The notes under the pieces are model-generated. The model was not told the origin of the DNA. It ran no database searches and saw nothing but the letters and a program-made list of their open reading frames with translations. Shown one piece after another: positions 1 to 64,000 of a stretch of DNA of 64,000 nt (positions are counted from its first letter, which is position 1; each line of letters starts with the position of its first letter). The stretch comes from Embleya scabrispora (GTDB lineage: Bacteria; Actinomycetota; Actinomycetes; Streptomycetales; Streptomycetaceae): assembly GCF_002024165.1 (NCBI RefSeq), contig NZ_MWQN01000001.1, forward strand, positions 1,488,001 to 1,552,000. Reading direction: 5' to 3'. Position numbers and translations under genes: made by a program.

Positions 1-1
1 C

Positions 2-286
2 AAGAGCAGCTTCAAGCGCCTGTTGATCTTCGCGTTCATCTACAAGGGTGTGACGTTCGACGACGCTCAGGCGGTGGTGACGCTGACGCCGGCGACCGGA
101 CCCGAGCTGGAGATCAGGCTCGACGAGACCGGCGGCGCGGCGCGGTCGTGCGCGATCGCGCTTGTGCAGAACCAGGGTGGGGATCTGACGATTCAGCGCG
201 AGGTGCGCTACATCAAGGGCAACCAGGAAAAGGTCGACCAGGCATACGGCTGGGGCCTGCAGTGGCGGGCGGGCACGAAGGACTGA
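2..286 (+). CDS. TerD-domain tellurium resistance/stress protein, C-terminal part
   Basis: The frame is open from the window edge, so the 5' end is missing; about 94 residues to a TGA stop are present. The residues match the C-terminal half of the TerD/TerA-type domain: a hydrophobic LIFAFIYKG strand, a VTLTPATGPELEIRLDE strand, then REVRYIKGNQEKVDQAYGWG. The YGWG ending is typical of the longer TerA-like members in actinomycetes. These cytosolic Ca2+-binding proteins belong to the ter stress network (tellurite, phage and oxidant tolerance). The specific substrate cannot be inferred here, and no other ter gene lies downstream. Confidence 0.75.
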   Translation, partial: KSSFKRLLIFAFIYKGVTFDDAQAVVTLTPATGPELEIRLDETGGAARSCAIALVQNQGGDLTIQREVRYIKGNQEKVDQAYGWGLQWRAGTKD

Positions 287-746
287 CGCGGAAGCCGACG
301 CCCGCGCCCGGCCTCGCGCACGTCGCGGGCACGGCCGCGGGCGCCTTCGCGATCGCGGACACGGTCGCGGGTGCGGGCGCCGTCCCGGTCACAGGGCGCG
401 GGCGCGTCGGCGGTTGCGGTCGCGAGTGAGTCGGCGGTCGCGGGTGCGGGCGCCGTCCCGGTCACAGGGCGCGGGCGAACCACCGGCTCCGGGCGCGTCG
501 GCGGTTGCGGGCACATCGCGGTCGTGGGCGGGTCGTCGTCGCGGGCGGGGGTTGGACACGGTCGCGGGCACTGTCGCGTTCACCCACGTGGGGGCGCCCG
601 CAAGCGCAGGCGCAGGCGCAGGTGCGGACATGACCGCGGTCGCCGGCGCAGACGTATCCCCGTGCCCGCGGGAGCACCCTCGGGGCGGCCATACGGCACG
701 TGCGGCCAAACGCAGTCGGCCTACGCCCACCCCGCCCCGTGCCCCC
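287..746. other. Gene-free GC-rich degenerate repeat stretch
   Basis: No convincing gene on either strand. The open frames here are Arg/Gly/Ala-rich artefacts of the base composition. The stretch consists of degenerate hexamer-like units (variants of gcaggc, gcgggc, gtcgcg), with a run of gcaggc units around 603-630. The same style of repeat occurs inside hen1, the MerR gene and the sortase-like gene, and near 30.5 kb. Confidence 0.6.
362..510. repeat. Two-copy imperfect tandem repeat
   Basis: A 43-base unit at 362-404 recurs at 435-477 with the same bases. A linked 20-base segment at 400-419 recurs at 491-510. Each copy is therefore a larger block of roughly 60-75 bases with a variable centre. 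This looks like slippage or unequal crossover within the GC-rich repeat stretch. Confidence 0.8.
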
Positions 747-1808
747 TCACGCGTCGTCGGGGTGTGTCCCCTCCGGTCGTACGCCGATGCCCGGCAGGTC
801 GACGTATCCGCCCGACGTCCATGCCCGGGTGCGCAGTCTGCGGACGCCGTCGATGTCCCAGTGGGCGAATGCCTCCAGGATCGACTCGGCGGCCGCGACC
901 GCGTGTTCGGCGCCGGGGCGCAGCCAGACCTGGCGTCCGTTGCCCGGCATGTTGCCGAGTTCGAGCCGGTCCTGTCCGACCCGGATCTCGGCCGTGTGCG
1001 CGGGTTCGGCGACGTCGCCCAGGACCAGCAGTACCGGTTCCACCCATCCGACCAGCGGCATGTCCACCACCAGCGAGGTCAGTACGCGCGGAAGCGCGTC
1101 GCGGAAGTCGGCCCAGTCGCGCGGGTCCGGCCCGAACGGCAGGAACAGCTCGGCCAGGCTCATGTCGGGCCGGCTGACGCACCAGATGTACGGCAGTGCG
1201 GCGAGTGATTGCGCGGACTCGAATCCGCGCCGTTCGAAGGCCTCGCCGGCGCGGGTGGGGAACAACTCCATCACCAGCGCCTCGTTCGCGTCGTCGCGCG
1301 AGAGCCGCAGGGTGATCCGGCGCGACCGCCACCGCAACCACGCGGCCGGCCCGCCACGCCAGGGCGCGGGCCCCAGCGTCGCGGTGAGCGCCGCGCCGAG
1401 CCGGGTGTGCGCGGCATCCAACTCCCGCCCGCGGTCGCGGACGTACGGGACCGTGCCCCAGGCGCCGATCCCGCCGCCGCCGTAGGCGTACTGGCCGGGC
1501 ACCACGGGGCCGTGGAGGCCCGGTGTCGGCGGCGGCGGATCCACGCGGACCGGCAGCGGAGCGGTCAGGCGTACGCATGGCGCGCCCTCGGCGTGCTCGC
1601 CGGGATCGCCCCGGCACAGCAGTCCGGGGATGCCGGTCTCGATCACCAGGCGCCCGTCCTCGTCCCGGCGGGTCTCCCAGCCGAGCCGCCCGGCGGTCTC
1701 CTGCAGGGCTTCGACGGACCAGTCCCCCCACTCGGCGCCTCGGGCGGCGAGCAGCGTTCGAGCGAGTGTGTCGGCGGCAGGCATCACGGAGACGGCCATG
1801 CTCGACAT
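747..1808 (-). CDS. Hypothetical protein, about 353 aa
   Basis: Not recognised. It is a soluble, acidic protein with no signal peptide or membrane segment. The N-terminus (about 1-60) is a helical segment with Trp-rich EWGDWSVEAL, followed by GLLCRGDPG and a Pro-rich PPPPTPGLHGP stretch. The central part is rich in Arg and Trp (WLRWRSRRITLRL, residues ~165-180). The end is VDLPGIGVRPEGTHPDDA. ATG at 1808 was chosen because the frame upstream has poor coding character. ATG at 1799 is an alternative, and neither has a strong ribosome-binding site. It runs in the same direction as the arc genes upstream, 226 bases away, so it is probably a separate unit. Confidence 0.55.
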   Translation of the reverse strand: MSSMAVSVMPAADTLARTLLAARGAEWGDWSVEALQETAGRLGWETRRDEDGRLVIETGIPGLLCRGDPGEHAEGAPCVRLTAPLPVRVDPPPPTPGLHGPVVPGQYAYGGGGIGAWGTVPYVRDRGRELDAAHTRLGAALTATLGPAPWRGGPAAWLRWRSRRITLRLSRDDANEALVMELFPTRAGEAFERRGFESAQSLAALPYIWCVSRPDMSLAELFLPFGPDPRDWADFRDALPRVLTSLVVDMPLVGWVEPVLLVLGDVAEPAHTAEIRVGQDRLELGNMPGNGRQVWLRPGAEHAVAAAESILEAFAHWDIDGVRRLRTRAWTSGGYVDLPGIGVRPEGTHPDDA

Positions 1809-2034
1809 GGTCACAGCACACGGGTCGATCGGACCAGACCCTTTACCGATCCGCGCTCGAAAAGATCGTCGACGAACCCGCGTTCCCGCGGGCCCGCCGC
1901 GTCCCGAACCACCCCGGTCGTCCGGGCCGACGACCGACCTTGGCCGCCGGCCGGCGACCGCGGTCCGCCGAGCCCCGGACACCGAAAACCAGGCACCGAG
2001 CGCCCACCGCCGAGTACCACCCGCCGAGCCCCCG

Positions 2035-2970
2035 TCAGAGCAGGCTGGTCTCCGGATACTTGCCGCTCGGCGTGACGATCGTCCCGGCATTGCCCCGCAG
2101 GATCTCCGCGGCCTGATCCAGCGCGCCGATCGCCGCCATGTCACCGGTCATCTCGACGAACCGGCAGATGGCGTCGACCTTGGGCCCCATCGACCCGGCC
2201 GGGAAGTCGCCGGAGCGCAGTTGCATGGGCGTGGCGTTGGCGATCTCCTGCGCGTCGGGCTGCCCGAATCCGCGCATCACCCGGGGCACGTCGGTGAGCA
2301 GCAAGAGCGCGTCGGCGTCGAGGGCTTCGGCGAGCAGCGCCGCGGTGAGGTCCTTGTCCACCACGGCCTCGACGCCGGTGAGTTGGCCGAGTTCGTTGCG
2401 GACCACGGGCACGCCGCCGCCGCCCGCGCACACCGCGACCGCGCCGGAGGCGAGCAGTTGGCGGATCAGCCGGGTCTCCACCACGCGCGCGGGTTTGGGC
2501 GAGGGCACCACGCGGCGCCACCACTTGCCGTCCTGCTTGACGATCCAGCCGCGCTCGCGGGCGAGCCGTTTGGCCTCGTCCTCCTCGTAGACGGGGCCGA
2601 CGAACTTGGTCGGGTCCTGAAAGGCGGGGTCGGCGGTGGAGACGAGGGTCTGGTTGATCAGTGAGCACACCTGGCGGCCGGGCAGCGCGTTCTGCAGCGA
2701 CTGGAGCAGCCAGTAGCCGATCATGCCCTGGGTCATCGCGCCCAGCACGTCGAACGGGTAGGGCTGGCTGAGCGACTGGTCGGCGGCGGATTGCAGGGCC
2801 AGTACGCCGACCTGGGGGCCATTGCCGTGGGTCACCACCAGTTCGTGCTCGCGCGCCAACGGGGCCAGCGACTTGACCGCTTTTTGGATGTTGTGCAGTT
2901 GGATGTCCGCGTCGGGCTTGTCCCCGCGCTGAAGCATCGCGTTTCCGCCGAGGGCGACGACGACGCGCAT
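2035..2970 (-). CDS. arcC: Carbamate kinase
   Basis: 311 residues, normal for carbamate kinase. It transfers phosphate from carbamoyl phosphate to ADP, giving ATP, CO2 and NH3, the energy-yielding step of the arginine deiminase pathway. Visible motifs: the N-terminal VVALGGNAM nucleotide/phosphate loop (residues ~3-11), VTHGNGPQVG (~48-57), INQT, AGGGGVPVV (~205-213), VVDKD and the C-terminal SMGPKVDA. The ATG at 2970 follows GAAGGG with good spacing. It is the last gene of the permease-arcA-arcB-arcC operon, 154 bases after arcB, and that gap contains a strong hairpin. Confidence 0.95.
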   Translation of the reverse strand: MRVVVALGGNAMLQRGDKPDADIQLHNIQKAVKSLAPLAREHELVVTHGNGPQVGVLALQSAADQSLSQPYPFDVLGAMTQGMIGYWLLQSLQNALPGRQVCSLINQTLVSTADPAFQDPTKFVGPVYEEDEAKRLARERGWIVKQDGKWWRRVVPSPKPARVVETRLIRQLLASGAVAVCAGGGGVPVVRNELGQLTGVEAVVDKDLTAALLAEALDADALLLLTDVPRVMRGFGQPDAQEIANATPMQLRSGDFPAGSMGPKVDAICRFVEMTGDMAAIGALDQAAEILRGNAGTIVTPSGKYPETSLL

Positions 2971-3066
2971 GGTGGATCCCTTCGGTCCGGGGCGACGATC
3001 GCGAACGGCGGTCGGCCGATCGCATCGTCGCGGCACAGCGGGATGAATGGGGTGTTTCGCAACCAC

Positions 3067-3106
3067 GCGCGGCCCGGGTACCGGTGGTCCGGTGCCCGGG
3101 CCGCGC
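3067..3106 (-). terminator. Strong intercistronic hairpin between arcB and arcC
   Basis: A near-perfect 18-pair GC-rich stem (3067-3084 with 3089-3106, one mismatch, TGGT-type loop) just after the arcB stop. No U-tract follows on the minus strand, so it may be a partial terminator or an mRNA stabiliser that sets arcC level relative to arcB. Confidence 0.6.
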
Positions 3107-3124
3107 CGATCCTTCTGCCGCGTG

Positions 3125-4126
3125 TCAGTCGCCGAGGGTGGCGACCATGACGGCCTTGATCGTGTGCAGGCGGTTCTCGGCCTCGTCGAAGACGATCGAG
3201 AACTCCGATTCGAAGACCTCGTCGGTGACCTCCAGCGCCTCCATGCCGGTCTTTTCGAAGATGTCCCGACCGACCGCGGTGTTGCGGTCGTGGAAGGCGG
3301 GGAGACAGTGCATGAACTTGACCTTGGGGTTCCCGGTCGCCTTCACCACGTCCATGTTGACCTGGTACGCCTTGAGTTGCGCGATCCGGGTGTCCCAGAC
3401 CTCCTTGGGCTCACCCATGGACACCCACACGTCGGTGTAGAGGAAGTCCACGCCCCTGACGCCTTCGGCGACATCGGTGGTGTGGGTGATCGTGGCCCCC
3501 GTCCGGACCGCGATCTCCTTGGCCTTGTCGACGATCTCCGGATGGTTCCACAACGCCTCGGGCGCCACCATGCGTACGTCCATGCCGAGCATCGCGGCGG
3601 TGATCAGCAGCGAGTTGCCCATGTTGTTGCGGGCGTCGCCGAGGTAGGCGAACGAGACGCGGTGCAGCGGCTTGTCCGAGTGTTCGCGCATGGTGAGCAT
3701 GTCCGCGAGCATCTGCGTGGGGTGCCATTCGTCGGTCAGGCCGTTCCACACGGGCACGCCCGCGTACCTGCCGAGTTCCTCGACGTACTCCTGCTTGCTG
3801 CCTCGGTACTCGATGCCGTCGTACATCCGGCCGAGCACGCGCGCGGTGTCCTTCATCGACTCCTTGTGGCCGATCTGTGAGCCGCCCGGGTCGAGGTAGG
3901 TCACGCCCGCGCCCTGGTCGTACGCGGCGACCTCGAACGCGCACCGCGTACGGGTCGAGGTCTTCTCGAAGATCAGCGCGATGTTCTTGCCGACGAGGCG
4001 CTTTTGCTCGATGCCCGCGTACTTCGCGGCCTTCAGGTCCGCGGCGAGGTCGAGCAGGTGATTGAACTCCTTGGGCGTGAAGTCCAATTCCTTGAGGAAG
4101 TTGCGGTGACGCAGATTGAAGGCCAT
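3125..4126 (-). CDS. arcB: Ornithine carbamoyltransferase (catabolic context)
   Basis: 333 residues. Interconverts citrulline + phosphate and ornithine + carbamoyl phosphate in the cytosol. Carbamoyl phosphate-binding motif [13 protein letters not shown] (residues ~53-65), then [12 protein letters not shown], the HPTQMLADM loop (~130-138), DARNNMGNS, and [10 protein letters not shown] near the C-terminus are all intact. ATG at 4126 gives the family's usual N-terminus ([14 protein letters not shown]). The position between arginine deiminase and carbamate kinase argues for the catabolic ArcB role. The sequence alone does not exclude anabolic ArgF activity. Confidence 0.93.
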
Positions 4127-4267
4127 GGCTCCGGGCTTCTCTTCGAACGGGATCGGGGGATCCGGGGGATCGGGGATCGGGGAGCCGTCGGACACGGGGG
4201 GTTCGACGGATCGGACGAGGGTGCACGACGGTCGGGCGACGGTCGTACGGATCGGCAAAACGCCAGG

Positions 4268-5494
4268 TTAGACGGCCTCGCGCTCGACAGGGCAACTCAT
4301 GCAGCGCGGTCCGCCGCGGCCGCGGCCGAGTTCGCTGCCGCGGATGGTGACCACCTCGATGCCGTTCTTGCGCAGGAAGGTGTTCGTGGTGACGTTGCGT
4401 TCGTAGGCGAAGACCACGCCGGGCTCCACGGCCAGTACGTTGCACCCGTCGTCCCATTGCTCGCGCTCGGCCGAGCGCACGTCCTGGGTGGCGGCCAGGA
4501 CCCGGATGTCGGACAGGTCCAGCGCGCTCGCGATCGCCTTGTGCATGTCGTGGGCGGGGTGGTCGGTGACCTTGAGCGCCTCCTCGTCGTCGCCCGGTTC
4601 GATCGTGTACGAGGGCAGCATGCCCATGCCCGCGTACTTGGTGAACGTCTCGCCGTCGAGCATCGTCATCACCGTGTCGAGGTGCATGAACGCGCGCTTC
4701 TTCGGCATGCTCAGCGCCACCACCTTGGTCGCGGAGCCGTGTTTGAACAGCGCCCGCGCCAGCGCCTCGACACCTTGCGGGGTGGTGCGCTCGCTCATGC
4801 CGACCAGGACCGCGCCGTTGCCGATGACCAGGACGTCGCCGCCCTCCATCGTCGCGGGGAAGCTGCTCTGGCCGGGGTTCCACACGTTGAAGTCGCCCTT
4901 GGCGAAGTTCGGGTGGTAGGTGTAGATCGCCTCGAAGTGCACCGTCTCGCGCCGGCGGGCGGGCATCGTCATGGCGTTCACCGCGACGCCGTCGTAGACC
5001 CAGCACGAGGTGTCGCGGGTGAAGATGTGGTTGGGCAGCGGTTTGAGCACGAAGTCGTCCACGTCCATGGTGTGGAAGGCGACGCTGCGTGGCTCCTCCA
5101 GGTATTCCAGGATCTCCCGCTTGGTGATCCCGCCGACCAGGTAGCGCACCAGTTCGTTGACGTCGAAGCCCTCGAACAGGCCGCGCAGTTCGTCCACCGC
5201 GAGCAGGCCGAACTCGCGTTCGTCGAAGACCCGGTCCAGGACCATCTTCTTCGCCGGCGGCTCGCTCGCGAGGGTCTCGCGCAGCAGGTCGGTGAACAGG
5301 TGTACGCGGATGCCCCGATCGCGCAGCGCGTCCGCGAAGCCGTCGTGCTCCTCGCGGGCCCGCTTGACCCACAGGACGTCGTCGAACAGGAGTTCGTCCT
5401 TGTTCGTCGGGGTCAGGCGTTTCATCTCCAGGTCCGGGCGGTGCAGGATCACCTGCTTGAGACGACCGGTCTCCGACTCGACGTGGAACCCCAT
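4268..5494 (-). CDS. arcA: Arginine deiminase
   Basis: 408 residues, typical length. Hydrolyses L-arginine to citrulline and ammonia. Landmarks: N-terminal [30 protein letters not shown] (~155-170), the [10 protein letters not shown] acidic segment, [13 protein letters not shown] with the catalytic His region (~270-285), and [10 protein letters not shown] at the C-terminus with the catalytic Cys. The start at 5494 follows a clear AGGAGG. It lies 121 bases after the permease gene and 141 bases before arcB. Confidence 0.96.
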
Positions 5495-5615
5495 GGAATG
5501 GTCCTCCTGACCGTTGCGAACTGCGGTGTAGGTGCCGGTCGTCGGGACCGGGCAGGCTTGCGGATGGTGTTTCCGGTTCGTGCGGACACGATGCGCGCGC
5601 CGGGCGCGCACCGCG

Positions 5616-7052
5616 CTAGTGCCCGCGCATGTCGACGGTGATGTCCGCCGGCTCGGTGGGTGGCGCCTCGGCGCCGCCGGGGCCGTACTCGCCGCGCGCG
5701 GCCTTGACCCAGATGTAGACCGGGATGCCGAGCAGCAGCATGATCAGGCTCTTGAGCACCGCGTCCGAGCCCGCGCCGTAGACCATCCACAGCGTGAACA
5801 CGAAGCCCACGACCGCGATGGCCAGGTCCTTGGCCAGTGCCGCGCGAGAGACCGGGCGCTCGCGGGTGACCAGCCAGAACAGTTGCGCCGACGCGGAGAA
5901 CAGGTACGGGATCACGGTGGTGACGGTGGCGAGCAGCAGGATCGTCTCGAAGGCGTCCTCGGACCACAGGTAGTTCACCGCGACCACGACCGAGGTCAGC
6001 ACCGTCGCGACGAGGATGCCGAACGCGGGCACCCCGGCCCGGTTGACCCGGGCGAACGGGCGGGGGAACATGCCGTCCCCGGCCGCGGCGTACGGCATCT
6101 CCGCGCACAGCATGGTCCAGCCGTTGAGCGCGCCGATACCGGAGACGATCGCCATCGCGGCCATCAGGCCGCCCCAGACGCTCCCGCCGAACATGTTGTT
6201 CAGCGCGTCGGAGAACGGGGCGGAGGAGTCGACGAGTTCGCCGTGCGGCACGTTGCCCATCACCGCGATCGTGCTCAGCATGTACACCGCGGCGCAGGCG
6301 AGCGTGCCCAGGATCGAGGCCCTGCCGATGTTGCGTCGGGGGTTCTTGACCTTCGCCGCGGCGACCGAGGCGGCCTCGATGCCCGAGTAGGCGAACACCA
6401 CCAGCGCGGCGGAGACCTGGAGGGCGCCGAGGAAGCTCTTGCCGCTCGCGTTGAACGGGCCGAAGTTGGCGTTGTCGATGAAGAACAGGCCGACGATGGC
6501 GACGAACATCAGCGGGACGAACTTGAGCACGGTGGTGACGACCTGGAACAGGCCCATGTTCTTGACGCCGGACAGGTTGATCAGGGCCGGGATCCACAGG
6601 CCGACGAGCGCGATCGCGATCTTGCCCGGTGTGGAGTCCCAGTGCAGGAAGTAGTTGACGTAGCCGACCCAGGCCACCGCGATGCCCGCGTTGCCGGCCC
6701 ACGCGGTGATCCAGAAGGACCAGGCGTTCAAGAAGCCCGGGAACTCGCCGAACGCCTCGCGGGCGTAGGCGTACGGGCCGCCGGCGGCGGGGACGCGGGC
6801 GCCGAGTCTGCCGAAGATCGCGGCAATCGCCAGCGCGCCGACGGTGACGAGGCCGAAGGCGAGGATGCTGATGGTGCCGTACTTGGCGAGCGTGGCCGGC
6901 AGCAGGAAGATCCCGGTGCCCACCACGCCGCCGATCACGAGTGCGGTCGCCTGCGGCAGACCGAGGGTGCCCTGGGCCGGGTCCGAGTCGTCCGCCGCGG
7001 GTCGGGGCGCCGACGTGACGGTCGGGGACTTGGGGTCCACCGCGTGGCTCAT
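5616..7052 (-). CDS. APC-family amino acid permease, probable arginine/ornithine exchanger of the arc operon
   Basis: 478 residues with about 12 hydrophobic segments, as expected for APC/APA antiporters. The N-terminal motif [19 protein letters not shown] (TM1, residues ~35-53) is the family signature, and [21 protein letters not shown] (TM6 to the following loop) is also diagnostic. ATG at 7052 is preceded by GGAGGAGC. It is the first gene of a permease-arcA-arcB-arcC unit, so arginine import with ornithine export (ArcD-like role) is the natural inference, although the family also carries other amino acids and polyamines. Confidence 0.8.
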
Positions 7053-7270
7053 CGCTGCTCCTCCGTGTGTCGAGGCGAACCGGCGTCGAGTGTGTTCGGC
7101 ACCGTTTTCCGCCACATTCGGATCCTGCATCCAAACCCGGGTCCCCGACCTCCGACACAGGTCCCCACCTGCGGCGACGCTCGGACCGATCGGCCCGGGA
7201 CCTTCGACCCGCCGCGATCGGCACATGGCTTTGAAGCGACATACCCGAAGTTGCCGGCATTCACATACAA

Positions 7271-7304
7271 AAAGGGCGGTATCCGCTTCCTCGGATACCG
7301 CCCT
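7271..7304 (-). terminator. Rho-independent terminator of the pnkp operon
   Basis: Perfect 14-pair stem (7271-7284 with 7291-7304), 6-base loop. On the minus strand it is followed by a T-tract (complement of the A-run at 7267-7272). It sits 24 bases beyond the Pnkp stop. Confidence 0.85.
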
Positions 7305-7327
7305 TGCTGCGAACAGGTGACGTGGAC

Positions 7328-9928
7328 TCAGAGTCGCGGGTCCACCGGTTCCGATTCGAGCGCGAGTACGGCGAAGACCGCCTCGTGCACGCGCCACAGC
7401 GCCTCGCCGGACGCGAGCCGCGCCAGCGCCTCCGCGCCCAGCGCGTGCTCGCGCAGTGCCATCGAGCGCTTGTGGCCGAGACCACGATCGCGCAGCCGGT
7501 CGAGGTTCGCCGGTTCGGTGTAGTCGGCGCCGTAGATGATCCGCAGGTACTCCGGGCCGCGGCACTTGACCCCCGGCTGCACGCGCCGGTTGGCGACTCG
7601 GTCGGCCTCACCCGCGAGCGGCTTGACCACCATGCCCTCGCCGCCGGTGGAGGTCAGTTCGGTCCACCAGGCGATGCCGGCCGCGACCTGCTCGTCGTCG
7701 GTGACGTCCACGACCAGTCGCCCGGTGGGCGCGAGCAGCCCCGAGGGGTCGGCCGCGACCAGCCGGTCGGCGAGCGCGAGGTGCCACTCGTGGTCGCGGT
7801 CCAGGTAGGCGCCGCCGCGGCCGGCGAGCACCTGGAACGGGGCGAAGCGCAGTCCGGTCAGGCCGTCGGTGGGCCAGCAGTACCGGCCGTAGGCGTCCAC
7901 GAACGCGCGGGCGTTGGCCGTGCGTCCGGCGATCCGGTCGGCCAGGTCCCCGACGTCGATACCGCGTTCGAGTGCACGCGCCAGCGCGGCGCCGGCGACC
8001 GGCAGCGCGGCGGTCGCGGCCGCGCCCACCGACGCGTACTGCTGCCGCAGCAGCTCCTGCGCCTTGGCCGACCAGGGCATCAACTCGGCGTCGAACAGCA
8101 ACCAGTCGGTGTCCAGTTCGGCCCACAGGCCGGCCGCGTCGATCGCCCCGCGCACGCGGTCGAGGAAGCCGTCGGTGGTGGTTTGGTCGGGGAAGAAGCC
8201 GCGCCCGGTGCGGGTCCACACCGCGCCCGCGCCCATTCCCTCGTCCACGCCGAACGCCTCGCGTGCGACGGCCTCGTCCCGGCACACCAGGGCGATCGCA
8301 CGCGAGCCCATGTGCTTCTCCTCGCAGATCACCCGGGTGACGCCGTCCGCACGGAACTGGGCGAACGCCTCGGCCGGGTGTTCGAGCAGACCGGGCAGCG
8401 TGCTCGTGGCGCACGGCGCCATCGTCGGCGGCAGGTAGACCAGCCAACGCGGGTCGATGGCGAATCGGCTCATCACCTCCAAAGCTGCGGCCGCGTTCTC
8501 CTGGCGCACCGTCACCAGGCCGGCGCCGGCGGTCTCGATGTGCCGGCGACCGATCCCGCCGGGGGCAAGGTCCAGCACGTCGCCGAGGTCGAGGGCGCGC
8601 CCGTCGCGACCGCCGGGGGCGGCGGAGACGAGCGGTCGCACCGGCTCGTACCAGACCTGCTCGGCCGGTACCGCGACCAGTTCGCGCTCCGGCCAGCGCA
8701 GCGCGGTCAACGCGCCGCCGAACACCGCGCCGGTGTCCAGGCAGATCGTGTTGTTCACCCACACGGCGCGCGGCGTGGGCGTGTGACCGTAGACCACGGT
8801 GGCCTTGCCGCGGTATTCGTCAGCCCACGGGTAGCGCACCGGCAGGCCGTACTCGTCGGTCTCGCCGGTGGTGTCGCCGTACAGCGCGAAGCTGCGCACG
8901 CGCCCGGACATCCGGCCGTGGTACTTCTCCGGCAGGCCGGCGTGGCACACCACGAGCCGACCCCCGTCGAGCACGTAGTGGCTGATCAGGGATTCGCAGA
9001 AGTCGACGACCTCGGCGCGGAACTCCTCGCTCTCCGCGCCCAGTTGTTCGAGCGATTCGGCGAGGCCGTGGGTGGTCTTGACCTGGCGACCCTTGAGCGC
9101 GCGCACCAGCTTGTTCTCGTGGTTGCCCGGCACGCACAGGGCGTGTCCGGCGCCGACCATGCCCATCACCAGGCGCAGTACGCCGGGCGTGTCAGGCCCG
9201 CGGTCGACCAGGTCGCCGACGAACACGGCGGTGCGGCCCTCGGGGTGCGCCGCGTCGACCGGTCGCCCGGCCTCGTCGCGGGTGAGCGCGTATCCGAGTT
9301 CGACCAGCAGCGACTCCAATTCGGCCCGGCAGCCGTGGATGTCGCCGATCACGTCGAACGGGCCGGTCAGGTGTCGCAGGTCGTTGTAGCGGCGCTCGTG
9401 GACGATCTCGGCGCGCGCGACCTCGTCGGTGCCGGAGAGCACGTGCACCTTGCGAAAGCCTTCGCGCTGGAGACCGCGCAGCGAGCGGCGCATGTCGCGG
9501 TGTTGGCGCTGGATCACCTGCGGGGGCAGGTGCATGCGGTCCGGGCGCTCGGCGTTGCGCGCCTGGCATTCGTCCTGGGGTATGTCCAGCACGATCGCGA
9601 CCGGGAACACGTCGTGGTCGCGGGCGATCCGGACCAGTTGCGCCCGGGCCTCGCGCTGCACGTTGGTCGCGTCCACCACGGTCAGCCGGCCGGAGGCGAG
9701 GCGCATGCGGGCGACGTGGTGCAGCAGTTCGAACGCGTCGCCGGAGGCCGACTGGTCGTTCTCGTCGTCGGCGACCAGGCCGCGGAAGTAGTCGGAGGAG
9801 AGCACCTGGGTGTGCTTGAAGTGGGTGCGGGCGAAGGTGGACTTGCCCGCGCCGGTGGTGCCGATCAAAACCACCAGACACAGGTCGGGCATGGTCAGTG
9901 CGCGGCGGGCGCTCGCGTCGTGGGTCAT
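7328..9928 (-). CDS. pnkp: Bacterial Pnkp: polynucleotide kinase-phosphatase with C-terminal ligase-type domain
   Basis: 866 residues, matching the ~870-residue bacterial Pnkp. Repairs cleaved RNA: 5'-OH kinase, 2',3'-phosphatase and adenylylated end-joining module. Domains: kinase with P-loop IGTTGAGKST (residues ~22-31); calcineurin-like phosphatase with GDIHGCRAE, GDLVDRGPD and GNHENK; nucleotidyltransferase/ligase with EEKHMGSRAIALV (motif I Lys), GEGMVVKP (motif IV) and GVKCRGPEYLR (motif V). All catalytic motifs appear intact. The ATG at 9928 overlaps the Hen1 stop as ATGA, so translation is probably coupled. It is the last gene of MerR-hen1-pnkp, ending at a canonical terminator. Confidence 0.95.
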   Translation of the reverse strand: MTHDASARRALTMPDLCLVVLIGTTGAGKSTFARTHFKHTQVLSSDYFRGLVADDENDQSASGDAFELLHHVARMRLASGRLTVVDATNVQREARAQLVRIARDHDVFPVAIVLDIPQDECQARNAERPDRMHLPPQVIQRQHRDMRRSLRGLQREGFRKVHVLSGTDEVARAEIVHERRYNDLRHLTGPFDVIGDIHGCRAELESLLVELGYALTRDEAGRPVDAAHPEGRTAVFVGDLVDRGPDTPGVLRLVMGMVGAGHALCVPGNHENKLVRALKGRQVKTTHGLAESLEQLGAESEEFRAEVVDFCESLISHYVLDGGRLVVCHAGLPEKYHGRMSGRVRSFALYGDTTGETDEYGLPVRYPWADEYRGKATVVYGHTPTPRAVWVNNTICLDTGAVFGGALTALRWPERELVAVPAEQVWYEPVRPLVSAAPGGRDGRALDLGDVLDLAPGGIGRRHIETAGAGLVTVRQENAAAALEVMSRFAIDPRWLVYLPPTMAPCATSTLPGLLEHPAEAFAQFRADGVTRVICEEKHMGSRAIALVCRDEAVAREAFGVDEGMGAGAVWTRTGRGFFPDQTTTDGFLDRVRGAIDAAGLWAELDTDWLLFDAELMPWSAKAQELLRQQYASVGAAATAALPVAGAALARALERGIDVGDLADRIAGRTANARAFVDAYGRYCWPTDGLTGLRFAPFQVLAGRGGAYLDRDHEWHLALADRLVAADPSGLLAPTGRLVVDVTDDEQVAAGIAWWTELTSTGGEGMVVKPLAGEADRVANRRVQPGVKCRGPEYLRIIYGADYTEPANLDRLRDRGLGHKRSMALREHALGAEALARLASGEALWRVHEAVFAVLALESEPVDPRL

Positions 9929-11895
9929 GCCGTCGCTCCGGTGCCTTCGTCGTCGGTGGGGGTGGTGGCGGGGGTGTCGGTGGTCGCGGGGGTGTCGCCG
10001 GTGTGGGTCGCCTCGCCCGCGCCGGCGTCGGTACGGGTGAACACGACCATCTGGGTGGAGGGGCCGACCTCGGGGTCGACCTCGCCGACCGGTTCGAAGC
10101 GTGTCGTGTAGCCGTAGATGGCGGCCGCTCGTTCGGCCCAGGCACGAAACGTCGCGCGGTCCCATTCGAAGCGGTGGTCGCCGTGGCGCATGGCGCCGGC
10201 GGCAAGGCCGTGGCCGCCCGGTTCCTCGGCCGCGTAGCGGACGTTGTACTCGACGTTGGGCGTGGTGACCACGACCGTCGCGGGTCGGGCCGCGCCGAGC
10301 ACCGCGTGCTCCAGGGCCGGCAGACGCGGTTCGTCCAGGTGCTCGATCACCTCGCACAGCACCGCCGCGTCGTAGCCCACGAGCCGCTTGTCGGTGTAGG
10401 TCAGCGCACCCTGGATCAGGCGCACCCGATCGCGCTGCCGCTCCGACATCCGGGCGAGCTTGAGCTTGCGCTCGGCGATGGTGAGCGCGCGGACGGACAC
10501 ATCGACGCCGACGATCTCGCGGAAACGCGGTTCCCTGAGCAGGGCCCCGATCAACTTGCCGTCGCCGCACCCGAGGTCGAGCACCCGTTCGGCGCCGGCC
10601 GCCCGCAGGGCCTCCAGGATCGCGTCCCGCCGCTGCCGGGCAAGCGACAGGCCGGCCCCGCCGGCGACCTCGACCGCAGACGCGTCCGCAGGGACGGAGG
10701 TCCCGCTCGCAGACGACACGCCACCGGTCGCGGGCACAGACGCAGGCACAACACCCGACGCCACAGGCACGGACGCACCCTCCGCAGGCGCACCCGCAGA
10801 CGCGACGCCCGGGCTCTCAGGCGCAACCGCAGGCGCAACACCTGCGGTCTCAGCCGCACCCGCACCCGCACCCGCAACGCTCGACACCGCAGGTACGGAC
10901 GTAGCCGCCGCAGGCGCACCCGCAGGCGCGGTGCCCGAGGTCTCACCCGCACCCGCGGGTGCAAGACCCGAGGTCGCGGGCACGGACGCAGCGGTTGCGG
11001 GCGTCGGCGCACCCTTCGCAGGCGCGTGCCCCGCAGGCGCAGGCGCGGCGCCGGCGCTCGCGACCGCAGGCCCCGCCGGTCCCTGCTCCGGTTCCTCGTC
11101 CGGCTCGTCCGGTATCGCGTTGTCCAGGTCTTCCGGTGCGGTCTCGTCGACTTCGGCCAGGCGTTCGATCGCGCTGCGGGTGAGAGTGGGTCGGCGTGCG
11201 AGGTATCGGCTCGCGATCAGGTCACGGTCCGGGTGTGCGGCCAGCCAGCCCTCGCCGGCGCGGAGCAGCTTGTCCACCTCGTCCGGCGCGACCCAGTAGT
11301 GCTTCGCGTTGTCCAGCACCGGAAGCAGCACGTACAACTGCCGCAGCGCCTCCGCGAGCGGCATGGTGCCGGTCAACGCCAGCCGCACGTAACGCGACTC
11401 ACCCCACTCCGGGAAGCCCGCGTCCAGCGGCACGGTCTCGGTCCGCACCTGCCACCCCAGCGGCTCGAACAACCGCCGGACCATCTCCTCGCCCCCGCGC
11501 GCGGACAGCGCGGGCACCTCGATCTCCAGCGGCAGCGCCATCGCGGGCAGCTCGGGGCGCGCGTCGCAGCGCCCCTGCATCGCGGTGCGAAAGACCGTGC
11601 CGAGCGCGACCGCGAGCAACGACGAGGCGGCGTAGGGCCGGTCGTTGACGTACTGCGCGAGCGTGAGGTCGGGCGAGCCCTTGGCTCCCTTGCCCCGCTT
11701 GACCCCGCGCGTGAGCGCGATCGGGTCGACGTCGAGCAGCAGCGCCGCGGTGCAGCGCGCCTCGTCCGCCTCGGGGTAGAAGACGTGGGCCTCGCCATAG
11801 GTGGTGGAGAACCGCTGGGCCTTCCCGGGATGCTTGTGCAGCAGGAAGCCGAGGTCGGTGGCGGGCCGATGCGTGGTGGCGATGGTCAGGAACAC
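9925..11895 (-). CDS. hen1: 3'-terminal RNA ribose 2'-O-methyltransferase Hen1
   Basis: 656 residues, distinctly longer than the roughly 480-500 usual for actinobacterial Hen1. Methylates the 2'-OH at the 3' end of cleaved RNA before Pnkp seals it, protecting the repaired site. The N-terminal Pnkp-activating/ligase-partner domain is about residues 1-265 (FLLHKHPGKAQRF, VFYPEADEARCTAALLLDVDP). The C-terminal SAM methyltransferase is about 415-630, with LDLGCGDGKLIG, the metal-site CEVIEHLDEPRL and HRFEWDRATF. Between them lies a ~140-residue Ala/Pro/Gly/Val/Thr linker, and the tail has TPATTDTPATT repeats. GTG start at 11895, 8 bases after the MerR gene. Confidence 0.94.
   Translation of the reverse strand: MFLTIATTHRPATDLGFLLHKHPGKAQRFSTTYGEAHVFYPEADEARCTAALLLDVDPIALTRGVKRGKGAKGSPDLTLAQYVNDRPYAASSLLAVALGTVFRTAMQGRCDARPELPAMALPLEIEVPALSARGGEEMVRRLFEPLGWQVRTETVPLDAGFPEWGESRYVRLALTGTMPLAEALRQLYVLLPVLDNAKHYWVAPDEVDKLLRAGEGWLAAHPDRDLIASRYLARRPTLTRSAIERLAEVDETAPEDLDNAIPDEPDEEPEQGPAGPAVASAGAAPAPAGHAPAKGAPTPATAASVPATSGLAPAGAGETSGTAPAGAPAAATSVPAVSSVAGAGAGAAETAGVAPAVAPESPGVASAGAPAEGASVPVASGVVPASVPATGGVSSASGTSVPADASAVEVAGGAGLSLARQRRDAILEALRAAGAERVLDLGCGDGKLIGALLREPRFREIVGVDVSVRALTIAERKLKLARMSERQRDRVRLIQGALTYTDKRLVGYDAAVLCEVIEHLDEPRLPALEHAVLGAARPATVVVTTPNVEYNVRYAAEEPGGHGLAAGAMRHGDHRFEWDRATFRAWAERAAAIYGYTTRFEPVGEVDPEVGPSTQMVVFTRTDAGAGEATHTGDTPATTDTPATTPTDDEGTGATA
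10657..11085. repeat. Low-complexity repeat insertion encoding the Hen1 linker
   Basis: Degenerate hexamers (variants of gcaggc and gcaccc) stay in frame across residues ~271-413 of Hen1 and encode Ala/Pro/Gly/Val/Ser/Thr only. The composition resembles the intergenic stretches at 0.3-0.7 kb and 30.4-30.6 kb. Confidence 0.7.
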
Positions 11896-11903
11896 CGGAC
11901 CGA

Positions 11904-12872
11904 TTATGTGTCAGATGTACCGGCGTCGACGATCGCTTTATTCGCCGTAGGGTGCGTGCCCTCGACCGCCACGGACAGTTCCACCGCCGTCCCGGACGTC
12001 CCGGATCCGGGCGCGTCCGGCACTTCGCGCGGGCAGTGTTGTCGCAGCGTGCCCAGGTCGATCGACAGGCCCCGTTCGGCGGCGGCGCGAACGAGGGCGG
12101 CGAACGCCGGATGCACGGCGGTGTCGTCGTCGGGGTCGTCGTCGGTGACCGGGTGGTCGGTGGTGAGCTCGCGACCGGCCGGGCGCACGCCGGCGATCGT
12201 TCGCCGGCCCGGGACGGACCAGCCCTCGGGCACCGGTGCGGACAGCGGCAGGCACAGTGCGACCTCGGCGCCGGCGTCCGCGGCGGGTCGGCCCAGGTCC
12301 AGCCAGAAGGGGCCGCTCGGGGTGATCCCGTCCGCCGCCAGACTCGCGTACAGGTCGAACAGGGCCTCTTCCACCGCGACATCGGCGTCCGCGACCGTCC
12401 CGCCCGCGACCCCCGAGCCCGCACGCGCACCCGCACCCGCACCCGCACCCGCAGGCTCCGTACCGCCCCCGGGCGTCGCGACGTACTCGACGACGCCGAC
12501 CCACGCCTGCGCCCGCGCGGGCCGCAACCTCACCTCGTAGCGCAACTCGGTGCCGGCGAGCACCCGCTCGGCCGTCGCGAGCGCCCGGTCCTCGCGCGCC
12601 CGTTCGACGCGCACCGCCTCACGGCGGGCGTGCAGCGCCTGCTGCGGGGAGCCGCCGGCGGCCACCGCGATCCGTACCTCCGCGAGCGGCACTCCCGCCG
12701 CCCGCAGCGCGCGGACCACGCCCGCCTGTTCGAGTTGGCCGACCGAGTAGCGGCGATACCGCGTACCCGGGTCCACGTCGGCGGGCACCAATACGCCCTG
12801 TTCGTCGTACCATCGCAGCGCCTTGACGGTCAGGCCCGTGGCGCGAGCGAAGTCTCCGATGCCGAGGAACAT
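11904..12872 (-). CDS. MerR-family regulator with GyrI-like effector domain, heading the RNA-repair operon
   Basis: 322 residues. The N-terminal MerR winged helix is IGDFARATGLTVKALRWYDEQG (written here only to name the segment, residues ~4-25), followed by RYRRYSVGQLEQ and a dimerisation helix (~75-110). The C-terminal half (~115-300) resembles GyrI/BmrR-type ligand-binding domains, with GITPSGPFWLDLG. A Gly/Ala run (AGAGAGAGARAG) sits at the domain junction, encoded by a pure hexamer repeat. ATG at 12872 lies 8 bases from GGGAGG; the ATG at 12878 is too close. The stop is only 8 bases from hen1, so it almost certainly shares a transcript with hen1 and pnkp. The ligand is unknown. Confidence 0.85.
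   Translation of the reverse strand: MFLGIGDFARATGLTVKALRWYDEQGVLVPADVDPGTRYRRYSVGQLEQAGVVRALRAAGVPLAEVRIAVAAGGSPQQALHARREAVRVERAREDRALATAERVLAGTELRYEVRLRPARAQAWVGVVEYVATPGGGTEPAGAGAGAGARAGSGVAGGTVADADVAVEEALFDLYASLAADGITPSGPFWLDLGRPAADAGAEVALCLPLSAPVPEGWSVPGRRTIAGVRPAGRELTTDHPVTDDDPDDDTAVHPAFAALVRAAAERGLSIDLGTLRQHCPREVPDAPGSGTSGTAVELSVAVEGTHPTANKAIVDAGTSDT
12421..12455. repeat. Pure hexamer microsatellite inside the MerR gene
   Basis: About five consecutive 6-base units of gcaccc type, in frame, encoding alternating Ala-Gly on the minus strand. Six-base units keep the frame on expansion or contraction, so the linker length may vary between strains. Confidence 0.8.
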
Positions 12873-13008
12873 CCTCATCACCTCCCGACCGACCACGGTG
12901 CCCCCTCCCGTGACGGGAGGGTCCACCGCCCCGCCCCGCGCGGGTGCGCCGCCGGGCCGGGTGCGCACCGCCACGATCGGTGCGATCGCGGCGGGCGCGC
13001 GGCCCGGG

Positions 13009-13395
13009 TCACCAGTCGTCGGGCTCGGTGACGGTCAGCAGGCGGACGAATCTCTCGTAGGACACCTGGCAACTCTCCAGGCGCTCATAGGTTCGGGCCG
13101 ACAACGCGACGGGGGCGCTGGGTTCGAGAGCAACACTCCAGAACCAGCCCGGCGCCCCCGTCGCCCGTCCGATGACGGGTACCAGGTCCACGACCCGGCG
13201 ACGCAGCCGGTCGAGCTCGATGCGGCAGGCCCCCGCCGTGACATGGCCCCGAGCGGACCGCGCGAGCACGCGGCCGTTCGGGGCGATGAGCCGCCACCGC
13301 ACGTGCTGCTCGGCGTCCAGGTGGACGTCGTAGCGCGCGTGCCGTTCCGGCGTACCGTCCGGGGCCTGCGACTCATCCGAAGCGACCGGCGACAT
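13009..13395 (-). CDS. Small YegP/DUF1508-like protein at the end of the pst operon
   Basis: 128 residues, soluble. The segment [19 protein letters not shown] then [15 protein letters not shown] resembles the YegP/DUF1508 fold (strand-turn-strand with a WR.. motif and NG). The C-terminal half ([19 protein letters not shown]) is not recognised. ATG at 13395 lies inside the 3' end of pstB, a 23-base overlap in another frame; no strong ribosome-binding site was identified, so coupling to pstB is likely. The role is unknown. The family call is tentative, the gene call firmer. Confidence 0.6.
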
Positions 13396-14224
13396 AGTCG
13401 GCCGTCCGGGGGTCGCGGGGGGCACCGAAGATCGCGGTGGTGGGTCCGTCCTCGACGATGTGGCCGGGGGTGTTCTCCGCCGCGAGGAAGAACGCACAGT
13501 GGTCGGATACACGTTGGGCCTGTTGCATGTTGTGCGTGACGATGACGATGGTGACCTGGTCGCGCAGCTCGCCGATGGTGTCCTCGATCCGCCTGGTGGA
13601 GGTCGGGTCCAGGGCCGAGCACGGCTCGTCCATGAGCAGCACGTCCGGGTCGACCGCGAGCGAACGGGCGATGCAGAGACGTTGCTGCTGGCCTCCCGAC
13701 AGCGCGCCGCCGGGTTGCCGGAGTCGATTGCGCACCTCCGTCCACAGGCCGGCCCGGGTCAGCGAGGACTCCACGACGGCGTCCTTGTCCGCGTTGCGCA
13801 CGCCGGTCAGTTTGAGGCCGGCGACCACGTTGTCGTAGATGGACATCGCCGGGAACGGGTTGGGTTTTTGGAAGACCATCCCGACCCTGCGCCGGGTCTC
13901 GATCGGCCGGCGGGCGGAGTCGTAGATGTCCTCGCCGTCGAGCAGGACCCGGCCCGCGAGTTGGGCGCTGGGTACCAGTTCGTGCATCCGGTTGAGGATG
14001 CGCAGGAACGTGGATTTGCCGCAGCCGGACGGCCCGATCAGGGCCGTGACGGAGTTGGCCGCCATTGCGAGGTCGACGCGTTCGAGCACCTTGTGGGTGC
14101 CGAACCAGGCGCTGACGGCCTCCGCGGTGAGCGTCGAGCCACGCCCGCCGGCGGATTGAGCCGGTAAGGGCTGGGTCTCGGCTGCGGGGGCGAGAGTCGT
14201 CGCACCGCTGTCCGGGCTGGTCAC
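13373..14224 (-). CDS. pstB: Phosphate ABC transporter ATP-binding protein
   Basis: 283 residues with a ~35-residue Pro/Gln-rich N-terminal extension ahead of the ATPase. Energises phosphate import through PstCA. Walker [13 protein letters not shown] (~70-81), Q-loop [12 protein letters not shown] (the PNPF form is PstB-specific), signature [16 protein letters not shown], Walker [14 protein letters not shown] and switch [11 protein letters not shown] are intact. GTG at 14224 is preceded by GGAGG with 8-base spacing. It is separated from pstC/pstA by three surface-protein genes, which is not the usual pstSCAB order. Confidence 0.95.
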
Positions 14225-14265
14225 GTGCGGAGCCTCCGGGGTGTGGAGTGGGACGGGAACCGGCG

Positions 14266-15240
14266 TCAGAGCGTTGCCGGGAGTACGCGTGCGGCGGATT
14301 CGTACAGTGCCCACACGACGGCGAGCACGACCGGGGTGCCGAGCAGGAGCGTGACTCGGCGATCGGGGTGACGGCGCAGGGCCCAGACCAGGACGGCGAC
14401 CACGATGGTGAACGCCTGCGCCCACAGGAGCAGTCGCACGCCGGCGTCGGCGTAGCCGCCGGTGCCCTTCTCGTCCGCGCGTAGACCTTGCGGACGCCGG
14501 CCCTCCTGGGCCTTGGGGGCGCCCTGTAGTTCGGCGACGACGACCGTGCGGCCGCCGGGGCGGATCCACGAGTCGGCGGTGATCAGCACGAGTCGGTTCT
14601 CCCGGCCGGGCGCGAGCACGTCGTCCTTGCCGTTGGCGATGTGCCTGCGCTCGATCACCTTGTAGGTGAAATCGCCCTGCTGGGTGGTCGCCTCGATCCG
14701 CTGGCCGACGCGCAGGTGGTCGAGGTCGTGGAACGGGCCGCCGAAGCTGTACGCGCGGCCCATGATCACGCTGTGGCCGCCCTGCCCGGGCAGGCCGCTG
14801 GTGCGCAGGTGTCCGGGGCCCTTGGCGAGCGAGTCGGCGGTGGTGCCCTCGACCACGACCTGGCGCAGGCCGATCGCGGGGATCCGCAGCATCGCCACCG
14901 GCTTGCCCTTGGCGATGGTGCCGCCGAGGGGGGCGACGTCGCGGTAGAGCTCGTCGGAGAGTCGGTCGGCCAGGATGCTCTGGTCGCGGGCCTGTTGGAT
15001 GTCGGAGACGACGTACACGTAGCCGACGAAGCCCGCGATGAGCAGTGCGAGCAGTGCGACGGCGGCGCCCGCGACGGTGTACGGGTCGGTCCGGCTCGCG
15101 CGGGCGCCGCCTGCGGTCGCCGGCGCCTGCCCGCCGGCGCCGGCGCCTGCGGGTGCGGTCGCGGTCGCAGGTGCGGGTGCGGTCGCGAGGGCGGTCGCCG
15201 GCGCGGTCGCGGGGACCTTGGAGACGGTGTCGGCGGTCAT
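14266..15240 (-). CDS. Sortase-fold membrane protein lacking the catalytic His and Cys (pseudo-sortase)
   Basis: 324 residues: an Ala/Pro/Thr repeat N-terminus (~1-45), TM1 ([20 protein letters not shown]), an extracytoplasmic sortase domain (~100-240), then two C-terminal TM segments. The fold is recognisable from [37 protein letters not shown] and RTVVVAEL. Where class E sortases have a GH(R/N) catalytic His, this protein has SVIMGRAYS. Where they have TxTC, it has VLITADS, so Cys is replaced by Ala. The Arg near RTVVVAEL is kept. Transpeptidase activity is therefore unlikely. ATGA overlap with the upstream binding-protein gene; 41 bases before pstB. Confidence 0.8.
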
Positions 15241-17509
15241 GCGGGCACTCCCTGGCGACCGATCAGGCGCAGGACGGCGGCCACCGGTGGCGGCCAGTTG
15301 CCGGTGCGGCGTTTGTGTCCGAGGGAGAGCAGTACGGGGCAGGCGAGGAGTGCACCGGCGCTCACGCACATCAGGACGAGCAGCACGATCGCGGATCCGT
15401 CGCCGTCGAGCGCGTCCTTGATCACGTTGGCGGCCGACGTCAACGCCCCCTTGCCCGCCGGCGGTGCGGCGGCGCCCACCGGTGCGGTGGAGGGTGCGGC
15501 GCTCGGCGCGGCCGTGGGCGAGGCGCCGGGATCGCCGGCGGCCGGGGTGTTCGGGATGCCGGTGTTGCCGGCGCTCGTGCCCGCGGAGGTGCCGGTGTTG
15601 TCGTCGGTGTTTGCGTTCCCGGGCGGGTTGGTGGGCGGCGGGGTTTCCCCGGTCCACTTGGGCGCGTCGGCGATCTTCTTGCGGGCATCGGCGATCTGTT
15701 GCTTCTGCGCGTCGGTGAGCGGGGTGTAGCCGGGGGGCAGTGCGCCGGGTTGGAAGGTGCCCGTCTGCGTCTGCCCGGCGGTCGCCGCGTAGGCGAGGAA
15801 GGCGTCGATCTTGGCGGCCTTGGCGGCGGTGAGCTTGTCGGTGGAGATCATCGCCACGTCGGTGGCGGTGAGTGGGTAGGCGTTCGCGGCGGTGCTGCGG
15901 TAGTCGTTGGTCAGCGTCGCCCCGTCCGGGCCGGGCTTGGCGGCGGCGAGTCCGGCGCGCACGCTCGCGGGGTCGGTCGGGTCCACGAAGTTGCCCGCGG
16001 CGTTGCGGAGCTTGGCGACCGGCGTGCCCATGCGCAGCGCCGCCTCGGCCGAGGTCACGGCCATCACGGTGTGCGAACCGAACGCGTCCTGGCCGTCGTC
16101 CTTGGGTCCGAAGTCGCCCACGGTGCGGTTCATCGGCAGCGCGTTGCCCAGGCGGTTGACGATGTCCTCGTACACCGTCTGCGGCACGTTGACGTTGGAC
16201 TGGGGCTCCAGGCGGTTGGTGTACACCGCCAGCGGGTATGTCGCCGCGCCGACGCGCCACTCCGGCGGGCACACGATGCCGTTGGCGTCCGGTGTTCCGG
16301 AGAGCCATGTGGCCGTTTCCGGGTCGGCGGCGAGCCAGGCGGTGAGTGCCCAGATCATGTCGTCCTGGACGCCGCGCAGGATCGGGCTGCGGTCGGCGAC
16401 GGGCCAAGTGTGTGGCTCGTTGACGGCCTTGAACTCGGGGTCGTCGTAGACCTTGATGATCGCGCCCGGCCCTCGCGGCCCCGTGGTGTAGGCCCCGGTG
16501 ATCATTTTCGCGACCAGGCGGGGGTCAGGTTCATCGCCGTGATCGGTTCGTGGGTGCCGGCGTCGTCGATGTTGAACGAGATGGCCAGCGCGCCGTTGGT
16601 CAGCGGCGCGTACACCGTCTTGTCCTTGTCCCGGGTGCCGGTGAGCGCCACCGGACGTGCCTGGTCGAGGGCGCCGCCGATCGGTTGCTGGGTGACACCG
16701 ATGTCGGCTCCGTCCCGGAGGAAGACCTCGCGGGCGTTGGGGCCGGAGCCGGAACTGACCGTCATGTTGACGGGGTTGGTCCGCGCGCCGCACAGCCCGA
16801 ACACCCATGAGGCGCCGGCCTGGGAGAATTCGCCGGTGCCGGAGACCGACAGGTCCGGGTGTTCCATGCCGGGGCACGCGTCGGGCGCGGGGATGAACGA
16901 CAGCGGTGTCACCGCCGCCTGTCCGGCGGCGAAGGCCAGGTCCATCTCGGTGTCGGTGATCTGGTACTGGACGCCCAGGTCGATGTGTTGCTTCGGCTGG
17001 AAGGAGGTGGCGGTACTGCCCGCCTCGGGCATCACGAATGCCACGACCGAACACGCCTGTCGGTCCGAGCACCCCAGTTGCGGCAGTCGCAGCGCCGGCC
17101 TGACCTGGAGCCACGCCTCTCCGGATCCGTCCGCGCGGGTGGGCACTCCGGTCTGCTTGGTGGCGAGAATCGGCGGGTTGCCGTCGGGTTGCCGGAAGAC
17201 GCCGTTCTCCGTGTAGGTCGGCGACCAGCAGTCCCGAGACCGGGGCGTGGTGCCCTTGCACTGCATCACGACGATGCTGTTGGTGCCGGCGGCCAGGGTG
17301 AAGCCGGTCCATTTCACCAGGATGCGCTGGTTGACCAGGTTGGTGCTCTGCGACACCGTCACCGTCGGGCGGGCTGCGGGCTCGGCCGCGCCCGCCGACC
17401 CGGCGACCGCGCCGAGCCAGCCCGCGAGCAGCGCGACGCACAGCGCGACGACGCCGGCGACGGACAGCGCACGGCCCGGCGAAGCGGTGGAACGCTCGAT
17501 GCCGCTCAC
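15237..17509 (-). pseudogene. Membrane-anchored PstS-like binding protein, interrupted by a one-base frameshift
   Basis: Two frames join into one product of ~757 residues: 16502-17509 (335 aa) and the frame running 16500 to 15237. The first part starts at GTG 17509 with a signal peptide (SVAGVVALCVALLAGWLGAV), an Ig-like VTVSQSTNLVNQ segment and Cys-containing strands. It stops right after MNLTPAWSRK. The next frame continues RLVAKMITGAY, exactly the PstS-like continuation, so one C is missing in the C5 run (G run 16520-16524 on the plus strand). The second part holds the rest of the binding domain, a Pro/Asn/Thr/Ala stalk and a C-terminal TM anchor with basic tail. A real mutation, a consensus error or -1 slippage are all possible. 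Confidence 0.75.
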
Positions 17510-17702
17510 GGCAACCCCACTTCTCTCGCCCCCGTTCGGGACCGGTTTTCCTGCCGGTTCCCCCCGGCGAAAACGACCCGCGCCGATCCTCGCGCGGCGC
17601 GGCGGCACGGGGGGAGCGCAAACCGACACGGTGTTCGAAAGTTCGTCTGCGGCGTACGGACCGGACACCTCCCGGTCACCCGGCGCGGCCTTTTCGCGCG
17701 CG

Positions 17703-19319
17703 TCAGCGGACATCGGGGCCACGTCCTCGACCGAGTCGGCTGTACAGGAACGGCGCGCCGAACACCGCGGCCATCAGGCACACCAGGGTGAGTGCGTAGA
17801 ACCAGACCGGCGGCAGCGGCGGCGAGTCGCCGGCTTCCACCGATCCGGCGCTGATCGGCCCGCCGGGACCGGACTTGTCGCCGCCGGCCAAGACTTCGCC
17901 GGTGCCCTGGTCGAGGGTGGCCCCGCCGCCGGTGTCGGGTCCCTGGGTCCCGCCGGTTCCGCCGCCTGCGGCGCCCGGCGTGTCTCCGGGCTTGGGCGTG
18001 TTGCCGCCGGCGCCGTTGGTGGTGCCGTTGTTCTGGTTGTTGGAGCCGCCCGGACCGCCCTGCTGGGGTTGCTGCTGTTGCTGCTTTTGCTCCGGCGGCA
18101 CCCACGCCGGGTCGAAGGTCGGGTTCGGGCAGGCGTCGTGGTCGGCCTTGGTCGGCTTGTCCAGGTTCGCCGGCAGTGTTCCCGGGTCCGGCGCGCCGGG
18201 GATAGACTTGATCGCGTCGTAGCCGAAGCTCACCAGCTTGGGGGGCAGCGGCGAATATCCCAGCCGTGGCGCCTGTCCCTGCCCGGCGCACAGGAAGTAT
18301 TTGATGAACTTGCCGAGCGTTTCGCCCTTGGACTCGTCGAAGGAGAACTGTTTGGCGGCCGGCACGATCATGTAGCTGTAGCTGGAGATCGGATAGGCGC
18401 GCTTGTCCGGGTTGGTGTAGACGTCGTCCAGGATCTGCGTGCTGTCCGGGTTCAGCCGGGCCTTGGTGAGCGCGATCGACACCGCGTCCGAGCTGGGCTG
18501 GGTGTAGACGCCGGCGACGTTCTTGACGGAGGCGACCGGGAATTGCCGCTGGATCGCGTAGGCGGTCTCGACGTAGGTGATGGCGCCCTCGCCGTATCCG
18601 GCCGCGACGTAGTTGGCCACGCCCTCGGAACCGGCCTGCGCCTTGGTAGCTCCCTTGACCGGGAACTCGGAGGTCATGCCGCCGGGAAAGAACGGCCGCC
18701 AGATGTCGTTGACCTGGTTGGTCAAGAAGGCGGTGAACTGCGCGCTCGTGCCCGAGCCGTCCGAGCGCACGACCGGGGTGATCGGGGTGGCGGGCAGGGA
18801 CAGGGCCGGGTTGTCGTCCTTGATCGCCTTGTCGTTCCACACCCTGATCTGGTTGGTGAAGATCCCGGCGATGGTGCGCGGCGACAACTGGAGGTTGCGG
18901 ACCTGCTGGCCGCGGATCTTCAGGTTGTACATGAACGAGGTGCCGCCCGCGACGATCGGCAGGTACTTGAACTTCGTGTTGTCGTTCTGCAGGCGCGCGA
19001 GTTCGTTGGTCGCCTGTCCTGCCCGGTCGACGTAGTTGCCCTGGAAGGGGATCTCCGAGACCGCGAAGTCGACCAGGTGGCTCATGAAGTCGTTGCGTCC
19101 GGCGGTGGATCCGTTGGGGGTGTAGTCGACCGCGAGGCCGCGGGCGGCGACGTCGGCCGACCACTGCATGGTCGCGGGCGAGCTCCAGGTGGAGCCGCTG
19201 CCGTGGATGCCGGCGGCGGCCGAGGCGGTGCCGGACGGCAGGACGAGCAGGGGGACGGCGAGCACGGACGCGATCGCCACGCGTAGCAGGTGCGCGGGCA
19301 GGCGCGTGGTCCTGGTCAT
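17703..19319 (-). CDS. pstS: Membrane-anchored phosphate-binding protein PstS
   Basis: 538 residues, far longer than the usual ~370-residue PstS lipoprotein. Signal peptide ~1-35 without a lipobox Cys. Binding domain ~36-385 with IHGSGSTWSS, DFAVSEIPF and the phosphate loop RSDGSGTSAQF. A Gln/Gly/Asn/Thr stalk (~395-500, including QKQQQQQPQQGG) precedes one C-terminal TM segment (VWFYALTLVCLMAAVFG) and a basic tail. The stalk would hold the domain away from the membrane through thick peptidoglycan. ATG at 19319 overlaps the pstA stop (ATGA). Confidence 0.9.
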   Translation of the reverse strand: MTRTTRLPAHLLRVAIASVLAVPLLVLPSGTASAAAGIHGSGSTWSSPATMQWSADVAARGLAVDYTPNGSTAGRNDFMSHLVDFAVSEIPFQGNYVDRAGQATNELARLQNDNTKFKYLPIVAGGTSFMYNLKIRGQQVRNLQLSPRTIAGIFTNQIRVWNDKAIKDDNPALSLPATPITPVVRSDGSGTSAQFTAFLTNQVNDIWRPFFPGGMTSEFPVKGATKAQAGSEGVANYVAAGYGEGAITYVETAYAIQRQFPVASVKNVAGVYTQPSSDAVSIALTKARLNPDSTQILDDVYTNPDKRAYPISSYSYMIVPAAKQFSFDESKGETLGKFIKYFLCAGQGQAPRLGYSPLPPKLVSFGYDAIKSIPGAPDPGTLPANLDKPTKADHDACPNPTFDPAWVPPEQKQQQQQPQQGGPGGSNNQNNGTTNGAGGNTPKPGDTPGAAGGGTGGTQGPDTGGGATLDQGTGEVLAGGDKSGPGGPISAGSVEAGDSPPLPPVWFYALTLVCLMAAVFGAPFLYSRLGRGRGPDVR

Positions 19320-20497
19320 GAAGTGGGCTCCGGGGTGGGGGACTTGGCGGCGGCGCCGGCGCGGCGCCGCTTGCGGCGTCCGGACTCGCCGGGGCCGCGA
19401 CCGCCGATCAGGCGCGCGAGGGAGAACAGCACGAGGACGATGAGCAGCAGGGTCACGGCGGCGCCCCACGCGAGGGAGTTGAGCTCGTCGCTGGGCGACT
19501 TGTAGTTCACCCAGATGAAGTACGGCAGGGAGGTCTGCACTCCGCTGAACGGGTCCCAGTTCATGCCCGCGCCGCCGCCCGCGACCAGCAGTACGGGCGC
19601 GGTCTCGCCGACCACGCGGGCGCAGCCGAGGATGACGGCGGTGACCAGGCCGCTGCGCGCGGTGGGCAGTACCACGTTCCACAGGGTGCGGAACTCCCCC
19701 GCGCCCAGGGCCAGGGACGCCTCGCGCAGGCCGTTGGGCACCAGGCGCAACACCACCTCGGTGGCGCGGGTGACCACGGGCATCATCTCCACGGACAGCG
19801 CCAGGCCCGCGGCCAGGCCGCAAAAGCCCTGGCCGAGCGAGATGACGAAGAAGGCGTAGACGAACAGGCCCGCGACCACCGAGGGGATCGCGGTCATCGC
19901 CTCGACGACCACGCGCACCACGACGGCGAACCGGCCGCCGACCTCGTTCATGTAGATCGCGGCGATCACCCCGAGCGGGACGCTGAGCAGGATCGCGATG
20001 CCCATCTGTTCGAAGGTGCCGACGATCGCGTGTGCGGCGCCCACCGAGACCCCGTGCGGGCTCAGCGCGCTGAAGTGGCGCTGGGTGGCGGTGAAGAAGT
20101 CGGTGTTCAGGATGCGGCCGAAGCCCTTGACGAAGACGTAGCCGATCACGGTCGCCACCGTGCCGACCATCAGGGCCGCGCCGGTGGAGATCACCGCGCC
20201 GGCGACCCGGTCGCCGGCGGCCACCCGGTCCAGGCGCATGTGGGTGGCGATCGCGTACAGCAGCAGGAAGCCGAGGTAGGCGGTGATCAGGTAGCCCTGC
20301 CAGCCGGCGACCGGCAGGATCCGCCCGTACAGCACCCACGCGAAGCTCGCGCCGGCGACCATGGCGCCGAGCGCGACGCCGATGTCGTCGGGGGCGACGC
20401 GGCGCAGCGCCACGCGGGCCTGCTCCGGTGGTCGCGGCGCGGACGCGGGCGGCGGCGCGTCGGGCCCGGGCCGAACGATCGGCTCGGTGACGGTCAT
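19316..20497 (-). CDS. pstA: Phosphate ABC transporter permease
   Basis: 393 residues, with an N-terminal extension of about 90 residues and extra hydrophobic segments before the conserved permease core. BPD_transp_1 features: QMGIAILLSVPLGVIAAIYMNE, EAMTAIPSVVAGLFVYA and the EAA loop LREASLALGAGEFRTLWNVVLP, followed by ARVVGETAPVLLVAG. Pairs with PstC to form the channel. ATG at 20497 follows GAGGGGATCC. A Lys/Arg-rich C-terminal tail ends at the pstS start. Confidence 0.93.
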   Translation of the reverse strand: MTVTEPIVRPGPDAPPPASAPRPPEQARVALRRVAPDDIGVALGAMVAGASFAWVLYGRILPVAGWQGYLITAYLGFLLLYAIATHMRLDRVAAGDRVAGAVISTGAALMVGTVATVIGYVFVKGFGRILNTDFFTATQRHFSALSPHGVSVGAAHAIVGTFEQMGIAILLSVPLGVIAAIYMNEVGGRFAVVVRVVVEAMTAIPSVVAGLFVYAFFVISLGQGFCGLAAGLALSVEMMPVVTRATEVVLRLVPNGLREASLALGAGEFRTLWNVVLPTARSGLVTAVILGCARVVGETAPVLLVAGGGAGMNWDPFSGVQTSLPYFIWVNYKSPSDELNSLAWGAAVTLLLIVLVLFSLARLIGGRGPGESGRRKRRRAGAAAKSPTPEPTS

Positions 20498-20625
20498 CGT
20501 CGTGGATCCCCTCGGTGGTGGGTCTGGTGCGGCCGTGGGTCGCTGTCGGGAGTTCGGTGGGCCGGGACGCGATGTCCCGGGCTCGGTGTCTGGGGGTGCG
20601 GGCGTCGGATGCCGTCGGACCTCGG

Positions 20626-21642
20626 TCAGATCTCGGTGGACTTGCCGCTGCGCGAGCGGGCGACCAGGACGCCGGCGACGGTGTTCACGGCGAGCGTGAG
20701 GACGAACAGCGCGAGGCCGGCGGCCATCAGCGCGGAGATCGACTCGGTGTCGGCCTCGCCGTACTTGAGCACGATCAGCGACGAGATCGTCGAGCCCTGG
20801 CCGTCGAGGATGCGGAACGAGAAGTCGGTGTTGAACGAGATGATCATCGCGACGGCGATGGTCTCGCCGAGGGCTCGGCCCAGGCCGAGCATCACGCCGC
20901 CGATCATGCCGCCGCGGCCGAACGGCAGGACCACCGCGCGGATCACTCCCCAGCGGGTGGCGCCGAGCGCCAGCGCGCCCTCCTTCTCGCCGATCGGCGC
21001 CTGGCCGAACACCTCGCGGCTGACCGCGCAGCAGATCGGGATGACCATCGTGGACACCACGACGCCGGAGATGAACAGCGAGGAGCTGAACTGGCTGTCC
21101 ACGAAACGGGCCTTCACGTCGATCGTGCGGATCTCGAAGATCGGCAGGAAGTCGAAGTTGGTGGCCAACCACCGGCTGACCGGGATCAGTTGGGGTTGCA
21201 GTACGAAGAAGCCGAAGATGCCGTAGATGATGCTGGGCACCGCGGCCATCAGGTCGACGATCGAGGTGAGCACCCCGCGTAGACGTCGTGGGGCGAACTC
21301 GGTGATGTACAGGGCGGCGGTGAGCGCGATCGGTACCGCGACGATCAGCGCGACGATGGCCACGAGCACGGTTCCGGTGAGCAGTCCGCGTACGCCGAAG
21401 GTGCCGCCCTTGGGTTCCCACGCGTCCTCGGTGAGGAATCCCCAGCCGGCTCGGTCGAGCGCGCTGCTGCCCTGGTAGAGCAGGTAGCCACCGATCGCCG
21501 CGAGCAGAGCCAGGACCAGCATCGCGACACCACGCGTGGTCCAGCGGAACACGTGGTCGGCCCTGGTGCGACGGACCACGATCCGGCGGGGCCGATCGGC
21601 CGGCTCCGGCGATTCGGGGGCGAACACGGTCGGGTGTGCCAT
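20626..21642 (-). CDS. pstC: Phosphate ABC transporter permease
   Basis: 338 residues, six core TM segments. PstC hallmarks: an N-terminal TM, GTVLVAIVALIVAVPIALTAALY, DLMAAVPSIIYGIFG, the EAA loop KEGALALGATRWGVIRAVVLP and GRALGETIAVAMII. First gene of the operon, read leftwards. ATG at 21642 follows AGGAG. A 128-base gap containing a small hairpin (CGGGAC/GTCCCG) separates it from pstA. Divergent from the secreted binding-protein gene at 21995, so the shared 352-base region probably holds the control sites. Confidence 0.94.
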   Translation of the reverse strand: MAHPTVFAPESPEPADRPRRIVVRRTRADHVFRWTTRGVAMLVLALLAAIGGYLLYQGSSALDRAGWGFLTEDAWEPKGGTFGVRGLLTGTVLVAIVALIVAVPIALTAALYITEFAPRRLRGVLTSIVDLMAAVPSIIYGIFGFFVLQPQLIPVSRWLATNFDFLPIFEIRTIDVKARFVDSQFSSSLFISGVVVSTMVIPICCAVSREVFGQAPIGEKEGALALGATRWGVIRAVVLPFGRGGMIGGVMLGLGRALGETIAVAMIISFNTDFSFRILDGQGSTISSLIVLKYGEADTESISALMAAGLALFVLTLAVNTVAGVLVARSRSGKSTEI

Positions 21643-21994
21643 GGGTTGCGGCTCCTGGAAGCGGGTGGCGAACCGATCTGACCGTTCGTCAGACGGCCGG
21701 CGATCAAGCCGGAAACCCCTGCCTGGAGACAACCAGAGCGCGGCCCCCGGGCGACTGTCCGCTACGGAAACAACCGGTGCCGAGGGTGTACGGCAGACGT
21801 CGTGTCCGTGCCGCACGGGTGCCGCGGTGTCCGGTTTCCGTTACAGGCGCGGTCCGTTCGTGTCGGCGCCTTGTGCGGCCCGGTGCCGTTTCCCTGCCGG
21901 ACATCCCACCACGATCGGGCCGCCGGCAGCGTTGTCGGCGTCGGCCACCGCGGGTCGACGGCCAGCAAATGCCAAGAGAGAGTTGAGACTTCGA
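21643..21994. promoter_or_regulatory. Divergent intergenic region between pstC and the secreted PstS-like gene
   Basis: No gene. A TCTGAC-N5-GTCAGA dyad at 21677-21693 lies ~35 bases upstream of the pstC start and is a candidate operator. I looked for GTTCACC-type PHO-box direct repeats known from Streptomyces PhoP sites and did not find a convincing run. Control by phosphate is therefore inferred from gene content only. Confidence 0.35.
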
Positions 21995-22987
21995 ATGTCC
22001 AGCGTCTTCAGCATGCGCAAGACCGCCACCGTTTTGGGCACCGTGGGTGCCGCCATGGCGCTCGTCGTCGGCGCCAACGCGTCGGCCAACGCCAACACCT
22101 ACGTCAACGCCGGTTCCGACACCCTCCAGAACGTCACCCAGGCGCTGACGACGGAGTACGCGGCGAACGTCGATCCCGATGGCAACGACTGGGTGACGGT
22201 GAACGCCGGCATAGCCGCCGGTGGCATCAACACCGGCAAGGCCGAGTGCAACACCCAGTACGGCGCCGGCACCGGCCACGCGTGGCCGAACGGCTCGGGT
22301 GACGGCATCAAGGCGCTGCTGGACCAGCGTGCGGGCACGAACGCCAAGTGCCTCGACTTCGCCCGTTCCTCGCGTGGCCCGAAGACCGGCACCGCCGAGA
22401 CCACCTTGACCTTCGAGCGGGTCGCCGGCGACGCCGTGACCTGGGCGACCAAGAAGGCCGGCGCGCCGACCAACCTGACCCGCACCCAGCTGCAGGACAT
22501 CTACCACTGCAACATCACCAACTGGAACCAGATCCCGGGCAGCACCGTGTCCGGCGTGATTCAAAAGCACATTCCGCAGGCCGGCTCGGGCACCCGCTCG
22601 GAGTTCCAGGACAAGGTGCTCGGCTTCGACCCGACCGCCGCCTCCAACGGCGCGTGCGCCGCCACGGTTATCCAGACCGCGCAGGAGAACCGCGGCGACG
22701 CGCCGCAGATCACCTCCACCGACGCGATCATCGCCTACTCGGCCGCGGCCTACGGCGAGCAGACCACCCCCGCGTCGGGCGTGACCAACCACACCAACGG
22801 CTTCAAGCTCGGCAACATCGACTCCAAGGCCCCGAACGCGACCGGCTTCGTCGGCAACCGCTCGGTGTACTTCGTCTACGACCCGCAGAACGGCACGGCG
22901 GCCAACGCCAACGTCGTCGCCTTCATCAACTGGGCGAAGAACCCGGCTCAGCGCCCGATCTGGAACACCTTCGGCTTCGCCGTCTGA
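21995..22987 (+). CDS. Secreted PstS-like substrate-binding protein
   Basis: 330 residues. Signal peptide ~1-33 (VLGTVGAAMALVVGANASANA). Periplasmic-binding-protein type II core of the PstS group: YVNAGSDTLQNV replaces the GSSTV loop, then CLDFARSS, TRTQLQDIYHC with NITNW, and an intact QAGSGTRSEF anion loop. No C-terminal anchor and no lipobox, so it is probably released or wall-associated. Ends with FINWAKNPAQRPIWNTFGF. Begins at ATG 21995; ATG 22013-region alternatives exist and a strong ribosome-binding site is not obvious. Divergent from the pst operon. Confidence 0.8.
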   Translation: MSSVFSMRKTATVLGTVGAAMALVVGANASANANTYVNAGSDTLQNVTQALTTEYAANVDPDGNDWVTVNAGIAAGGINTGKAECNTQYGAGTGHAWPNGSGDGIKALLDQRAGTNAKCLDFARSSRGPKTGTAETTLTFERVAGDAVTWATKKAGAPTNLTRTQLQDIYHCNITNWNQIPGSTVSGVIQKHIPQAGSGTRSEFQDKVLGFDPTAASNGACAATVIQTAQENRGDAPQITSTDAIIAYSAAAYGEQTTPASGVTNHTNGFKLGNIDSKAPNATGFVGNRSVYFVYDPQNGTAANANVVAFINWAKNPAQRPIWNTFGFAV

Positions 22988-23028
22988 ACGATGCCCCACC
23001 GGCACCGCATGACATGACGTGATCAGCC

Positions 23029-23065
23029 GCGGGCCGTCTCGGATCGGCGATTCGAGACGGCCCGC
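23029..23065 (+). terminator. Hairpin between the two PstS-like genes
   Basis: Perfect 12-pair stem (23029-23040 with 23054-23065), 13-base loop. It lies 41 bases after the first stop and 21 bases before the next GTG start, so it may attenuate the second gene. Confidence 0.7.
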
Positions 23066-23086
23066 TCCCACCACGAAGGGAGCGCC

Positions 23087-24103
23087 GTGTCGAAGCGTTC
23101 AGGCATCCGCGGGATCGGAACGGCGATGGCGGTTTTGGGCACCGCCATGGCACTCGTTGTCGGCGCCGACGCCTCCGCGGTCGCGGACACGCATGTCAAC
23201 GGGGGTGCCTACACCCTCGAAGACGTCACCAGGATGCTGACGACGGATTACGAGGCCAACGTCGACCCGAGCGGCAGTGTGTGGATAACCGTGGGCTCCG
23301 GTACCTCTCGCGGTGGAATCGACACCCACAAGGCGGCGTGCGACGCCGACTACGGCATCCATGGCCCGGCTTCCCGTTGGCCGGGGATCGAATATTCCGC
23401 GACTCGGACCCTGCTCGATCAGCGCGCGCACATTCGGGAGAACTGTCTCGACTTCGCCCGCGTATCGGGAGCCACCTTCCACCCCGACAGTGACGAGACG
23501 TCGCTGACGTGGGTTCGGGTGGCCGGAGACGCGGTCACATGGGCAACGGGAAAGGCCGGAGTACCGAGCAACCTGACCCGAGGGCAGCTTCAGGACATCT
23601 ACCGCTGCAACTTCACGGACTGGAGTCAGATTCCGGGGAGCAGCGCGTCGGGACCCATCCAGAAGTACCTGCCCACCGGCCGCTACTCGGATGTCCGCGC
23701 GGTTTTCGTCCAGTACGTACTCGGCTTCGACCCGACCCAGCCCGCCAACGGTCCCTGCGCCGCGACCGTCGCCGACGCTCCGGGCGAAAACCGGGGTGAC
23801 TACGTCACTTCGCCCAACGCGATCCTGCCGTACACGAAGTCCGCGTACAGCGCGCAGAAGAACCCCCTGTCCGGTGTCCCCGACCACACGGGGGGCTTCA
23901 GGCTCGGCAACATCGACGGCAGGGTTCCCGGCCAGGGCCGCACCGATGGCGGCGACCCGAACGCCTTCGTGGGCAACCACAGCGTCTACTTCGTCTACGA
24001 CCCGTTCAGGGGCGCGGCCAACGCCGCTACCGTCGACTTCATCAACTGGGCCAAGGATCCGGCACAACGCGTGGTCTGGGCCACGTACGGCTTCCTGCCC
24101 TGA
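23087..24103 (+). CDS. Diverged tandem paralogue of the secreted PstS-like protein
   Basis: 338 residues, GTG start with AAGGGAG just upstream. Collinear with the preceding gene: same signal peptide (LGTAMALVVGADASA), same LTRGQLQDIYRCNFTDW region, same FINWAKDPAQRVVWATYGF ending. The anion loop GSGTR of the first copy is replaced by PTGRYSDVRAVF, and the first loop reads VNGGAYTLEDV rather than VNAGSDTLQNV. Phosphate binding by the usual residues is therefore doubtful. A decoy, regulatory or new-ligand role is possible. Older duplication than recent copying, judging from the many substitutions. Confidence 0.8.
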   Translation: MSKRSGIRGIGTAMAVLGTAMALVVGADASAVADTHVNGGAYTLEDVTRMLTTDYEANVDPSGSVWITVGSGTSRGGIDTHKAACDADYGIHGPASRWPGIEYSATRTLLDQRAHIRENCLDFARVSGATFHPDSDETSLTWVRVAGDAVTWATGKAGVPSNLTRGQLQDIYRCNFTDWSQIPGSSASGPIQKYLPTGRYSDVRAVFVQYVLGFDPTQPANGPCAATVADAPGENRGDYVTSPNAILPYTKSAYSAQKNPLSGVPDHTGGFRLGNIDGRVPGQGRTDGGDPNAFVGNHSVYFVYDPFRGAANAATVDFINWAKDPAQRVVWATYGFLP

Positions 24104-24109
24104 TCGGTT

Positions 24110-24129
24110 CGCGAGGCCGCTGCCTCGCG
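24110..24129 (+). terminator. Short hairpin after the second PstS-like gene
   Basis: Perfect 8-pair stem with 4-base loop, 7 bases after the stop codon. No clear U-tract, so a weak terminator. Confidence 0.5.
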
Positions 24130-24293
24130 CCCGCCGGTCCCACGTCCACCGCTCCGTGGACCCTGTTCACCCTCCGGTGGCGGATCGCTCATCCGTCCGT
24201 CATCGCGAGCGCCCGACGTTTCCCCCGCGGATGCCCAAGCGGCCGCCGTGTGCTGTTTTGCTCGAACCCACCGACCCCGGAAGGGCATTCTTC

Positions 24294-25067
24294 ATGAAGC
24301 TCCGTCGTCTGCTCGCGCTCGCCGTCGCGGTTCCGGCCGCGTTCGCGATCGCCACCGTGCCGGCCGTCGCCGAGGACTTCGCCCCCGCCGCGCCCACGAG
24401 CGCCGCGCAGGGCACCGTCTCGGTGAGCCCGCTGTACGGTCCGGCCGACAGCACCGGCAAGGCGACCGCCCGGGCGAGCGTGCCGTGCGGCCCGGACGCG
24501 ACCAAGTTCCGCTTCGTCCTGCGTTCGCCCGGCGCCAACGAGCGTGTGTTCGGCGGCTCGTTCCTCGGCACCGACCTGCCGGCCGACAAGGTCGCGGACA
24601 CCGCGGTCGTCGGTCTGCGCGCGCTGTTCCCGGCGGGCTCCGCCGCCCAGGAGGGCGTCGCGCACAAGCTGGTCGCGCAGTGCTACACCTTCGACGCCGA
24701 GGGCGCGCTGACCATCACCGAGCCGGCGTCGGTCGACCTGCGCGTCAACAACGGTGTGTGGACCTCGCTTTCGCCCGAGGTGCGCGCGCTGCCGACCAAG
24801 ATCGGTGCGCTGCGCTTCGGTCTGGTCCTGTTCCGCGGCTTCGCGCCCGGTGACCGCGTGGACGGCGTCGTGCGCGCCGCCGACGGCACCTCCACCCCGG
24901 TCTCGTTGCAGCCGCAGATCACCCCCGACGGCACCTGGGGCGGCGCGCTGCTGACGCTGCCGGCCAACCTGGCCGACGGCTCCTACACCCTCGTGCTCTC
25001 GGGCACGAACTCGCACGCGACCTCCTCGGTCGCGATCACCCTCGACTCGTCCCGCCTGTGGTGGTGA
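24294..25067 (+). CDS. Secreted two-domain protein of unknown function
   Basis: 257 residues, not a family I recognise. Signal peptide ~1-26 (LLALAVAVPAAFAIATVPAVA). Domain A (~38-155) has two cysteines (ASVPCGPDATKF and LVAQCYTFDAEG) and ends with VDLRVNNGVWTSL. Domain B (~165-257) is Ig-like (GSYTLVLSGTNSHATSS). The same A and B modules occur in the next gene. No anchor or sorting signal, so secreted. Start at ATG 24294 after GGAAGGG. Terminator-like hairpin follows. Confidence 0.75.
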   Translation: MKLRRLLALAVAVPAAFAIATVPAVAEDFAPAAPTSAAQGTVSVSPLYGPADSTGKATARASVPCGPDATKFRFVLRSPGANERVFGGSFLGTDLPADKVADTAVVGLRALFPAGSAAQEGVAHKLVAQCYTFDAEGALTITEPASVDLRVNNGVWTSLSPEVRALPTKIGALRFGLVLFRGFAPGDRVDGVVRAADGTSTPVSLQPQITPDGTWGGALLTLPANLADGSYTLVLSGTNSHATSSVAITLDSSRLWW

Positions 25068-25089
25068 CGCGGCGTCGGTGACACGCCTT

Positions 25090-25117
25090 GGGCCATCGGG
25101 ATTCGTCCCGGTGGCCC
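25090..25117 (+). terminator. Terminator with TTCG tetraloop
   Basis: 12-pair stem (25090-25101 with 25106-25117, one GU pair in RNA) closed by a UUCG tetraloop, 23 bases after the stop of the secreted protein gene. It separates that gene from the LAHTG protein gene. Confidence 0.75.
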
Positions 25118-25165
25118 ACTTGCCGTCCGTCCCCGTTTCCTTCATTTCTCAACGGAGTTGACCAG

Positions 25166-26770
25166 ATGAGCCTAAGACTCGCGCGCGTGCTGGCATCGTG
25201 CGGAGCCGGGCTGCTCGTGCTGTCGGCGCTGCCGGCGATCGCAGCGGCCGCCGACGGCGGTACACCCGCGCCGACGATCGTCGTCGACCCGGGGACCGGT
25301 GGGGCCACCGCCAAGGTGACGTTGAAGGCCACTGCGCCGTGCCCGGAACCGGCGACGAACTACCGGTGGGTCGTGACCGGCGGCACCCTGACCACACCGA
25401 GGTTGATCGGCGGGCCCTCGGGCAACAGCTTGCCCCCGGATCGAATCCCCGTCCGGGACAACCCGATCCAGCTCTTCCCGACCGGCACCGTGCTGGACGG
25501 TACGTTCAAGTTGTCCTCGGAGTGCATGGACAACGCCGGGAATGTGCTCAACGAACTCGCGGCGGTCGATCTCACCACCGCCGACGGCCCCGACGGCAAG
25601 GCGTGGACCGTGGCCGCCCCGCCCACCACCGCCCCGCCCACCACCGCGCCGCCGACCAGCACGCCCCCTACGACCACGCCCCCGACGACCACACCGCCCG
25701 GCGGGTCGGACGAGGTGCTGGTGCTCAACCCCACCACGGGGCCGATGGACCAGAAGACGACCATCACCTCCCCGAAGGCGTGCCCGGCAACGGCCACCCA
25801 GGCCCTGTTCGTGCTGCGGGCTCCCGGTGAGGACAGGGAGCAACGCATGGGGGGCTTCTCTCCGCTACCGCTGCCCGCCGATCTCAAGCCTGTCTATCCG
25901 AACAAGAAGATGTTCCCCAACGCCGCGCCCACCAACGGCAACTACCACATTCGCACCCAATGCGTCGATGCCGGCGGGGCCGTCGTGGTGGACGACCTCG
26001 CGCGCGTCGACCTGCTGGCGACGGAGGGGGTGTGGAAGGTCGTCGAGCGCAGCACCCCGGCCGGCGCCTTCGACGACGAGGTACGGATTCCGGACGCGGG
26101 CCCCGTCAACGTGAACTTGAGCCTGTCCGGCTTCCCGGCGAAGGAGGACTTCAAGGCCGTCATCACCAAGACCGGTGACACCGCCTTCGCGCCCGTGGAA
26201 CTGGTGAAGGACAAGACGGACGCCGCCGGCGCCTTTGTGGGCAACCGGCTCATCTTCCCTCGTGACGGCGCCACCTGGGTCGACGGGAACTACACGTTGA
26301 CGGCCACGGCCACCCCGTCCGGCACGAAGGTCGAGATTGCCTTCAAGCTGCTGCTGGTTCACGCCGGCGCCACCAACGGCTCGACCGCCGGCACCACCGC
26401 GGGGACGACGACCGGCACCACGACGGGAACGACCGCGGGCACCACCAGCGGTACGACCTCCGGGACCACGGCCGGTGACACCGCCGGCACCACGACCGGG
26501 ACGACCACCGGGACGACCACGGGCACCTCGACCGGGACGAGCACCGGGACCAGCTCCGGCAGTTCGGCCGGGACCGGCAACGGTGGCGGGGGCGGCGGGC
26601 TCGCGCACACCGGGGCGCTGCTCGACCCGCGGCTGCTCGGCACCGCCGGTGGCACGTTGCTGCTGATCGGCGGCGTCATGTGGTACCGGGCCCGCGGCAG
26701 CCGCAGTGCGCTGCTCGCCGGCAGCGGCACCTTCGGCGAGGGCGACGAGGACACTCCCGCGACCGCCTGA
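25166..26770 (+). CDS. Sortase-anchored surface protein with LAHTG signal and TG-rich stalk
   Basis: 534 residues. Signal peptide ~1-28; module A1 (~35-150) with Cys in ATAPCPEPAT and SSECMDNAG; Pro/Thr spacer of PPTTA and PPTTT repeats (~153-180); module A2 (~185-300) with SPKACPATAT and RTQCVDAGG; Ig-like module B (~310-400); a ~62-residue Gly-Thr-Thr stalk; a poly-Gly hinge; LAHTG; a TM helix (LLGTAGGTLLLIGGVMWY) and a basic end. LAxTG is the recognition type of actinobacterial class E sortases. ATG 25166 follows GGAG. The product should be covalently wall-attached, but by an active sortase encoded elsewhere, since the one in this window lacks its catalytic Cys. Confidence 0.85.
   Translation: MSLRLARVLASCGAGLLVLSALPAIAAAADGGTPAPTIVVDPGTGGATAKVTLKATAPCPEPATNYRWVVTGGTLTTPRLIGGPSGNSLPPDRIPVRDNPIQLFPTGTVLDGTFKLSSECMDNAGNVLNELAAVDLTTADGPDGKAWTVAAPPTTAPPTTAPPTSTPPTTTPPTTTPPGGSDEVLVLNPTTGPMDQKTTITSPKACPATATQALFVLRAPGEDREQRMGGFSPLPLPADLKPVYPNKKMFPNAAPTNGNYHIRTQCVDAGGAVVVDDLARVDLLATEGVWKVVERSTPAGAFDDEVRIPDAGPVNVNLSLSGFPAKEDFKAVITKTGDTAFAPVELVKDKTDAAGAFVGNRLIFPRDGATWVDGNYTLTATATPSGTKVEIAFKLLLVHAGATNGSTAGTTAGTTTGTTTGTTAGTTSGTTSGTTAGDTAGTTTGTTTGTTTGTSTGTSTGTSSGSSAGTGNGGGGGGLAHTGALLDPRLLGTAGGTLLLIGGVMWYRARGSRSALLAGSGTFGEGDEDTPATA
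26390..26574. repeat. 12-base tandem repeat encoding the GTTx stalk
   Basis: About fifteen degenerate 12-base units encoding Gly-Thr-Thr-(Ala/Thr/Ser), shifting to GTST and GTSS near the end. Copy number can change without shifting the frame, giving a variable stalk length. Confidence 0.85.
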
Positions 26771-26820
26771 CGAGGGGACACACCGAACGGCCGCCTGTGA
26801 CACGGGGGCGGTGGGGTGAG

Positions 26821-26861
26821 AAGGGGCTCTGTCGCAGCGCACGGGCTGCGACAGGGCCCTT
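26821..26861. terminator. Bidirectional terminator between convergent genes
   Basis: About 17 pairs with two GU pairs, 6-base loop (26839-26844), in the gap between the LAHTG gene (plus) and the F420-type oxidoreductase gene (minus). Confidence 0.75.
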
Positions 26862-26888
26862 CCCGTCCTCGAGCGGTCGGCCCTCGGC

Positions 26889-27812
26889 TCAGCCGAGTTG
26901 GGGCATCACCTGCGAGGCGATCAGTTCCAGGTGGTCGAGGTCGTGCAGGTCCAGGATCTGGAAGTAGATCCGGGTCGAGCCGACCTCGGCGAAGCGGCCG
27001 ATCCGGTCCACCACTTCGGCGGGCGAGCCCGCGAGACCGTTCTCCTTGAGCTCGGCGGGCTCGCGGCCGATCGCGGCGGCGCGCCGGGACACTTCGGCGT
27101 CGTCCCGGCCCACGCAGGCCACGAGGGCGTTGGACAAGACCAGGTCCTCGGCCTTGCGGCCGTGCTCGACCAGGGCCTCGCGGACCCGGCCGAACTGCCG
27201 CGCGCTGGTTTCCACCGAAGAGAAGGGGACGTTGAACTCGTCGGCGAAGCGGGCCGCCAGCGCCGGGGTGCGCTTGGCGCCGAGGCCGCCGACCAGGATC
27301 GGCGGATGCGGACGCTGCGCGGGCTTGGGCAGCGCGGGCGAGTCGGCCAACGAGTAGTAGCGCCCCTCGTAGCGGAAGTCGGCACCGACCGGGGTGTCCC
27401 AGAGGCCGGTGACGATCTCCAACTGCTCTTCGAGGCGACCGAACTTCTCGCGCGGGAAGGGGATCCCGTAGGCGGTGTGCTCCTTCTCGAACCAGCCCGC
27501 GCCGATGCCCAGCTCGACCCGGCCGCCGGACATCGCGTCGACCTGCGCGACCTGGATGGCCAGCACGCCCGGAAGCCGGAAGGTCGCCGCCGTCATCAGT
27601 GTGCCCAGACGGATGCGCTTGGTCTCGCGGGCCAGTCCGGCCAGGGTGATCCACGCGTCGGTGGGACCCGGTAGGCCGTCGCCACCCATGTGCAGGTAGT
27701 GGTCCGAGCGGAAGAAGGCTCCGAAGCCGAGGTCTTCGGTGGCCTTGGCCACGCTCAGGAGTGTGTCGTAGGTCGCGCCCTGCTGGGGCTCGGTGAAGAT
27801 ACGAAGATCCAT
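26889..27812 (-). CDS. LLM-class (luciferase-like) F420-dependent oxidoreductase
   Basis: 307 residues, usual length for the single-domain luciferase-like monooxygenase fold (TIM barrel using F420 or FMN). Motifs: FGAFFRSDHYLHMGG near the N-terminus, RIRLGTLMTAATFRLPGVLA, MSGGRVELGIGAGWFEKEH and PPILVGGLGAKRTPALAARFADEFN. The GWFEKEH form is frequent in F420-dependent TIGR-type subgroups. Substrate unknown. ATG at 27812 preceded by GAGAGGATG. It appears to be a single-gene unit. Confidence 0.88.
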   Translation of the reverse strand: MDLRIFTEPQQGATYDTLLSVAKATEDLGFGAFFRSDHYLHMGGDGLPGPTDAWITLAGLARETKRIRLGTLMTAATFRLPGVLAIQVAQVDAMSGGRVELGIGAGWFEKEHTAYGIPFPREKFGRLEEQLEIVTGLWDTPVGADFRYEGRYYSLADSPALPKPAQRPHPPILVGGLGAKRTPALAARFADEFNVPFSSVETSARQFGRVREALVEHGRKAEDLVLSNALVACVGRDDAEVSRRAAAIGREPAELKENGLAGSPAEVVDRIGRFAEVGSTRIYFQILDLHDLDHLELIASQVMPQLG

Positions 27813-27878
27813 GCGCCCATCCTCTCCCGAGGGCTCGGGACACATGCGAGACGAGGGCGCGAAGCACCCCGGACCCAA

Positions 27879-28430
27879 TCATGCGAGCCGCGCGGGAAAG
27901 GGCACCACGCGGGCCGAGCCGCGCCGCCGCCGCTGGGGAATCGCCGGGGCGTGCCGGTGCGGTCGACCCGACCAGGTGGCGCTCTCCTCGGCCGCGCGCA
28001 ACCTGATCAGGTTGCGGAAGACGATCGCCCAGGCCGCCGCGCAGGCCCGGCGCTCGGCGGGCGCCAACCGCGCCCAGTGCGCGCAGGGATTGCCCGCCAC
28101 GCCCTGTCGGGCCAGCAGGGTGAGCACCTTGGCCGCCCGCCCCAGCACCCGGGCGGCGCCCGCGATCGGCACACCGGCCGGATCGCCTCCGGGCAGCGGG
28201 ACGACCGTGTCGGCGGCCGAGCCCACGACCCGGGCGACGATCTCCCGCGCGTCGCCCAGTTCGTCGGCGACCCGACACAGGCAGCCGCCACGGTCCGGCT
28301 TGCCGCTCCAGGCGTGCACCACCTCCTGCACGGTGTGCAGGGCGAGCGCGACCGCGGCCAGCGCGCGTGGCGTGGAATCGACCGTGGCCAGCTCGTCGTC
28401 CAACTCGGCGAAGGTCTCGATGGTGTGCAT
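27879..28430 (-). CDS. Hypothetical helical protein, 183 aa
   Basis: Not recognised. All-helical N-terminal region (TFAELDDELATVDST, ALAAVALALHTVQEVVHAW) with four scattered cysteines (GGCLCRVADELG, NPCAHWARL, RRACAAAW) and a basic C-terminus (QRRRRGSARVV). No signal peptide. ATG at 28430 has GAGGGAG seven bases upstream. It is divergent from the type VII-like pair across a region with two DnaA boxes. Confidence 0.6.
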   Translation of the reverse strand: MHTIETFAELDDELATVDSTPRALAAVALALHTVQEVVHAWSGKPDRGGCLCRVADELGDAREIVARVVGSAADTVVPLPGGDPAGVPIAGAARVLGRAAKVLTLLARQGVAGNPCAHWARLAPAERRACAAAWAIVFRNLIRLRAAEESATWSGRPHRHAPAIPQRRRRGSARVVPFPARLA

Positions 28431-28544
28431 GGTGATCGCTCCCTCGTGCGGTGGCCGTCCGGCTCGTCCGGAGTTCGGCCGGTGTGTTCCGACGACTCCA
28501 GGTTGCGCCCGGGGAGCGGACGGATCGCTCGCCATCGAACAATC

Positions 28545-28553
28545 TGTGGACAA
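28545..28553 (-). promoter_or_regulatory. DnaA box (TTGTCCACA on the minus strand)
   Basis: Exact match to the Streptomyces DnaA-box consensus, inverted relative to the copy 51 bases downstream. Confidence 0.65.
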
Positions 28554-28603
28554 CCAAGCGTATTTCGGGAGGGTTTCACTCTTCGGGGTGATGTATTCCG
28601 GAG

Positions 28604-28612
28604 TTGTCCACA
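28604..28612 (+). promoter_or_regulatory. DnaA box (TTGTCCACA)
   Basis: Exact match to the Streptomyces DnaA-box consensus, 148 bases upstream of the plus-strand type VII-like pair. Confidence 0.65.
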
Positions 28613-28759
28613 GGGCTTCCGCACGCAGGGTGACCACTGTGCCAACCTCGTCGTTTCCCGAAGGGGTGTCGCGATCGGCCTCGAAAGAGCGTCGAGTTCG
28701 CGCCGGCCGCGATCCCCGACGGCGATCGGCGATCCAGCACAGATCAAGGGGGTGATGGC

Positions 28760-29116
28760 ATGTCCCGCACCGACGGCGGCGGCGCGAGCGGCTACGTGGT
28801 CGACACGGCCGAACTGCACGGGTTGGTACGACGCCTGCACAACATCGGAGCCGACTACCTGGCACCGGGCTGCGCCGCGGAGCCCGGCCGGGTCACCGAC
28901 CGCACCGCGCTCGCGACGGAGGCGCTGGGTGGGTTCCCGGGCGCCGCCGAGTTGGCCGATCGGCATCGGCGCGCCGCCGCGCGGATGGTCGACCTGTTGA
29001 CCGAGATCCGCGCCGAGTTGGCCACGACGCGGGTCGAACTCGGCCGTGCCGCCGACCGGTTCACCGACACCGAGACCGAGGTCGGCACCCTGCTGCGCGC
29101 GGTGGCGGCACGATGA
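28760..29116 (+). CDS. Small helical protein resembling type VII secretion (EspC/WXG100-like) targets
   Basis: 118 residues, helical hairpin. GYVVDTAELHGLVRRLHNIG at the N-terminus resembles the start of EspC/ESX-target proteins, and the second half (VDLLTEIRAELATTRVELGRAAD) forms a long amphipathic helix. No signal peptide. ATG at 28760 after a GGGGG tract. The stop overlaps the next start by ATGA, so it is expressed with the Pro-rich partner, as is usual for ESX substrate pairs. No EccC or other ESX core gene is in the window, so the pair is an orphan. The family assignment is by pattern only. Confidence 0.6.
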   Translation: MSRTDGGGASGYVVDTAELHGLVRRLHNIGADYLAPGCAAEPGRVTDRTALATEALGGFPGAAELADRHRRAAARMVDLLTEIRAELATTRVELGRAADRFTDTETEVGTLLRAVAAR

Positions 29117-30432
29117 GCGCCGGCGACGACGTGGATCCGTTCGCGGCGATCCACGCCGCCCGCCCCGGTCTGGTCGGCGCGGCGGCCGACGGGTGGCGCC
29201 TGGCCGCGACGCGGTTGACCGAACTGCGGGACGAGTTGGCCGAGACCGCCCGCCTCGGCACGCGGGTGTGGTCCGGCGGCGGCGCCGAGCGCTTCACCGC
29301 CCGCTGCCACGCGCTGGCCGACAGCGCGGATCGTCTCGCCGGCCAGGGCACCGCGCTGCACGAACACCTCACCGAGGCGGCGCATGCCCTTGTCCAGGCC
29401 CAGAAGAGCGCCACCGACCCGAAGGCCGCCGAGGTCGCCATCGCGCAACTGCAGGACGTCTACCGCGACTTGGGCGAGCGCCTGCCCCTCCTGCCGTGCG
29501 CCCCCGACGACGGCGCGCCGAGCCGGCCGACCGCCACGCTCACCACCACCGCCCCGGCCGACGCGCCGCCTCCGAGCCGGCCGTGCGCCACGACCGCGCC
29601 CCCGGGCGGCGACCCGGATCCCACCGACTCGGCACCAACCGCGACGGAGGCGGCCGTCGCGGATCCGACTCCCCCGCCGACACCCGTCGATCCGAGCACC
29701 CCATGCGCGCCACCGCCGCCCGACACACCCGCGGCACCTCCGCCCGCGCCTCCGGCACAACCACCCCCGTCCACCGCCCCACTGGCCACGTGCATCGCCG
29801 CCACCACGCCACCACCGCCACCGACCACCCCACCGGCGCCGGGACCGCCGCCGATCGCCTGCCCACCACAAGCCGCGATGCCCACCCCGCTCGCACCGGC
29901 CGTCGTCGGAACCCCGCTCCCCCGCGATCCCCGCCCGGTACAACCGGCCGGCATCGGCCCGCGCCTCCGTCAGGCCGCCCCACCACCGTCGGCCCCGATC
30001 GCCCCGGTGACCGGCATCCGGATCGCCCCCGGCCTGCGCGGCGGCACCGGCGACCACCCGGCGGCCACACACGACGCCGCACACACCGCCGACCCCGCCC
30101 CGAACGTCCTCGCCGGCACCACCCACACGCCCAGCACACCCGCATCACCCACATGGATGCCCGCCCCCATCACCGGCGGCACCCCGACCACCCCAGTCCG
30201 CCCCCGCCGAGGCAACCGCTACGCCTCCCACCCGGCCCAAGCCTGGTCGGCCCCGGAAGAACCCCCGAGGAACACCCCTGAAAGCAGAGCGCGGCCACAG
30301 ACCCGGGACTCGGCCGCAACCCGGGAAACAGCCAGGAACGGTAACGGACGCAGGCGGGAGCAAGGACACGGACGCGGACAAGGAAGGGAGCCACGGGCGA
30401 AGGCGGGCGCGCGGACACGAACGCGAACGTAG
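29113..30432 (+). CDS. WXG-type protein with long Pro-rich tail, type VII-like partner
   Basis: 439 residues. The N-terminal ~115 residues form a helical hairpin with the turn TRVWSGGGAERF (W-x-G), as in WXG100/PPE-like proteins. Residues ~120-330 are Pro/Ala/Thr/Asp-rich (PPPPPTTPPAPGPPP), with scattered Cys (PCAP, IACPP). The last ~60 residues are basic and are encoded by the hexamer repeat (GHGRGQGREPRAKAGARTRTRT). ATGA overlap with the preceding gene. A secreted or surface role through a type VII system encoded elsewhere is an inference. The repeat-derived C-terminus may be recent run-on after loss of an earlier stop. Confidence 0.6.
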   Translation: MSAGDDVDPFAAIHAARPGLVGAAADGWRLAATRLTELRDELAETARLGTRVWSGGGAERFTARCHALADSADRLAGQGTALHEHLTEAAHALVQAQKSATDPKAAEVAIAQLQDVYRDLGERLPLLPCAPDDGAPSRPTATLTTTAPADAPPPSRPCATTAPPGGDPDPTDSAPTATEAAVADPTPPPTPVDPSTPCAPPPPDTPAAPPPAPPAQPPPSTAPLATCIAATTPPPPPTTPPAPGPPPIACPPQAAMPTPLAPAVVGTPLPRDPRPVQPAGIGPRLRQAAPPPSAPIAPVTGIRIAPGLRGGTGDHPAATHDAAHTADPAPNVLAGTTHTPSTPASPTWMPAPITGGTPTTPVRPRRGNRYASHPAQAWSAPEEPPRNTPESRARPQTRDSAATRETARNGNGRRREQGHGRGQGREPRAKAGARTRTRT

Positions 30433-30600
30433 CCCCGAGCACAAGCGCGGACGCAGGTACGGACACGGGCACGGGGCAGGCACGAGCACGAGCACGGGCG
30501 CGGATGCGAGCACGGGCACAGGGCATGGGCACGCGCGCGGGCCAAGGGCGCAGACACGAGCACGAGCACGAGCACGGATACAAACATCCCGCCACCCGCC
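30433..30600. repeat. Degenerate GCACGA/GCACGG hexamer repeat stretch
   Basis: Units such as gcacga, gcacgg and gcgcgg repeat through 30433-30600 and begin inside the 3' end of the preceding gene (from ~30330). No gene is seen on either strand apart from that gene's tail. Confidence 0.7.
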
Positions 30601-30603
30601 AAA

Positions 30604-30642
30604 CGATCGGGCCGCCCCCGCGTAGCCGGGGCGGCCCGATCG
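30604..30642. terminator. Bidirectional terminator
   Basis: Perfect 15-pair stem (30604-30618 with 30628-30642), 9-base loop, between the convergent type VII-like pair and the methyltransferase gene. Confidence 0.85.
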
Positions 30643-30676
30643 CCAACGCCACCGAGACGTCGGCGTCGTCCTCCAC

Positions 30677-32034
30677 TCAGCGGCGGCCGCGTGCGCCCTC
30701 TCGCTTGGCGGCCCGAGGCGCCGGTTCCAGGATCGCGACCGACTCGATGTGGTGCGTGTTCGGGAAGAGGTCGAACGAGCGCAACGAGCGGAGCCTGAAG
30801 CCCACGCCCGCGAAGTAGGCCACGTCGCGGGCCAGGGCGGCGGGGTCGCAGGCGACATAGGCGACCCGGCGCGGGGTCAGCCGCGCGATGCGCTCGACGA
30901 CCGCCTTGCCCGCGCCCGCGCGCGGCGGGTCCAGGACCACGATGTCGGCGCGGCGCAGGAAGCCGGGCCGGCTCAGCACCTTCTCCACCGTGCCGACCTC
31001 GAAGCGCGCGCCCGGCACGTCCCGCAGGTTGTGGATCGCGTCCTCGACCGCCTGCCTGGAGCTCTCGATGCCGATGATCGTGTCGCTGTCCGCGAGCCGC
31101 TCGGAGAGGGCCCCGCGAACAGCCCGACCCCGCAGTACAGGTCGAGCGCCAGATCGCCCGGCCGCGGCTCCAGGCCCTCGACGACGGCCTCCACGAGCTT
31201 GTCGGCCGCGGCCGGGTGCACCTGCCAGAATCCGCCGCCGGACACCTTCCAGGTCCGTCCCGCCGCCACCTCGCGCACCGCCGGCCGACCGTGCACCTTG
31301 CGTACTCGGCCCTTGTCGTCGGCCCGGAACACCGACACCGCCCGGTTCAGCTCGACGATCGGCATGCGCCCGTCAGCGCCCTCGGCCGGCACCACGGTGA
31401 CCGCGCGGTCCAGCGAGCCGGTCGCGGAGACCGCCTCGATCGACGCCACGCCGGGCCACTCGTGCGCCTCGATGCCCAATTCCTCGACACCGGGCGCCGC
31501 GATCGGGCACGCGTCGATCGGCTGGACATCGTGGGAGCGGTGCTTGCGCAGTCCCGCCCGGCCCGTCGCCGGGTCCACCGCGAACTGCACCCGCGTGCGC
31601 CACCCCAGGCCCTCGGGCTGCCCGGGCGGACTGTCCACGGCCTCCACCTCGACCCGCACGTCGACCTTGCCGAGCCGCAGCAGCTGCTCGGCCACCACAT
31701 CGCCCTTGAGTCGGCGCTGTGCGGCGGGCGTGGCGTGCTGCCAGTCGCAACCACCGCACATGCCGGGTCCGGCCACCGGGCACGCGGGCGGAATGCGATC
31801 CGGCGACGCGTGCAGCACCTCGACCACGTCCGCGCGCAGGAACCGCGACGTCGGCCCGCCGTCGGTGATCTCCACGACGGCCCGCTCCCCCGGAAGGCCG
31901 TGCCGAACGAAGATCACACGGCCCTCGTGGCGAGCGACGCAGTGCCCACCGTGAGCAACCGGGCCGATCTCGACCTCGTACCGCTCACCCCGCAGGGACT
32001 GGTCCGACTCGGGGGTGGTGGATCCGACAGACAC
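30677..32034 (-). pseudogene. TRAM-domain class I SAM-dependent RNA (m5U) methyltransferase, one-base frameshift
   Basis: If joined, ~452 residues, the normal length for RlmD/TrmA-type uridine-5 methyltransferases. N-terminal TRAM domain (YEVEIGPVAHGGHCVARHEG), a [4Fe-4S]-type CPVAGPGMCGGCDWQHA, the SAM site LALDLYCGVGLFAG, then in the shifted frame VVLDPPRAGAGK and the catalytic YVACDPAALARD. The frame breaks just after LFAG: a C4 run at 31111-31114 (plus strand) must be C5 to continue ALSERLADSDT. Downstream codons remain fully conserved in character. GTG start 32034 after GAGGAG. A real pseudogene or a homopolymer error cannot be separated here. Confidence 0.8.
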
Positions 32035-32296
32035 GGCACTCCTCGCACAGCTCGTAGCACAGCTCGTACAACGTCGATGAAAACGACGGGCAACACATGA
32101 AAACCAGGGACCGAACACAACCGACGCACGACAAGGGGCCTCGGATGCCCCGCGGCCGACCGGGCCCAGGCGCACGCACCGACACGACGACGACACAAAG
32201 AAAGCGCCTCACGGAGGTGGGCGCGGCTTCCAGGGTAGTCCCTACCCGAAGAACCCGCGCCCACCGTCACCACACACCGTCACGACCCGCCCGAAC

Positions 32297-34378
32297 TCAG
32301 GACGACGACGACCCCGAACCCGGGCCCGAGCCCGGTCCCGAACCCGGCCCGCCCCCGGCACCGCCCCGCTTCCCGTCCCCACCCCGGGGTGTCCGCGCCG
32401 GCCCCCGCCGCACCGACCCCGGCGCCACCCAGGCCTTCGGCTCCTTCAGCCGCTCGGACGACTCCAACTGCCACGGCACCGACGTGACCATGACCCCCGG
32501 TGTGAACAACAACCGCCCCTTGAGCCGCAGCGCGCTCTGGTTGTGCAGGATCTGCTCGTACCAGCGGCCGACCACGTACTCCGGGATGTACACGTTCACC
32601 ACGTCGCGCGGGCTGGAGCGACGCACCGACTTCACGTACTCGATCACCGGCCGGGTGATCTCCCGGTACGGCGAATCCAGCACCTTGAGCGGCACCTCTA
32701 TCCCGCGCTCGTCCCACTCCCGCCGCAGCGCCTCGGTCTCGGCCGGGTCCACGTTGACCGTGACCGCCTCGACCACGTTCGGCCGCGAGTAGCGCGCGTA
32801 CGCCAGCGCCCGCAGCGAGGGCTTGTGCAGCTTGGACACCAGCACGATGGCATGCACCCGCGAGGGCAGCTTGGTGTCGTCCATCTCCACGGCCGCCAAC
32901 TCCGTGGCCACCCGGTCGTAGTGTCGCCGGATCTGCTTCATCAGCAGGAACAGCACGCCCATCGCGGCGATCGCGATCCAGGCGCCCTGCACGAACTTGG
33001 TCACCAGGACGATCACCAGGACCGCGCCGGTCATGCACAGGCCGAAGGCGTTGATCACCCGGCTGCGCATCATCCGCCGGCGCTCGGCCGGGTCGGTCTC
33101 GGTCTTCAGGTGCCGGGTCCAGTGCCGGATCATGCCCGCCTGGCTCATCGTGAAGGACACGAAGACGCCGACCACGTACAGCTGGATCAGCTTGGTGGGC
33201 TCGGCCTCGAACGCGACGATCAACACGATCGCGAACGCGGCCAGCATGATGATGCCGTTGCTGAACGCGAGGCGGTCGCCGCGCGTGTGCAGTTGCCGCG
33301 GCAGGTAGCGGTCCTGGGCCAGGATCGAGCCGAGCACCGGGAAGCCGTTGAACGCGGTGTTCGCGGCCAGGATCAGGATCAGGCCGGTGACCGCGAGTAC
33401 GAGGTAGAACAGCGGCGACGCGAAGGTGCCGCCGAAGACCGCGTCGGCGACCTGCGCGACCACGGTCTTTTGTTCATATCCCGCGGGTGCCCCCTGGATC
33501 TGACTCTCCGGGTTCTCCGCGAACCGCACCTTGGTCATGTTGGCCAGCGCCAGCATGCCCATCAGCATGGTCACCGAGATGGTGCCCATCAGCAGCAGCG
33601 TGGAGGCCGCGTTCTTGCTCTTGGGCTTGCGAAAGGCCGGTACACCGTTGCTGATCGCCTCGACACCGGTCAGCGCCGCACACCCGGAGGAGAAGGTGCG
33701 CAGCAGCAGGAACACCAGCGCGAAGCCGCTGAAGCTGTCCTCGGCCTCGATGTGGAACCCGGCGCTCTCGGCCTCCATCGTGGCGCCGGTGGCGCCACGG
33801 ATCAGGCCGAACAGGGTCATCCCGAGGATGGCGGCCATGAACGCGTAGGTGGGGACGGCGAAGAGCTTGCCCGACTCGCGGACACCGCGCAGGTTCATCG
33901 CCATCAGCAGCAGCACCAGGCCGACCGCCAACAACACCTTGTGCCCCTCGAGCGCGGGCACCGCGGAGGCCATGTTGGCGACGCCGGAGGAGACCGATAC
34001 CGCCACGGTCAGCACGTAGTCGACCAGGAGCGCGCTGCCGACCGTCAAACCGGCGTTGGGACCGAGGTTGACGTTCGCGACCTCGTAGTCACCGCCGCCA
34101 CTGGGATATGCGTGGACGTTCTGGCGGTAGGAGGCGACGACGGTCAGCATGACCACGACGACGGCCAGACCGACCTTCCACGAGAAGTGGTAGGTCGCCA
34201 TTCCCGCCATGGAAAGGGTGAGCAGGATCTCGTCCGGCGCGTACGCGACGGAGGACAGTGCGTCGGAGGCGAAAATGGGCAGCGCGATGCGCTTCGGCAG
34301 GAGCGTCTCGGACAGCTTGTCGCTGCGCAAGGCTCGGCCGACAAGGATGCGTTTGGACAGATCGGTCAGTCTTGACAC
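32297..34378 (-). CDS. KimA-like APC-superfamily potassium importer
   Basis: 693 residues: ~12 TM segments then a ~200-residue cytosolic domain and a Gly/Ser tail. It matches the KimA K+/H+ symporter along its whole length: FASDALSSVAYAPDEIL (Asp39 and Tyr46 correspond to K+-site residues of KimA TM1), YRQNVHAYPSGGGDYEVAN, LLVDYVLTVAVSVSSG, FSSGCAALTGVEAISNGVPAF, LAANTAFNGFPVL, RGDRLAFSNGI, and the cytosolic YEQILHNQSALRLKGRLLF. GTG at 34378 was chosen to begin SRLTDLSKR. An upstream extension to 34501 is open but lacks support. It is divergent from two TrkA/RCK genes, fitting a regulated K+ uptake locus. Often annotated simply as amino acid permease. Confidence 0.8.
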   Translation of the reverse strand: MSRLTDLSKRILVGRALRSDKLSETLLPKRIALPIFASDALSSVAYAPDEILLTLSMAGMATYHFSWKVGLAVVVVMLTVVASYRQNVHAYPSGGGDYEVANVNLGPNAGLTVGSALLVDYVLTVAVSVSSGVANMASAVPALEGHKVLLAVGLVLLLMAMNLRGVRESGKLFAVPTYAFMAAILGMTLFGLIRGATGATMEAESAGFHIEAEDSFSGFALVFLLLRTFSSGCAALTGVEAISNGVPAFRKPKSKNAASTLLLMGTISVTMLMGMLALANMTKVRFAENPESQIQGAPAGYEQKTVVAQVADAVFGGTFASPLFYLVLAVTGLILILAANTAFNGFPVLGSILAQDRYLPRQLHTRGDRLAFSNGIIMLAAFAIVLIVAFEAEPTKLIQLYVVGVFVSFTMSQAGMIRHWTRHLKTETDPAERRRMMRSRVINAFGLCMTGAVLVIVLVTKFVQGAWIAIAAMGVLFLLMKQIRRHYDRVATELAAVEMDDTKLPSRVHAIVLVSKLHKPSLRALAYARYSRPNVVEAVTVNVDPAETEALRREWDERGIEVPLKVLDSPYREITRPVIEYVKSVRRSSPRDVVNVYIPEYVVGRWYEQILHNQSALRLKGRLLFTPGVMVTSVPWQLESSERLKEPKAWVAPGSVRRGPARTPRGGDGKRGGAGGGPGSGPGSGPGSGSSSS

Positions 34379-34527
34379 GCAGGTGATCGTAAGCCCATCG
34401 ACTTTTGCCGGGCCGGGGGCATGCCGTACGGCGCCCACGTGTAACGTCTCGGCGAGGTCTGCCACCCTGGTAACACCACAAACGAGCATCAGACCGGGCA
34501 CAACGGACCAAATCCGGAAGGACGGCC

Positions 34528-35190
34528 GTGCACATCGTCATCATGGGCTGCGGGCGCGTGGGATCCACGCTGGCCCAGACGCTCGAGGAACTGGGGCATT
34601 CGGTGGCGGTCATCGACCGCGATCCCTCCGCGTTCCGCCGGCTGGGGTCGCACTTCTCCGGCCGCCGGATCAAGGGCATCGGTTTCGATCAGGACACTCT
34701 GCGCGAGGCCGGTATAGAAGAGGCCGGCGCGTTCGCGGCGGTCAGCAGCGGCGACAACTCGAACATCATCGCGGCGCGCGTCGCGCGCGAGACGTTCGGT
34801 GTGGAGAACGTGGCCGCGCGCATCTACGACCCGCGCCGGGCGGAGGTGTACGAGCGCCTGGGCATCCCCACGGTGGCCACCGTGCGCTGGACCGCGGACC
34901 AGATGTTGCGCCGGTTGTTGCCCAGTGGCGCCGAACCGCTGTGGCGCGACCCCTCGGGCAGTGTGCAACTGGCCGAGGTGCACGTGAACTCGGCGTGGGT
35001 GGGGCACCGCATCACCCGGCTCGAACAGGCGTCGGGCGCCCGGATCGCCTTCGTCACCCGTTTGGGCGAAGGCATCCTGCCGACCTCCGAGACCGTGATC
35101 CAAGAGGGCGACCTCGTGCACGTGGTCATGCACCAGGCGGATGTGGCCGCCGTCGAGGCGGCCTTCGAGAAAGCACCGGAGGAGGGCTGA
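34528..35190 (+). CDS. trkA: TrkA/RCK potassium-transport regulatory protein, first copy
   Basis: 220 residues: an N-terminal Rossmann RCK-N domain with nucleotide loop VIMGCGRVGSTLA (~4-16) and the VIDRD acidic end of strand 2, then an RCK-C domain (~135-215) with TVIQEGDLVHVVM. Binds NAD(H)/ATP-type ligands and gates K+ transporters. GTG at 34528 follows GGAAGGA. Its stop overlaps the next start, so the two RCK subunits are probably made together and may form a hetero-octamer. Confidence 0.88.
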   Translation: MHIVIMGCGRVGSTLAQTLEELGHSVAVIDRDPSAFRRLGSHFSGRRIKGIGFDQDTLREAGIEEAGAFAAVSSGDNSNIIAARVARETFGVENVAARIYDPRRAEVYERLGIPTVATVRWTADQMLRRLLPSGAEPLWRDPSGSVQLAEVHVNSAWVGHRITRLEQASGARIAFVTRLGEGILPTSETVIQEGDLVHVVMHQADVAAVEAAFEKAPEEG

Positions 35191-35846
35191 TGCGGGTCGC
35201 AATCGCGGGCGCCGGCGCGGTGGGTCGCTCCATCGCCGCGGAGCTGTTGGAGAACGGCCACGAGGTCCTGCTCGTCGACAAGGCACCGGACGCCATCAAG
35301 GTGGACAGCGTGCCGCAGGCCGAGTGGCTGCTCGCCGACGCGTGCGAGATCTCCTCCCTGGACGAGGCCGCGTTGCAGCGCTGCAACGTGGTGATCGCGG
35401 CGACCGGCGACGACAAGGTGAACCTGGTCGTCTCGCTGCTGGCCAAGACCGAGTACGGCGTGCCGCGCGTGGTCGCCCGGGTGAACAACCCGAAGAACGA
35501 GTGGCTGTTCAACGAGGCGTGGGGCGTGGACGTCGCCGTATCCACCCCGCGCCTGATGTCGGCCCTGGTCGAGGAGGCCGTCAGCGTCGGCGACCTGGTC
35601 CGGCTGATGCGGTTCAGTCAGGGCGACGCCAACCTGGTCGAGCTGACCCTTCCGGGCGACGCCGCCCTCGTCGGCACGCGCGTCGGCGACGTGGCGTGGC
35701 CCGAGGACACGGCGCTGGTGACGATCATCCGCGAGGGCCGGGTACTGGTCCCGGGCAAGGACGACTCGCTGGAGGCGGGCGACGAACTGCTGTTCGTCGC
35801 GGCGCCGCACCGCGAAGAGGAGCTGGAGGAGTTGCTGTCGGCCTGA
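35190..35846 (+). CDS. trkA: TrkA/RCK potassium-transport regulatory protein, second copy
   Basis: 218 residues. Nucleotide loop VAIAGAGAVGRSIA (~3-16), LLVDKAPDAI at the strand-2 end, VVIAATGDDKVNLV, and a C-terminal RCK-C domain ending DELLFVAAPHREEELEELL. TGATG junction with the preceding trkA. Paralogous but clearly diverged from the first copy. The likely partner is the KimA-like permease encoded divergently. A Trk/Ktr channel subunit is not present in the window. Confidence 0.88.
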   Translation: MRVAIAGAGAVGRSIAAELLENGHEVLLVDKAPDAIKVDSVPQAEWLLADACEISSLDEAALQRCNVVIAATGDDKVNLVVSLLAKTEYGVPRVVARVNNPKNEWLFNEAWGVDVAVSTPRLMSALVEEAVSVGDLVRLMRFSQGDANLVELTLPGDAALVGTRVGDVAWPEDTALVTIIREGRVLVPGKDDSLEAGDELLFVAAPHREEELEELLSA

Positions 35847-35959
35847 CCGACGGCAGTGCCGGTCGTACCGGCAACCGGCCCCGGTCCGGCGAGTCCCGGC
35901 GGGGCCGCACCGCCGGGCGCCACACCTCACCGCCCGGCGCCCCATCCCACCGCACCGCA

Positions 35960-36004
35960 CCGGAGAAGCAGCCGCGCGCGATCTCCCCGCGCCTGCTTCT
36001 CCGG
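35960..36004. terminator. Bidirectional terminator
   Basis: Perfect 12-pair stem (35960-35971 with 35993-36004) with a long GC-rich loop that can pair further, between the trkA pair and the convergent NsdA-like gene. Confidence 0.75.
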
Positions 36005-36068
36005 CACACCCGTGCGGCACGGCACCGGACGCCGCGACCTCATCCACCGGGATCCGCCCGGCGGGAAC

Positions 36069-37454
36069 TCAGGCGGCGGCCAGGTCGCCGAGGATCTGGT
36101 CCGCCTCCTCGTTGAACGCGCGCGCGATCGGTTCCTTCGCGAACGGGCGCAGCCGCCTGCGGAAGTCGGCCAGGAAGTCGTTGCACTGGGTGGACGACAG
36201 GTTGCCCGTGATCCGCAGCGCTTCGCCGGCCTTGGCGCACGCGGCGTCGAGATCGCCCTGGGCCAGGTGCGCCGCGGCCATGAACGTGGTGTCCTGCGCG
36301 CACCGACGGGTCGCGCCGGCCCGACGCAGCTTTATCGACGCGCCCGCGAAGCCGTGGATCTTGTCCGGCAGGCCGAGGTCGCGGTGGCTGTGCGCGAATT
36401 CGTGCTGCAATTCGGACTCGTCGAAGTAGTTGCACCACGACGGGTCGTCCTCGACCGCGCCCGCCGCGTCCAGATGCCGCTCGGCCGTCGCCATCGCCCG
36501 CTCGCACGCGCGCCGGTCGCCCAGCGCCGCGTAGCCCCGCGCCTCCATCGAGGCCACGATCGCGCGCGCCCGCGGGCCCAACCGGCTCCCGCCGCCCTGC
36601 TCGGCGGCCCGGGCGAGCTGGACCGCCTCCCACCCGTGGCCCAGATACACCGCCTGGCAGGCCATGTTGGCCATCACGTACGCCCCGTACGCCGGATCGT
36701 CGGCCGCCTGCGCCAGCCGCAGCGCCTGGATGTGGTAGCGCTGGGCGAGCGCGTGCCGGCCGGAATCGAACGACAACCACCCCGCCAACTCGGTGAGTTC
36801 GGCCACTGCGCGGAACAGTCTGCGGCCCACCTCGTCGCCGTAGGAGCCGGCCAGCTTGGTCCGGGCGACGCCGTTGAGGTGGTTGACCACGGTGTCCCGC
36901 AGATCCCCGCCGCCCTGGGCGCGGTCGAGTCGGCGAAACGCCAGCACGGTCTGATGGATGCGTAGTACGTCTGCGTCGCGCACCGTGGTGGGGCCGTGCG
37001 AGGCAAGCTGCTCGGGCTCGCCCTCGGCCCTGGATGCGGTCGACCAGAACAACGCGGGAGCGGCGAACGCCCCCGCGCCGAAGGCCGTGTTGGCCAGGAA
37101 AGTACGGCGGTTCATGTCTCTCTCCGACAATTCGGCCACGGCGTGTCTGACTTCGGCCGCGGTCCGGGCGACGATCAGCCCGTCGAAGGAGTCGGGGGTC
37201 GGTGGTCGCCGATCACGCAAGCCGAGGTCCGCGACGGTCAGTTCGCAGCCCAGACGTCGGCCCAGGGCCTCCGCCAACAGCTCGGGAATCGGCCACCGCG
37301 GCTGCGCGCCTTCGAGCCATCGGGCCACCGAGGTGTGGCTGCACCCGAGGTGCAGCCCGCGGCGCTCGGCCACCACGTTGACCCAGCGGGCCAGTTCGCG
37401 CCGGGAGAGACCGGCTTGTGTCACCAATGCGATGAGGTCACCGTTTCCGGCCAC
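36069..37454 (-). CDS. NsdA-like regulator with HTH and TPR-like repeats
   Basis: 461 residues. N-terminal helix-turn-helix-like segment (LVTQAGLSRRELARWVN with HTSVARWLEG), an internal hydrophobic stretch after MNRRTFLAN (~115-140) that resembles a Tat motif but lies mid-protein, then helical TPR-like repeats (~200-450). This architecture matches NsdA-type regulators of Streptomyces, which repress sporulation and antibiotic production. Function here is by family only. GTG at 37454 has AAGGAGG eight bases upstream. Single-gene unit. Confidence 0.7.
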   Translation of the reverse strand: MAGNGDLIALVTQAGLSRRELARWVNVVAERRGLHLGCSHTSVARWLEGAQPRWPIPELLAEALGRRLGCELTVADLGLRDRRPPTPDSFDGLIVARTAAEVRHAVAELSERDMNRRTFLANTAFGAGAFAAPALFWSTASRAEGEPEQLASHGPTTVRDADVLRIHQTVLAFRRLDRAQGGGDLRDTVVNHLNGVARTKLAGSYGDEVGRRLFRAVAELTELAGWLSFDSGRHALAQRYHIQALRLAQAADDPAYGAYVMANMACQAVYLGHGWEAVQLARAAEQGGGSRLGPRARAIVASMEARGYAALGDRRACERAMATAERHLDAAGAVEDDPSWCNYFDESELQHEFAHSHRDLGLPDKIHGFAGASIKLRRAGATRRCAQDTTFMAAAHLAQGDLDAACAKAGEALRITGNLSSTQCNDFLADFRRRLRPFAKEPIARAFNEEADQILGDLAAA

Positions 37455-37829
37455 CGTCCCCGCCTCCTTCGTCCACTGGAGGTCTAACGGGACGCTAATC
37501 GCACAGTTACGGGAACATGCGGTAATGACTGATTCGACCGCAGCTGGTCCAAATTCTCCGGAATCGACCGGGGTTCCCGACAGGAATGATCACTCCGACA
37601 GCCGGTTCGGCAATCGTCCGATAATCACCCGGCAGCCCGACAATAAAAGCCGGAACCGAAGTCGAAACAGGAATCCGAACGCGCATCGCAAAACCCGACG
37701 GACCACGAGACGAAAACACCGGCCGAGCACACGCCGAAAAACGCCGGAAACACCCGACGAAATCCCGAACGAGCCGAAAACGCGAGCCCGAACGTAGGCC
37801 GGACGCGAACCCGCCCCGCCTCACCCCGC
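37455..37829. other. Gene-free interval, somewhat AT-richer
   Basis: Holds the promoter region of the NsdA-like gene on its left side, and several cgaaaac/ccgaaa-type short repeats at 37620-37800. No frame has coding character. No clear hairpin was seen. Confidence 0.4.
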
Positions 37830-38606
37830 TCAGTCCGCGACGCGGTTTCCCCACCGCTCGTCGCGCTGCTCCACCACCGGAGCCGCCCCCGACTCCACGC
37901 CGGTGGCACGCTCCCCTTCCGCGTCCGCGTCCTCGTCCTCTTCGTCGACGACCTTCACCGGCGGCGGAGCCTTGGACATGATCAGCCAGGTGATGTAGCA
38001 GGCCACCAGGAACGGCGGCACACCCAGCGCGACCTTCGCGATGCCCAGAGCCGTGACGTTGCCCGTCCAATAGATCGGGATCTGGATCACGATGCGCAGC
38101 ACGAACATGACGAACCAGACCCAGGTGGCCTTGCGGTACGCCGCGTAGCGGGCCGGGATCTGTCGCCAGGTGAAGTTCTCGCCCAGCATCGGGCCGAGCA
38201 GGACGCCGATGATCGGCCAGCGGCTCAGAATCGAGATCAGGTAGACGAGCGCGGAGCCACCCGACCAGAACATCCCGAACGCGTAGAAGTTCTCCGCCTT
38301 GCCCGACTTGACCGCGATCCACCCGGCCAGCGCCACGCCCAGGAAGCCGCCGAGCGCGTGTTGCAGCGTCTCCCGGCGGGCGATCCGCACCACCGCGAAC
38401 ACCAGCGCGATACCGCCGGCGGTCATCGCCGCCGTCCAGGTGGACCGGCTGATCGTGTAGGCGATCACGAAGACCAGCCCCGGCACGGTCATGTCGATCA
38501 TGCCCCGCACACCGCCGAAGGCGGCGATCATCGAGGCCGCGCTGTCGGTGGGGGCCGGGCTGTCGCCGGGCACGTCGGACGTGGGCTTATCCATGGAGGC
38601 GGTCAC
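37830..38606 (-). CDS. DUF3159 integral membrane protein
   Basis: 258 residues, six hydrophobic segments (MTVPGLVFVIAYTISR, AAMTAGGIALVFAVVR, LGGFLGVALAGWIAV, and so on), matching the DUF3159 family of actinobacteria. Conserved features: FYAFGMFWSGGSALVYL, RWPIIGVLLGPMLGE and an acidic C-terminal tail (VDEEDEDADAEGE). GTG 38606 was selected over ATG 38639 and 38594 because GAGAG lies seven bases upstream. It follows the OB-fold gene by 4 bases, so the two are co-transcribed. Function unknown. Confidence 0.82.
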   Translation of the reverse strand: MTASMDKPTSDVPGDSPAPTDSAASMIAAFGGVRGMIDMTVPGLVFVIAYTISRSTWTAAMTAGGIALVFAVVRIARRETLQHALGGFLGVALAGWIAVKSGKAENFYAFGMFWSGGSALVYLISILSRWPIIGVLLGPMLGENFTWRQIPARYAAYRKATWVWFVMFVLRIVIQIPIYWTGNVTALGIAKVALGVPPFLVACYITWLIMSKAPPPVKVVDEEDEDADAEGERATGVESGAAPVVEQRDERWGNRVAD

Positions 38607-38610
38607 TCGT

Positions 38611-39012
38611 TCACTCTCGGCCGACGGGGCGCAGTTCATACCTGGGGTTGAACAGAACGGGCCGCCCCTGAGTGGTGCTGACCCGACCGTGGGCGACCAA
38701 CTGCCGCCCCGGCTCGATCCCGGCTATTCGCCGGCGACCCAACCAGACCACGGACAACGCGCCCGATCCGTCGTAGATCTCCGCCTCGAGCGCGGGTACG
38801 CCCGCGCGCGGCCGGAAGGTCACCGTGCGCAGCGTGCCGCCGACGGTGATCAGATCCCGCTCGACCACGTCCACGATCTTCGTACAGCCCAGCCGCTGGG
38901 TGTCGTGCAGCAGCTCCTCGGCGTGCAATTCCTCGTGGGTCGACGTCCATCGATCCAACATTCGCCGCAATCGCCCGGATCTACGCTCCACGCCGGCTGC
39001 GCTACCACTCAT
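38611..39012 (-). CDS. Small OB-fold nucleic-acid-binding domain protein
   Basis: 133 residues. Helical N-terminus (RRMLDRWTSTHEELHAEELL), then an OB fold like the RecG/DnaE-type tRNA-anticodon class: TVGGTLRTVTFRPRAG, ALEAEIYDGSGALSVVWLG, RLVAHGRVS-type strand and PRYELRPV end. Actinobacterial single-domain OB proteins next to DUF3159 are common. The nucleic-acid partner is unknown. ATG at 39012; the ribosome-binding site is weak. Confidence 0.75.
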   Translation of the reverse strand: MSGSAAGVERRSGRLRRMLDRWTSTHEELHAEELLHDTQRLGCTKIVDVVERDLITVGGTLRTVTFRPRAGVPALEAEIYDGSGALSVVWLGRRRIAGIEPGRQLVAHGRVSTTQGRPVLFNPRYELRPVGRE

Positions 39013-39182
39013 GCCGGCAAGGGTACCGCCTATCCCACGGCCCACCGAGGTCCGAAACCTCCCACCCACGTTCGGCCCCCGCGGCCCGACCGACCCCACC
39101 GGCCCCCAACCCCGCCACCGCGTCGCACCACGCCCTCGGCCCACGACCCGCACGCGCCGCCGACGCGCGGCCGAGACCCGCC

Positions 39183-39857
39183 CTATCCCTCGAACCGATA
39201 CCCCATCCCGGGCTCGGTCAGCAGATGCCTGGGGTGCGACGGGTCGTGCTCCAGCTTGCGCCGCAACTGCGCCATGTAGACCCGCAGATAGTTCGTCTCC
39301 GTCCCGTACTGCGGCCCCCACACCTCCTGCAACAGCGCCCGCTGGCTGACCAGCCGGCCCGCGTGCCGCACGAGCACCTCCAGCAGATGCCACTCGGTCG
39401 GCGTCAGTCGCACGTCCGCGCCGTCGCGCGAGACCCGCTTGGCCGCGAGGTCCACCGTGAACGAGTCGGTGACCACGACCGGCGCCTCCTCCTCCGGCAC
39501 CGCGCGCCGCACCGCCGCCCGCAGCCGGGCCAGCAACTCGTCCATCCCGAACGGCTTGGTCACATAGTCGTCCGCGCCCGCGTCCAGGGCCGCGACCTTC
39601 TCGGCCGAGGCGTGCCGCGCGGACAGCACGATGATCGGGATCCTGGTCCACCCGCGCAGACCCTTGATCACCTCGACCCCGTCGATGTCCGGCAGCCCCA
39701 GGTCCAGCAGCACCACGTCCGGATGCCGGTCCGCGGCGGCGGTCAGCGCCGCAGTACCGTCGCCCGCGGTGTCCACGTCGTAGCCGCGGGCCTTGAGGTT
39801 GATGGCCAGGGCCCGCACGATCTGTGGCTCGTCGTCGACGACCAGGACCCGTGTCAT
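39183..39857 (-). CDS. kdpE: Response regulator of the kdp operon
   Basis: 224 residues, OmpR/PhoB family. Receiver domain with VLVVDDEPQ (acidic pair), VVLLDLGLPD (phospho-Asp), the SARHAS switch and YVTKPF (Lys). The C-terminal winged helix is LTPTEWHLLEVLVRHAGRLVSQ and TNYLRVYMAQLRRKLE, the TNYLRVY wording typical of KdpE. ATG at 39857 overlaps the kdpD stop (ATGA) behind GGGAGG. Activates kdpFABC at low K+ in known systems. Confidence 0.95.
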   Translation of the reverse strand: MTRVLVVDDEPQIVRALAINLKARGYDVDTAGDGTAALTAAADRHPDVVLLDLGLPDIDGVEVIKGLRGWTRIPIIVLSARHASAEKVAALDAGADDYVTKPFGMDELLARLRAAVRRAVPEEEAPVVVTDSFTVDLAAKRVSRDGADVRLTPTEWHLLEVLVRHAGRLVSQRALLQEVWGPQYGTETNYLRVYMAQLRRKLEHDPSHPRHLLTEPGMGYRFEG

Positions 39858-42418
39858 CGTTGTTCCTCCCAAGTGGTTCGTTCCTCGGCCGCGGGGGTGG
39901 ATCCCGCGACCGCGCCGCCGGCCGGCGATCCGGCCGTGCGCAGCGCCAGCACCATCGTCAATCCGCCGCCGGGGGTGTCCTCCGCGGTCAGCGTGCCGTC
40001 CATGGCCTCCGCGAAGCCGCGGGCGACCGCGAGCCCGAGCCCCACCCCGTTGCCCTTGGGCGCGTCGCCCAGGCGTTGGAACGGTTCGAAGATCCGCCCC
40101 TTCGACTCGTCCGGCACGCCGGGACCGCGGTCGGCCACCCGCAGTTCGACCCGATCCCTGAGCGCGCCGGCCGACACGTGTACCCGGCGGCCCGGCGGGT
40201 TGTGCTTGACCGCGTTCTCGATCACGTTGGCCAGTACACGCTCCAGCAGCCCCGCGTCCGCGCACACCGCCGGCAGCGTCTCGGGGATGTCCAGCGCCAC
40301 CCGCTCCTCGGCCACCCCGGCCAGCGCGCCCGGCACCACCTCGTCCAGACCGATGTCGCCCATCAGCGGGGTCACCGTCCCGGTCTGCAACCGGCTCATG
40401 TCGAGCAGATTGCCGATCAGCGTGTCGAGCCGGTCGGCGCCGAACTCGATCGCCGCCAACAGCTCCGCCTCGTCCTCCTCCGACCAGCTCACATCCTCGG
40501 CCCGCAGGCTGGACACGCTCGCCTTGATCGTGGCCAGCGGGGTGCGCAGGTCGTGCGAGACGGCGGCGAGCAGCGCGGTTCGGATGCGGTTGCCCTCCTT
40601 GAGCTGCCGCGCCTGCGCCGCCTCCGCGACCAGTTGCCGGCGCTCCAGCACCACCGCCGCCTGCGCCGCGAACGCCCCGAGCACCCGCCGGTCCTCGGCC
40701 GGCAGCACCCGCCCGGACAGGGTGAGCGCGAGCGAGTCGGACACCGGCACGTCCACGTCGGCGTCGTCGGGCCTGATCGCGGGATGTGGTCCCACGCTGC
40801 CGACGCACGACCACGGGCTGTGGTGTCCCTCGCGCTGGAGCAGTGCGACCGACTCCATCCCGAACGTCTCGCGCACCCGGTCGAGCAGCGCCGGCAGCGC
40901 CTGCTCGCCGCGCAGCACGCTGCCCGCGAGAAAGCTCAGCGTCTGCGCCTCGGCCTGACTGCGCGCGGCCTGGTGGGTGCGCCTGGCCGCCAGGTCCACC
41001 ACCGAGGCCACCGACAGCGCGACCAGCACGAAGATGCCGAGCGCGAGCATGTTCTCCGGGTCGGCGATGGTCAGGTTGTGCAGCGGCGGCGTGAAGTAGT
41101 AGTTGAGCAGGACCGAGGACACCACGGCGGTCAGGATCGAGGCCCACAGGCCGCCGATGAGGGCGACCGCGACGGTGACCGTCAGGTACAGCAGCATCTC
41201 GGTGGACAACCCGTGGCTGCCGCGCGTCGCGTCCAGGATGACGGTGACCGCGACCGGCCCGATCACCGTCACCGCCCACGACGCGAGCCGCCTGCCGCGC
41301 CCCAGGGGCGAGCGCAGCGGGCGCAGCACCCGCCCCACGCCGGCGTGTTCGTGGGTGACGATGTGGGTGTCGATGTCGCCGGACTGCGCGGCGACGGTGG
41401 CACCGACGCCGGGGCCGAACAGGTACTGCCAGGGTTTGCGCCGGCTGCTGCCGAGCACGATCTGCGTCGCGTTGACGCCGCGCGCGAAGGACAGCAGCGC
41501 GGTGGGCACGTTCTCGCCGACCACCGAGTGGAACGTGCCGCCGAGCGACTCGACCAGCGCGCGCTGACGGGCCAGGGCTTCCGGGGAGGCGCCGGTGAGG
41601 CCGTCGCTGCGCGAGACGTAGACCGCGAGCAGTTCGCCGCCGGAGCCGCGGGTGGCGATCCGCGCGGCGCGGCGCAGCAGGGTCTCCCCCTCGGGGCCGC
41701 CGGTCAGGCCGACGACGATGCGCTCGCGCGCCGGCCAGGTCGCGTCGATCTGGTGTTCGCTGCGGTACTGCTGGAGGTATTCGTCCACCCGGTCCGCGGT
41801 CCACAGCAGCGCCAGCTCGCGCAGCGCGGTCAGGTTGCCGATGCGGAAGTAGTTGGACAGCGCCGCGTCGACCTTCTCCGGCGCGTACACGTTGCCGTGT
41901 GCCATCCGCCGGCGCAGCGCCTCGGGCGCCATGTCGACCAGTTCGATCTGATCGGCCCGGCGGACCACCTCGTCGGGCACGGTCTCGCGTTGGGGCACGC
42001 CCGTGATCGACTCGACCACGTCGTTGAGCGATTCGAGGTGCTGGACGTTGACCGTGGAGATCACGTCGATCCCCGCGTCGAGCAGCTCCTCGATGTCCTG
42101 CCAGCGCTTCTCGTTGCGCGAGCCGGGCACATTGGTGTGCGCGAGTTCGTCGACGAGGGCGATTTTCGGCCGCCGGGTGATCACCGCGTCCACGTCCATC
42201 TCGGTGAACGAGCCGCCTCGGTGGACCATGTCCCGTCGGGGGACCACCTCCAGCCCCAGCAGGGCCTCCTCGGTGGTGGGTCGGCCGTGGCATTCCACGA
42301 AACCGACCACGACGTCGCTGCCGCGCCCGCGCCGACGCTGCCCCTCGCCCAACATCGCGTAGGTCTTGCCGACGCCGGGCGCCGCACCGAGATAGATCCG
42401 GAGCTTGCCGCGTGCCAT
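39854..42418 (-). CDS. kdpD: Sensor histidine kinase of the kdp system
   Basis: 854 residues. N-terminal KdpD domain with Walker-like GAAPGVGKTYAML (~10-22), USP-like domain (RIVVGLTGGPEGETLL), four TM segments (~400-490), GAF-like region, DHp box AAVSHDLRTPLATIK with the phospho-His, and ATPase motifs NVIENAVKHN, DRGPGVP and GVGLGLAVARGF. ATG at 42418 starts the canonical ARGKLRIYLG; ATG 42427 is an alternative. It lies 76 bases after kdpC, and that gap contains a strong hairpin. Confidence 0.95.
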   Translation of the reverse strand: MARGKLRIYLGAAPGVGKTYAMLGEGQRRRGRGSDVVVGFVECHGRPTTEEALLGLEVVPRRDMVHRGGSFTEMDVDAVITRRPKIALVDELAHTNVPGSRNEKRWQDIEELLDAGIDVISTVNVQHLESLNDVVESITGVPQRETVPDEVVRRADQIELVDMAPEALRRRMAHGNVYAPEKVDAALSNYFRIGNLTALRELALLWTADRVDEYLQQYRSEHQIDATWPARERIVVGLTGGPEGETLLRRAARIATRGSGGELLAVYVSRSDGLTGASPEALARQRALVESLGGTFHSVVGENVPTALLSFARGVNATQIVLGSSRRKPWQYLFGPGVGATVAAQSGDIDTHIVTHEHAGVGRVLRPLRSPLGRGRRLASWAVTVIGPVAVTVILDATRGSHGLSTEMLLYLTVTVAVALIGGLWASILTAVVSSVLLNYYFTPPLHNLTIADPENMLALGIFVLVALSVASVVDLAARRTHQAARSQAEAQTLSFLAGSVLRGEQALPALLDRVRETFGMESVALLQREGHHSPWSCVGSVGPHPAIRPDDADVDVPVSDSLALTLSGRVLPAEDRRVLGAFAAQAAVVLERRQLVAEAAQARQLKEGNRIRTALLAAVSHDLRTPLATIKASVSSLRAEDVSWSEEDEAELLAAIEFGADRLDTLIGNLLDMSRLQTGTVTPLMGDIGLDEVVPGALAGVAEERVALDIPETLPAVCADAGLLERVLANVIENAVKHNPPGRRVHVSAGALRDRVELRVADRGPGVPDESKGRIFEPFQRLGDAPKGNGVGLGLAVARGFAEAMDGTLTAEDTPGGGLTMVLALRTAGSPAGGAVAGSTPAAEERTTWEEQR

Positions 42419-42436
42419 GACACCCATTCTCTGTCT

Positions 42437-42474
42437 CGGGTCGGAGGGTGCCGACATCGGCACGCTCCGACCCG
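42437..42474 (-). terminator. Hairpin between kdpC and kdpD
   Basis: A 17-pair stem with a single central mismatch (42437-42454 with 42457-42474) and a two-base apex, no U-tract. Probably reduces read-through from the pump genes into the sensor genes, or stabilises the upstream message. Confidence 0.65.
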
Positions 42475-42494
42475 TGAACATCGTGTCCGCCTCG

Positions 42495-43229
42495 TCAGCG
42501 GGTCAGCTTGGCGAGGGCGATGTTGAGTTCCAGCACGTTCACCCGTTCCTGGCCGAGGAAGCCGATGGTACGGCCGTCCTCGTGCTTGTCGACCAGCGCG
42601 CGCACCTCGGCCGCGTCCAGGCCGCCGCGTTCCCTGGCCACCCGCTCGACCTGGATCAGCGCGTACGCCCTGGAGATGTGCGGGTCCAGGCCGGATCCGC
42701 TCGCGGTGACCGCGTCCACGGGGACGCGGTCCTCGCCGACGCCGTTGAACTCGGCGACCTGTGCCTTGCGCTCGGCGACGAGCTTGACGAAGGTCGGGTT
42801 CTCGGGGCCGTAGTTGGACGCGCCCGAGCCGAGGCCGTCGTAGTGGGCGGCCGAGGGACGCGGTTGGAACCACTTCGGGTCGGGCAGCGGGCCGACGCCC
42901 GCCGCCTGCTCGGCGCTCAGCGCGCCGCCGCCCTGGAGGTAGGTGTATCCGGTGCCGTCCGCCGTCGCCAGCACCTCGCGGCCGTCCGCGTCGAACGTGC
43001 GCGGGTTGCCCTGGGCGTCGACGAGGTCGAAGGACTGGCCGATCAGGCGGGAGCCGACGTCCTTGCCGTTGACGCTGACCATCGAGCCGTCGGCGTTGTC
43101 CTTGAACAGCGCCTGGGCGATCCCGGTCATCGACAGCGGATACAGGATGCCCAGGAGCACGGTGAGCACGAGGAAGGCGCGCAGGGCCGCGCCCAGGACG
43201 CGGATGCGGGTACTGAAGGTGGTGGCCAT
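42495..43229 (-). CDS. kdpC: K+-transporting ATPase subunit C
   Basis: 244 residues. One N-terminal TM (ALRAFLVLTVLLGILYPLSMTGIAQALF) and an extracytoplasmic domain with GSRLIGQSF, WFQPRPSAA, SGASNYGPENP, PVDAVTASGSGLDPHIS and NVLELNIAL, all KdpC hallmarks. About 50 residues longer than E. coli KdpC through an insertion after FDLVDAQGNP, as is common in actinomycetes. Starts 5 bases after kdpB. Assembles KdpB with KdpA. Confidence 0.95.
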   Translation of the reverse strand: MATTFSTRIRVLGAALRAFLVLTVLLGILYPLSMTGIAQALFKDNADGSMVSVNGKDVGSRLIGQSFDLVDAQGNPRTFDADGREVLATADGTGYTYLQGGGALSAEQAAGVGPLPDPKWFQPRPSAAHYDGLGSGASNYGPENPTFVKLVAERKAQVAEFNGVGEDRVPVDAVTASGSGLDPHISRAYALIQVERVARERGGLDAAEVRALVDKHEDGRTIGFLGQERVNVLELNIALAKLTR

Positions 43230-43234
43230 CTGAA

Positions 43235-45349
43235 TCAACCGATTCCGGGGATGAGCGAGACGAGCAGGTCGATGATCTTGATCCCGACGAACGGGGCGAT
43301 CAGTCCGCCGAGGCCGTAGATCCGCAGGTTGCGGGCGAGCAGCTTGTCGGCCGACATCGGCCGATAGCGCACACCGCGCAGGGCCAGCGGGATCAGGGCG
43401 ACGATGATCAGGGCGTTGAAGACGACCGCCGAGATGATCGCCGACTCGGGGGTGGCGAGCTGCATGATGTTGAGCTTGTCCAGCGGGCCCAGGGCCTCGG
43501 CGCCCTTGATGCTCGCGAACATGGCCGGGATGATCGCGAAGTACTTCGCGACGTCGTTGGCGATGGAGAACGTGGTCAGCGCGCCGCGCGTGATCAGCAG
43601 CTGCTTGCCGATCTCCACGATCTCGATCAGTTTGGTCGGGTTCGAGTCGAGGTCGACCATGTTCCCGGCCTCTTTGGCCGCCGACGTGCCGGTGTTCATC
43701 GCCACGCCGACGTCGGCCTGGGCCAGCGCCGGCGCGTCGTTGGTGCCGTCGCCGGTCATCGCGACCAGCTTGCCGCCCGCCTGCTCGCGCTTGATCAGCG
43801 CGAGCTTGTCCTCGGGGGTGGCCTCGGCGAGGAAGTCGTCGACGCCCGCCTCGTCCGCGATCGCCTTGGCGGTCAGCGGGTTGTCGCCGGTGATCATCAC
43901 CGTGCGGATGCCCATCCGGCGCAGCTCGTCGAATCGTTCCCGCATGCCCTCCTTGACCACGTCCTTGAGGTGGATGACGCCCAGGATCCGGGCGCCCTCG
44001 GTGTCCTCGACCGCGACCAGGAGCGGCGTGCCGCCGGCGGCGGAGATGGCGTCGACCAGGTCGCCGGACCGGGCGGGGACGGTGCCGCCGCGCTCGGACA
44101 CCCAGGCGTTGATCGCGGAGGCGGCGCCCTTGCGGACCATGCGCACCCCGCGCTCGTCGGTCAGGTCCACGCCCGACATCCGGGTCTGCGCGGTGAAGGC
44201 GATCCACTCGGCGTGGGCGAGTTCGCCCTGGTGCCGCTCGCGCAGCCCGTAGCGCTCCTTGGCCAGCACCACGATCGAGCGGCCCTCGGGCGTCTCGTCG
44301 GCGAGCGAGGACAGTTGCGCCGCGTCGGCGAGTTCCGCCTCCTCGACCCCGTCCGCGGGGACGAACTCCGACGCCTGCCGGTTGCCCAGCGTGATCGTGC
44401 CGGTCTTGTCGAGCAGCAGCGTCGACACGTCGCCCGCCGCCTCCACGGCGCGCCCCGACATGGCCAGCACGTTGCGCTGCACCAGTCGGTCCATGCCGGC
44501 GATGCCGATCGCCGACAACAGCGCTCCGATGGTGGTCGGGATCAGGCAGATCAGCAGCGCGACGAGGATGATCATCGACTGCTCGGCGTGCGCGTACATC
44601 GCCATCGGCTGCAGCGTGACGACCGCGAACAGGAAGATGATCGTCAGCGACGCGAGCAGGATGTCGAGCGCGATCTCGTTCGGCGTCTTTTGCCGGGCGG
44701 CGCCCTCGACGAGGGCGATCATCCGGTCGATGAAGGTCTTGCCGGGCTCGGTGGTGATCTTGACGACGATCCGGTCCGACAGCACCTTCGTGCCGCCGGT
44801 GACCGCCGAGCGGTCACCGCCCGACTCGCGGATCACCGGCGCGGACTCGCCGGTGATCGCCGACTCGTCCACACTCGCGACACCGTCGACGACGTCGCCG
44901 TCGCCGGGGATGATGTCGCCGGCCTCGCAGACCACCAGGTCGCCGATGGCCAACGCGGTGGCCGCGACGCGCTCCTCGCGGCCGTCGACCAGGCGCCGGG
45001 CGACCGTGTCGGTCTTGGCCTTGCGCAGCGTGTCCGCCTGCGCCTTGCCGCGTCCTTCGGCGACCGCCTCGGCCAGGTTGGCGAACACCACGGTCAGCCA
45101 CAGCCAGACGGCGACCAGCCAGGCGAACGTGCTCGGGTCCTTGATCGCCATGACGGTGGTGATCACCGAGCCGATCTCGACCACGAACATGACCGGGGTA
45201 CGGACCATGGTCCGCGGGTCGAGTTTGCGCAGCGCGCCGGGCAGCGACTTCAGCAGTTGGCGGGGTTCGAACAGGCCGGCCGAGACCCGGCCGGGGCCGG
45301 CGGGGGTGTCGACGTGCGCTTCGGTGGGGCGTATCGCGGTGTCTGTCAT
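43235..45349 (-). CDS. kdpB: K+-transporting P-type ATPase subunit B
   Basis: 704 residues. P-type ATPase with the TGES loop ([10 protein letters not shown]), phosphorylation site [54 protein letters not shown] and the [18 protein letters not shown] segment specific to KdpB. A Ser/Asp-rich N-terminus precedes the first TM. Couples ATP hydrolysis to K+ passage through KdpA. ATG at 45349 overlaps the kdpA stop. Confidence 0.97.
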
Positions 45350-47010
45350 GCCAATCCCTCGGCAAGCGGCCCGAGGGCCAGGGCGGGGAAGAAGGTGAGG
45401 CCGGTGATGATCAGGATCACGCCGACGAGTTGGCCCACGAACAGGGGCTTGTGCGTCTTGAGGGTGCCCGCGGTGTCGGGGACGCTGTTTTGCTCGGCGA
45501 GTCGTCCGGCCAGGGCGAGTACCAGGGCGATCGGCACGAACCGGCCGATCAGCATGGCCAGCCCGATCATCGTGTTGTAGAACTCGGTGTTCGCACCGAG
45601 CCCGGCGAACGCGCTGCCGTTGTTGTTCGCCCCCGAGGTGAACGCGTACAGCACCTCCGAGATGCCGTGCGGCGAATCGGAGTTGAGGATCGCCGCCTGT
45701 TCGCCGGGCAGCGCGATGGCGATGCCGGTGAAGGTCAAGATGGTCGCCGGCACCACGAGGATGTACATCGCGACCAGCTTCATCTCGCCGGCGCCGATCT
45801 TCTTGCCCAGGTATTCGGGCGTGCGGCCGACCATCAGACCGGCCACGAAGACCGCCAGGATCGCCATGATCAGGATCCCGTACAGGCCCGAGCCGACGCC
45901 GCCCGGCGTGATCTCGCCGAGCATCATGCCCAGCATCGTGATGCCGCCGCCGAGGCCGGTGAACGAGGAGTGGAACGAGTTGACCGCGCCGGTGGAGGTC
46001 ATCGTGGTGGAGACCGCGAAGACCGACGAGCCGGGGATGCCGAACCGCTGTTCCTTGCCCTCCATCGCGCCGCCGGCCAGTTCCGGCCCGGCGCCGTTGC
46101 CGTGCGCCTCGGTCCACCACATCAGGCAGACCGCGACGAACCAGACCACGAACATCGCGGCGAGGATCGCGTAGCCCTGCTTGAGGTTGCCCACGAGCCG
46201 GCCGAAGGCGCGCGGCATGGAGAACGGGATGACCAGGATCAGGAAGATCTCGAACAGGTTGGTGAACGCGTTCGGGTTCTCGAACGGGTGCGCCGAGTTG
46301 GCGTTGAAGAAGCCGCCACCGTTGGTGCCCAGCTCCTTGATCACCTCCTGCGAGGCCACCGGACCACCGGGGATGGTCTGCGTCCCGCCCGACAACGTCC
46401 GCACGGTGTGCGGGTCGGAGAGGTTTTGGATCGTGCCCGACGCGACGAGCACGATCGTGCCGATGATCGCGATGGGCAGCAGGATCCGGATCGAACCGCG
46501 GATCAGGTCGACCCAGAAGTTGCCGATCTCCCCCGAGCGGACCCGCACGAATCCGCGCACCAGCGCGATCGCCACGGCCATGCCCACCGCGGCCGACACG
46601 AAGTTCTGCACGGTCAGGCCGACCATCTGGACCGTGTGGCCCATGGCGGTCTCACCGGAGTACGACTGCCAGTTCGTGTTCGCCGTGAACGACGCCGCGG
46701 TGTTGAACGCCTGGTCCGGCGTGATCGGCTTCATGCCGAGGTCGAACGGCAGGTGGTCCTGGAACCGCTGCAGGGCGTAGAGCCCGAGCAGCGAGAACAT
46801 GGAGAACCCGAGCACGCTGCGCAGGTAGACGGTCCAGCGCTGTTCGGCGTTCGGATCGGCGCCGATCAGCCGGTACAGGACGCGCTCGCCGCGCAGGTGC
46901 TTGTCGCTGGAGTACACGCGGGCCATGTAGTCGCCGAAGGGGCGATGTACCGCGGCCAGGACGGCTGTCAGCAGGGACAGTTGGAGTATCCCCGCGAGCG
47001 TGACGCTCAC
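45346..47010 (-). CDS. kdpA: K+-transporting ATPase subunit A (channel-like)
   Basis: 554 residues, ~10 TM segments, with the four selectivity-filter-like regions: [49 protein letters not shown] and [14 protein letters not shown]. Also [16 protein letters not shown] and [16 protein letters not shown] at 47010 directly abuts the kdpF stop. Provides the K+ binding and entry pathway of the pump. Confidence 0.97.
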
Positions 47011-47100
47011 CTAGAACCTCTCGGGGAAGATCAGGGCCAGGATCAGGTAGCCGAGCAGGGCGACGGCGACGCTCAGGCCGACGATGCTGTCCGCGTTCAC
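47011..47100 (-). CDS. kdpF: K+-transporting ATPase small subunit F
   Basis: 29 residues, one TM helix: starts VNADSIVGLSV, then LLGYLILALIFPERF, the KdpF consensus (YL..AL..PE.F). GTG at 47100 overlaps the stop of the 27-residue peptide (GTGA), and its TAG abuts the kdpA start. Stabilises the Kdp complex in known systems. Confidence 0.9.
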   Translation of the reverse strand: MNADSIVGLSVAVALLGYLILALIFPERF

Positions 47101-47180
47101 AGCTTCGCCACCCCCTTGGCGATTCCGACGACCAGCGCGAAGAACGCGATCGTCAGGCATACGAAGGCCAGATCAGCCAT
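47097..47180 (-). CDS. 27-residue single-TM peptide at the head of the kdp operon
   Basis: Starts at ATG 47180 after AAGGAG with 8-base spacing and ends in GTGA shared with kdpF. Sequence begins MADLAFVCLTIAFFALVVG and ends in a short basic part (AKGVAKL): one hydrophobic helix with a basic C-terminus. Good ribosome-binding site and coupling to kdpF make it a real gene. Similar peptides ahead of kdpF are, from memory, seen in other actinomycetes. Function unknown; a second small Kdp accessory helix is the simplest idea. Confidence 0.75.
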   Translation of the reverse strand: MADLAFVCLTIAFFALVVGIAKGVAKL

Positions 47181-47370
47181 CGCGGGTACTCCTTGGAACG
47201 GACGGGCGCTTGATCGCCCGTGGCGAGGTCATTGATAGCAGTTCCAAGCCGTCAAAAATCGCCATAAAAGGGGCAAAGTCGAAAGCGTTGGCGGCGCCCT
47301 AACGTGCTTATATGCCTTCTTGACGCGCCCTTGACATCACGATTCGCGGTGCCCGGAACCGCGCACGCAC

Positions 47371-47406
47371 GAAGCCCGGTCCCACCTTTCGGCGGGACCG
47401 GGCTTC
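47371..47406 (-). terminator. Terminator after the DUF3710 gene
   Basis: 13-pair perfect stem plus two inner pairs (47371-47386 with 47391-47406), 36 bases past the DUF3710 stop. The kdp promoter region (47181-47370) lies on its other side. Confidence 0.8.
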
Positions 47407-47441
47407 GGTGTCCTCGGGGGTACGGCTATCGGGCGGCGGGG

Positions 47442-48260
47442 CTAGCGCACCTCGGTGATCTCCGGGCCGCGCTGGAAGGGGTCCAGATCGCCCGCGAAGC
47501 GGTTGTCCTCGGCGCCCTGCTGCGGCACCGCGAGCCCGCTGTTCGGGTCCACCTGGGCGTTCTCCGGCAGGCGCAGCAGGATCGGGTCGCGCGGCGCCAT
47601 CGGGTCGTTGCCGCGGACCACGACGGTGTCGCGGAACATGCCCTCCAGGTCGGCGCCCACGGCGGGATCCACCGCGGCCCGGCCGGAGATCACTCCGCGC
47701 AGGAACCAGCGCGGGCCGTCGCAGCCGACGAACCGGACCAGCTGGTGGCCCTGCGTGCCGTCGGGGAGCTGGACCGGCACCTGGGCCCGCAGCTCCCAGC
47801 CCAGACCCGCGTCCTGCTCGTCCACGACACCACCCTGCTGGGTGATGCCGGAGGCGATCTCGGCGCGCACCTCGTGCCAGATGCTCTCGTTGCGCGGGGC
47901 GGCGAACGCCTGCAGCTGCAGGCCGCTGTCCTCCAGCACCACGGTGGCCGCGATGATCATGTCGTTGGAGACCTCGACCCGCAGTTCCATCCGCGGGTCG
48001 GCCGGGATGAGCATCCCGCCGAGGTCGATGCGATCCTCGTGGGGATCCTCGAGCTCGTCGAAGTCCCACGGTCCGTCCGGCCGGGGCGCGGGCGGGATCG
48101 GTCGACTCAGCTCGTCGAGGTCCGCGTCGTCGGAGTCCGATGCGGCTCCGGCGTCGGGCGCCTCGTCGGCTTCGTCCTCGTCCTCGATGATCTCGTCGAG
48201 GTCTTCGCGCTCCTCGACGGGCAGATCATCCTTTTCGCTGCGTCGGCGACGACCGAACAC
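47442..48260 (-). CDS. DUF3710 domain-containing protein
   Basis: 272 residues. A basic start (FGRRRRSEKDD), an acidic low-complexity segment (~15-60), then the DUF3710 domain: DLGGMLIPADPRMELRVEV, LQLQAFAAPRNESIWHEVRAEIA, GPRWFLRGVISGRAA, and FRDTVVVRGNDPMAPRDPILLRLP. GTG at 48260 after GGAAGGA. Directly downstream of dut (1 base between genes). Conserved actinobacterial neighbour of dut; function unknown. Confidence 0.88.
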   Translation of the reverse strand: MFGRRRRSEKDDLPVEEREDLDEIIEDEDEADEAPDAGAASDSDDADLDELSRPIPPAPRPDGPWDFDELEDPHEDRIDLGGMLIPADPRMELRVEVSNDMIIAATVVLEDSGLQLQAFAAPRNESIWHEVRAEIASGITQQGGVVDEQDAGLGWELRAQVPVQLPDGTQGHQLVRFVGCDGPRWFLRGVISGRAAVDPAVGADLEGMFRDTVVVRGNDPMAPRDPILLRLPENAQVDPNSGLAVPQQGAEDNRFAGDLDPFQRGPEITEVR

Positions 48261-48261
48261 G

Positions 48262-48789
48262 TCACAGTCCTTCCCTGTCGGAAGCCGAGTGTTGCACGAT
48301 GCCCGCGCTGCCCGCCGCGCCGACGCTCGAAACGCCGACCGCCGCGTGCCCGCCGGTGGAACCGAAGCCGCCTTCGCCCCGCCCGGAACCGGGCAGTTCG
48401 GCGACCTCGTGGAACCCCGCTCGCTCGACCCGTTGGATCACGAGTTGGGCGATACGGTCGCCGCGTCGGAAGACGACCGGCGTACGCAGGTCGTGATTGA
48501 CCACGACAACCTTGATTTCGCCACGGTATCCCGCATCGACGGTGCCCGGGGCGTTCACCAGGGATACTCCGCACCGCGCGGCGAGTCCCGAGCGCGGATG
48601 CACGAACGCGGCGTAGCCGTCGGGGAGCGCGATCGCGATGCCCGTGGGCAACACCACGCGCTCGCCGGGGGCGATCTCCGCGTCCTGCGCGGTCACCAGG
48701 TCGGCGCCGGCGTCGCCGGGGTGCTCGTACGCGGGCAGCGGCAATTCGGGGTCGAGCCGGCGCACCAGGACGTCGACACTCGTGCTCAC
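48262..48789 (-). CDS. dut: dUTP diphosphatase
   Basis: 175 residues, trimeric dUTPase. All five motifs: [42 protein letters not shown] and [11 protein letters not shown] (motif V over the partner active site), followed by a ~25-residue Ala/Gly/Ser tail. Converts dUTP to dUMP. GTG 48789 overlaps the thioesterase stop (GTGA), so it is part of a thioesterase-dut-DUF3710 operon. Confidence 0.95.
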
Positions 48790-49400
48790 GGGTTCACCTC
48801 GAACGCTCGGCCGGACTTGATCAGGTCGGGGTTGTCCAGGACGCGCCGGACTTCCTCCGCACGTCCATTGTCGACGAAGTGCTCGAGTCCGACGCTGACG
48901 AACAACGCGGCCGCCTCGACCGCGATCGGCCCGTCCGCGGCGTCGAGCCGGCCCACCGCACGCGAGTAGATCTTGCGGCCGGCCACCGCCTCGCACCAGG
49001 CGTGGATGTACAGGGTGCTGCCCACCGGCACCGGGCGGCGAAAGTCCGTCTCCAGGTGACCGGTCACCGCCGTGGTGTGCAGCATGTATCCGATCGCCCC
49101 GAGCGCCTCGTCGAACGCGCAGGTCAGCAGCCCGCCGTGGGCCAGGCCCGGGGCGCCCTGGTGCTGGGCGGTGACGGTGAACTCGGCGTCCACGGATACG
49201 CCCTCGCCGGCGCGCGTGCGAAGGCGCAGCCCGCCCGGGGCGGCCTCGCCGCAGCCGAAACAGTCGCTGTAGTGCTCGCCCAGCTCGGTGCCGGGCGACG
49301 GGGCGTCCGGGTGGGGCTGGGGCACCACCGCTTCCGGAGGCGGGGTCAGGGATGTTGGTCGACTCACGCCGAAGGACACTACCGTCGTTCCGACCGACAC
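48786..49400 (-). CDS. PaaI-type hotdog thioesterase
   Basis: 204 residues. Hotdog fold: [18 protein letters not shown] (Cys pair typical of this subgroup), [24 protein letters not shown] with the HGG helix, and [21 protein letters not shown]. Acts on an acyl-CoA or similar thioester; substrate unknown. GTG 49400 gives the longest frame; GTG 49379 and 49367 are equally possible. The first ~40 residues are low complexity. Confidence 0.8.
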
Positions 49401-49465
49401 CTGCGCAGAGGCTCGGGGGCCTCGAGCGCCGCGGCCCGGGAGGGTCGCGGGACGGAAGGAAGCGC

Positions 49466-50359
49466 ATGACCAAGAGTGTGGTCGTCACCGGGGCGACCGG
49501 TGGGATCGGCCTGGCCGTCGCCCTGGAACTGGCCGGATCCGGGTTCGACGTGATCGGCACCGCCCGGACCGAGGAGAAGGCCGAGCGACTGCGCGAGAGC
49601 GCCGAGCGGGCCGAGGTGGGCGTGCGCACGGTCCTGCTCGACGTCGCCGACGCCACCTCGACGGTGCGGGCCTTCACCGAGATCGCCCAGATGACCGACG
49701 GCGGCCCGTGGGCGGTGGTCAACAACGCCGGCATCGCCCAGCCCGGCGCGATCGAGGACGTGGACGACGAGGGGGTCCGCGCGCAGTTGGAGACCAACCT
49801 GGTCGCCCCCGCGCGGATCGCGCGCCTGGTCCTGCCGCAGATGCGCCGTCGCCGGGACGGGCGGATCGTCAACATCTCCTCGCTCTCCGGGCGGGTCTCC
49901 TCGCCCTTCGTGGGTTGGTACTGCGCGAGCAAGCAGGGCCTGGCGGCGGTCTCGAACGCGCTGCGGATCGAGACCGCCGGCTTCGGCGTGAAGGTGGTGC
50001 TGATCGAGCCGGGCAGCTTCGGCACCGACATCTGGGAGCGGAGCATGGCCCGGATGCCGCCGCGCAAGACGTCGGCGTACCAGGACTCCTACGAGGTCGC
50101 CGACGAGGTGTTGCGGCGGGCCAAGACGCTGCCCGACCCGGCCCCGGTGGCGCACGCGGTGCGCACCGCGCTGAGCGTGCCCCGGCCGCGCCCGCGCTAC
50201 CTGGTGGGCAACGACGCCCGGGCCGGGGCGGCGCTGGACCTGCTGGCCCCGACCGCGCTTTCCGATTACGCCAAAGGAGTGGCGACGGGCCTGCGCACGC
50301 CCCCGGAGCGGGTCACCCGCGCCCTGGCCCGGTTGACCCGGCGGCACGGCCCCCGCTGA
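49466..50359 (+). CDS. Short-chain dehydrogenase/reductase
   Basis: 297 residues, classical [16 protein letters not shown] (cofactor loop), [21 protein letters not shown] (Ser), YCASKQG (Tyr/Lys), and [10 protein letters not shown] after strand 6. The T/R residues after strand 2 (GTARTEEK) suggest NADP(H) preference. ATG at 49466 follows GGAAGGAAG. Substrate unknown; the C-terminal ~60 residues resemble members acting on lipophilic substrates. Confidence 0.88.
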
Positions 50360-50392
50360 AACCCGGAGGCCGCCCATGACAGGCTTGGAGCC

Positions 50393-50842
50393 ATGCAGGC
50401 GTACAGCGAACGACTCGGCGTGCCGGCCTCGTGGTGGGCCCTGACCGTGCTCATGGGCGTCTCGGGCGGGCTGGTGGGCCTGGCCTTCGGGATCGTGCCG
50501 ACCATCGTGCTCGCCCTGGTCCTGGGCGCGCTGACCGCGTGGGCCACCGGTGCCTACGGCTCGGCGCGGATCACCGTGACCGAGACCGAGTTGTGCGCGG
50601 GGCGCGCGCGGGTGCCGTTGAGCGCGCTCGGCGCGGGCGTCGCGCTCGACCCCGAGCAGGCGCGCGCGTTGCGGATGGAGAACGCCGACCCGCGCGCGTT
50701 CATGCTGTTGCGCGCCTACATTCCGGGGGCGGCGCGGATCGAGGTCGTCGACCCGGCCGATCCGACGCCCTACCTCTACCTGTCCTCGCGCAACCCCCGG
50801 CGCCTGGTCGACGTGGTGGCCGCGCTGCGCGCCCGCGCCTGA
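50393..50842 (+). CDS. DUF3093 membrane protein
   Basis: 149 residues with two TM segments (WWALTVLMGVSGGLVGLAFG, IVPTIVLALVLGALTAWATG), then a cytosolic PH-like domain (ITVTETELCAGRARVPLSALG, AYIPGAARIEVVDPADPTPYLYLSSRNP). This is the DUF3093 family, conserved in actinobacteria near dut and DUF4193. Function unknown. ATG at 50393. Confidence 0.88.
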   Translation: MQAYSERLGVPASWWALTVLMGVSGGLVGLAFGIVPTIVLALVLGALTAWATGAYGSARITVTETELCAGRARVPLSALGAGVALDPEQARALRMENADPRAFMLLRAYIPGAARIEVVDPADPTPYLYLSSRNPRRLVDVVAALRARA

Positions 50843-50861
50843 CTCGGCCGCGGGCGGGCCC

Positions 50862-50900
50862 GGTCCGGCTCGATCGAGCCGAAGGGGCTCGATCCGGACC
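50862..50900. terminator. Hairpin between DUF3093 and DUF4193 genes
   Basis: Two stacked helices (7 plus 8 pairs) with a 4-base bulge and a GAAGG-type loop, in the gap between convergent genes. Confidence 0.45.
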
Positions 50901-51106
50901 GGCGCCGACAGTCAAGAACGCCCGCCCTGTGCCGGCGGACGTTCGACTTCGTACGTCATGCGTGCGTTTTCGGTGTCTCCCGTGCTCCATGTCGTGTCCT
51001 TGTGTTCAAGGACGCTCGGCGAACGTCGACGGTCCAACTCCTGCCGGTACCCGTGTGGCGTGTGCAGGGTTGCCGTTCATCGCCGGTCGTCCTCGACCGA
51101 ACACGG

Positions 51107-51403
51107 TCAGGCGCAGTCGCTGCAGATCGGCTGGCCGTCCTTTTCCTTGGCCAGCTGGCTGCGGTGGTGCACCAGGAAGCAGCTGGAGCAGGTGAACTCG
51201 TCGGCCTGCTTCGGGACGACCCGGACGGACAGCTCCTCGTTGGAGAGGTCCGCGCCGGGAAGCTCGAGAGACTCGGCCTGCTCGAACTCGTCGACGTCGA
51301 CCGAACCGGCCGACTTGTCCACGCGCCGAGCCTTCAGCTCCTCGATGCTGTCTTCGTTGATGTCGTCGTCGGTCTTACGCGGGGTGTCGTAGTCGGTTGC
51401 CAT
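51107..51403 (-). CDS. DUF4193 zinc-ribbon-like protein
   Basis: 98 residues, acidic, with a C-terminal zinc-ribbon pattern CSSC ... CSDC (last ~25 residues) and the conserved SCFLVHHRSQLA segment. Start MATDYDTPRKTDDD, ATG at 51403 after GGGAGAGG. Highly conserved in actinobacteria, possibly RNA-polymerase or nucleic-acid associated; function unknown. Confidence 0.92.
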   Translation of the reverse strand: MATDYDTPRKTDDDINEDSIEELKARRVDKSAGSVDVDEFEQAESLELPGADLSNEELSVRVVPKQADEFTCSSCFLVHHRSQLAKEKDGQPICSDCA

Positions 51404-51653
51404 GTACCTCTCCCCCTCCGGGTGGATCTGCGGTGCTCAGTCGTGCGGGCACCGCCCCTGAACCTTCATTGGACGATGCCTTCAGCGCTCGTAACGCGCG
51501 AGGGGCCGGAGTTGTGCCCGACCCGAAGCGCAGATTTTGCCTTACATCAAGGCTCGTTACGCAATCGACACCCAACCGAACCCCCAAAGAGGTGACTTGG
51601 TTGGATGGGGGGCCACTGTAACCCCGTACCGCCCTGCACAACCAGGAGGAATC

Positions 51654-52172
51654 GTGACGGTCTACGCGCTGGGTGATCAAGTACCCAAGGTGCACCCCGA
51701 TGCGTATGTGCACCCGGACGCGGTCGTGATCGGCAGCGTGGAGATCGGCGCGGATTCTACGGTGTGGCCGGGCGCGGTATTGCGCGCGGACCACGGCCGC
51801 ATCGTGATCGGCGAGCGCACGTCGGTACAGGACGGGTGCGTCCTGCACACCACGGCGCCGTGGCCGACGGTAGTGGGCGACGAGTGCGTGATCGGTCACA
51901 TTGTGCATTTGGAGGGCTGTGTGATCGAGGATCGGTGCCTGGTCGGCAACGGCGCGGTGGTCATGCATCAGGCCGTGGTGCGGACGGGTGCGCTGGTGGG
52001 AGCGGGTGCGGTGGTCGGAAACCGGATCGAGGTGCCGTCCTACGCGATGGCGCTCGGGGTGCCGGCGAAGATTCGGGAGAACGCGGTCGCGCCCGGCGCG
52101 TTCGCGGAGGCGGTGCGCAGCTACATCGACAACGGCCGCCGATTCCGTCGCGACCTGCGCCGCCTGGACTGA
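51654..52172 (+). CDS. Gamma-type carbonic anhydrase family protein
   Basis: 172 residues, left-handed beta-helix of hexapeptide repeats (VVIGSVEIGADSTVWPGAVL, IVIGERTSVQDGCVLH). Zinc-ligand histidines lie in the RADHG, IGHIVHLEG and equivalent turns. A C-terminal helix packs on the trimer. GTG at 51654 is behind AGGAGG, which rules out the longer upstream frame. Enzymatic activity is not assured, as many members of the family are inactive or act on other substrates. Confidence 0.88.
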   Translation: MTVYALGDQVPKVHPDAYVHPDAVVIGSVEIGADSTVWPGAVLRADHGRIVIGERTSVQDGCVLHTTAPWPTVVGDECVIGHIVHLEGCVIEDRCLVGNGAVVMHQAVVRTGALVGAGAVVGNRIEVPSYAMALGVPAKIRENAVAPGAFAEAVRSYIDNGRRFRRDLRRLD

Positions 52173-52227
52173 TCCGCCGCCGGCCCGCCCTGACCGGATG
52201 TGTCCGATCGCACACGCGGGCGCCGGT

Positions 52228-52256
52228 TTGAATGCCCGGATCGACCCGTATATAAG
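52228..52256 (+). promoter_or_regulatory. Sigma-70-type promoter of the ABC exporter pair
   Basis: TTGAAT at 52228-52233 and TATAAG at 52251-52256 with exactly 17 bases between. The GTG start of the ATPase gene is 37 bases downstream of the -10 element. Confidence 0.75.
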
Positions 52257-52292
52257 TGCGACACGGGGGGTTGAAACCATACGGGGAGATAC

Positions 52293-53291
52293 GTGCTCGA
52301 GTTGGCCGGCCTGGACAAACGGTTCGGCGCGAAGGTCGTCCTGGACGACCTCTCGCTGACCGTACAGCCAGGCCAGATGTTCGGATTCGTCGGCACCAAC
52401 GGGGCGGGCAAGACCACGACCATGCGCATCGCGCTGGGTGTGTTGGCGGCCGATCGGGGTGAGATCCGCTGGCGGGGCGCGCCCGTCGATCGCACGGTGC
52501 GACGACGCTGGGGATACATGCCGGAGGAACGCGGCCTGTATCCGAAGATGCGCATCCGGGACCAGCTGGTCTACCTGGCCGAGCTGCACGGGATGTCGCG
52601 GACCGAGGCGCAGGCCTCGGCCGCGCGCTGGTTGACCCGGCTGCGGGTGGCGGGCGCTCCCGGGGACCGGCTGGAGACCCTGTCTCTGGGCAATCAGCAG
52701 CGGGTGCAGTTGGCCGCCGCGCTGGTGCACGAGCCGGAGCTGCTGGTCCTGGACGAGCCGTTCTCCGGCCTGGACCCGGTCGGTGTGGATGTGATGGCGG
52801 GGGTGCTGCGCGAGCGCACCGCGGCGGGGGCCTCGGTGGTCTTCTCCAGCCATCAGCTCGAACTCGTCGAGTCGCTCTGCGACGCGGTCGGGATCATCAA
52901 CGGCGGGCGCATGCACGCCTCGGGCACGGTGGCCGAATTGCGCGGCGACGATCGCGCGGTGCGCTATCGGGTGCGCGTCGCGGGGGCGCCGGCGGGCTGG
53001 GCGGACGCACTGCCGGGCGTGCGGGTGCTCGGCGCGGCCGAGGAGGACGCGGTGCTGGTCGAACTGCTGCCGGGAACGAGCGAGCAGGCGCTGCTCGACG
53101 CGGCCCGGGCGGCCGGGCGGGTGCTCGCGTTCGCTCCCGCCGCCCCCTCCCTCGCCGAACTCTTCCGCGAGGTGGTCAACGGCGAGGGCGCCGACCCGGA
53201 GGCCGGCGAGCCGCCGGTCTCGCACCCGGAGGCAGGCGGCACCGCGGGCGCGAACCCGACGGTCGGCAAGGAATCGGAGGTCGGCGCGTGA
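52293..53291 (+). CDS. ABC transporter ATP-binding protein (NatA-like)
   Basis: 332 residues: an ATPase domain (~1-220) and a DUF4162-like C-terminal domain. Walker A GTNGAGKTTTM, signature SLGNQQRVQLAAAL (Gly-Asn-Gln-Gln variant of LSGGQ), Walker B LLVLDEPFSGLDP, switch SSHQLELVE. The last ~35 residues are Gly/Glu/Pro-rich. GTG at 52293 after GGGGAGA. GTGA overlap with the permease gene. Together a NatAB-type exporter; substrate (Na+, drug or peptide) unknown. Confidence 0.9.
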   Translation: MLELAGLDKRFGAKVVLDDLSLTVQPGQMFGFVGTNGAGKTTTMRIALGVLAADRGEIRWRGAPVDRTVRRRWGYMPEERGLYPKMRIRDQLVYLAELHGMSRTEAQASAARWLTRLRVAGAPGDRLETLSLGNQQRVQLAAALVHEPELLVLDEPFSGLDPVGVDVMAGVLRERTAAGASVVFSSHQLELVESLCDAVGIINGGRMHASGTVAELRGDDRAVRYRVRVAGAPAGWADALPGVRVLGAAEEDAVLVELLPGTSEQALLDAARAAGRVLAFAPAAPSLAELFREVVNGEGADPEAGEPPVSHPEAGGTAGANPTVGKESEVGA

Positions 53292-54481
53292 GCACCGGTG
53301 GCAGCACGTTTTGGTCCGCCGTGCGGCTGGTCGCGCGCCGCGAGTTCACCGAGCGCATCCGGGACCGGGGTTTCCAGATCTCGGTGGGCGTCATGCTGGT
53401 GATCCTGCTCGCCTCGGTGGCCATCCCGGCCGCGATCGGCGGCGGCTCGGAAAAGTACGACGTGGCCTTCCTGGGTCCGCAGCAGGCGCAGCTGGCGCAG
53501 ACCGCCGAGCGTCAGGCGGCGCTGCTGGACGTGGACGTGCGCGTGGGCACGGTGGCCGACCGCGCGGCGGCGGAGAAGGCGCTGGCCGACGGCAAACTGG
53601 ACGCGGTCGTGGCCGACGGCCGGATCCTGGTGGACACCACGCTGTCCGACCCGCTGGCGGCCGTGCTGCAGAGCGCCTGGGCCACCGTGGAGCGCGATCT
53701 GCGGCTGAGCGCGAGCGGCATCGACCCGGGCGCGGTGAACCAGGCGTCGGCGATCCGACCGATGCCCAAGACCACGCTGGATCCCGACGCCGACGAGCGC
53801 GACACGCGCAAGGGCATCGCCTTCGTCGGCACCCTGGTGCTGTACGGCATGTTGATGCTCTTTTGCATGTGGGTGGCCAGTGGCGTGGTGGAGGAGAAGT
53901 CGAGCCGGATCGTGGAGATCTTGCTGGCCACCGTGCCCGCCCGGGCGCTGCTGACCGGCAAGATCCTCGGGATCGGCCTGCTCGGGCTGCTGCAGATGCT
54001 GGTGACCGCGGTGGTGGGACTGGCCGCGGCGTCCGCGTTCGGCAGCGTCGAGTTGAGCGGGGCGATGATCTATCCGGTGGCGCTGGTGCTGCTGTGGTTC
54101 GTGGTGGGCTACGCGCTCTACGCGTGCATGTTCGCCGCGGCGGCGGCGCGGGTGTCCCGCCAGGAGGATCTGCAGAACGTGATCACGCCGATGACCTCGC
54201 TGCTGATCGCCTCGTTCCTGGCCGCGATCTTCCTCGGGCAAAAGGGCGGCACGATCGCCCACGTGCTGTCCTACATCCCGCCGTTCTCGGCGATGCTCCA
54301 GCCGCCGATGACCGCCGCCGACGAGGTGTCGGTGGTGGAGAACCTGGTCGCCTTCGCGATCGCGCTGCTCGCGCTGGTGGGCCTGGTTCGACTCGCGGCC
54401 CGGATGTACGAGGGCGCGGTGTTGCGGATGGGCGGCAAGGTCGGCTTCAAGGAGGCCCTCGGCACGGCCCGCAAGGGCTGA
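53288..54481 (+). CDS. ABC transporter permease (NatB-like)
   Basis: 397 residues. N-terminal cytosolic basic segment (VARREFTERIRDRGFQ), TM1, a ~150-residue extracytoplasmic domain, then five TM segments with VVEEKSSRIVEILLATV and the LVTAVVGLAAA core. ABC-2 type permease architecture. GTG 53288 overlaps the ATPase gene stop. Ends before a strong bidirectional terminator. Confidence 0.88.
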   Translation: MSTGGSTFWSAVRLVARREFTERIRDRGFQISVGVMLVILLASVAIPAAIGGGSEKYDVAFLGPQQAQLAQTAERQAALLDVDVRVGTVADRAAAEKALADGKLDAVVADGRILVDTTLSDPLAAVLQSAWATVERDLRLSASGIDPGAVNQASAIRPMPKTTLDPDADERDTRKGIAFVGTLVLYGMLMLFCMWVASGVVEEKSSRIVEILLATVPARALLTGKILGIGLLGLLQMLVTAVVGLAAASAFGSVELSGAMIYPVALVLLWFVVGYALYACMFAAAAARVSRQEDLQNVITPMTSLLIASFLAAIFLGQKGGTIAHVLSYIPPFSAMLQPPMTAADEVSVVENLVAFAIALLALVGLVRLAARMYEGAVLRMGGKVGFKEALGTARKG

Positions 54482-54497
54482 CCCGGCACCGCGTACG

Positions 54498-54536
54498 ACG
54501 GGCCCGCCGCCTCCGATCGGGAGGCGGCGGGCCCGT
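54498..54536. terminator. Bidirectional terminator
   Basis: Perfect 17-pair GC-rich stem with a 5-base loop between the convergent permease and desaturase genes. Confidence 0.85.
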
Positions 54537-54554
54537 CGCGCGTCGTGGTGCCGG

Positions 54555-55505
54555 TCAGGCGCGGTTGGCCGCCTTGCGGGCCTCCAGGGCCAGCCGGCGC
54601 TCCTCGAAGCGGGTCGCCTGGGTGTCGAGGCCGCTCAGGAACACCGCGAGCTCCTCGCGGGACTTCTCGCCCTCCGGGCCCAGGTCGGTGCGCTCCATCA
54701 CCTTGAGGTTGCGCAGCACCGGCAGCAGCACGTCGTTCTGGTGGATCGGCAGGTTGTACACGCCGCCCACGGCGAGCTTGACCGCCGCGCGCTCGAAGCC
54801 GCTGATCCCGTGTCCGGGCATCCGGAAGTCGGTGACCATGTCGGTCACCGCGCGCATCGCCTGGTCCGGCGCGATCTCGAAGGCGGCCTTGAGCAGGTTC
54901 CGGTAGAAGACCATGTGCAGGTTCTCGTCGGTCGCCACCTTCGCGAGCAGCTGCTCGGCGATCGGGTCGCCGCAGGTGCGGCCCGAGTTGCGGTGCGAGA
55001 CCCGGGTGGCCAGCTCCTGGAAGGTCACGTAGGCGATCACGTGCAGCGGATTGTCCATGTGGTCGCCCTGGTAGCCGGCCTCCATGTGTTCCATCCGCGA
55101 ACGCTCCAGCGCGACCGGGTCCACCGCCCGGGCGGCCATCAGGTAGTCGCGGATCGCGATGCCGTGCCGGCCCTCCTCGGCGGTCCACCGGTGCACCCAC
55201 GTGCCCCACGCACCGTCGCGGCCGAACATCGCCGCGATCTCGTAGTGGTAGCTGGGCAGGTTGTCCTCGGTCAGCAGGTTCAGCGTCAGCGCTATCCGGC
55301 CGACGTCGGTGAGCCCCGACTCCTCCGGGGTCCACGCCTCGCCGCCCAGTACGCCGTCGAAGTCGCGGCCCGCGCTCCACGGCACGTACTCGTGCGGGAA
55401 CCACTCCTTGGCCACGGCGAGATGGCGGTCGAGCTCGACGGCGACGACCTGCTCCAACTCGCGAAGCAGGTGCGGGCCGGTCGGTGCGGCGGCGAGAAGA
55501 TTCAT
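54555..55505 (-). CDS. Acyl-[acyl-carrier-protein] desaturase, ferritin-like di-iron enzyme
   Basis: 316 residues. Introduces a double bond into acyl-ACP using a di-iron site. Iron ligands in the two-helix motifs: LTEDNLPSYHYEI (Glu/His), TAEEGRHGIAIRDYL (EExxH), and ATDENLHMVFYRN (DENLH). Helical bundle of the DesA1/DesA2 type. ATG at 55505. It starts next to a large operator-like dyad, implying dedicated regulation of membrane unsaturation. Confidence 0.92.
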   Translation of the reverse strand: MNLLAAAPTGPHLLRELEQVVAVELDRHLAVAKEWFPHEYVPWSAGRDFDGVLGGEAWTPEESGLTDVGRIALTLNLLTEDNLPSYHYEIAAMFGRDGAWGTWVHRWTAEEGRHGIAIRDYLMAARAVDPVALERSRMEHMEAGYQGDHMDNPLHVIAYVTFQELATRVSHRNSGRTCGDPIAEQLLAKVATDENLHMVFYRNLLKAAFEIAPDQAMRAVTDMVTDFRMPGHGISGFERAAVKLAVGGVYNLPIHQNDVLLPVLRNLKVMERTDLGPEGEKSREELAVFLSGLDTQATRFEERRLALEARKAANRA

Positions 55506-55587
55506 CGGCACTCCAGTGCATAGGCAGACAGCGTCGTACAGCGGCAGACACGGAGGACGACGCTGTGCATCGCCCGCACGACGCGTC

Positions 55588-55618
55588 CCTACGTTCCCGT
55601 AACTTACGACAGCGTAGG
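55588..55618. promoter_or_regulatory. Nested 31-base operator dyad upstream of the desaturase
   Basis: CCTACG (55588-55593) and CGTAGG (55613-55618) frame CGTAA-C-TTACG (55598-55608), all symmetric about base 55603. It lies 83 bases upstream of the ATG. The form is like TetR-type fatty-acid regulator sites. The cognate regulator is not in the window. Confidence 0.65.
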
Positions 55619-55751
55619 TTGGTTCCACCCCCAGACGGAAATGTGATCCCCGACTCTCGTACGTGCGTACGAATATGGGTGGTCGCGACGGCCCTCGACA
55701 GCGGGCCGCCGCCGGCCGGAAACAGCCGGTGACGACGGGGCGAGGGGGCGA

Positions 55752-57269
55752 TCAGCCGACCGGGAACCCGATCCGCATCATCAGCCCGCCCTCTTCCCGG
55801 GGCTCGACCTCGATCCAGCCGCCGTGGGCGCGCACGATCGAACGCACGATGGACAACCCCAGGCCCACGCCCTTGTCGCTGGCGATCCGCTCGGTCCGCA
55901 GCCGCCGGAACGGCTCGAACATGTTGTCCACCTCGTAGGCGGGCACCACCGGCCCGGTGTTGGTCACGGTCAGCACCGCGACCCCCGCGCCCGACTCCGT
56001 GGAGATGTCGACGGTGCCGCCGGCCCGGTTGTAGCGCACCGCGTTCTGGATCAGGTTCATCGCGACCCGCTCCAACAACACGCCGTTGCCTTGGAGCACG
56101 GCCGGACCCAGCTCGTCGTGCAGGCTCACCTCGCGCTCGGCCGCCTCGGCGCCGGTCTGGTCCACCGCGCGGCGGGCCACCTCGGCCAGGTCCACCGGCT
56201 TGCGCTCGGTCAGCTCGTTGTCGCTGCGGGCCAACAGCAGCAGGCCCTCGATCAACCCCTCGCTGCGCTCGTTGGTGGCCAGCAGGGTCTTGCCGAGCTG
56301 TTTGAGCTCGACGGACGCCTCCGGGTCGCCGAGCGCGACCTCCAGGAGGGTGCGGTTGATCGCCAGCGGCGTGCGCAGCTCGTGCGAGGCGTTGGCGACG
56401 AACTTGCGCTGCGACTCCAGCGAGCGGTCGAGCCGGTCGAGCATGTCGTCGAAGGTGTCGGCCAGCTCCTTGAACTCGTCGTCGGGCCCCTCCAGGTCGA
56501 TCCGCCGGTGCAGGTTGGATCCGGCCACCTCGCGGGCGATGGAGGTGATCCGCCCCAGCGGGCGCAACACCCGGCCCGCCATCACGTAGCCGAAGCCGAA
56601 GGCGATCACGGAGAGCAGCAGCAGCGCGAGCAGCGACTGCTGCAGGAGCGAACTCAGCGCCGCGTCGCGCTGGTGGATCTGCTGGAGGGTCTGCCACTGG
56701 TCGAACTGCTCGGGTGTCATCGGCACACCGTTGATGGTCATCAAGGTGTTCGGGGCCAGGCTCAGATTCAGCCGACCCTCGTTCAGGCTCTGCCGCACCA
56801 GCAGGTAGACGGTGGCGAGCAGGAGCACCCCGGCGATCAGGAACATGCCGCCGTACAGCGCGGTCAGGCGCATCTTGATGGTGGACCGCAGCAGGTCCGG
56901 GATCTGCGAGGGGGCCATCCGCGACAGCCGCGACATCTCCGCCGCGTCGTCGGCGTCGCGGCCCAGGATCAGCCGCCGACCGCCGGCGGTGGCGGGGCGC
57001 TGCGGATCGCGGCCCGCCTCGCGCGCGGGCTCCCGGTTCGGCCTGCGCGGCGCGCTCGGCGGCACGCTGGGGCGCGGCGGCTGGGGCGGCCGGCCCGGGC
57101 GCGGCGGCGGTCCTGAGCGGGCGGCGGCGGGCCGGGCCGAGGCGGGCGCGGTCGAGGCGCCCGCGGCCGGTGCCGCGGTCGACCCCGACGTCGGGGCGGG
57201 GGGTGTCGCCGCGGCCGGGGTCGCGGCGGGGCCGGCTTCCGCCGGGACGGCCCGAGAGCTGTCGTTCAT
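55752..57269 (-). CDS. cutS: Sensor histidine kinase CutS
   Basis: 505 residues. A Pro/Ala-rich cytosolic N-terminus (~1-110), TM1 (FLIAGVLLLATVYLLV), a ~55-residue extracytoplasmic loop, TM2 (LLALLLLSVIAFGFGYV), HAMP, DHp box FVANASHELRTPLAINR, ATPase motifs NLIQNAVRYN and KGVGLGLSIVRSIV. Paired with cutR 8 bases upstream; the regulator matches CutR closely, so CutS is inferred from context. The sensor loop has no cysteine. The long Pro-rich extension is unusual for the family. Confidence 0.8.
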   Translation of the reverse strand: MNDSSRAVPAEAGPAATPAAATPPAPTSGSTAAPAAGASTAPASARPAAARSGPPPRPGRPPQPPRPSVPPSAPRRPNREPAREAGRDPQRPATAGGRRLILGRDADDAAEMSRLSRMAPSQIPDLLRSTIKMRLTALYGGMFLIAGVLLLATVYLLVRQSLNEGRLNLSLAPNTLMTINGVPMTPEQFDQWQTLQQIHQRDAALSSLLQQSLLALLLLSVIAFGFGYVMAGRVLRPLGRITSIAREVAGSNLHRRIDLEGPDDEFKELADTFDDMLDRLDRSLESQRKFVANASHELRTPLAINRTLLEVALGDPEASVELKQLGKTLLATNERSEGLIEGLLLLARSDNELTERKPVDLAEVARRAVDQTGAEAAEREVSLHDELGPAVLQGNGVLLERVAMNLIQNAVRYNRAGGTVDISTESGAGVAVLTVTNTGPVVPAYEVDNMFEPFRRLRTERIASDKGVGLGLSIVRSIVRAHGGWIEVEPREEGGLMMRIGFPVG

Positions 57270-57277
57270 GGCGGTCC

Positions 57278-57931
57278 TCAAATGCGGTATCCGGCGCCGG
57301 GCACCGTCAGGATGACGGGCGGCTCGCCGAGCTTGCGGCGCAGCGTCATCACGGTGACGCGGACGACGTTGGTGAAGGGGTCGGTGTTCTCGTCCCAGGC
57401 CTTCTCGAGCAGTTGCTCGGCCGAGACCACCGCGCCGTCGGCGCGCATCAGCACGTCCAGGACGGCGAACTCCTTGGGCGACAGGTGCACCGGCACCCCC
57501 TCGCGCAACACCTCGCGCCGGTTCGGGTCGAGTCGGATGCCGGCCCGCTCCAGGACCGGCGGCAGCGGGGAGACGGCCCGCCGGCCGAGCGCGCGCACCC
57601 GGGCGATCAGCTCGCTGAACGCGAACGGCTTGGGCAGGTAGTCGTCGGCGCCCAACTCCAGGCCCTCGACCCGGTCGCTGACGTCGCCGGCGGCGGTCAG
57701 CATCAGCACCCGCATCGGGATGCCGGTGTCCACGACCGCCCGGCACACGTCGTCGCCGTGCACGATCGGCAGGTCCCGGTCGAGCACCACCACGTCGTAG
57801 TCGTTGACGGCGATCCGCTCCAGCGCCGCCTCCCCGTCGTATACGACATCGACGGCCATGGCCTCGCGGCGCAACCCGGTAGCGACCGCGTCCGCCAGAA
57901 GCTGCTCGTCCTCGACTACGAGAACCCGCAC
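57278..57931 (-). CDS. cutR: Response regulator CutR
   Basis: 217 residues, OmpR/PhoB family: RVLVVEDEQLLADAVATGL, VVVLDRDLPIVHGDD (phospho-Asp), MLTAAGDVSDRVEGLELGADDYLPKPFAF, and wHTH with LSPKEFAVLDVLMRADGAVVSAEQ and FTNVVRVTVMTLRRKLG. Nearly the wording of Streptomyces CutR, from memory. GTG 57931 has AGGAGG upstream. Heads the cutRS operon. Confidence 0.85.
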   Translation of the reverse strand: MRVLVVEDEQLLADAVATGLRREAMAVDVVYDGEAALERIAVNDYDVVVLDRDLPIVHGDDVCRAVVDTGIPMRVLMLTAAGDVSDRVEGLELGADDYLPKPFAFSELIARVRALGRRAVSPLPPVLERAGIRLDPNRREVLREGVPVHLSPKEFAVLDVLMRADGAVVSAEQLLEKAWDENTDPFTNVVRVTVMTLRRKLGEPPVILTVPGAGYRI

Positions 57932-58340
57932 CGGCTGTGCCTCCTGCTCGAAAGACTCGAAGGCTTCGCGGGATGCGAAGGATTCGAGGATGAAGACGGG
58001 GATGGAGATGGGGATGGAGATGGGATGGATCCGTTGTCCATCTTCCCTCGCGGCCCGGTAAAGCCCCGGTAAGCCGGCACGGGGCCCGCGGCCCGGCCCG
58101 AGCGGGCGCGGCCGGCCCCGGCGCACATGTCCGGTTGCCGACGTTACGGGACCCCCCGAGGGAGGGAAGGATTCCGGTACGCCCCGGAAAGTCCGACACC
58201 GGATCGTTGGATCGCACAAGTCCGCTGGTCAGACCCCTCCATCGTGGGGCCGCAAAGGCCCGCTTCGGTGGTTTCCCCGGCGTTGCAGAGGGGGTAGGAC
58301 AACCGAAACCGGCGACGACGAGTGACATTGGGGCGGCCTT
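57932..58340. other. Intergenic region upstream of cutR and the 57-aa gene
   Basis: No gene seen. It holds the divergent upstream regions of cutR (minus) and the small gene (plus). A short tandem repeat (unit about ggggatggagat) lies at 57999-58025, in the cutR leader. Confidence 0.45.
57999..58025. repeat. 12-base tandem repeat in the cutR leader
   Basis: About two and a quarter copies of a purine-rich 12-base unit, pyrimidine-rich on the cutR transcript strand. Confidence 0.7.
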
Positions 58341-58514
58341 ATGGACGAATTCACGGCCGGCGTACTGCGGCGCATACGTGAGACCGAACAGGCGTTGAAG
58401 CAGGCCTGCGACACCGGTGACGATTTCCTCGTCGAGGTCGAGCAGTCCGAGTTGGACGATCTTCTGCGGATGGCGTCGGAGCACGGCGTGCGGGTGCTGC
58501 CCGAGAGCGCCTGA
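58341..58514 (+). CDS. Conserved small protein, 57 aa
   Basis: Starts MDEFTAGVLRRIRETEQAL and ends LPESA; contains DDFLVEVEQSELDDLLRMASEHGV. Acidic helical hairpin with no signal or TM. Similar ~55-60 residue proteins occur in Streptomyces beside cutRS and inositol monophosphatase, from memory. Too short for many gene finders but with normal coding character. A hairpin terminator follows 64 bases after its stop. Function unknown. Confidence 0.75.
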   Translation: MDEFTAGVLRRIRETEQALKQACDTGDDFLVEVEQSELDDLLRMASEHGVRVLPESA

Positions 58515-58577
58515 GCCACTCCGCCGCACCGCCACGCATCACCGCGATACAGCAGCAGACACACCCCGTTCTTGTTT

Positions 58578-58609
58578 CCCCCGGCGAGGTCCCCAGCGGA
58601 CGCCGGGGG
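58578..58609 (+). terminator. Hairpin after the 57-aa gene
   Basis: Perfect 9-pair stem (58578-58586 with 58601-58609), 14-base loop, 64 bases past the stop. Confidence 0.55.
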
Positions 58610-58627
58610 TTCGGCTGTCCGGCCGAG

Positions 58628-58668
58628 ACGCGTGAGGCCCGGATCACCCCGATCCGGGCCTCACGCGT
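58628..58668. terminator. Strong terminator of the hemH-IMPase operon
   Basis: Perfect 18-pair stem (58628-58645 with 58651-58668), 5-base loop. It begins 9 bases beyond the inositol monophosphatase stop on the minus strand. Confidence 0.85.
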
Positions 58669-58676
58669 GCGCGGGT

Positions 58677-59468
58677 CTACGCGTGCAGAGCGGCCAGGGC
58701 GGTCTGCAGCTCCGCGCGCAGCGCGGCGGGGGCGGCCACGCACATCGTCGAACCGTCCGCCTCGGGCCACAGGTCGACGACCACGTCGGCGCCGGCCTCG
58801 CGGGCGATCAGCGCGCCGGCCGCGACGTCCCACGGGTTCAGGCCGCGTTCGTAGTAGGCGTCGACCCGGCCGGCCGCCACCGAGCACAGGTCGATCGCGG
58901 CCGAGCCCGCCCGGCGCAGGTCGCGCACCCGCGGCAGCAGCGCGGCGATCGCCTCGGCCTGTCGGGTGCGCCGCTCGACGGTGTAGCCGAATCCGGTCGC
59001 CACCAGCGCCCGGGCCGAGGGGACCGCGGGCCGGCAGTGGATCGGCTTGCCGTTGCGAAAGGCGCCGCCGTCGCGCACGGCGTGGAAGGTCTCGCCGACC
59101 ACCGGGACCTCGACCACGCCCAGGAGCGTGCCCTCGGCGGTCTCGGCGGCGATCGACACGCACCAGCCGGGCAGGTCGTACAGGTAGTTGACGGTGCCGT
59201 CGATCGGGTCGATCACCCACCGCACGCCGCTGGTGCCCTCGCTCGCGTCGCCCTCCTCGCCGAGGAAGCCGTCGTGCGGTCGATGCGCCCGGATGCGTTC
59301 GATGATCAGCTTCTCCGCGGCCGTGTCCATCTCGGTGACCACGTCGGTGGGGCTGCTCTTGGTCGCCGCGACGCCGAGGTCGGCGGGGCGCTCGTGCAAC
59401 AGGAAGCCCCCGGTGTGGCGCGCCGCGTCGCGGGCGATGGCCAGGAGTTCCGCGGTGTCGATCGTCAT
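58677..59468 (-). CDS. Inositol monophosphatase family protein
   Basis: 263 residues. Metal-binding motifs: GEEGD (~74), [14 protein letters not shown] (~90-103), and [19 protein letters not shown] (~205-223). The ATGA junction with hemH implies coupled translation. Dephosphorylates inositol or a related sugar phosphate; precise substrate unknown. The same pair order occurs, from memory, in Streptomyces. Confidence 0.9.
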
Positions 59469-60640
59469 GGGTCCATCCTGCCGGAGCGCTCGCCGAGCAG
59501 CGCCGCCCCGCGCGGCGCCCGCGCGGCCGCCTCCGGGTCGGCGGCCGACGCCCCGGGGCGCGGCCGCAGTGCCCGGGGGTCGGGACAGCAGCCGACCGGG
59601 CACACGTCGTGCGCGGCGCCCAGCCCGCCGAGCGCGCACCGCGCGGGCGCCTCGCCGCGCACCGTCGCGGCCCGCTCCAGCACGAGTTCGCGCACCGCGG
59701 CGGCGAACCTGGGGTCGGCGCCGGTGGTCGCGGCCCGGGCCAGCGGCAGGCCGATCCGCTCGGCGGTGGCGGCGGCCTCGACGTCGAGGTCGTAGACCAC
59801 CTCCATGTGGTCGGACAGGAATCCGATCGGCACCAGTACGACGGCGGGCACCCCGGCCGCGCCCAGGTCGACGAGGTGGTCGTTGACGTCCGGCTCCAGC
59901 CACGGGACCTGCGGGGGGCCGCTGCGGCTGGAGTACACCAGGTCCCAGTCGTGTTCGCGGCCGACCGCGCGCGCGACGCCCTCGGCGACCAGGCGCGCGG
60001 TCTCCCGGTGCTGGGTGACGTAGGCGTTGCCGGCCGGGCCCGCGGTGCGCGCGGTGACGGTGGGGATCGAGTGGGTGACCATCACCAGGCGGGCGCCGGC
60101 CCGGACCTGCTCGGGCAGCCGCGTCAACGCGTCCGCCGTGTGGTCCACCAGCGGCTCGACGAAGCCCGGGTGATTGAAGAAGTGCCGCAGCTTGTCGAAC
60201 ACCGGGGCCCGCTCCCCCGCTTCGGCGCGGGCCGCGAGCAGGTTCTCGTGGTACTGCGCGCAGCCCGAGTAGGAACCGTAGGCGCTGGTCACCAGGACCG
60301 CGGCGCGTTCGATCCCGTCGTCGGCCATCCGGCGCACGGTGTCCGCCAGGTAGGGGCGCCAGTTGCGGTTGCCCCAGTAGACGGGCAGCCGCACCCCCTG
60401 GGCGGCGAGGTCGGCCTCGACGGCCGCGATCAGCGCGCGGTTTTGCGCGTTGATCGGACTGGCGCCGCCGAAGTGCGCGTAGTGGCCGGCCGCCTCCTCG
60501 AGGCGTTCGCGGGGGACGCCGCGTCCCGCGGTCACGTTCTCCAGGAACGGCAGCACCTCGTCGGGGGCGTCCGGGCCGCCGAAGGAGAGCACCAGGAGCG
60601 CGTCGAACGGCTCGGGATCGGGGGCCTGTGTCGCGTGCAT
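59465..60640 (-). CDS. hemH: Ferrochelatase (coproporphyrin-type in actinobacteria)
   Basis: 391 residues. Inserts Fe2+ into the porphyrin; in actinobacteria the substrate is normally coproporphyrin III. Landmarks: [15 protein letters not shown] (N-term), [46 protein letters not shown] and [15 protein letters not shown]. The C-terminal extension has a Cys-rich segment ([15 protein letters not shown]) consistent with a [2Fe-2S]-binding form. ATG at 60640. Confidence 0.94.
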
Positions 60641-60816
60641 GCCTGTGATCCTCGCATCGTGCGCCGCGCTCGCCCACATCACACCCCGTGCCGCGCGGGC
60701 GCGGTTGCGGGAAGCCGCGGGGAAGTTGCCGCCCATCCCCCGGCGACCCCTTCCCGGTCCGTTGACCGGCGGGTAATGTCCGGCAGATCCCGCGTCCGAC
60801 CCCAGGAGGAATCCCG

Positions 60817-62145
60817 TTGAGCAGCGCCGGCCCCGCCGTCTCCAAGACGCCCCCCGCCTGGCGGAACTGGACCGGGAACCAGTCCGCGCGACCGCACTCG
60901 GTGCTCACCCCGCGATCGGCCGAGGAGATCTCGGCCGCGGTCCGCCGCGCCGCCGGGCAGGGGCTCCCGGTCAAGGCCGTCGGCGCCGGCCACTCGTTCA
61001 CCTCGATCGCGGTGACCGACGGCGTACAGATCCGCCCGGAGGGGCTGACCGAGGTGCACGCGCTCGACCGCGCGGCGGGCACCATCACGGTCGGCTCCGG
61101 GATGCGGCTGAGCGACTTCAACACGCTGCTCACCGGATACGGCCTCGCGCTGACCAACATGGGCGACATCGCGGTGCAGAGCCTGGCCGGCGCCACCTCC
61201 ACCGGCACCCACGGCACGGGTCGGGCGTCCGGCTCGCTGGCGGCGCAGATCCGCGGCATGGAGATCGTGCTGGCCGACGGCGAGATCACCACGTGCTCGC
61301 CGACCGAGAACGCCGAGTTGTTCGCGGGTGCCCGGGTCGGCCTGGGCGCGCTGGGCATCGTGACCGCGCTGACCTTCGGCGTCGAGCCGAGCTTCCTGTT
61401 GGAGGCGCGCGAGGAGCCGATGCGGTTCGACGCGGTGCTCGCCGACTTCGACGCGCTGTGCGCGGACAACGAGCACTTCGAGTTCTACTGGTTCCCGCAC
61501 ACCGACAACTGCAACGTCAAGCGCAACAACCGGATCGAGGGGCCGGCGAAGCCGCTGTCGAGGGCGCGTTTCCTGCTCGACGACGAGTTGTTGTCCAACG
61601 GGGTGTTCTCGCTCGCGTGTCGGGTCGGCCGCGCCGCGCCGCGCACGGTGCCCGCCATCGCCCGACTCTCCAGCCGCGCGTTGTCGGCGCGCACCTACTC
61701 GGACACCTCGCACAAGGTGTTCACCAGTCCGCGCCGGGTGCGCTTCATCGAGATGGAGTACGCGCTGCCACGCGCGGCGGCGACCGAGGCGCTGACCGAG
61801 GTGCGCGCCTTCGTGGACGCCGCCGATCTGCCGATCGGCTTCCCGGTCGAGGTGCGCGTGGCCCCGGCGGACGACCTGTGGATGTCCACCGCGTACGGGC
61901 GCGAGACCGCCTACATCGCGGTGCACCTGTACAAGGGGACGCCGCACGAGCGGTACTTCACCGAGGTGGAGAAGATCATGGTCGCCCACGGCGGGCGCCC
62001 GCACTGGGGCAAGATGCACACCCGCGACGCGCATCACCTGGCCGACCTGTATCCGAGGTTCGCCGACTTCACGGCGCTGCGGAACCGGGTGGATCCGGAG
62101 CGCCGCTTCGGCAACGACTACCTGCGTCGGGTGCTGGGCGACTGA
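60817..62145 (+). CDS. FAD-linked sugar-1,4-lactone oxidase (D-arabinono-1,4-lactone oxidase type)
   Basis: 442 residues, VAO-type flavoenzyme. FAD-binding N-terminal half with [15 protein letters not shown] (the GHS motif seen in covalently flavinylated members), GITS-like [33 protein letters not shown]-terminal domain ending HWGKMHT and [14 protein letters not shown]. The TTG start at 60817 is preceded by AGGAGG at 7 bases; there is no closer ATG or GTG. Converts an aldono-lactone using O2; exact substrate unknown. Plus-strand gene divergent from hemH. Confidence 0.88.
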
Positions 62146-62168
62146 GGCACCGGGGCGGCGGCGGTCGG

Positions 62169-63098
62169 TCAGCGGGTGCCGGCGCCCGACCCCGCGTTCG
62201 CGTTCGTACCGCCCCGGCCGCCCGCCTCGTTGCCGGCCGCCGCGCCGCCGCCGGCGTCCGGGTCGCCGCCGGCCGAGCCGCCCGCCGGGGGTTTGGTCGG
62301 GGACACGGGCGTGGTCGGCGGCGTGGAGCCGGTCGGGTTCGACGAGGGGCTGCCGCTCGGCCGGGTGGTCGGTGTGGTCGAGGGCACCGAGGTCGCGCCC
62401 CCGCCGCCGCCGTTCGGGGGCGACGTGCCCTTGTCGCCGGTGTCCGGGGCGTGGCTCGACGTCGATCCGGTCGATCCGGTCGGGCCGGGGGTGGCCCCGC
62501 CGGGCGACTTCGGGGTGTCGTCGCGGGTGCGCTTGTCGTCGACGATGCGCGAGATGGTCGAGCCGTCGTCGCCGTGCCCGAACAGGCTCGCGAAGGAACG
62601 GCCGATCGCGGTCTCGGCGAGGGTGACCACACCCATCGCCACCACGAACACCACCACCGCGCCGACCAGCGAACGCGCCAGCCAGACCCGCCGCTCGCCG
62701 GTCGGCGCCGCCCCGGACTCGGTCCCGGCGTCGCCCGGGGGCCGGGTGTACTCGCCGACCGGCAACAGCATCGTCTCGTCGCTCGCCCGCCCCGGATCGG
62801 CCACGCCCGTCGGCCGATCGGGAATCGCGGTCGGCTCGGTGGCCGGCCCGCCCCGGGGCGGCGGGGTCAGCGTCGCGCGCACGTCGCGCAGTTGTTCGCC
62901 GGTGCGCCGGAACAGGTGGACGTAGACCGCGCTTCCGACGGTGGCGACCACGCTCGCGAGCGCCGCGCCGATCACCGTCCCGGCGACACCGAGCGTGGAG
63001 AGCAGGAACGCCGAGGAGATGGCCGCCAGGGCACTGCCCACGACCTGCACTCCGTTGACATCGATCCGGCGACGTTCACGCTCGGTCCTTTCCGGCAT
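62169..63098 (-). CDS. Membrane protein with Pro/Gly/Ser/Thr-rich C-terminal domain
   Basis: 309 residues. Begins PERTERERRRIDVNGVQVVG. A first hydrophobic segment lies at ~20-60 (SALAAISSAFLLSTLGVAG and TVIGAALASVVATVG), a second at ~140-165 (SLVGAVVVFVVAMGVVTLAE), followed by a Ser/Thr/Pro/Gly/Asn tail of >120 residues, likely extracytoplasmic. ATG at 63098 was chosen over GTG 63122 because AAGGA lies just upstream. Not a named family that I recognise. Convergent with the oxidase gene and divergent from sepH. Confidence 0.7.
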   Translation of the reverse strand: MPERTERERRRIDVNGVQVVGSALAAISSAFLLSTLGVAGTVIGAALASVVATVGSAVYVHLFRRTGEQLRDVRATLTPPPRGGPATEPTAIPDRPTGVADPGRASDETMLLPVGEYTRPPGDAGTESGAAPTGERRVWLARSLVGAVVVFVVAMGVVTLAETAIGRSFASLFGHGDDGSTISRIVDDKRTRDDTPKSPGGATPGPTGSTGSTSSHAPDTGDKGTSPPNGGGGGATSVPSTTPTTRPSGSPSSNPTGSTPPTTPVSPTKPPAGGSAGGDPDAGGGAAAGNEAGGRGGTNANAGSGAGTR

Positions 63099-63552
63099 CA
63101 CTTTCCTTGCACGTTCGTTCACAACCGATGGCTAATCATGAAAAACACGACTTCACCCTGGTTACGACTGAACGGCCCAGCGACATCGTTCCAATCGGCC
63201 CAATCTTGTGATCGACATCACCCCGGACGGCCGAAAACGACTCGTCCGAACGGGACGCGCCGATGCGGCGCGGTGTGTCCCGGTAGAGCCCCCGAATGGA
63301 GTACTGTTCACGCCAGGTTCCGGAAAGGCCTGTGCGCGAAGGGGGAGGCGACCGACCGCAGGGGTCAGGGTGGGGCACCGCCCCGGTATCTACCCGAAAT
63401 GGTGTAACCAAGGCAATTCGGCCAGTCAGGTAATAAATCCGACACGCCGGACAACTCGGTCAGGTTGTGGTCATGCCGAGGCTGGGCAGGTCACACTCGT
63501 AGCGGGAGCAACGACGCAGGTGACGTCGGCAGGCACCACCCGGGAGGTCCCC
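63099..63552. other. Divergent intergenic region upstream of sepH
   Basis: No gene. The 63120-63270 part is locally AT-richer, expected for the promoter of the minus-strand membrane protein gene. A TAATAA at 63431-63436 could be a -10 for sepH, but no good -35 was found. GGGAGG precedes the sepH ATG. Confidence 0.4.
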
Positions 63553-64000
63553 ATGCCCGAACTGCGTGTCGTGGCCGTCAGCAACGACGGCACACGGTTG
63601 GTGCTGAAGGCTGCCGACGGCACTGAGTACATGTTGCCCATCGACGAGCGGCTCCGCGCCGCCGTCCGGGGCGACCGCGCCAGACTCGGTCAGATCGAGA
63701 TCGAAGTCGAGAGCCAGCTGCGTCCGCGTGACATCCAGGCCCGGATAAGGGCCGGTGCCACCGCGGAGGAGGTCGCACAGCTCGCCGGCATCCCCGTGGA
63801 CCGCGTACGGCGGTTCGAGGGCCCGGTGCTCGCGGAGCGTGCCTTCATGGCCGAGCGTGCCCGCAAGACCCCGATCCGCCGGCAGGGCGAGACCACCGGT
63901 CCGCTGCTCGGCGAGATCGTCACCGAGCGACTGCACCTGCGCGGCGCCGACTCCGAGTCGGTGCAGTGGGATTCGTGGCGCCGCGACGACGGCAGCTGGG
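63553..64000 (+). CDS. sepH: Septation protein SepH, N-terminal part (truncated by the window)
   Basis: 149 residues present, open to the window end. Matches DUF3071/SepH: PELRVVAVSNDGTRLVLK, a YMLPIDERLRAAVRGD segment, an HTH-like RDIQARIRAGATAEEVAQLAG and VRRFEGPVLAERAFMAERA. SepH binds FtsZ and promotes Z-ring assembly in Streptomyces and mycobacteria. ATG at 63553 after GGGAGG. The remaining C-terminal part is outside the window. Confidence 0.92.
   Translation, partial: MPELRVVAVSNDGTRLVLKAADGTEYMLPIDERLRAAVRGDRARLGQIEIEVESQLRPRDIQARIRAGATAEEVAQLAGIPVDRVRRFEGPVLAERAFMAERARKTPIRRQGETTGPLLGEIVTERLHLRGADSESVQWDSWRRDDGSW

Follow-up and report, generated by a model that had tools for sequence, protein, structure and literature searches.

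What does a protein with a sortase fold do inside a phosphate-type transport operon when the catalytic residues of a sortase transpeptidase are missing? The question is raised by one gene in the 64,000-nucleotide stretch of DNA analysed here (the window), which an earlier note, made from the sequence alone, had read as a pseudo-sortase serving surface phosphate-binding proteins as a scaffold or peptide-binding partner. Sortases are described as enzymes. We examined the fold, active site, relatives and genomic neighbors of the pseudo-sortase, and they point to a protein that probably belongs to a transporter.

A sortase fold inside a second pst operon

The pseudo-sortase begins with an Ala/Pro-rich N-terminus, followed by a helix (res. 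60–78), the sortase domain (res. ~110–240), and two C-terminal helices (res. 270–288 and 296–314) that lead into the tail LPATL. The protein passes both the Sortase family PF04203 (1e-20, 74.2 bits, cut-off 26.6) and TIGR01076 (47.8 bits, cut-off 39.35), and sortases top both structure-match lists (Foldseek and VIA) obtained with its AlphaFold model (29 sequences, pLDDT 71.9, pTM 0.64). Sequence and fold thus place it in the sortase superfamily, and the clear sortase fold described in the earlier note is borne out. The model is weakest near the active site, with pLDDT below 50 at model residues 164–166 and 224–227; model numbers run one lower because the window protein entered alignment A1 without its first Met. 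The highest Z score goes to 4d70, a class D sortase from Clostridium perfringens (Z 20.2, rmsd 2.6, 154 residues), which, unlike the pseudo-sortase, keeps GHR and VTC in the alignment, and the score against the NCBIfam class D model is 55.2 against a cut-off of 165.

The gene lies in a minus-strand operon with the order pstC, pstA, pstS, stalked gene, pseudo-sortase, and pstB (Table 1). This is the place that the earlier note gave it, between anchored phosphate-binding proteins and pstB, although in this assembly a frameshift splits the stalked gene. Four-base-pair overlaps join pstA to pstS and the stop of the stalked gene to the start of the pseudo-sortase (15237–15240). All four pst genes are present together, making this a Pst operon; its PstB scores 341.5 bits against TIGR00972, 1.7 under the cut-off of 343.2. 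The window PstS, in which no lipobox was seen, matches the phosphate-binding structure 8ods at 4.5e-36 and keeps the RSDGSGT motif. Because it is this close to solved phosphate-binding proteins, its ligand is likely to be phosphate or a like anion.

Table 1. Features of the operon and of the pseudo-sortase active site, in window coordinates
Feature	Position	Strand	Basis or remark
pstB-like ABC ATPase, next downstream of the pseudo-sortase	13373..14224	−	ABC_tran 1.9e-31; GTG start by eye
Pseudo-sortase, 324 aa	14266..15240	−	ORF and translation
Codon of A222 (catalytic Cys position)	14575..14577	−	Alignment, residue number converted to coordinates
Codon of R162 (catalytic His position)	14755..14757	−	Alignment, residue number converted to coordinates
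Stalked protein	15237..17509	−	Two ORFs here; a single ORF in both E. hyalina and E. scabrispora
pstS with long stalk and C-terminal transmembrane helix	17703..19319	−	PBP_like_2 3.2e-37
pstA permease	19316..20497	−	1.7e-67 to canonical pstA of the same genome
pstC permease	20626..21642	−	BPD_transp_1 4.9e-12; 1.3e-78 to canonical pstC
Divergent PstS-like binding protein, no C-terminal anchor	21995..22987	+	PBP_like_2 7.8e-14

A canonical pst operon, whose PstS carries a lipobox, lies elsewhere in the same genome (~G000:C1:2945.7–2949.9 kb), near genes that by eye resemble ppk and pit. Measured against this canonical set, the window operon is a second one that holds homologues of all four parts of the high-affinity PstSCAB phosphate importer (E 3e-29 to 4e-106), but its PstS has a transmembrane stalk in place of a lipobox, and the stalked protein and pseudo-sortase are extra. 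A scan of 40 stretches with one simple PHO-box-like repeat pattern gave no match in the window and one upstream of the canonical pstS (L073); it says little about regulation, since five further matches fell in three other stretches (L057, L100, and, with three, L096, where one lies immediately beyond the pseudo-sortase gene).

Relatives of the divergent PstS-like protein are present in 17 of 42 loci, the window included. Here it is followed by a similar protein (23126–24103) and by two proteins with no Pfam family above cut-off (24294–25067 and 25166–26770). Elsewhere in the window, two adjacent genes at 7328–11895 have what we take to be a resemblance to the Pnkp-Hen1 RNA repair pair. The sole RNA-family match of the window, to the Rfam ASdes sRNA (55108–55175; 79.4 bits, 2.1e-17), lies far from the pst operon and opposite an ORF at 54555–55505 (−), and may simply reflect coding sequence.

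Loss of the catalytic residues across the family

Aligned with sortases that carry GH and TTC, the pseudo-sortase places R162 at the catalytic His site (MGRAYS, from residue 160), A222 at the Cys site (LITADS, from residue 219), and R231 at the Arg site. The GRAYS and ITADS readings of the earlier note are thereby confirmed, and its statement that only the Arg side remains holds for this copy, with R231 in place, but fails for the family, where Arg persists in just 7 of 44 members. The Cys-to-Arg spacing in the window copy is 9, equal to that of Streptomyces coelicolor SrtE1, whose catalytic residues are given as C320 and R329 in PMC5148588. The whole protein is devoid of Cys, the alignment places no second His at the active site, and an alternative His/Cys pair, looked for there by alignment, is absent. 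The only widely conserved His of the domain, H144 in the GxGH motif, is common to pseudo-sortases (37/42) and comparison sortases (29/31).

The GxGH and GxPF motifs are shared with the class E sortases S. coelicolor SrtE1 (5cuw) and S. avermitilis SrtE (5go5), the latter matching the model with a Z of 18.6 and an rmsd of 2.1 over 131 residues. Unlike class E enzymes, the pseudo-sortase lacks the His, the Cys, and the class E Tyr, and it has two C-terminal helices and a pst operon around it. SrtE1 Y229, described in PMC5148588 as the Tyr that reads the LAXTG signal in class E, was matched by hand count to position 145, where Tyr occurs in none of 42 pseudo-sortases versus 21 of 31 comparison sortases. 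With this residue absent from all 42 and a score of 72.7 bits against a cut-off of 160 for the class E model NF033747, the class E label does not fit.

The earlier note had proposed searching for a family without His and Cys beside pst genes, and such a family exists. We searched 143 distinct genomes (41 near relatives, 50 drawn from the class, and 60 from the phylum) and took as members relatives at E 2e-29 or better, all of which were inspected. This yielded 44 copies in 34 actinobacterial genomes, 43 of them pst-linked. The His position holds Arg in 41 copies, Lys in three, and His in none; the Cys position holds Ala in 23, Gly in 12, Ser in seven, and Thr in two; the Arg is lost from 37, and no sortase domain among the 44 contains a Cys. 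No intact active site was found among these copies, whether pst-linked or at a contig end. The 59 comparison sortases (57 weaker search rows and two from the same genome) have His in 56, Asn in two, and Asp in one at the first position; Cys in 51, gaps in five, and one each of Gly, Ser, and Asn at the second; and Arg in 51 with eight gaps at the third, some gaps being alignment faults, as in L109 and L146, where TTC is visible. Judged from these residues, there is strong support for the conclusion that the window protein cannot work by the known sortase mechanism, and hence for the view of the earlier note that it is not a transpeptidase: no second His/Cys pair takes over in the alignment, and none of the 44 relatives found is intact.

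An active transferase that uses another nucleophile, a Ser or Thr near the old Cys, would be very improbable. The seven Ser and two Thr at the Cys position could speak for it, but 35 of 44 copies have Ala or Gly there and 37 have lost the Arg; the adjacent T221 position carries Thr or Ser in 41 of 42 copies, yet it is mostly Thr in intact-Cys sortases too. No Ser, Thr, or Cys is invariant at the site, and we rejected an alternative nucleophile.

Degenerate sortases also occur outside the family, which is therefore not alone in having lost catalysis. L121/L135 (G096) have His replaced by Asn and Cys by Ser, and L151 (G110) has Asn at both positions; L121 and L151 pair on the tree with full support. 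Single losses are seen in L037 (G010; Cys to Gly) and L122 (G114; His to Asp).

Selection, new conserved residues, and the C-terminal tail

As judged from aligned sequences, the pseudo-sortases form one group on one side of a tree branch. A tree built without the active-site columns separates 40 copies from 14 others by one change (support 100/99, stem 0.79), and a quick tree of 44 copies and 59 others, based on few columns, also requires one change (SH-aLRT 84). Two copies, L131 and L132, come from outside the class of the window, and members of the family occur in two or more classes of Actinomycetota. Embleya hyalina (97% identical) and E. scabrispora (87%) carry the nearest named relatives; a pattern search for close relatives returned two loci, both Embleya. 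Five records in a plasmid collection match partially, none covering more than 80% of the query. The same genome has nine PF04203 places, the pseudo-sortase and eight others, and five of the nine are without a match to the profile of the pseudo-sortase family.

Within Embleya, the dN/dS of the pseudo-sortase is 0.16–0.34, indicating purifying selection; values within the genus are 0.07–0.09 for pstB, 0.12–0.19 for pstC, and 0.10–0.20 for pstS. The protein is constrained by selection, though less than these neighbors. Its frame is open in the three other Embleya found (80–97% identity; one ends at a contig end). A decaying pseudogene or a sequencing artefact could be suspected, as the adjoining stalked gene is frame-broken in the window assembly, but the purifying selection, the open frames, and the conservation beyond the class leave this reading next to no probability, and we rejected it.

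Residue counts at the old active site set 42 pseudo-sortases against 31 of the 59 comparison sortases. A basic residue occupies position 162 in 42/42 versus 0/31 (44/44 in the full family), Arg occupies position 146 in 35/42 versus 1/31 (37/44 in the full family), Ser position 157 in 36/42 versus 1/31, Met position 160 in 27/42 versus 0/31, and Pro position 228 in 41/42 versus 0/31, six of these 31 being gaps. Specifically, residue 160 is Met in 27 of the pseudo-sortases, Tyr in six, Leu in three, and Phe, Val, and Ala in two each, versus Ala or Ser in all 31 comparison sortases. The equivalent SrtE1 residue, Ala249, touches a bound peptide according to PMC5148588. We take the new conserved residues to suggest a new function at the old catalytic surface.

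One such function would be anion sensing, in which the Arg or Lys that replaces the catalytic His would bind a ligand, either phosphate or a wall polymer carrying phosphate groups, and the membrane helices would pass the signal on to the transporter. The invariant basic residue, the frequent Arg146, and the company of a phosphate-type transporter are compatible with this idea, which we nevertheless judge unlikely: no anion-binding motif was recognised, and the side chains were placed by alignment, not by coordinates.

All 44 pseudo-sortases end in (L/I/V/F/M)-P-x-x-x-COOH, with LPATL, LPNTL, or LPST(L/I) in some, a tail that resembles the LPxT core bound by sortases and that predicted topology puts on the outer face. 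Hydropathy segments vary over 42 copies (three in 21, four in 11, two in eight, five in one, and one in one), so that a count of three helices can be relied on only in the window copy and its model. Such a tail allows a frozen sortase to be imagined, with the fold as a permanent subunit of the ABC importer and the dead groove as a reversible latch; the groove might hold its own or a neighbor's tail, or the stalks of the binding proteins, and thereby assemble or gate the transporter. We regard this latch as a rather doubtful prospect. The idea is weakened by two sortases with similar ends, L149 (G102; LPGNY) and L125 (G107; MPPNY), which share the hydrophobic C-terminus, the P-x-x-x-COOH end, and the sortase domain but, unlike the pseudo-sortases, have intact GH and TTC. 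Because these intact proteins carry such an end, the tail either predates the loss of catalysis or is unrelated to it, and it may do nothing beyond packing against the membrane surface. The 16 kb around the L149 gene (7030–7915) hold no pstA, pstC, pstS, or stalked gene; both proteins are possible look-alikes of the pseudo-sortase ancestor.

Stalked partners and a probable place in the transporter

Linkage to pst genes extends to 43 of the 44 pseudo-sortases. Only L098 departs from this: its contig ends 87 bases upstream of the gene, and the 8 kb on the opposite side contain no pst gene. Gene order varies, with pstB first in L096, L097, and L101 and pstC after the pseudo-sortase in L131, and several operons have some other gene than pstS or the stalked gene directly beside the pseudo-sortase. 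The flanks of 11 comparison stretches (L103–L111, L135, and L149) contained, at the limits used, no pstA, pstC, pstS, or stalked gene, and three of them contained an ABC ATPase resembling PstB.

The stalked protein, of which 25 copies were aligned, consists of a beta-rich N-terminal part, a PstS-like fold, a low-complexity stalk, and a transmembrane helix. In the E. hyalina model (pLDDT 77.1), the PstS-like fold has 8ods as its best Foldseek match (3.7e-13), with a low-confidence stalk at res. 613–679 and a helix at res. 692–723. In the window, the gene is read as two overlapping ORFs with a frame break near 16520–16524, at a C run in the conserved LTPRLVAK motif. Either a mutation or a sequencing error could account for it; if the break is real, the complex may be incomplete in this genome. 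The stalked gene of L067 (G022) is broken near a run of eight C (4960–4967) at a nearby place in the protein.

The stalked protein was found in 22 of 41 near relatives, nine of 50 genomes of the class, and three of 60 of the phylum, 32 distinct genomes in all. Of the 34 genomes that have the pseudo-sortase, 32 also encode the stalked protein, compared with 0 of the 109 that lack the pseudo-sortase (Fisher 7e-30, a test that ignores kinship). The only genomes that have the pseudo-sortase without it, G036 and G054, are 77% and 78% complete. Copy numbers of the two proteins agree in 31 of 34 genomes, as counted by hand from listings with split matches taken as one, and in genera g6, g8, and g21 a genome has either both genes or neither. 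This co-occurrence, with the pst linkage, supports a role alongside surface phosphate-binding proteins, in which the pseudo-sortase may be the scaffold or peptide-binding partner proposed in the earlier note.

These binding proteins mostly lack sorting signals. A C-terminal helix is present in 29/29 PstS and 23/23 stalked proteins, counts that depend on our own simple gene finder (L094 and L095 were read with another script), and a simple pattern detected no lipobox in either set. An LxxTG-like string near the C-terminus appears in only one of 29 PstS, none of 23 stalked, and one of 15 free binding proteins. This bears on the possibility that the pseudo-sortase is a decoy or helper of true sortases that binds sorting signals or lipid II unreacted and so tunes the anchoring of surface proteins. 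The retained fold and the eight other PF04203 places in the genome would suit a decoy, but besides the scarcity of such strings, the signal-reading Tyr is gone from all 42 copies and 40 of them have Met, Tyr, Leu, Phe, or Val where SrtE1 has Ala249, which renders this an improbable account.

Sequence comparison establishes the sortase fold, the absence of His and Cys from every copy found, the single grouping on trees, and the association with pst genes and the stalked protein. Since the protein is dead, kept by selection, and pst-linked in 43 of 44 copies, and its partners mostly lack sorting signals, a non-catalytic part of the transporter is the best explanation. Specifically, we consider it probable that this sortase-fold membrane protein is an accessory component, either a subunit or an assembly factor, of a second Pst-type importer in actinobacteria. 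The pseudo-sortase would sit beside PstC and PstA with its sortase domain outside, keeping two transmembrane-anchored binding proteins, PstS and the stalked one, close to the permease. Contact would most likely be made through the former substrate groove, since new conserved residues have taken the place of the catalytic ones. The protein may clamp the binding proteins, gate the permease, or guide assembly, and a regulator would fit the operon position as well as a subunit or an assembly factor does.

Some related operons encode further surface proteins, a WxLIP_PGBD (WxLIP peptidoglycan-binding) protein in L062, L064, L069, and L094, and Big_3_5 Ig-like proteins in L062, L067, L069, and L094, hinting at a larger surface assembly. 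WxL/WxLIP surface complexes belong to Firmicutes; the likeness extends to the WxLIP_PGBD protein of these four operons, and none was seen in the window operon.

A search of the open-access literature (few subscription papers, no preprints) found no report of a pst-linked dead sortase; papers retrieved on inactive sortases dealt with Lactococcus pili, one on pseudoenzymes dealt with enolase, and the pseudo-sortase is not described in the portions of PMC13251363, PMC5148588, and PMC7866108 that we could consult. Counts of actinobacterial sortases may include inactive proteins, because PF04203 and TIGR01076 pass such genes. The pseudo-sortase marks a second, differently built Pst operon, and a group that is dead in 44 of 44 copies and tied to one transporter type would put the sortase fold to a non-enzymatic use and give ABC importers an accessory protein of a new kind.
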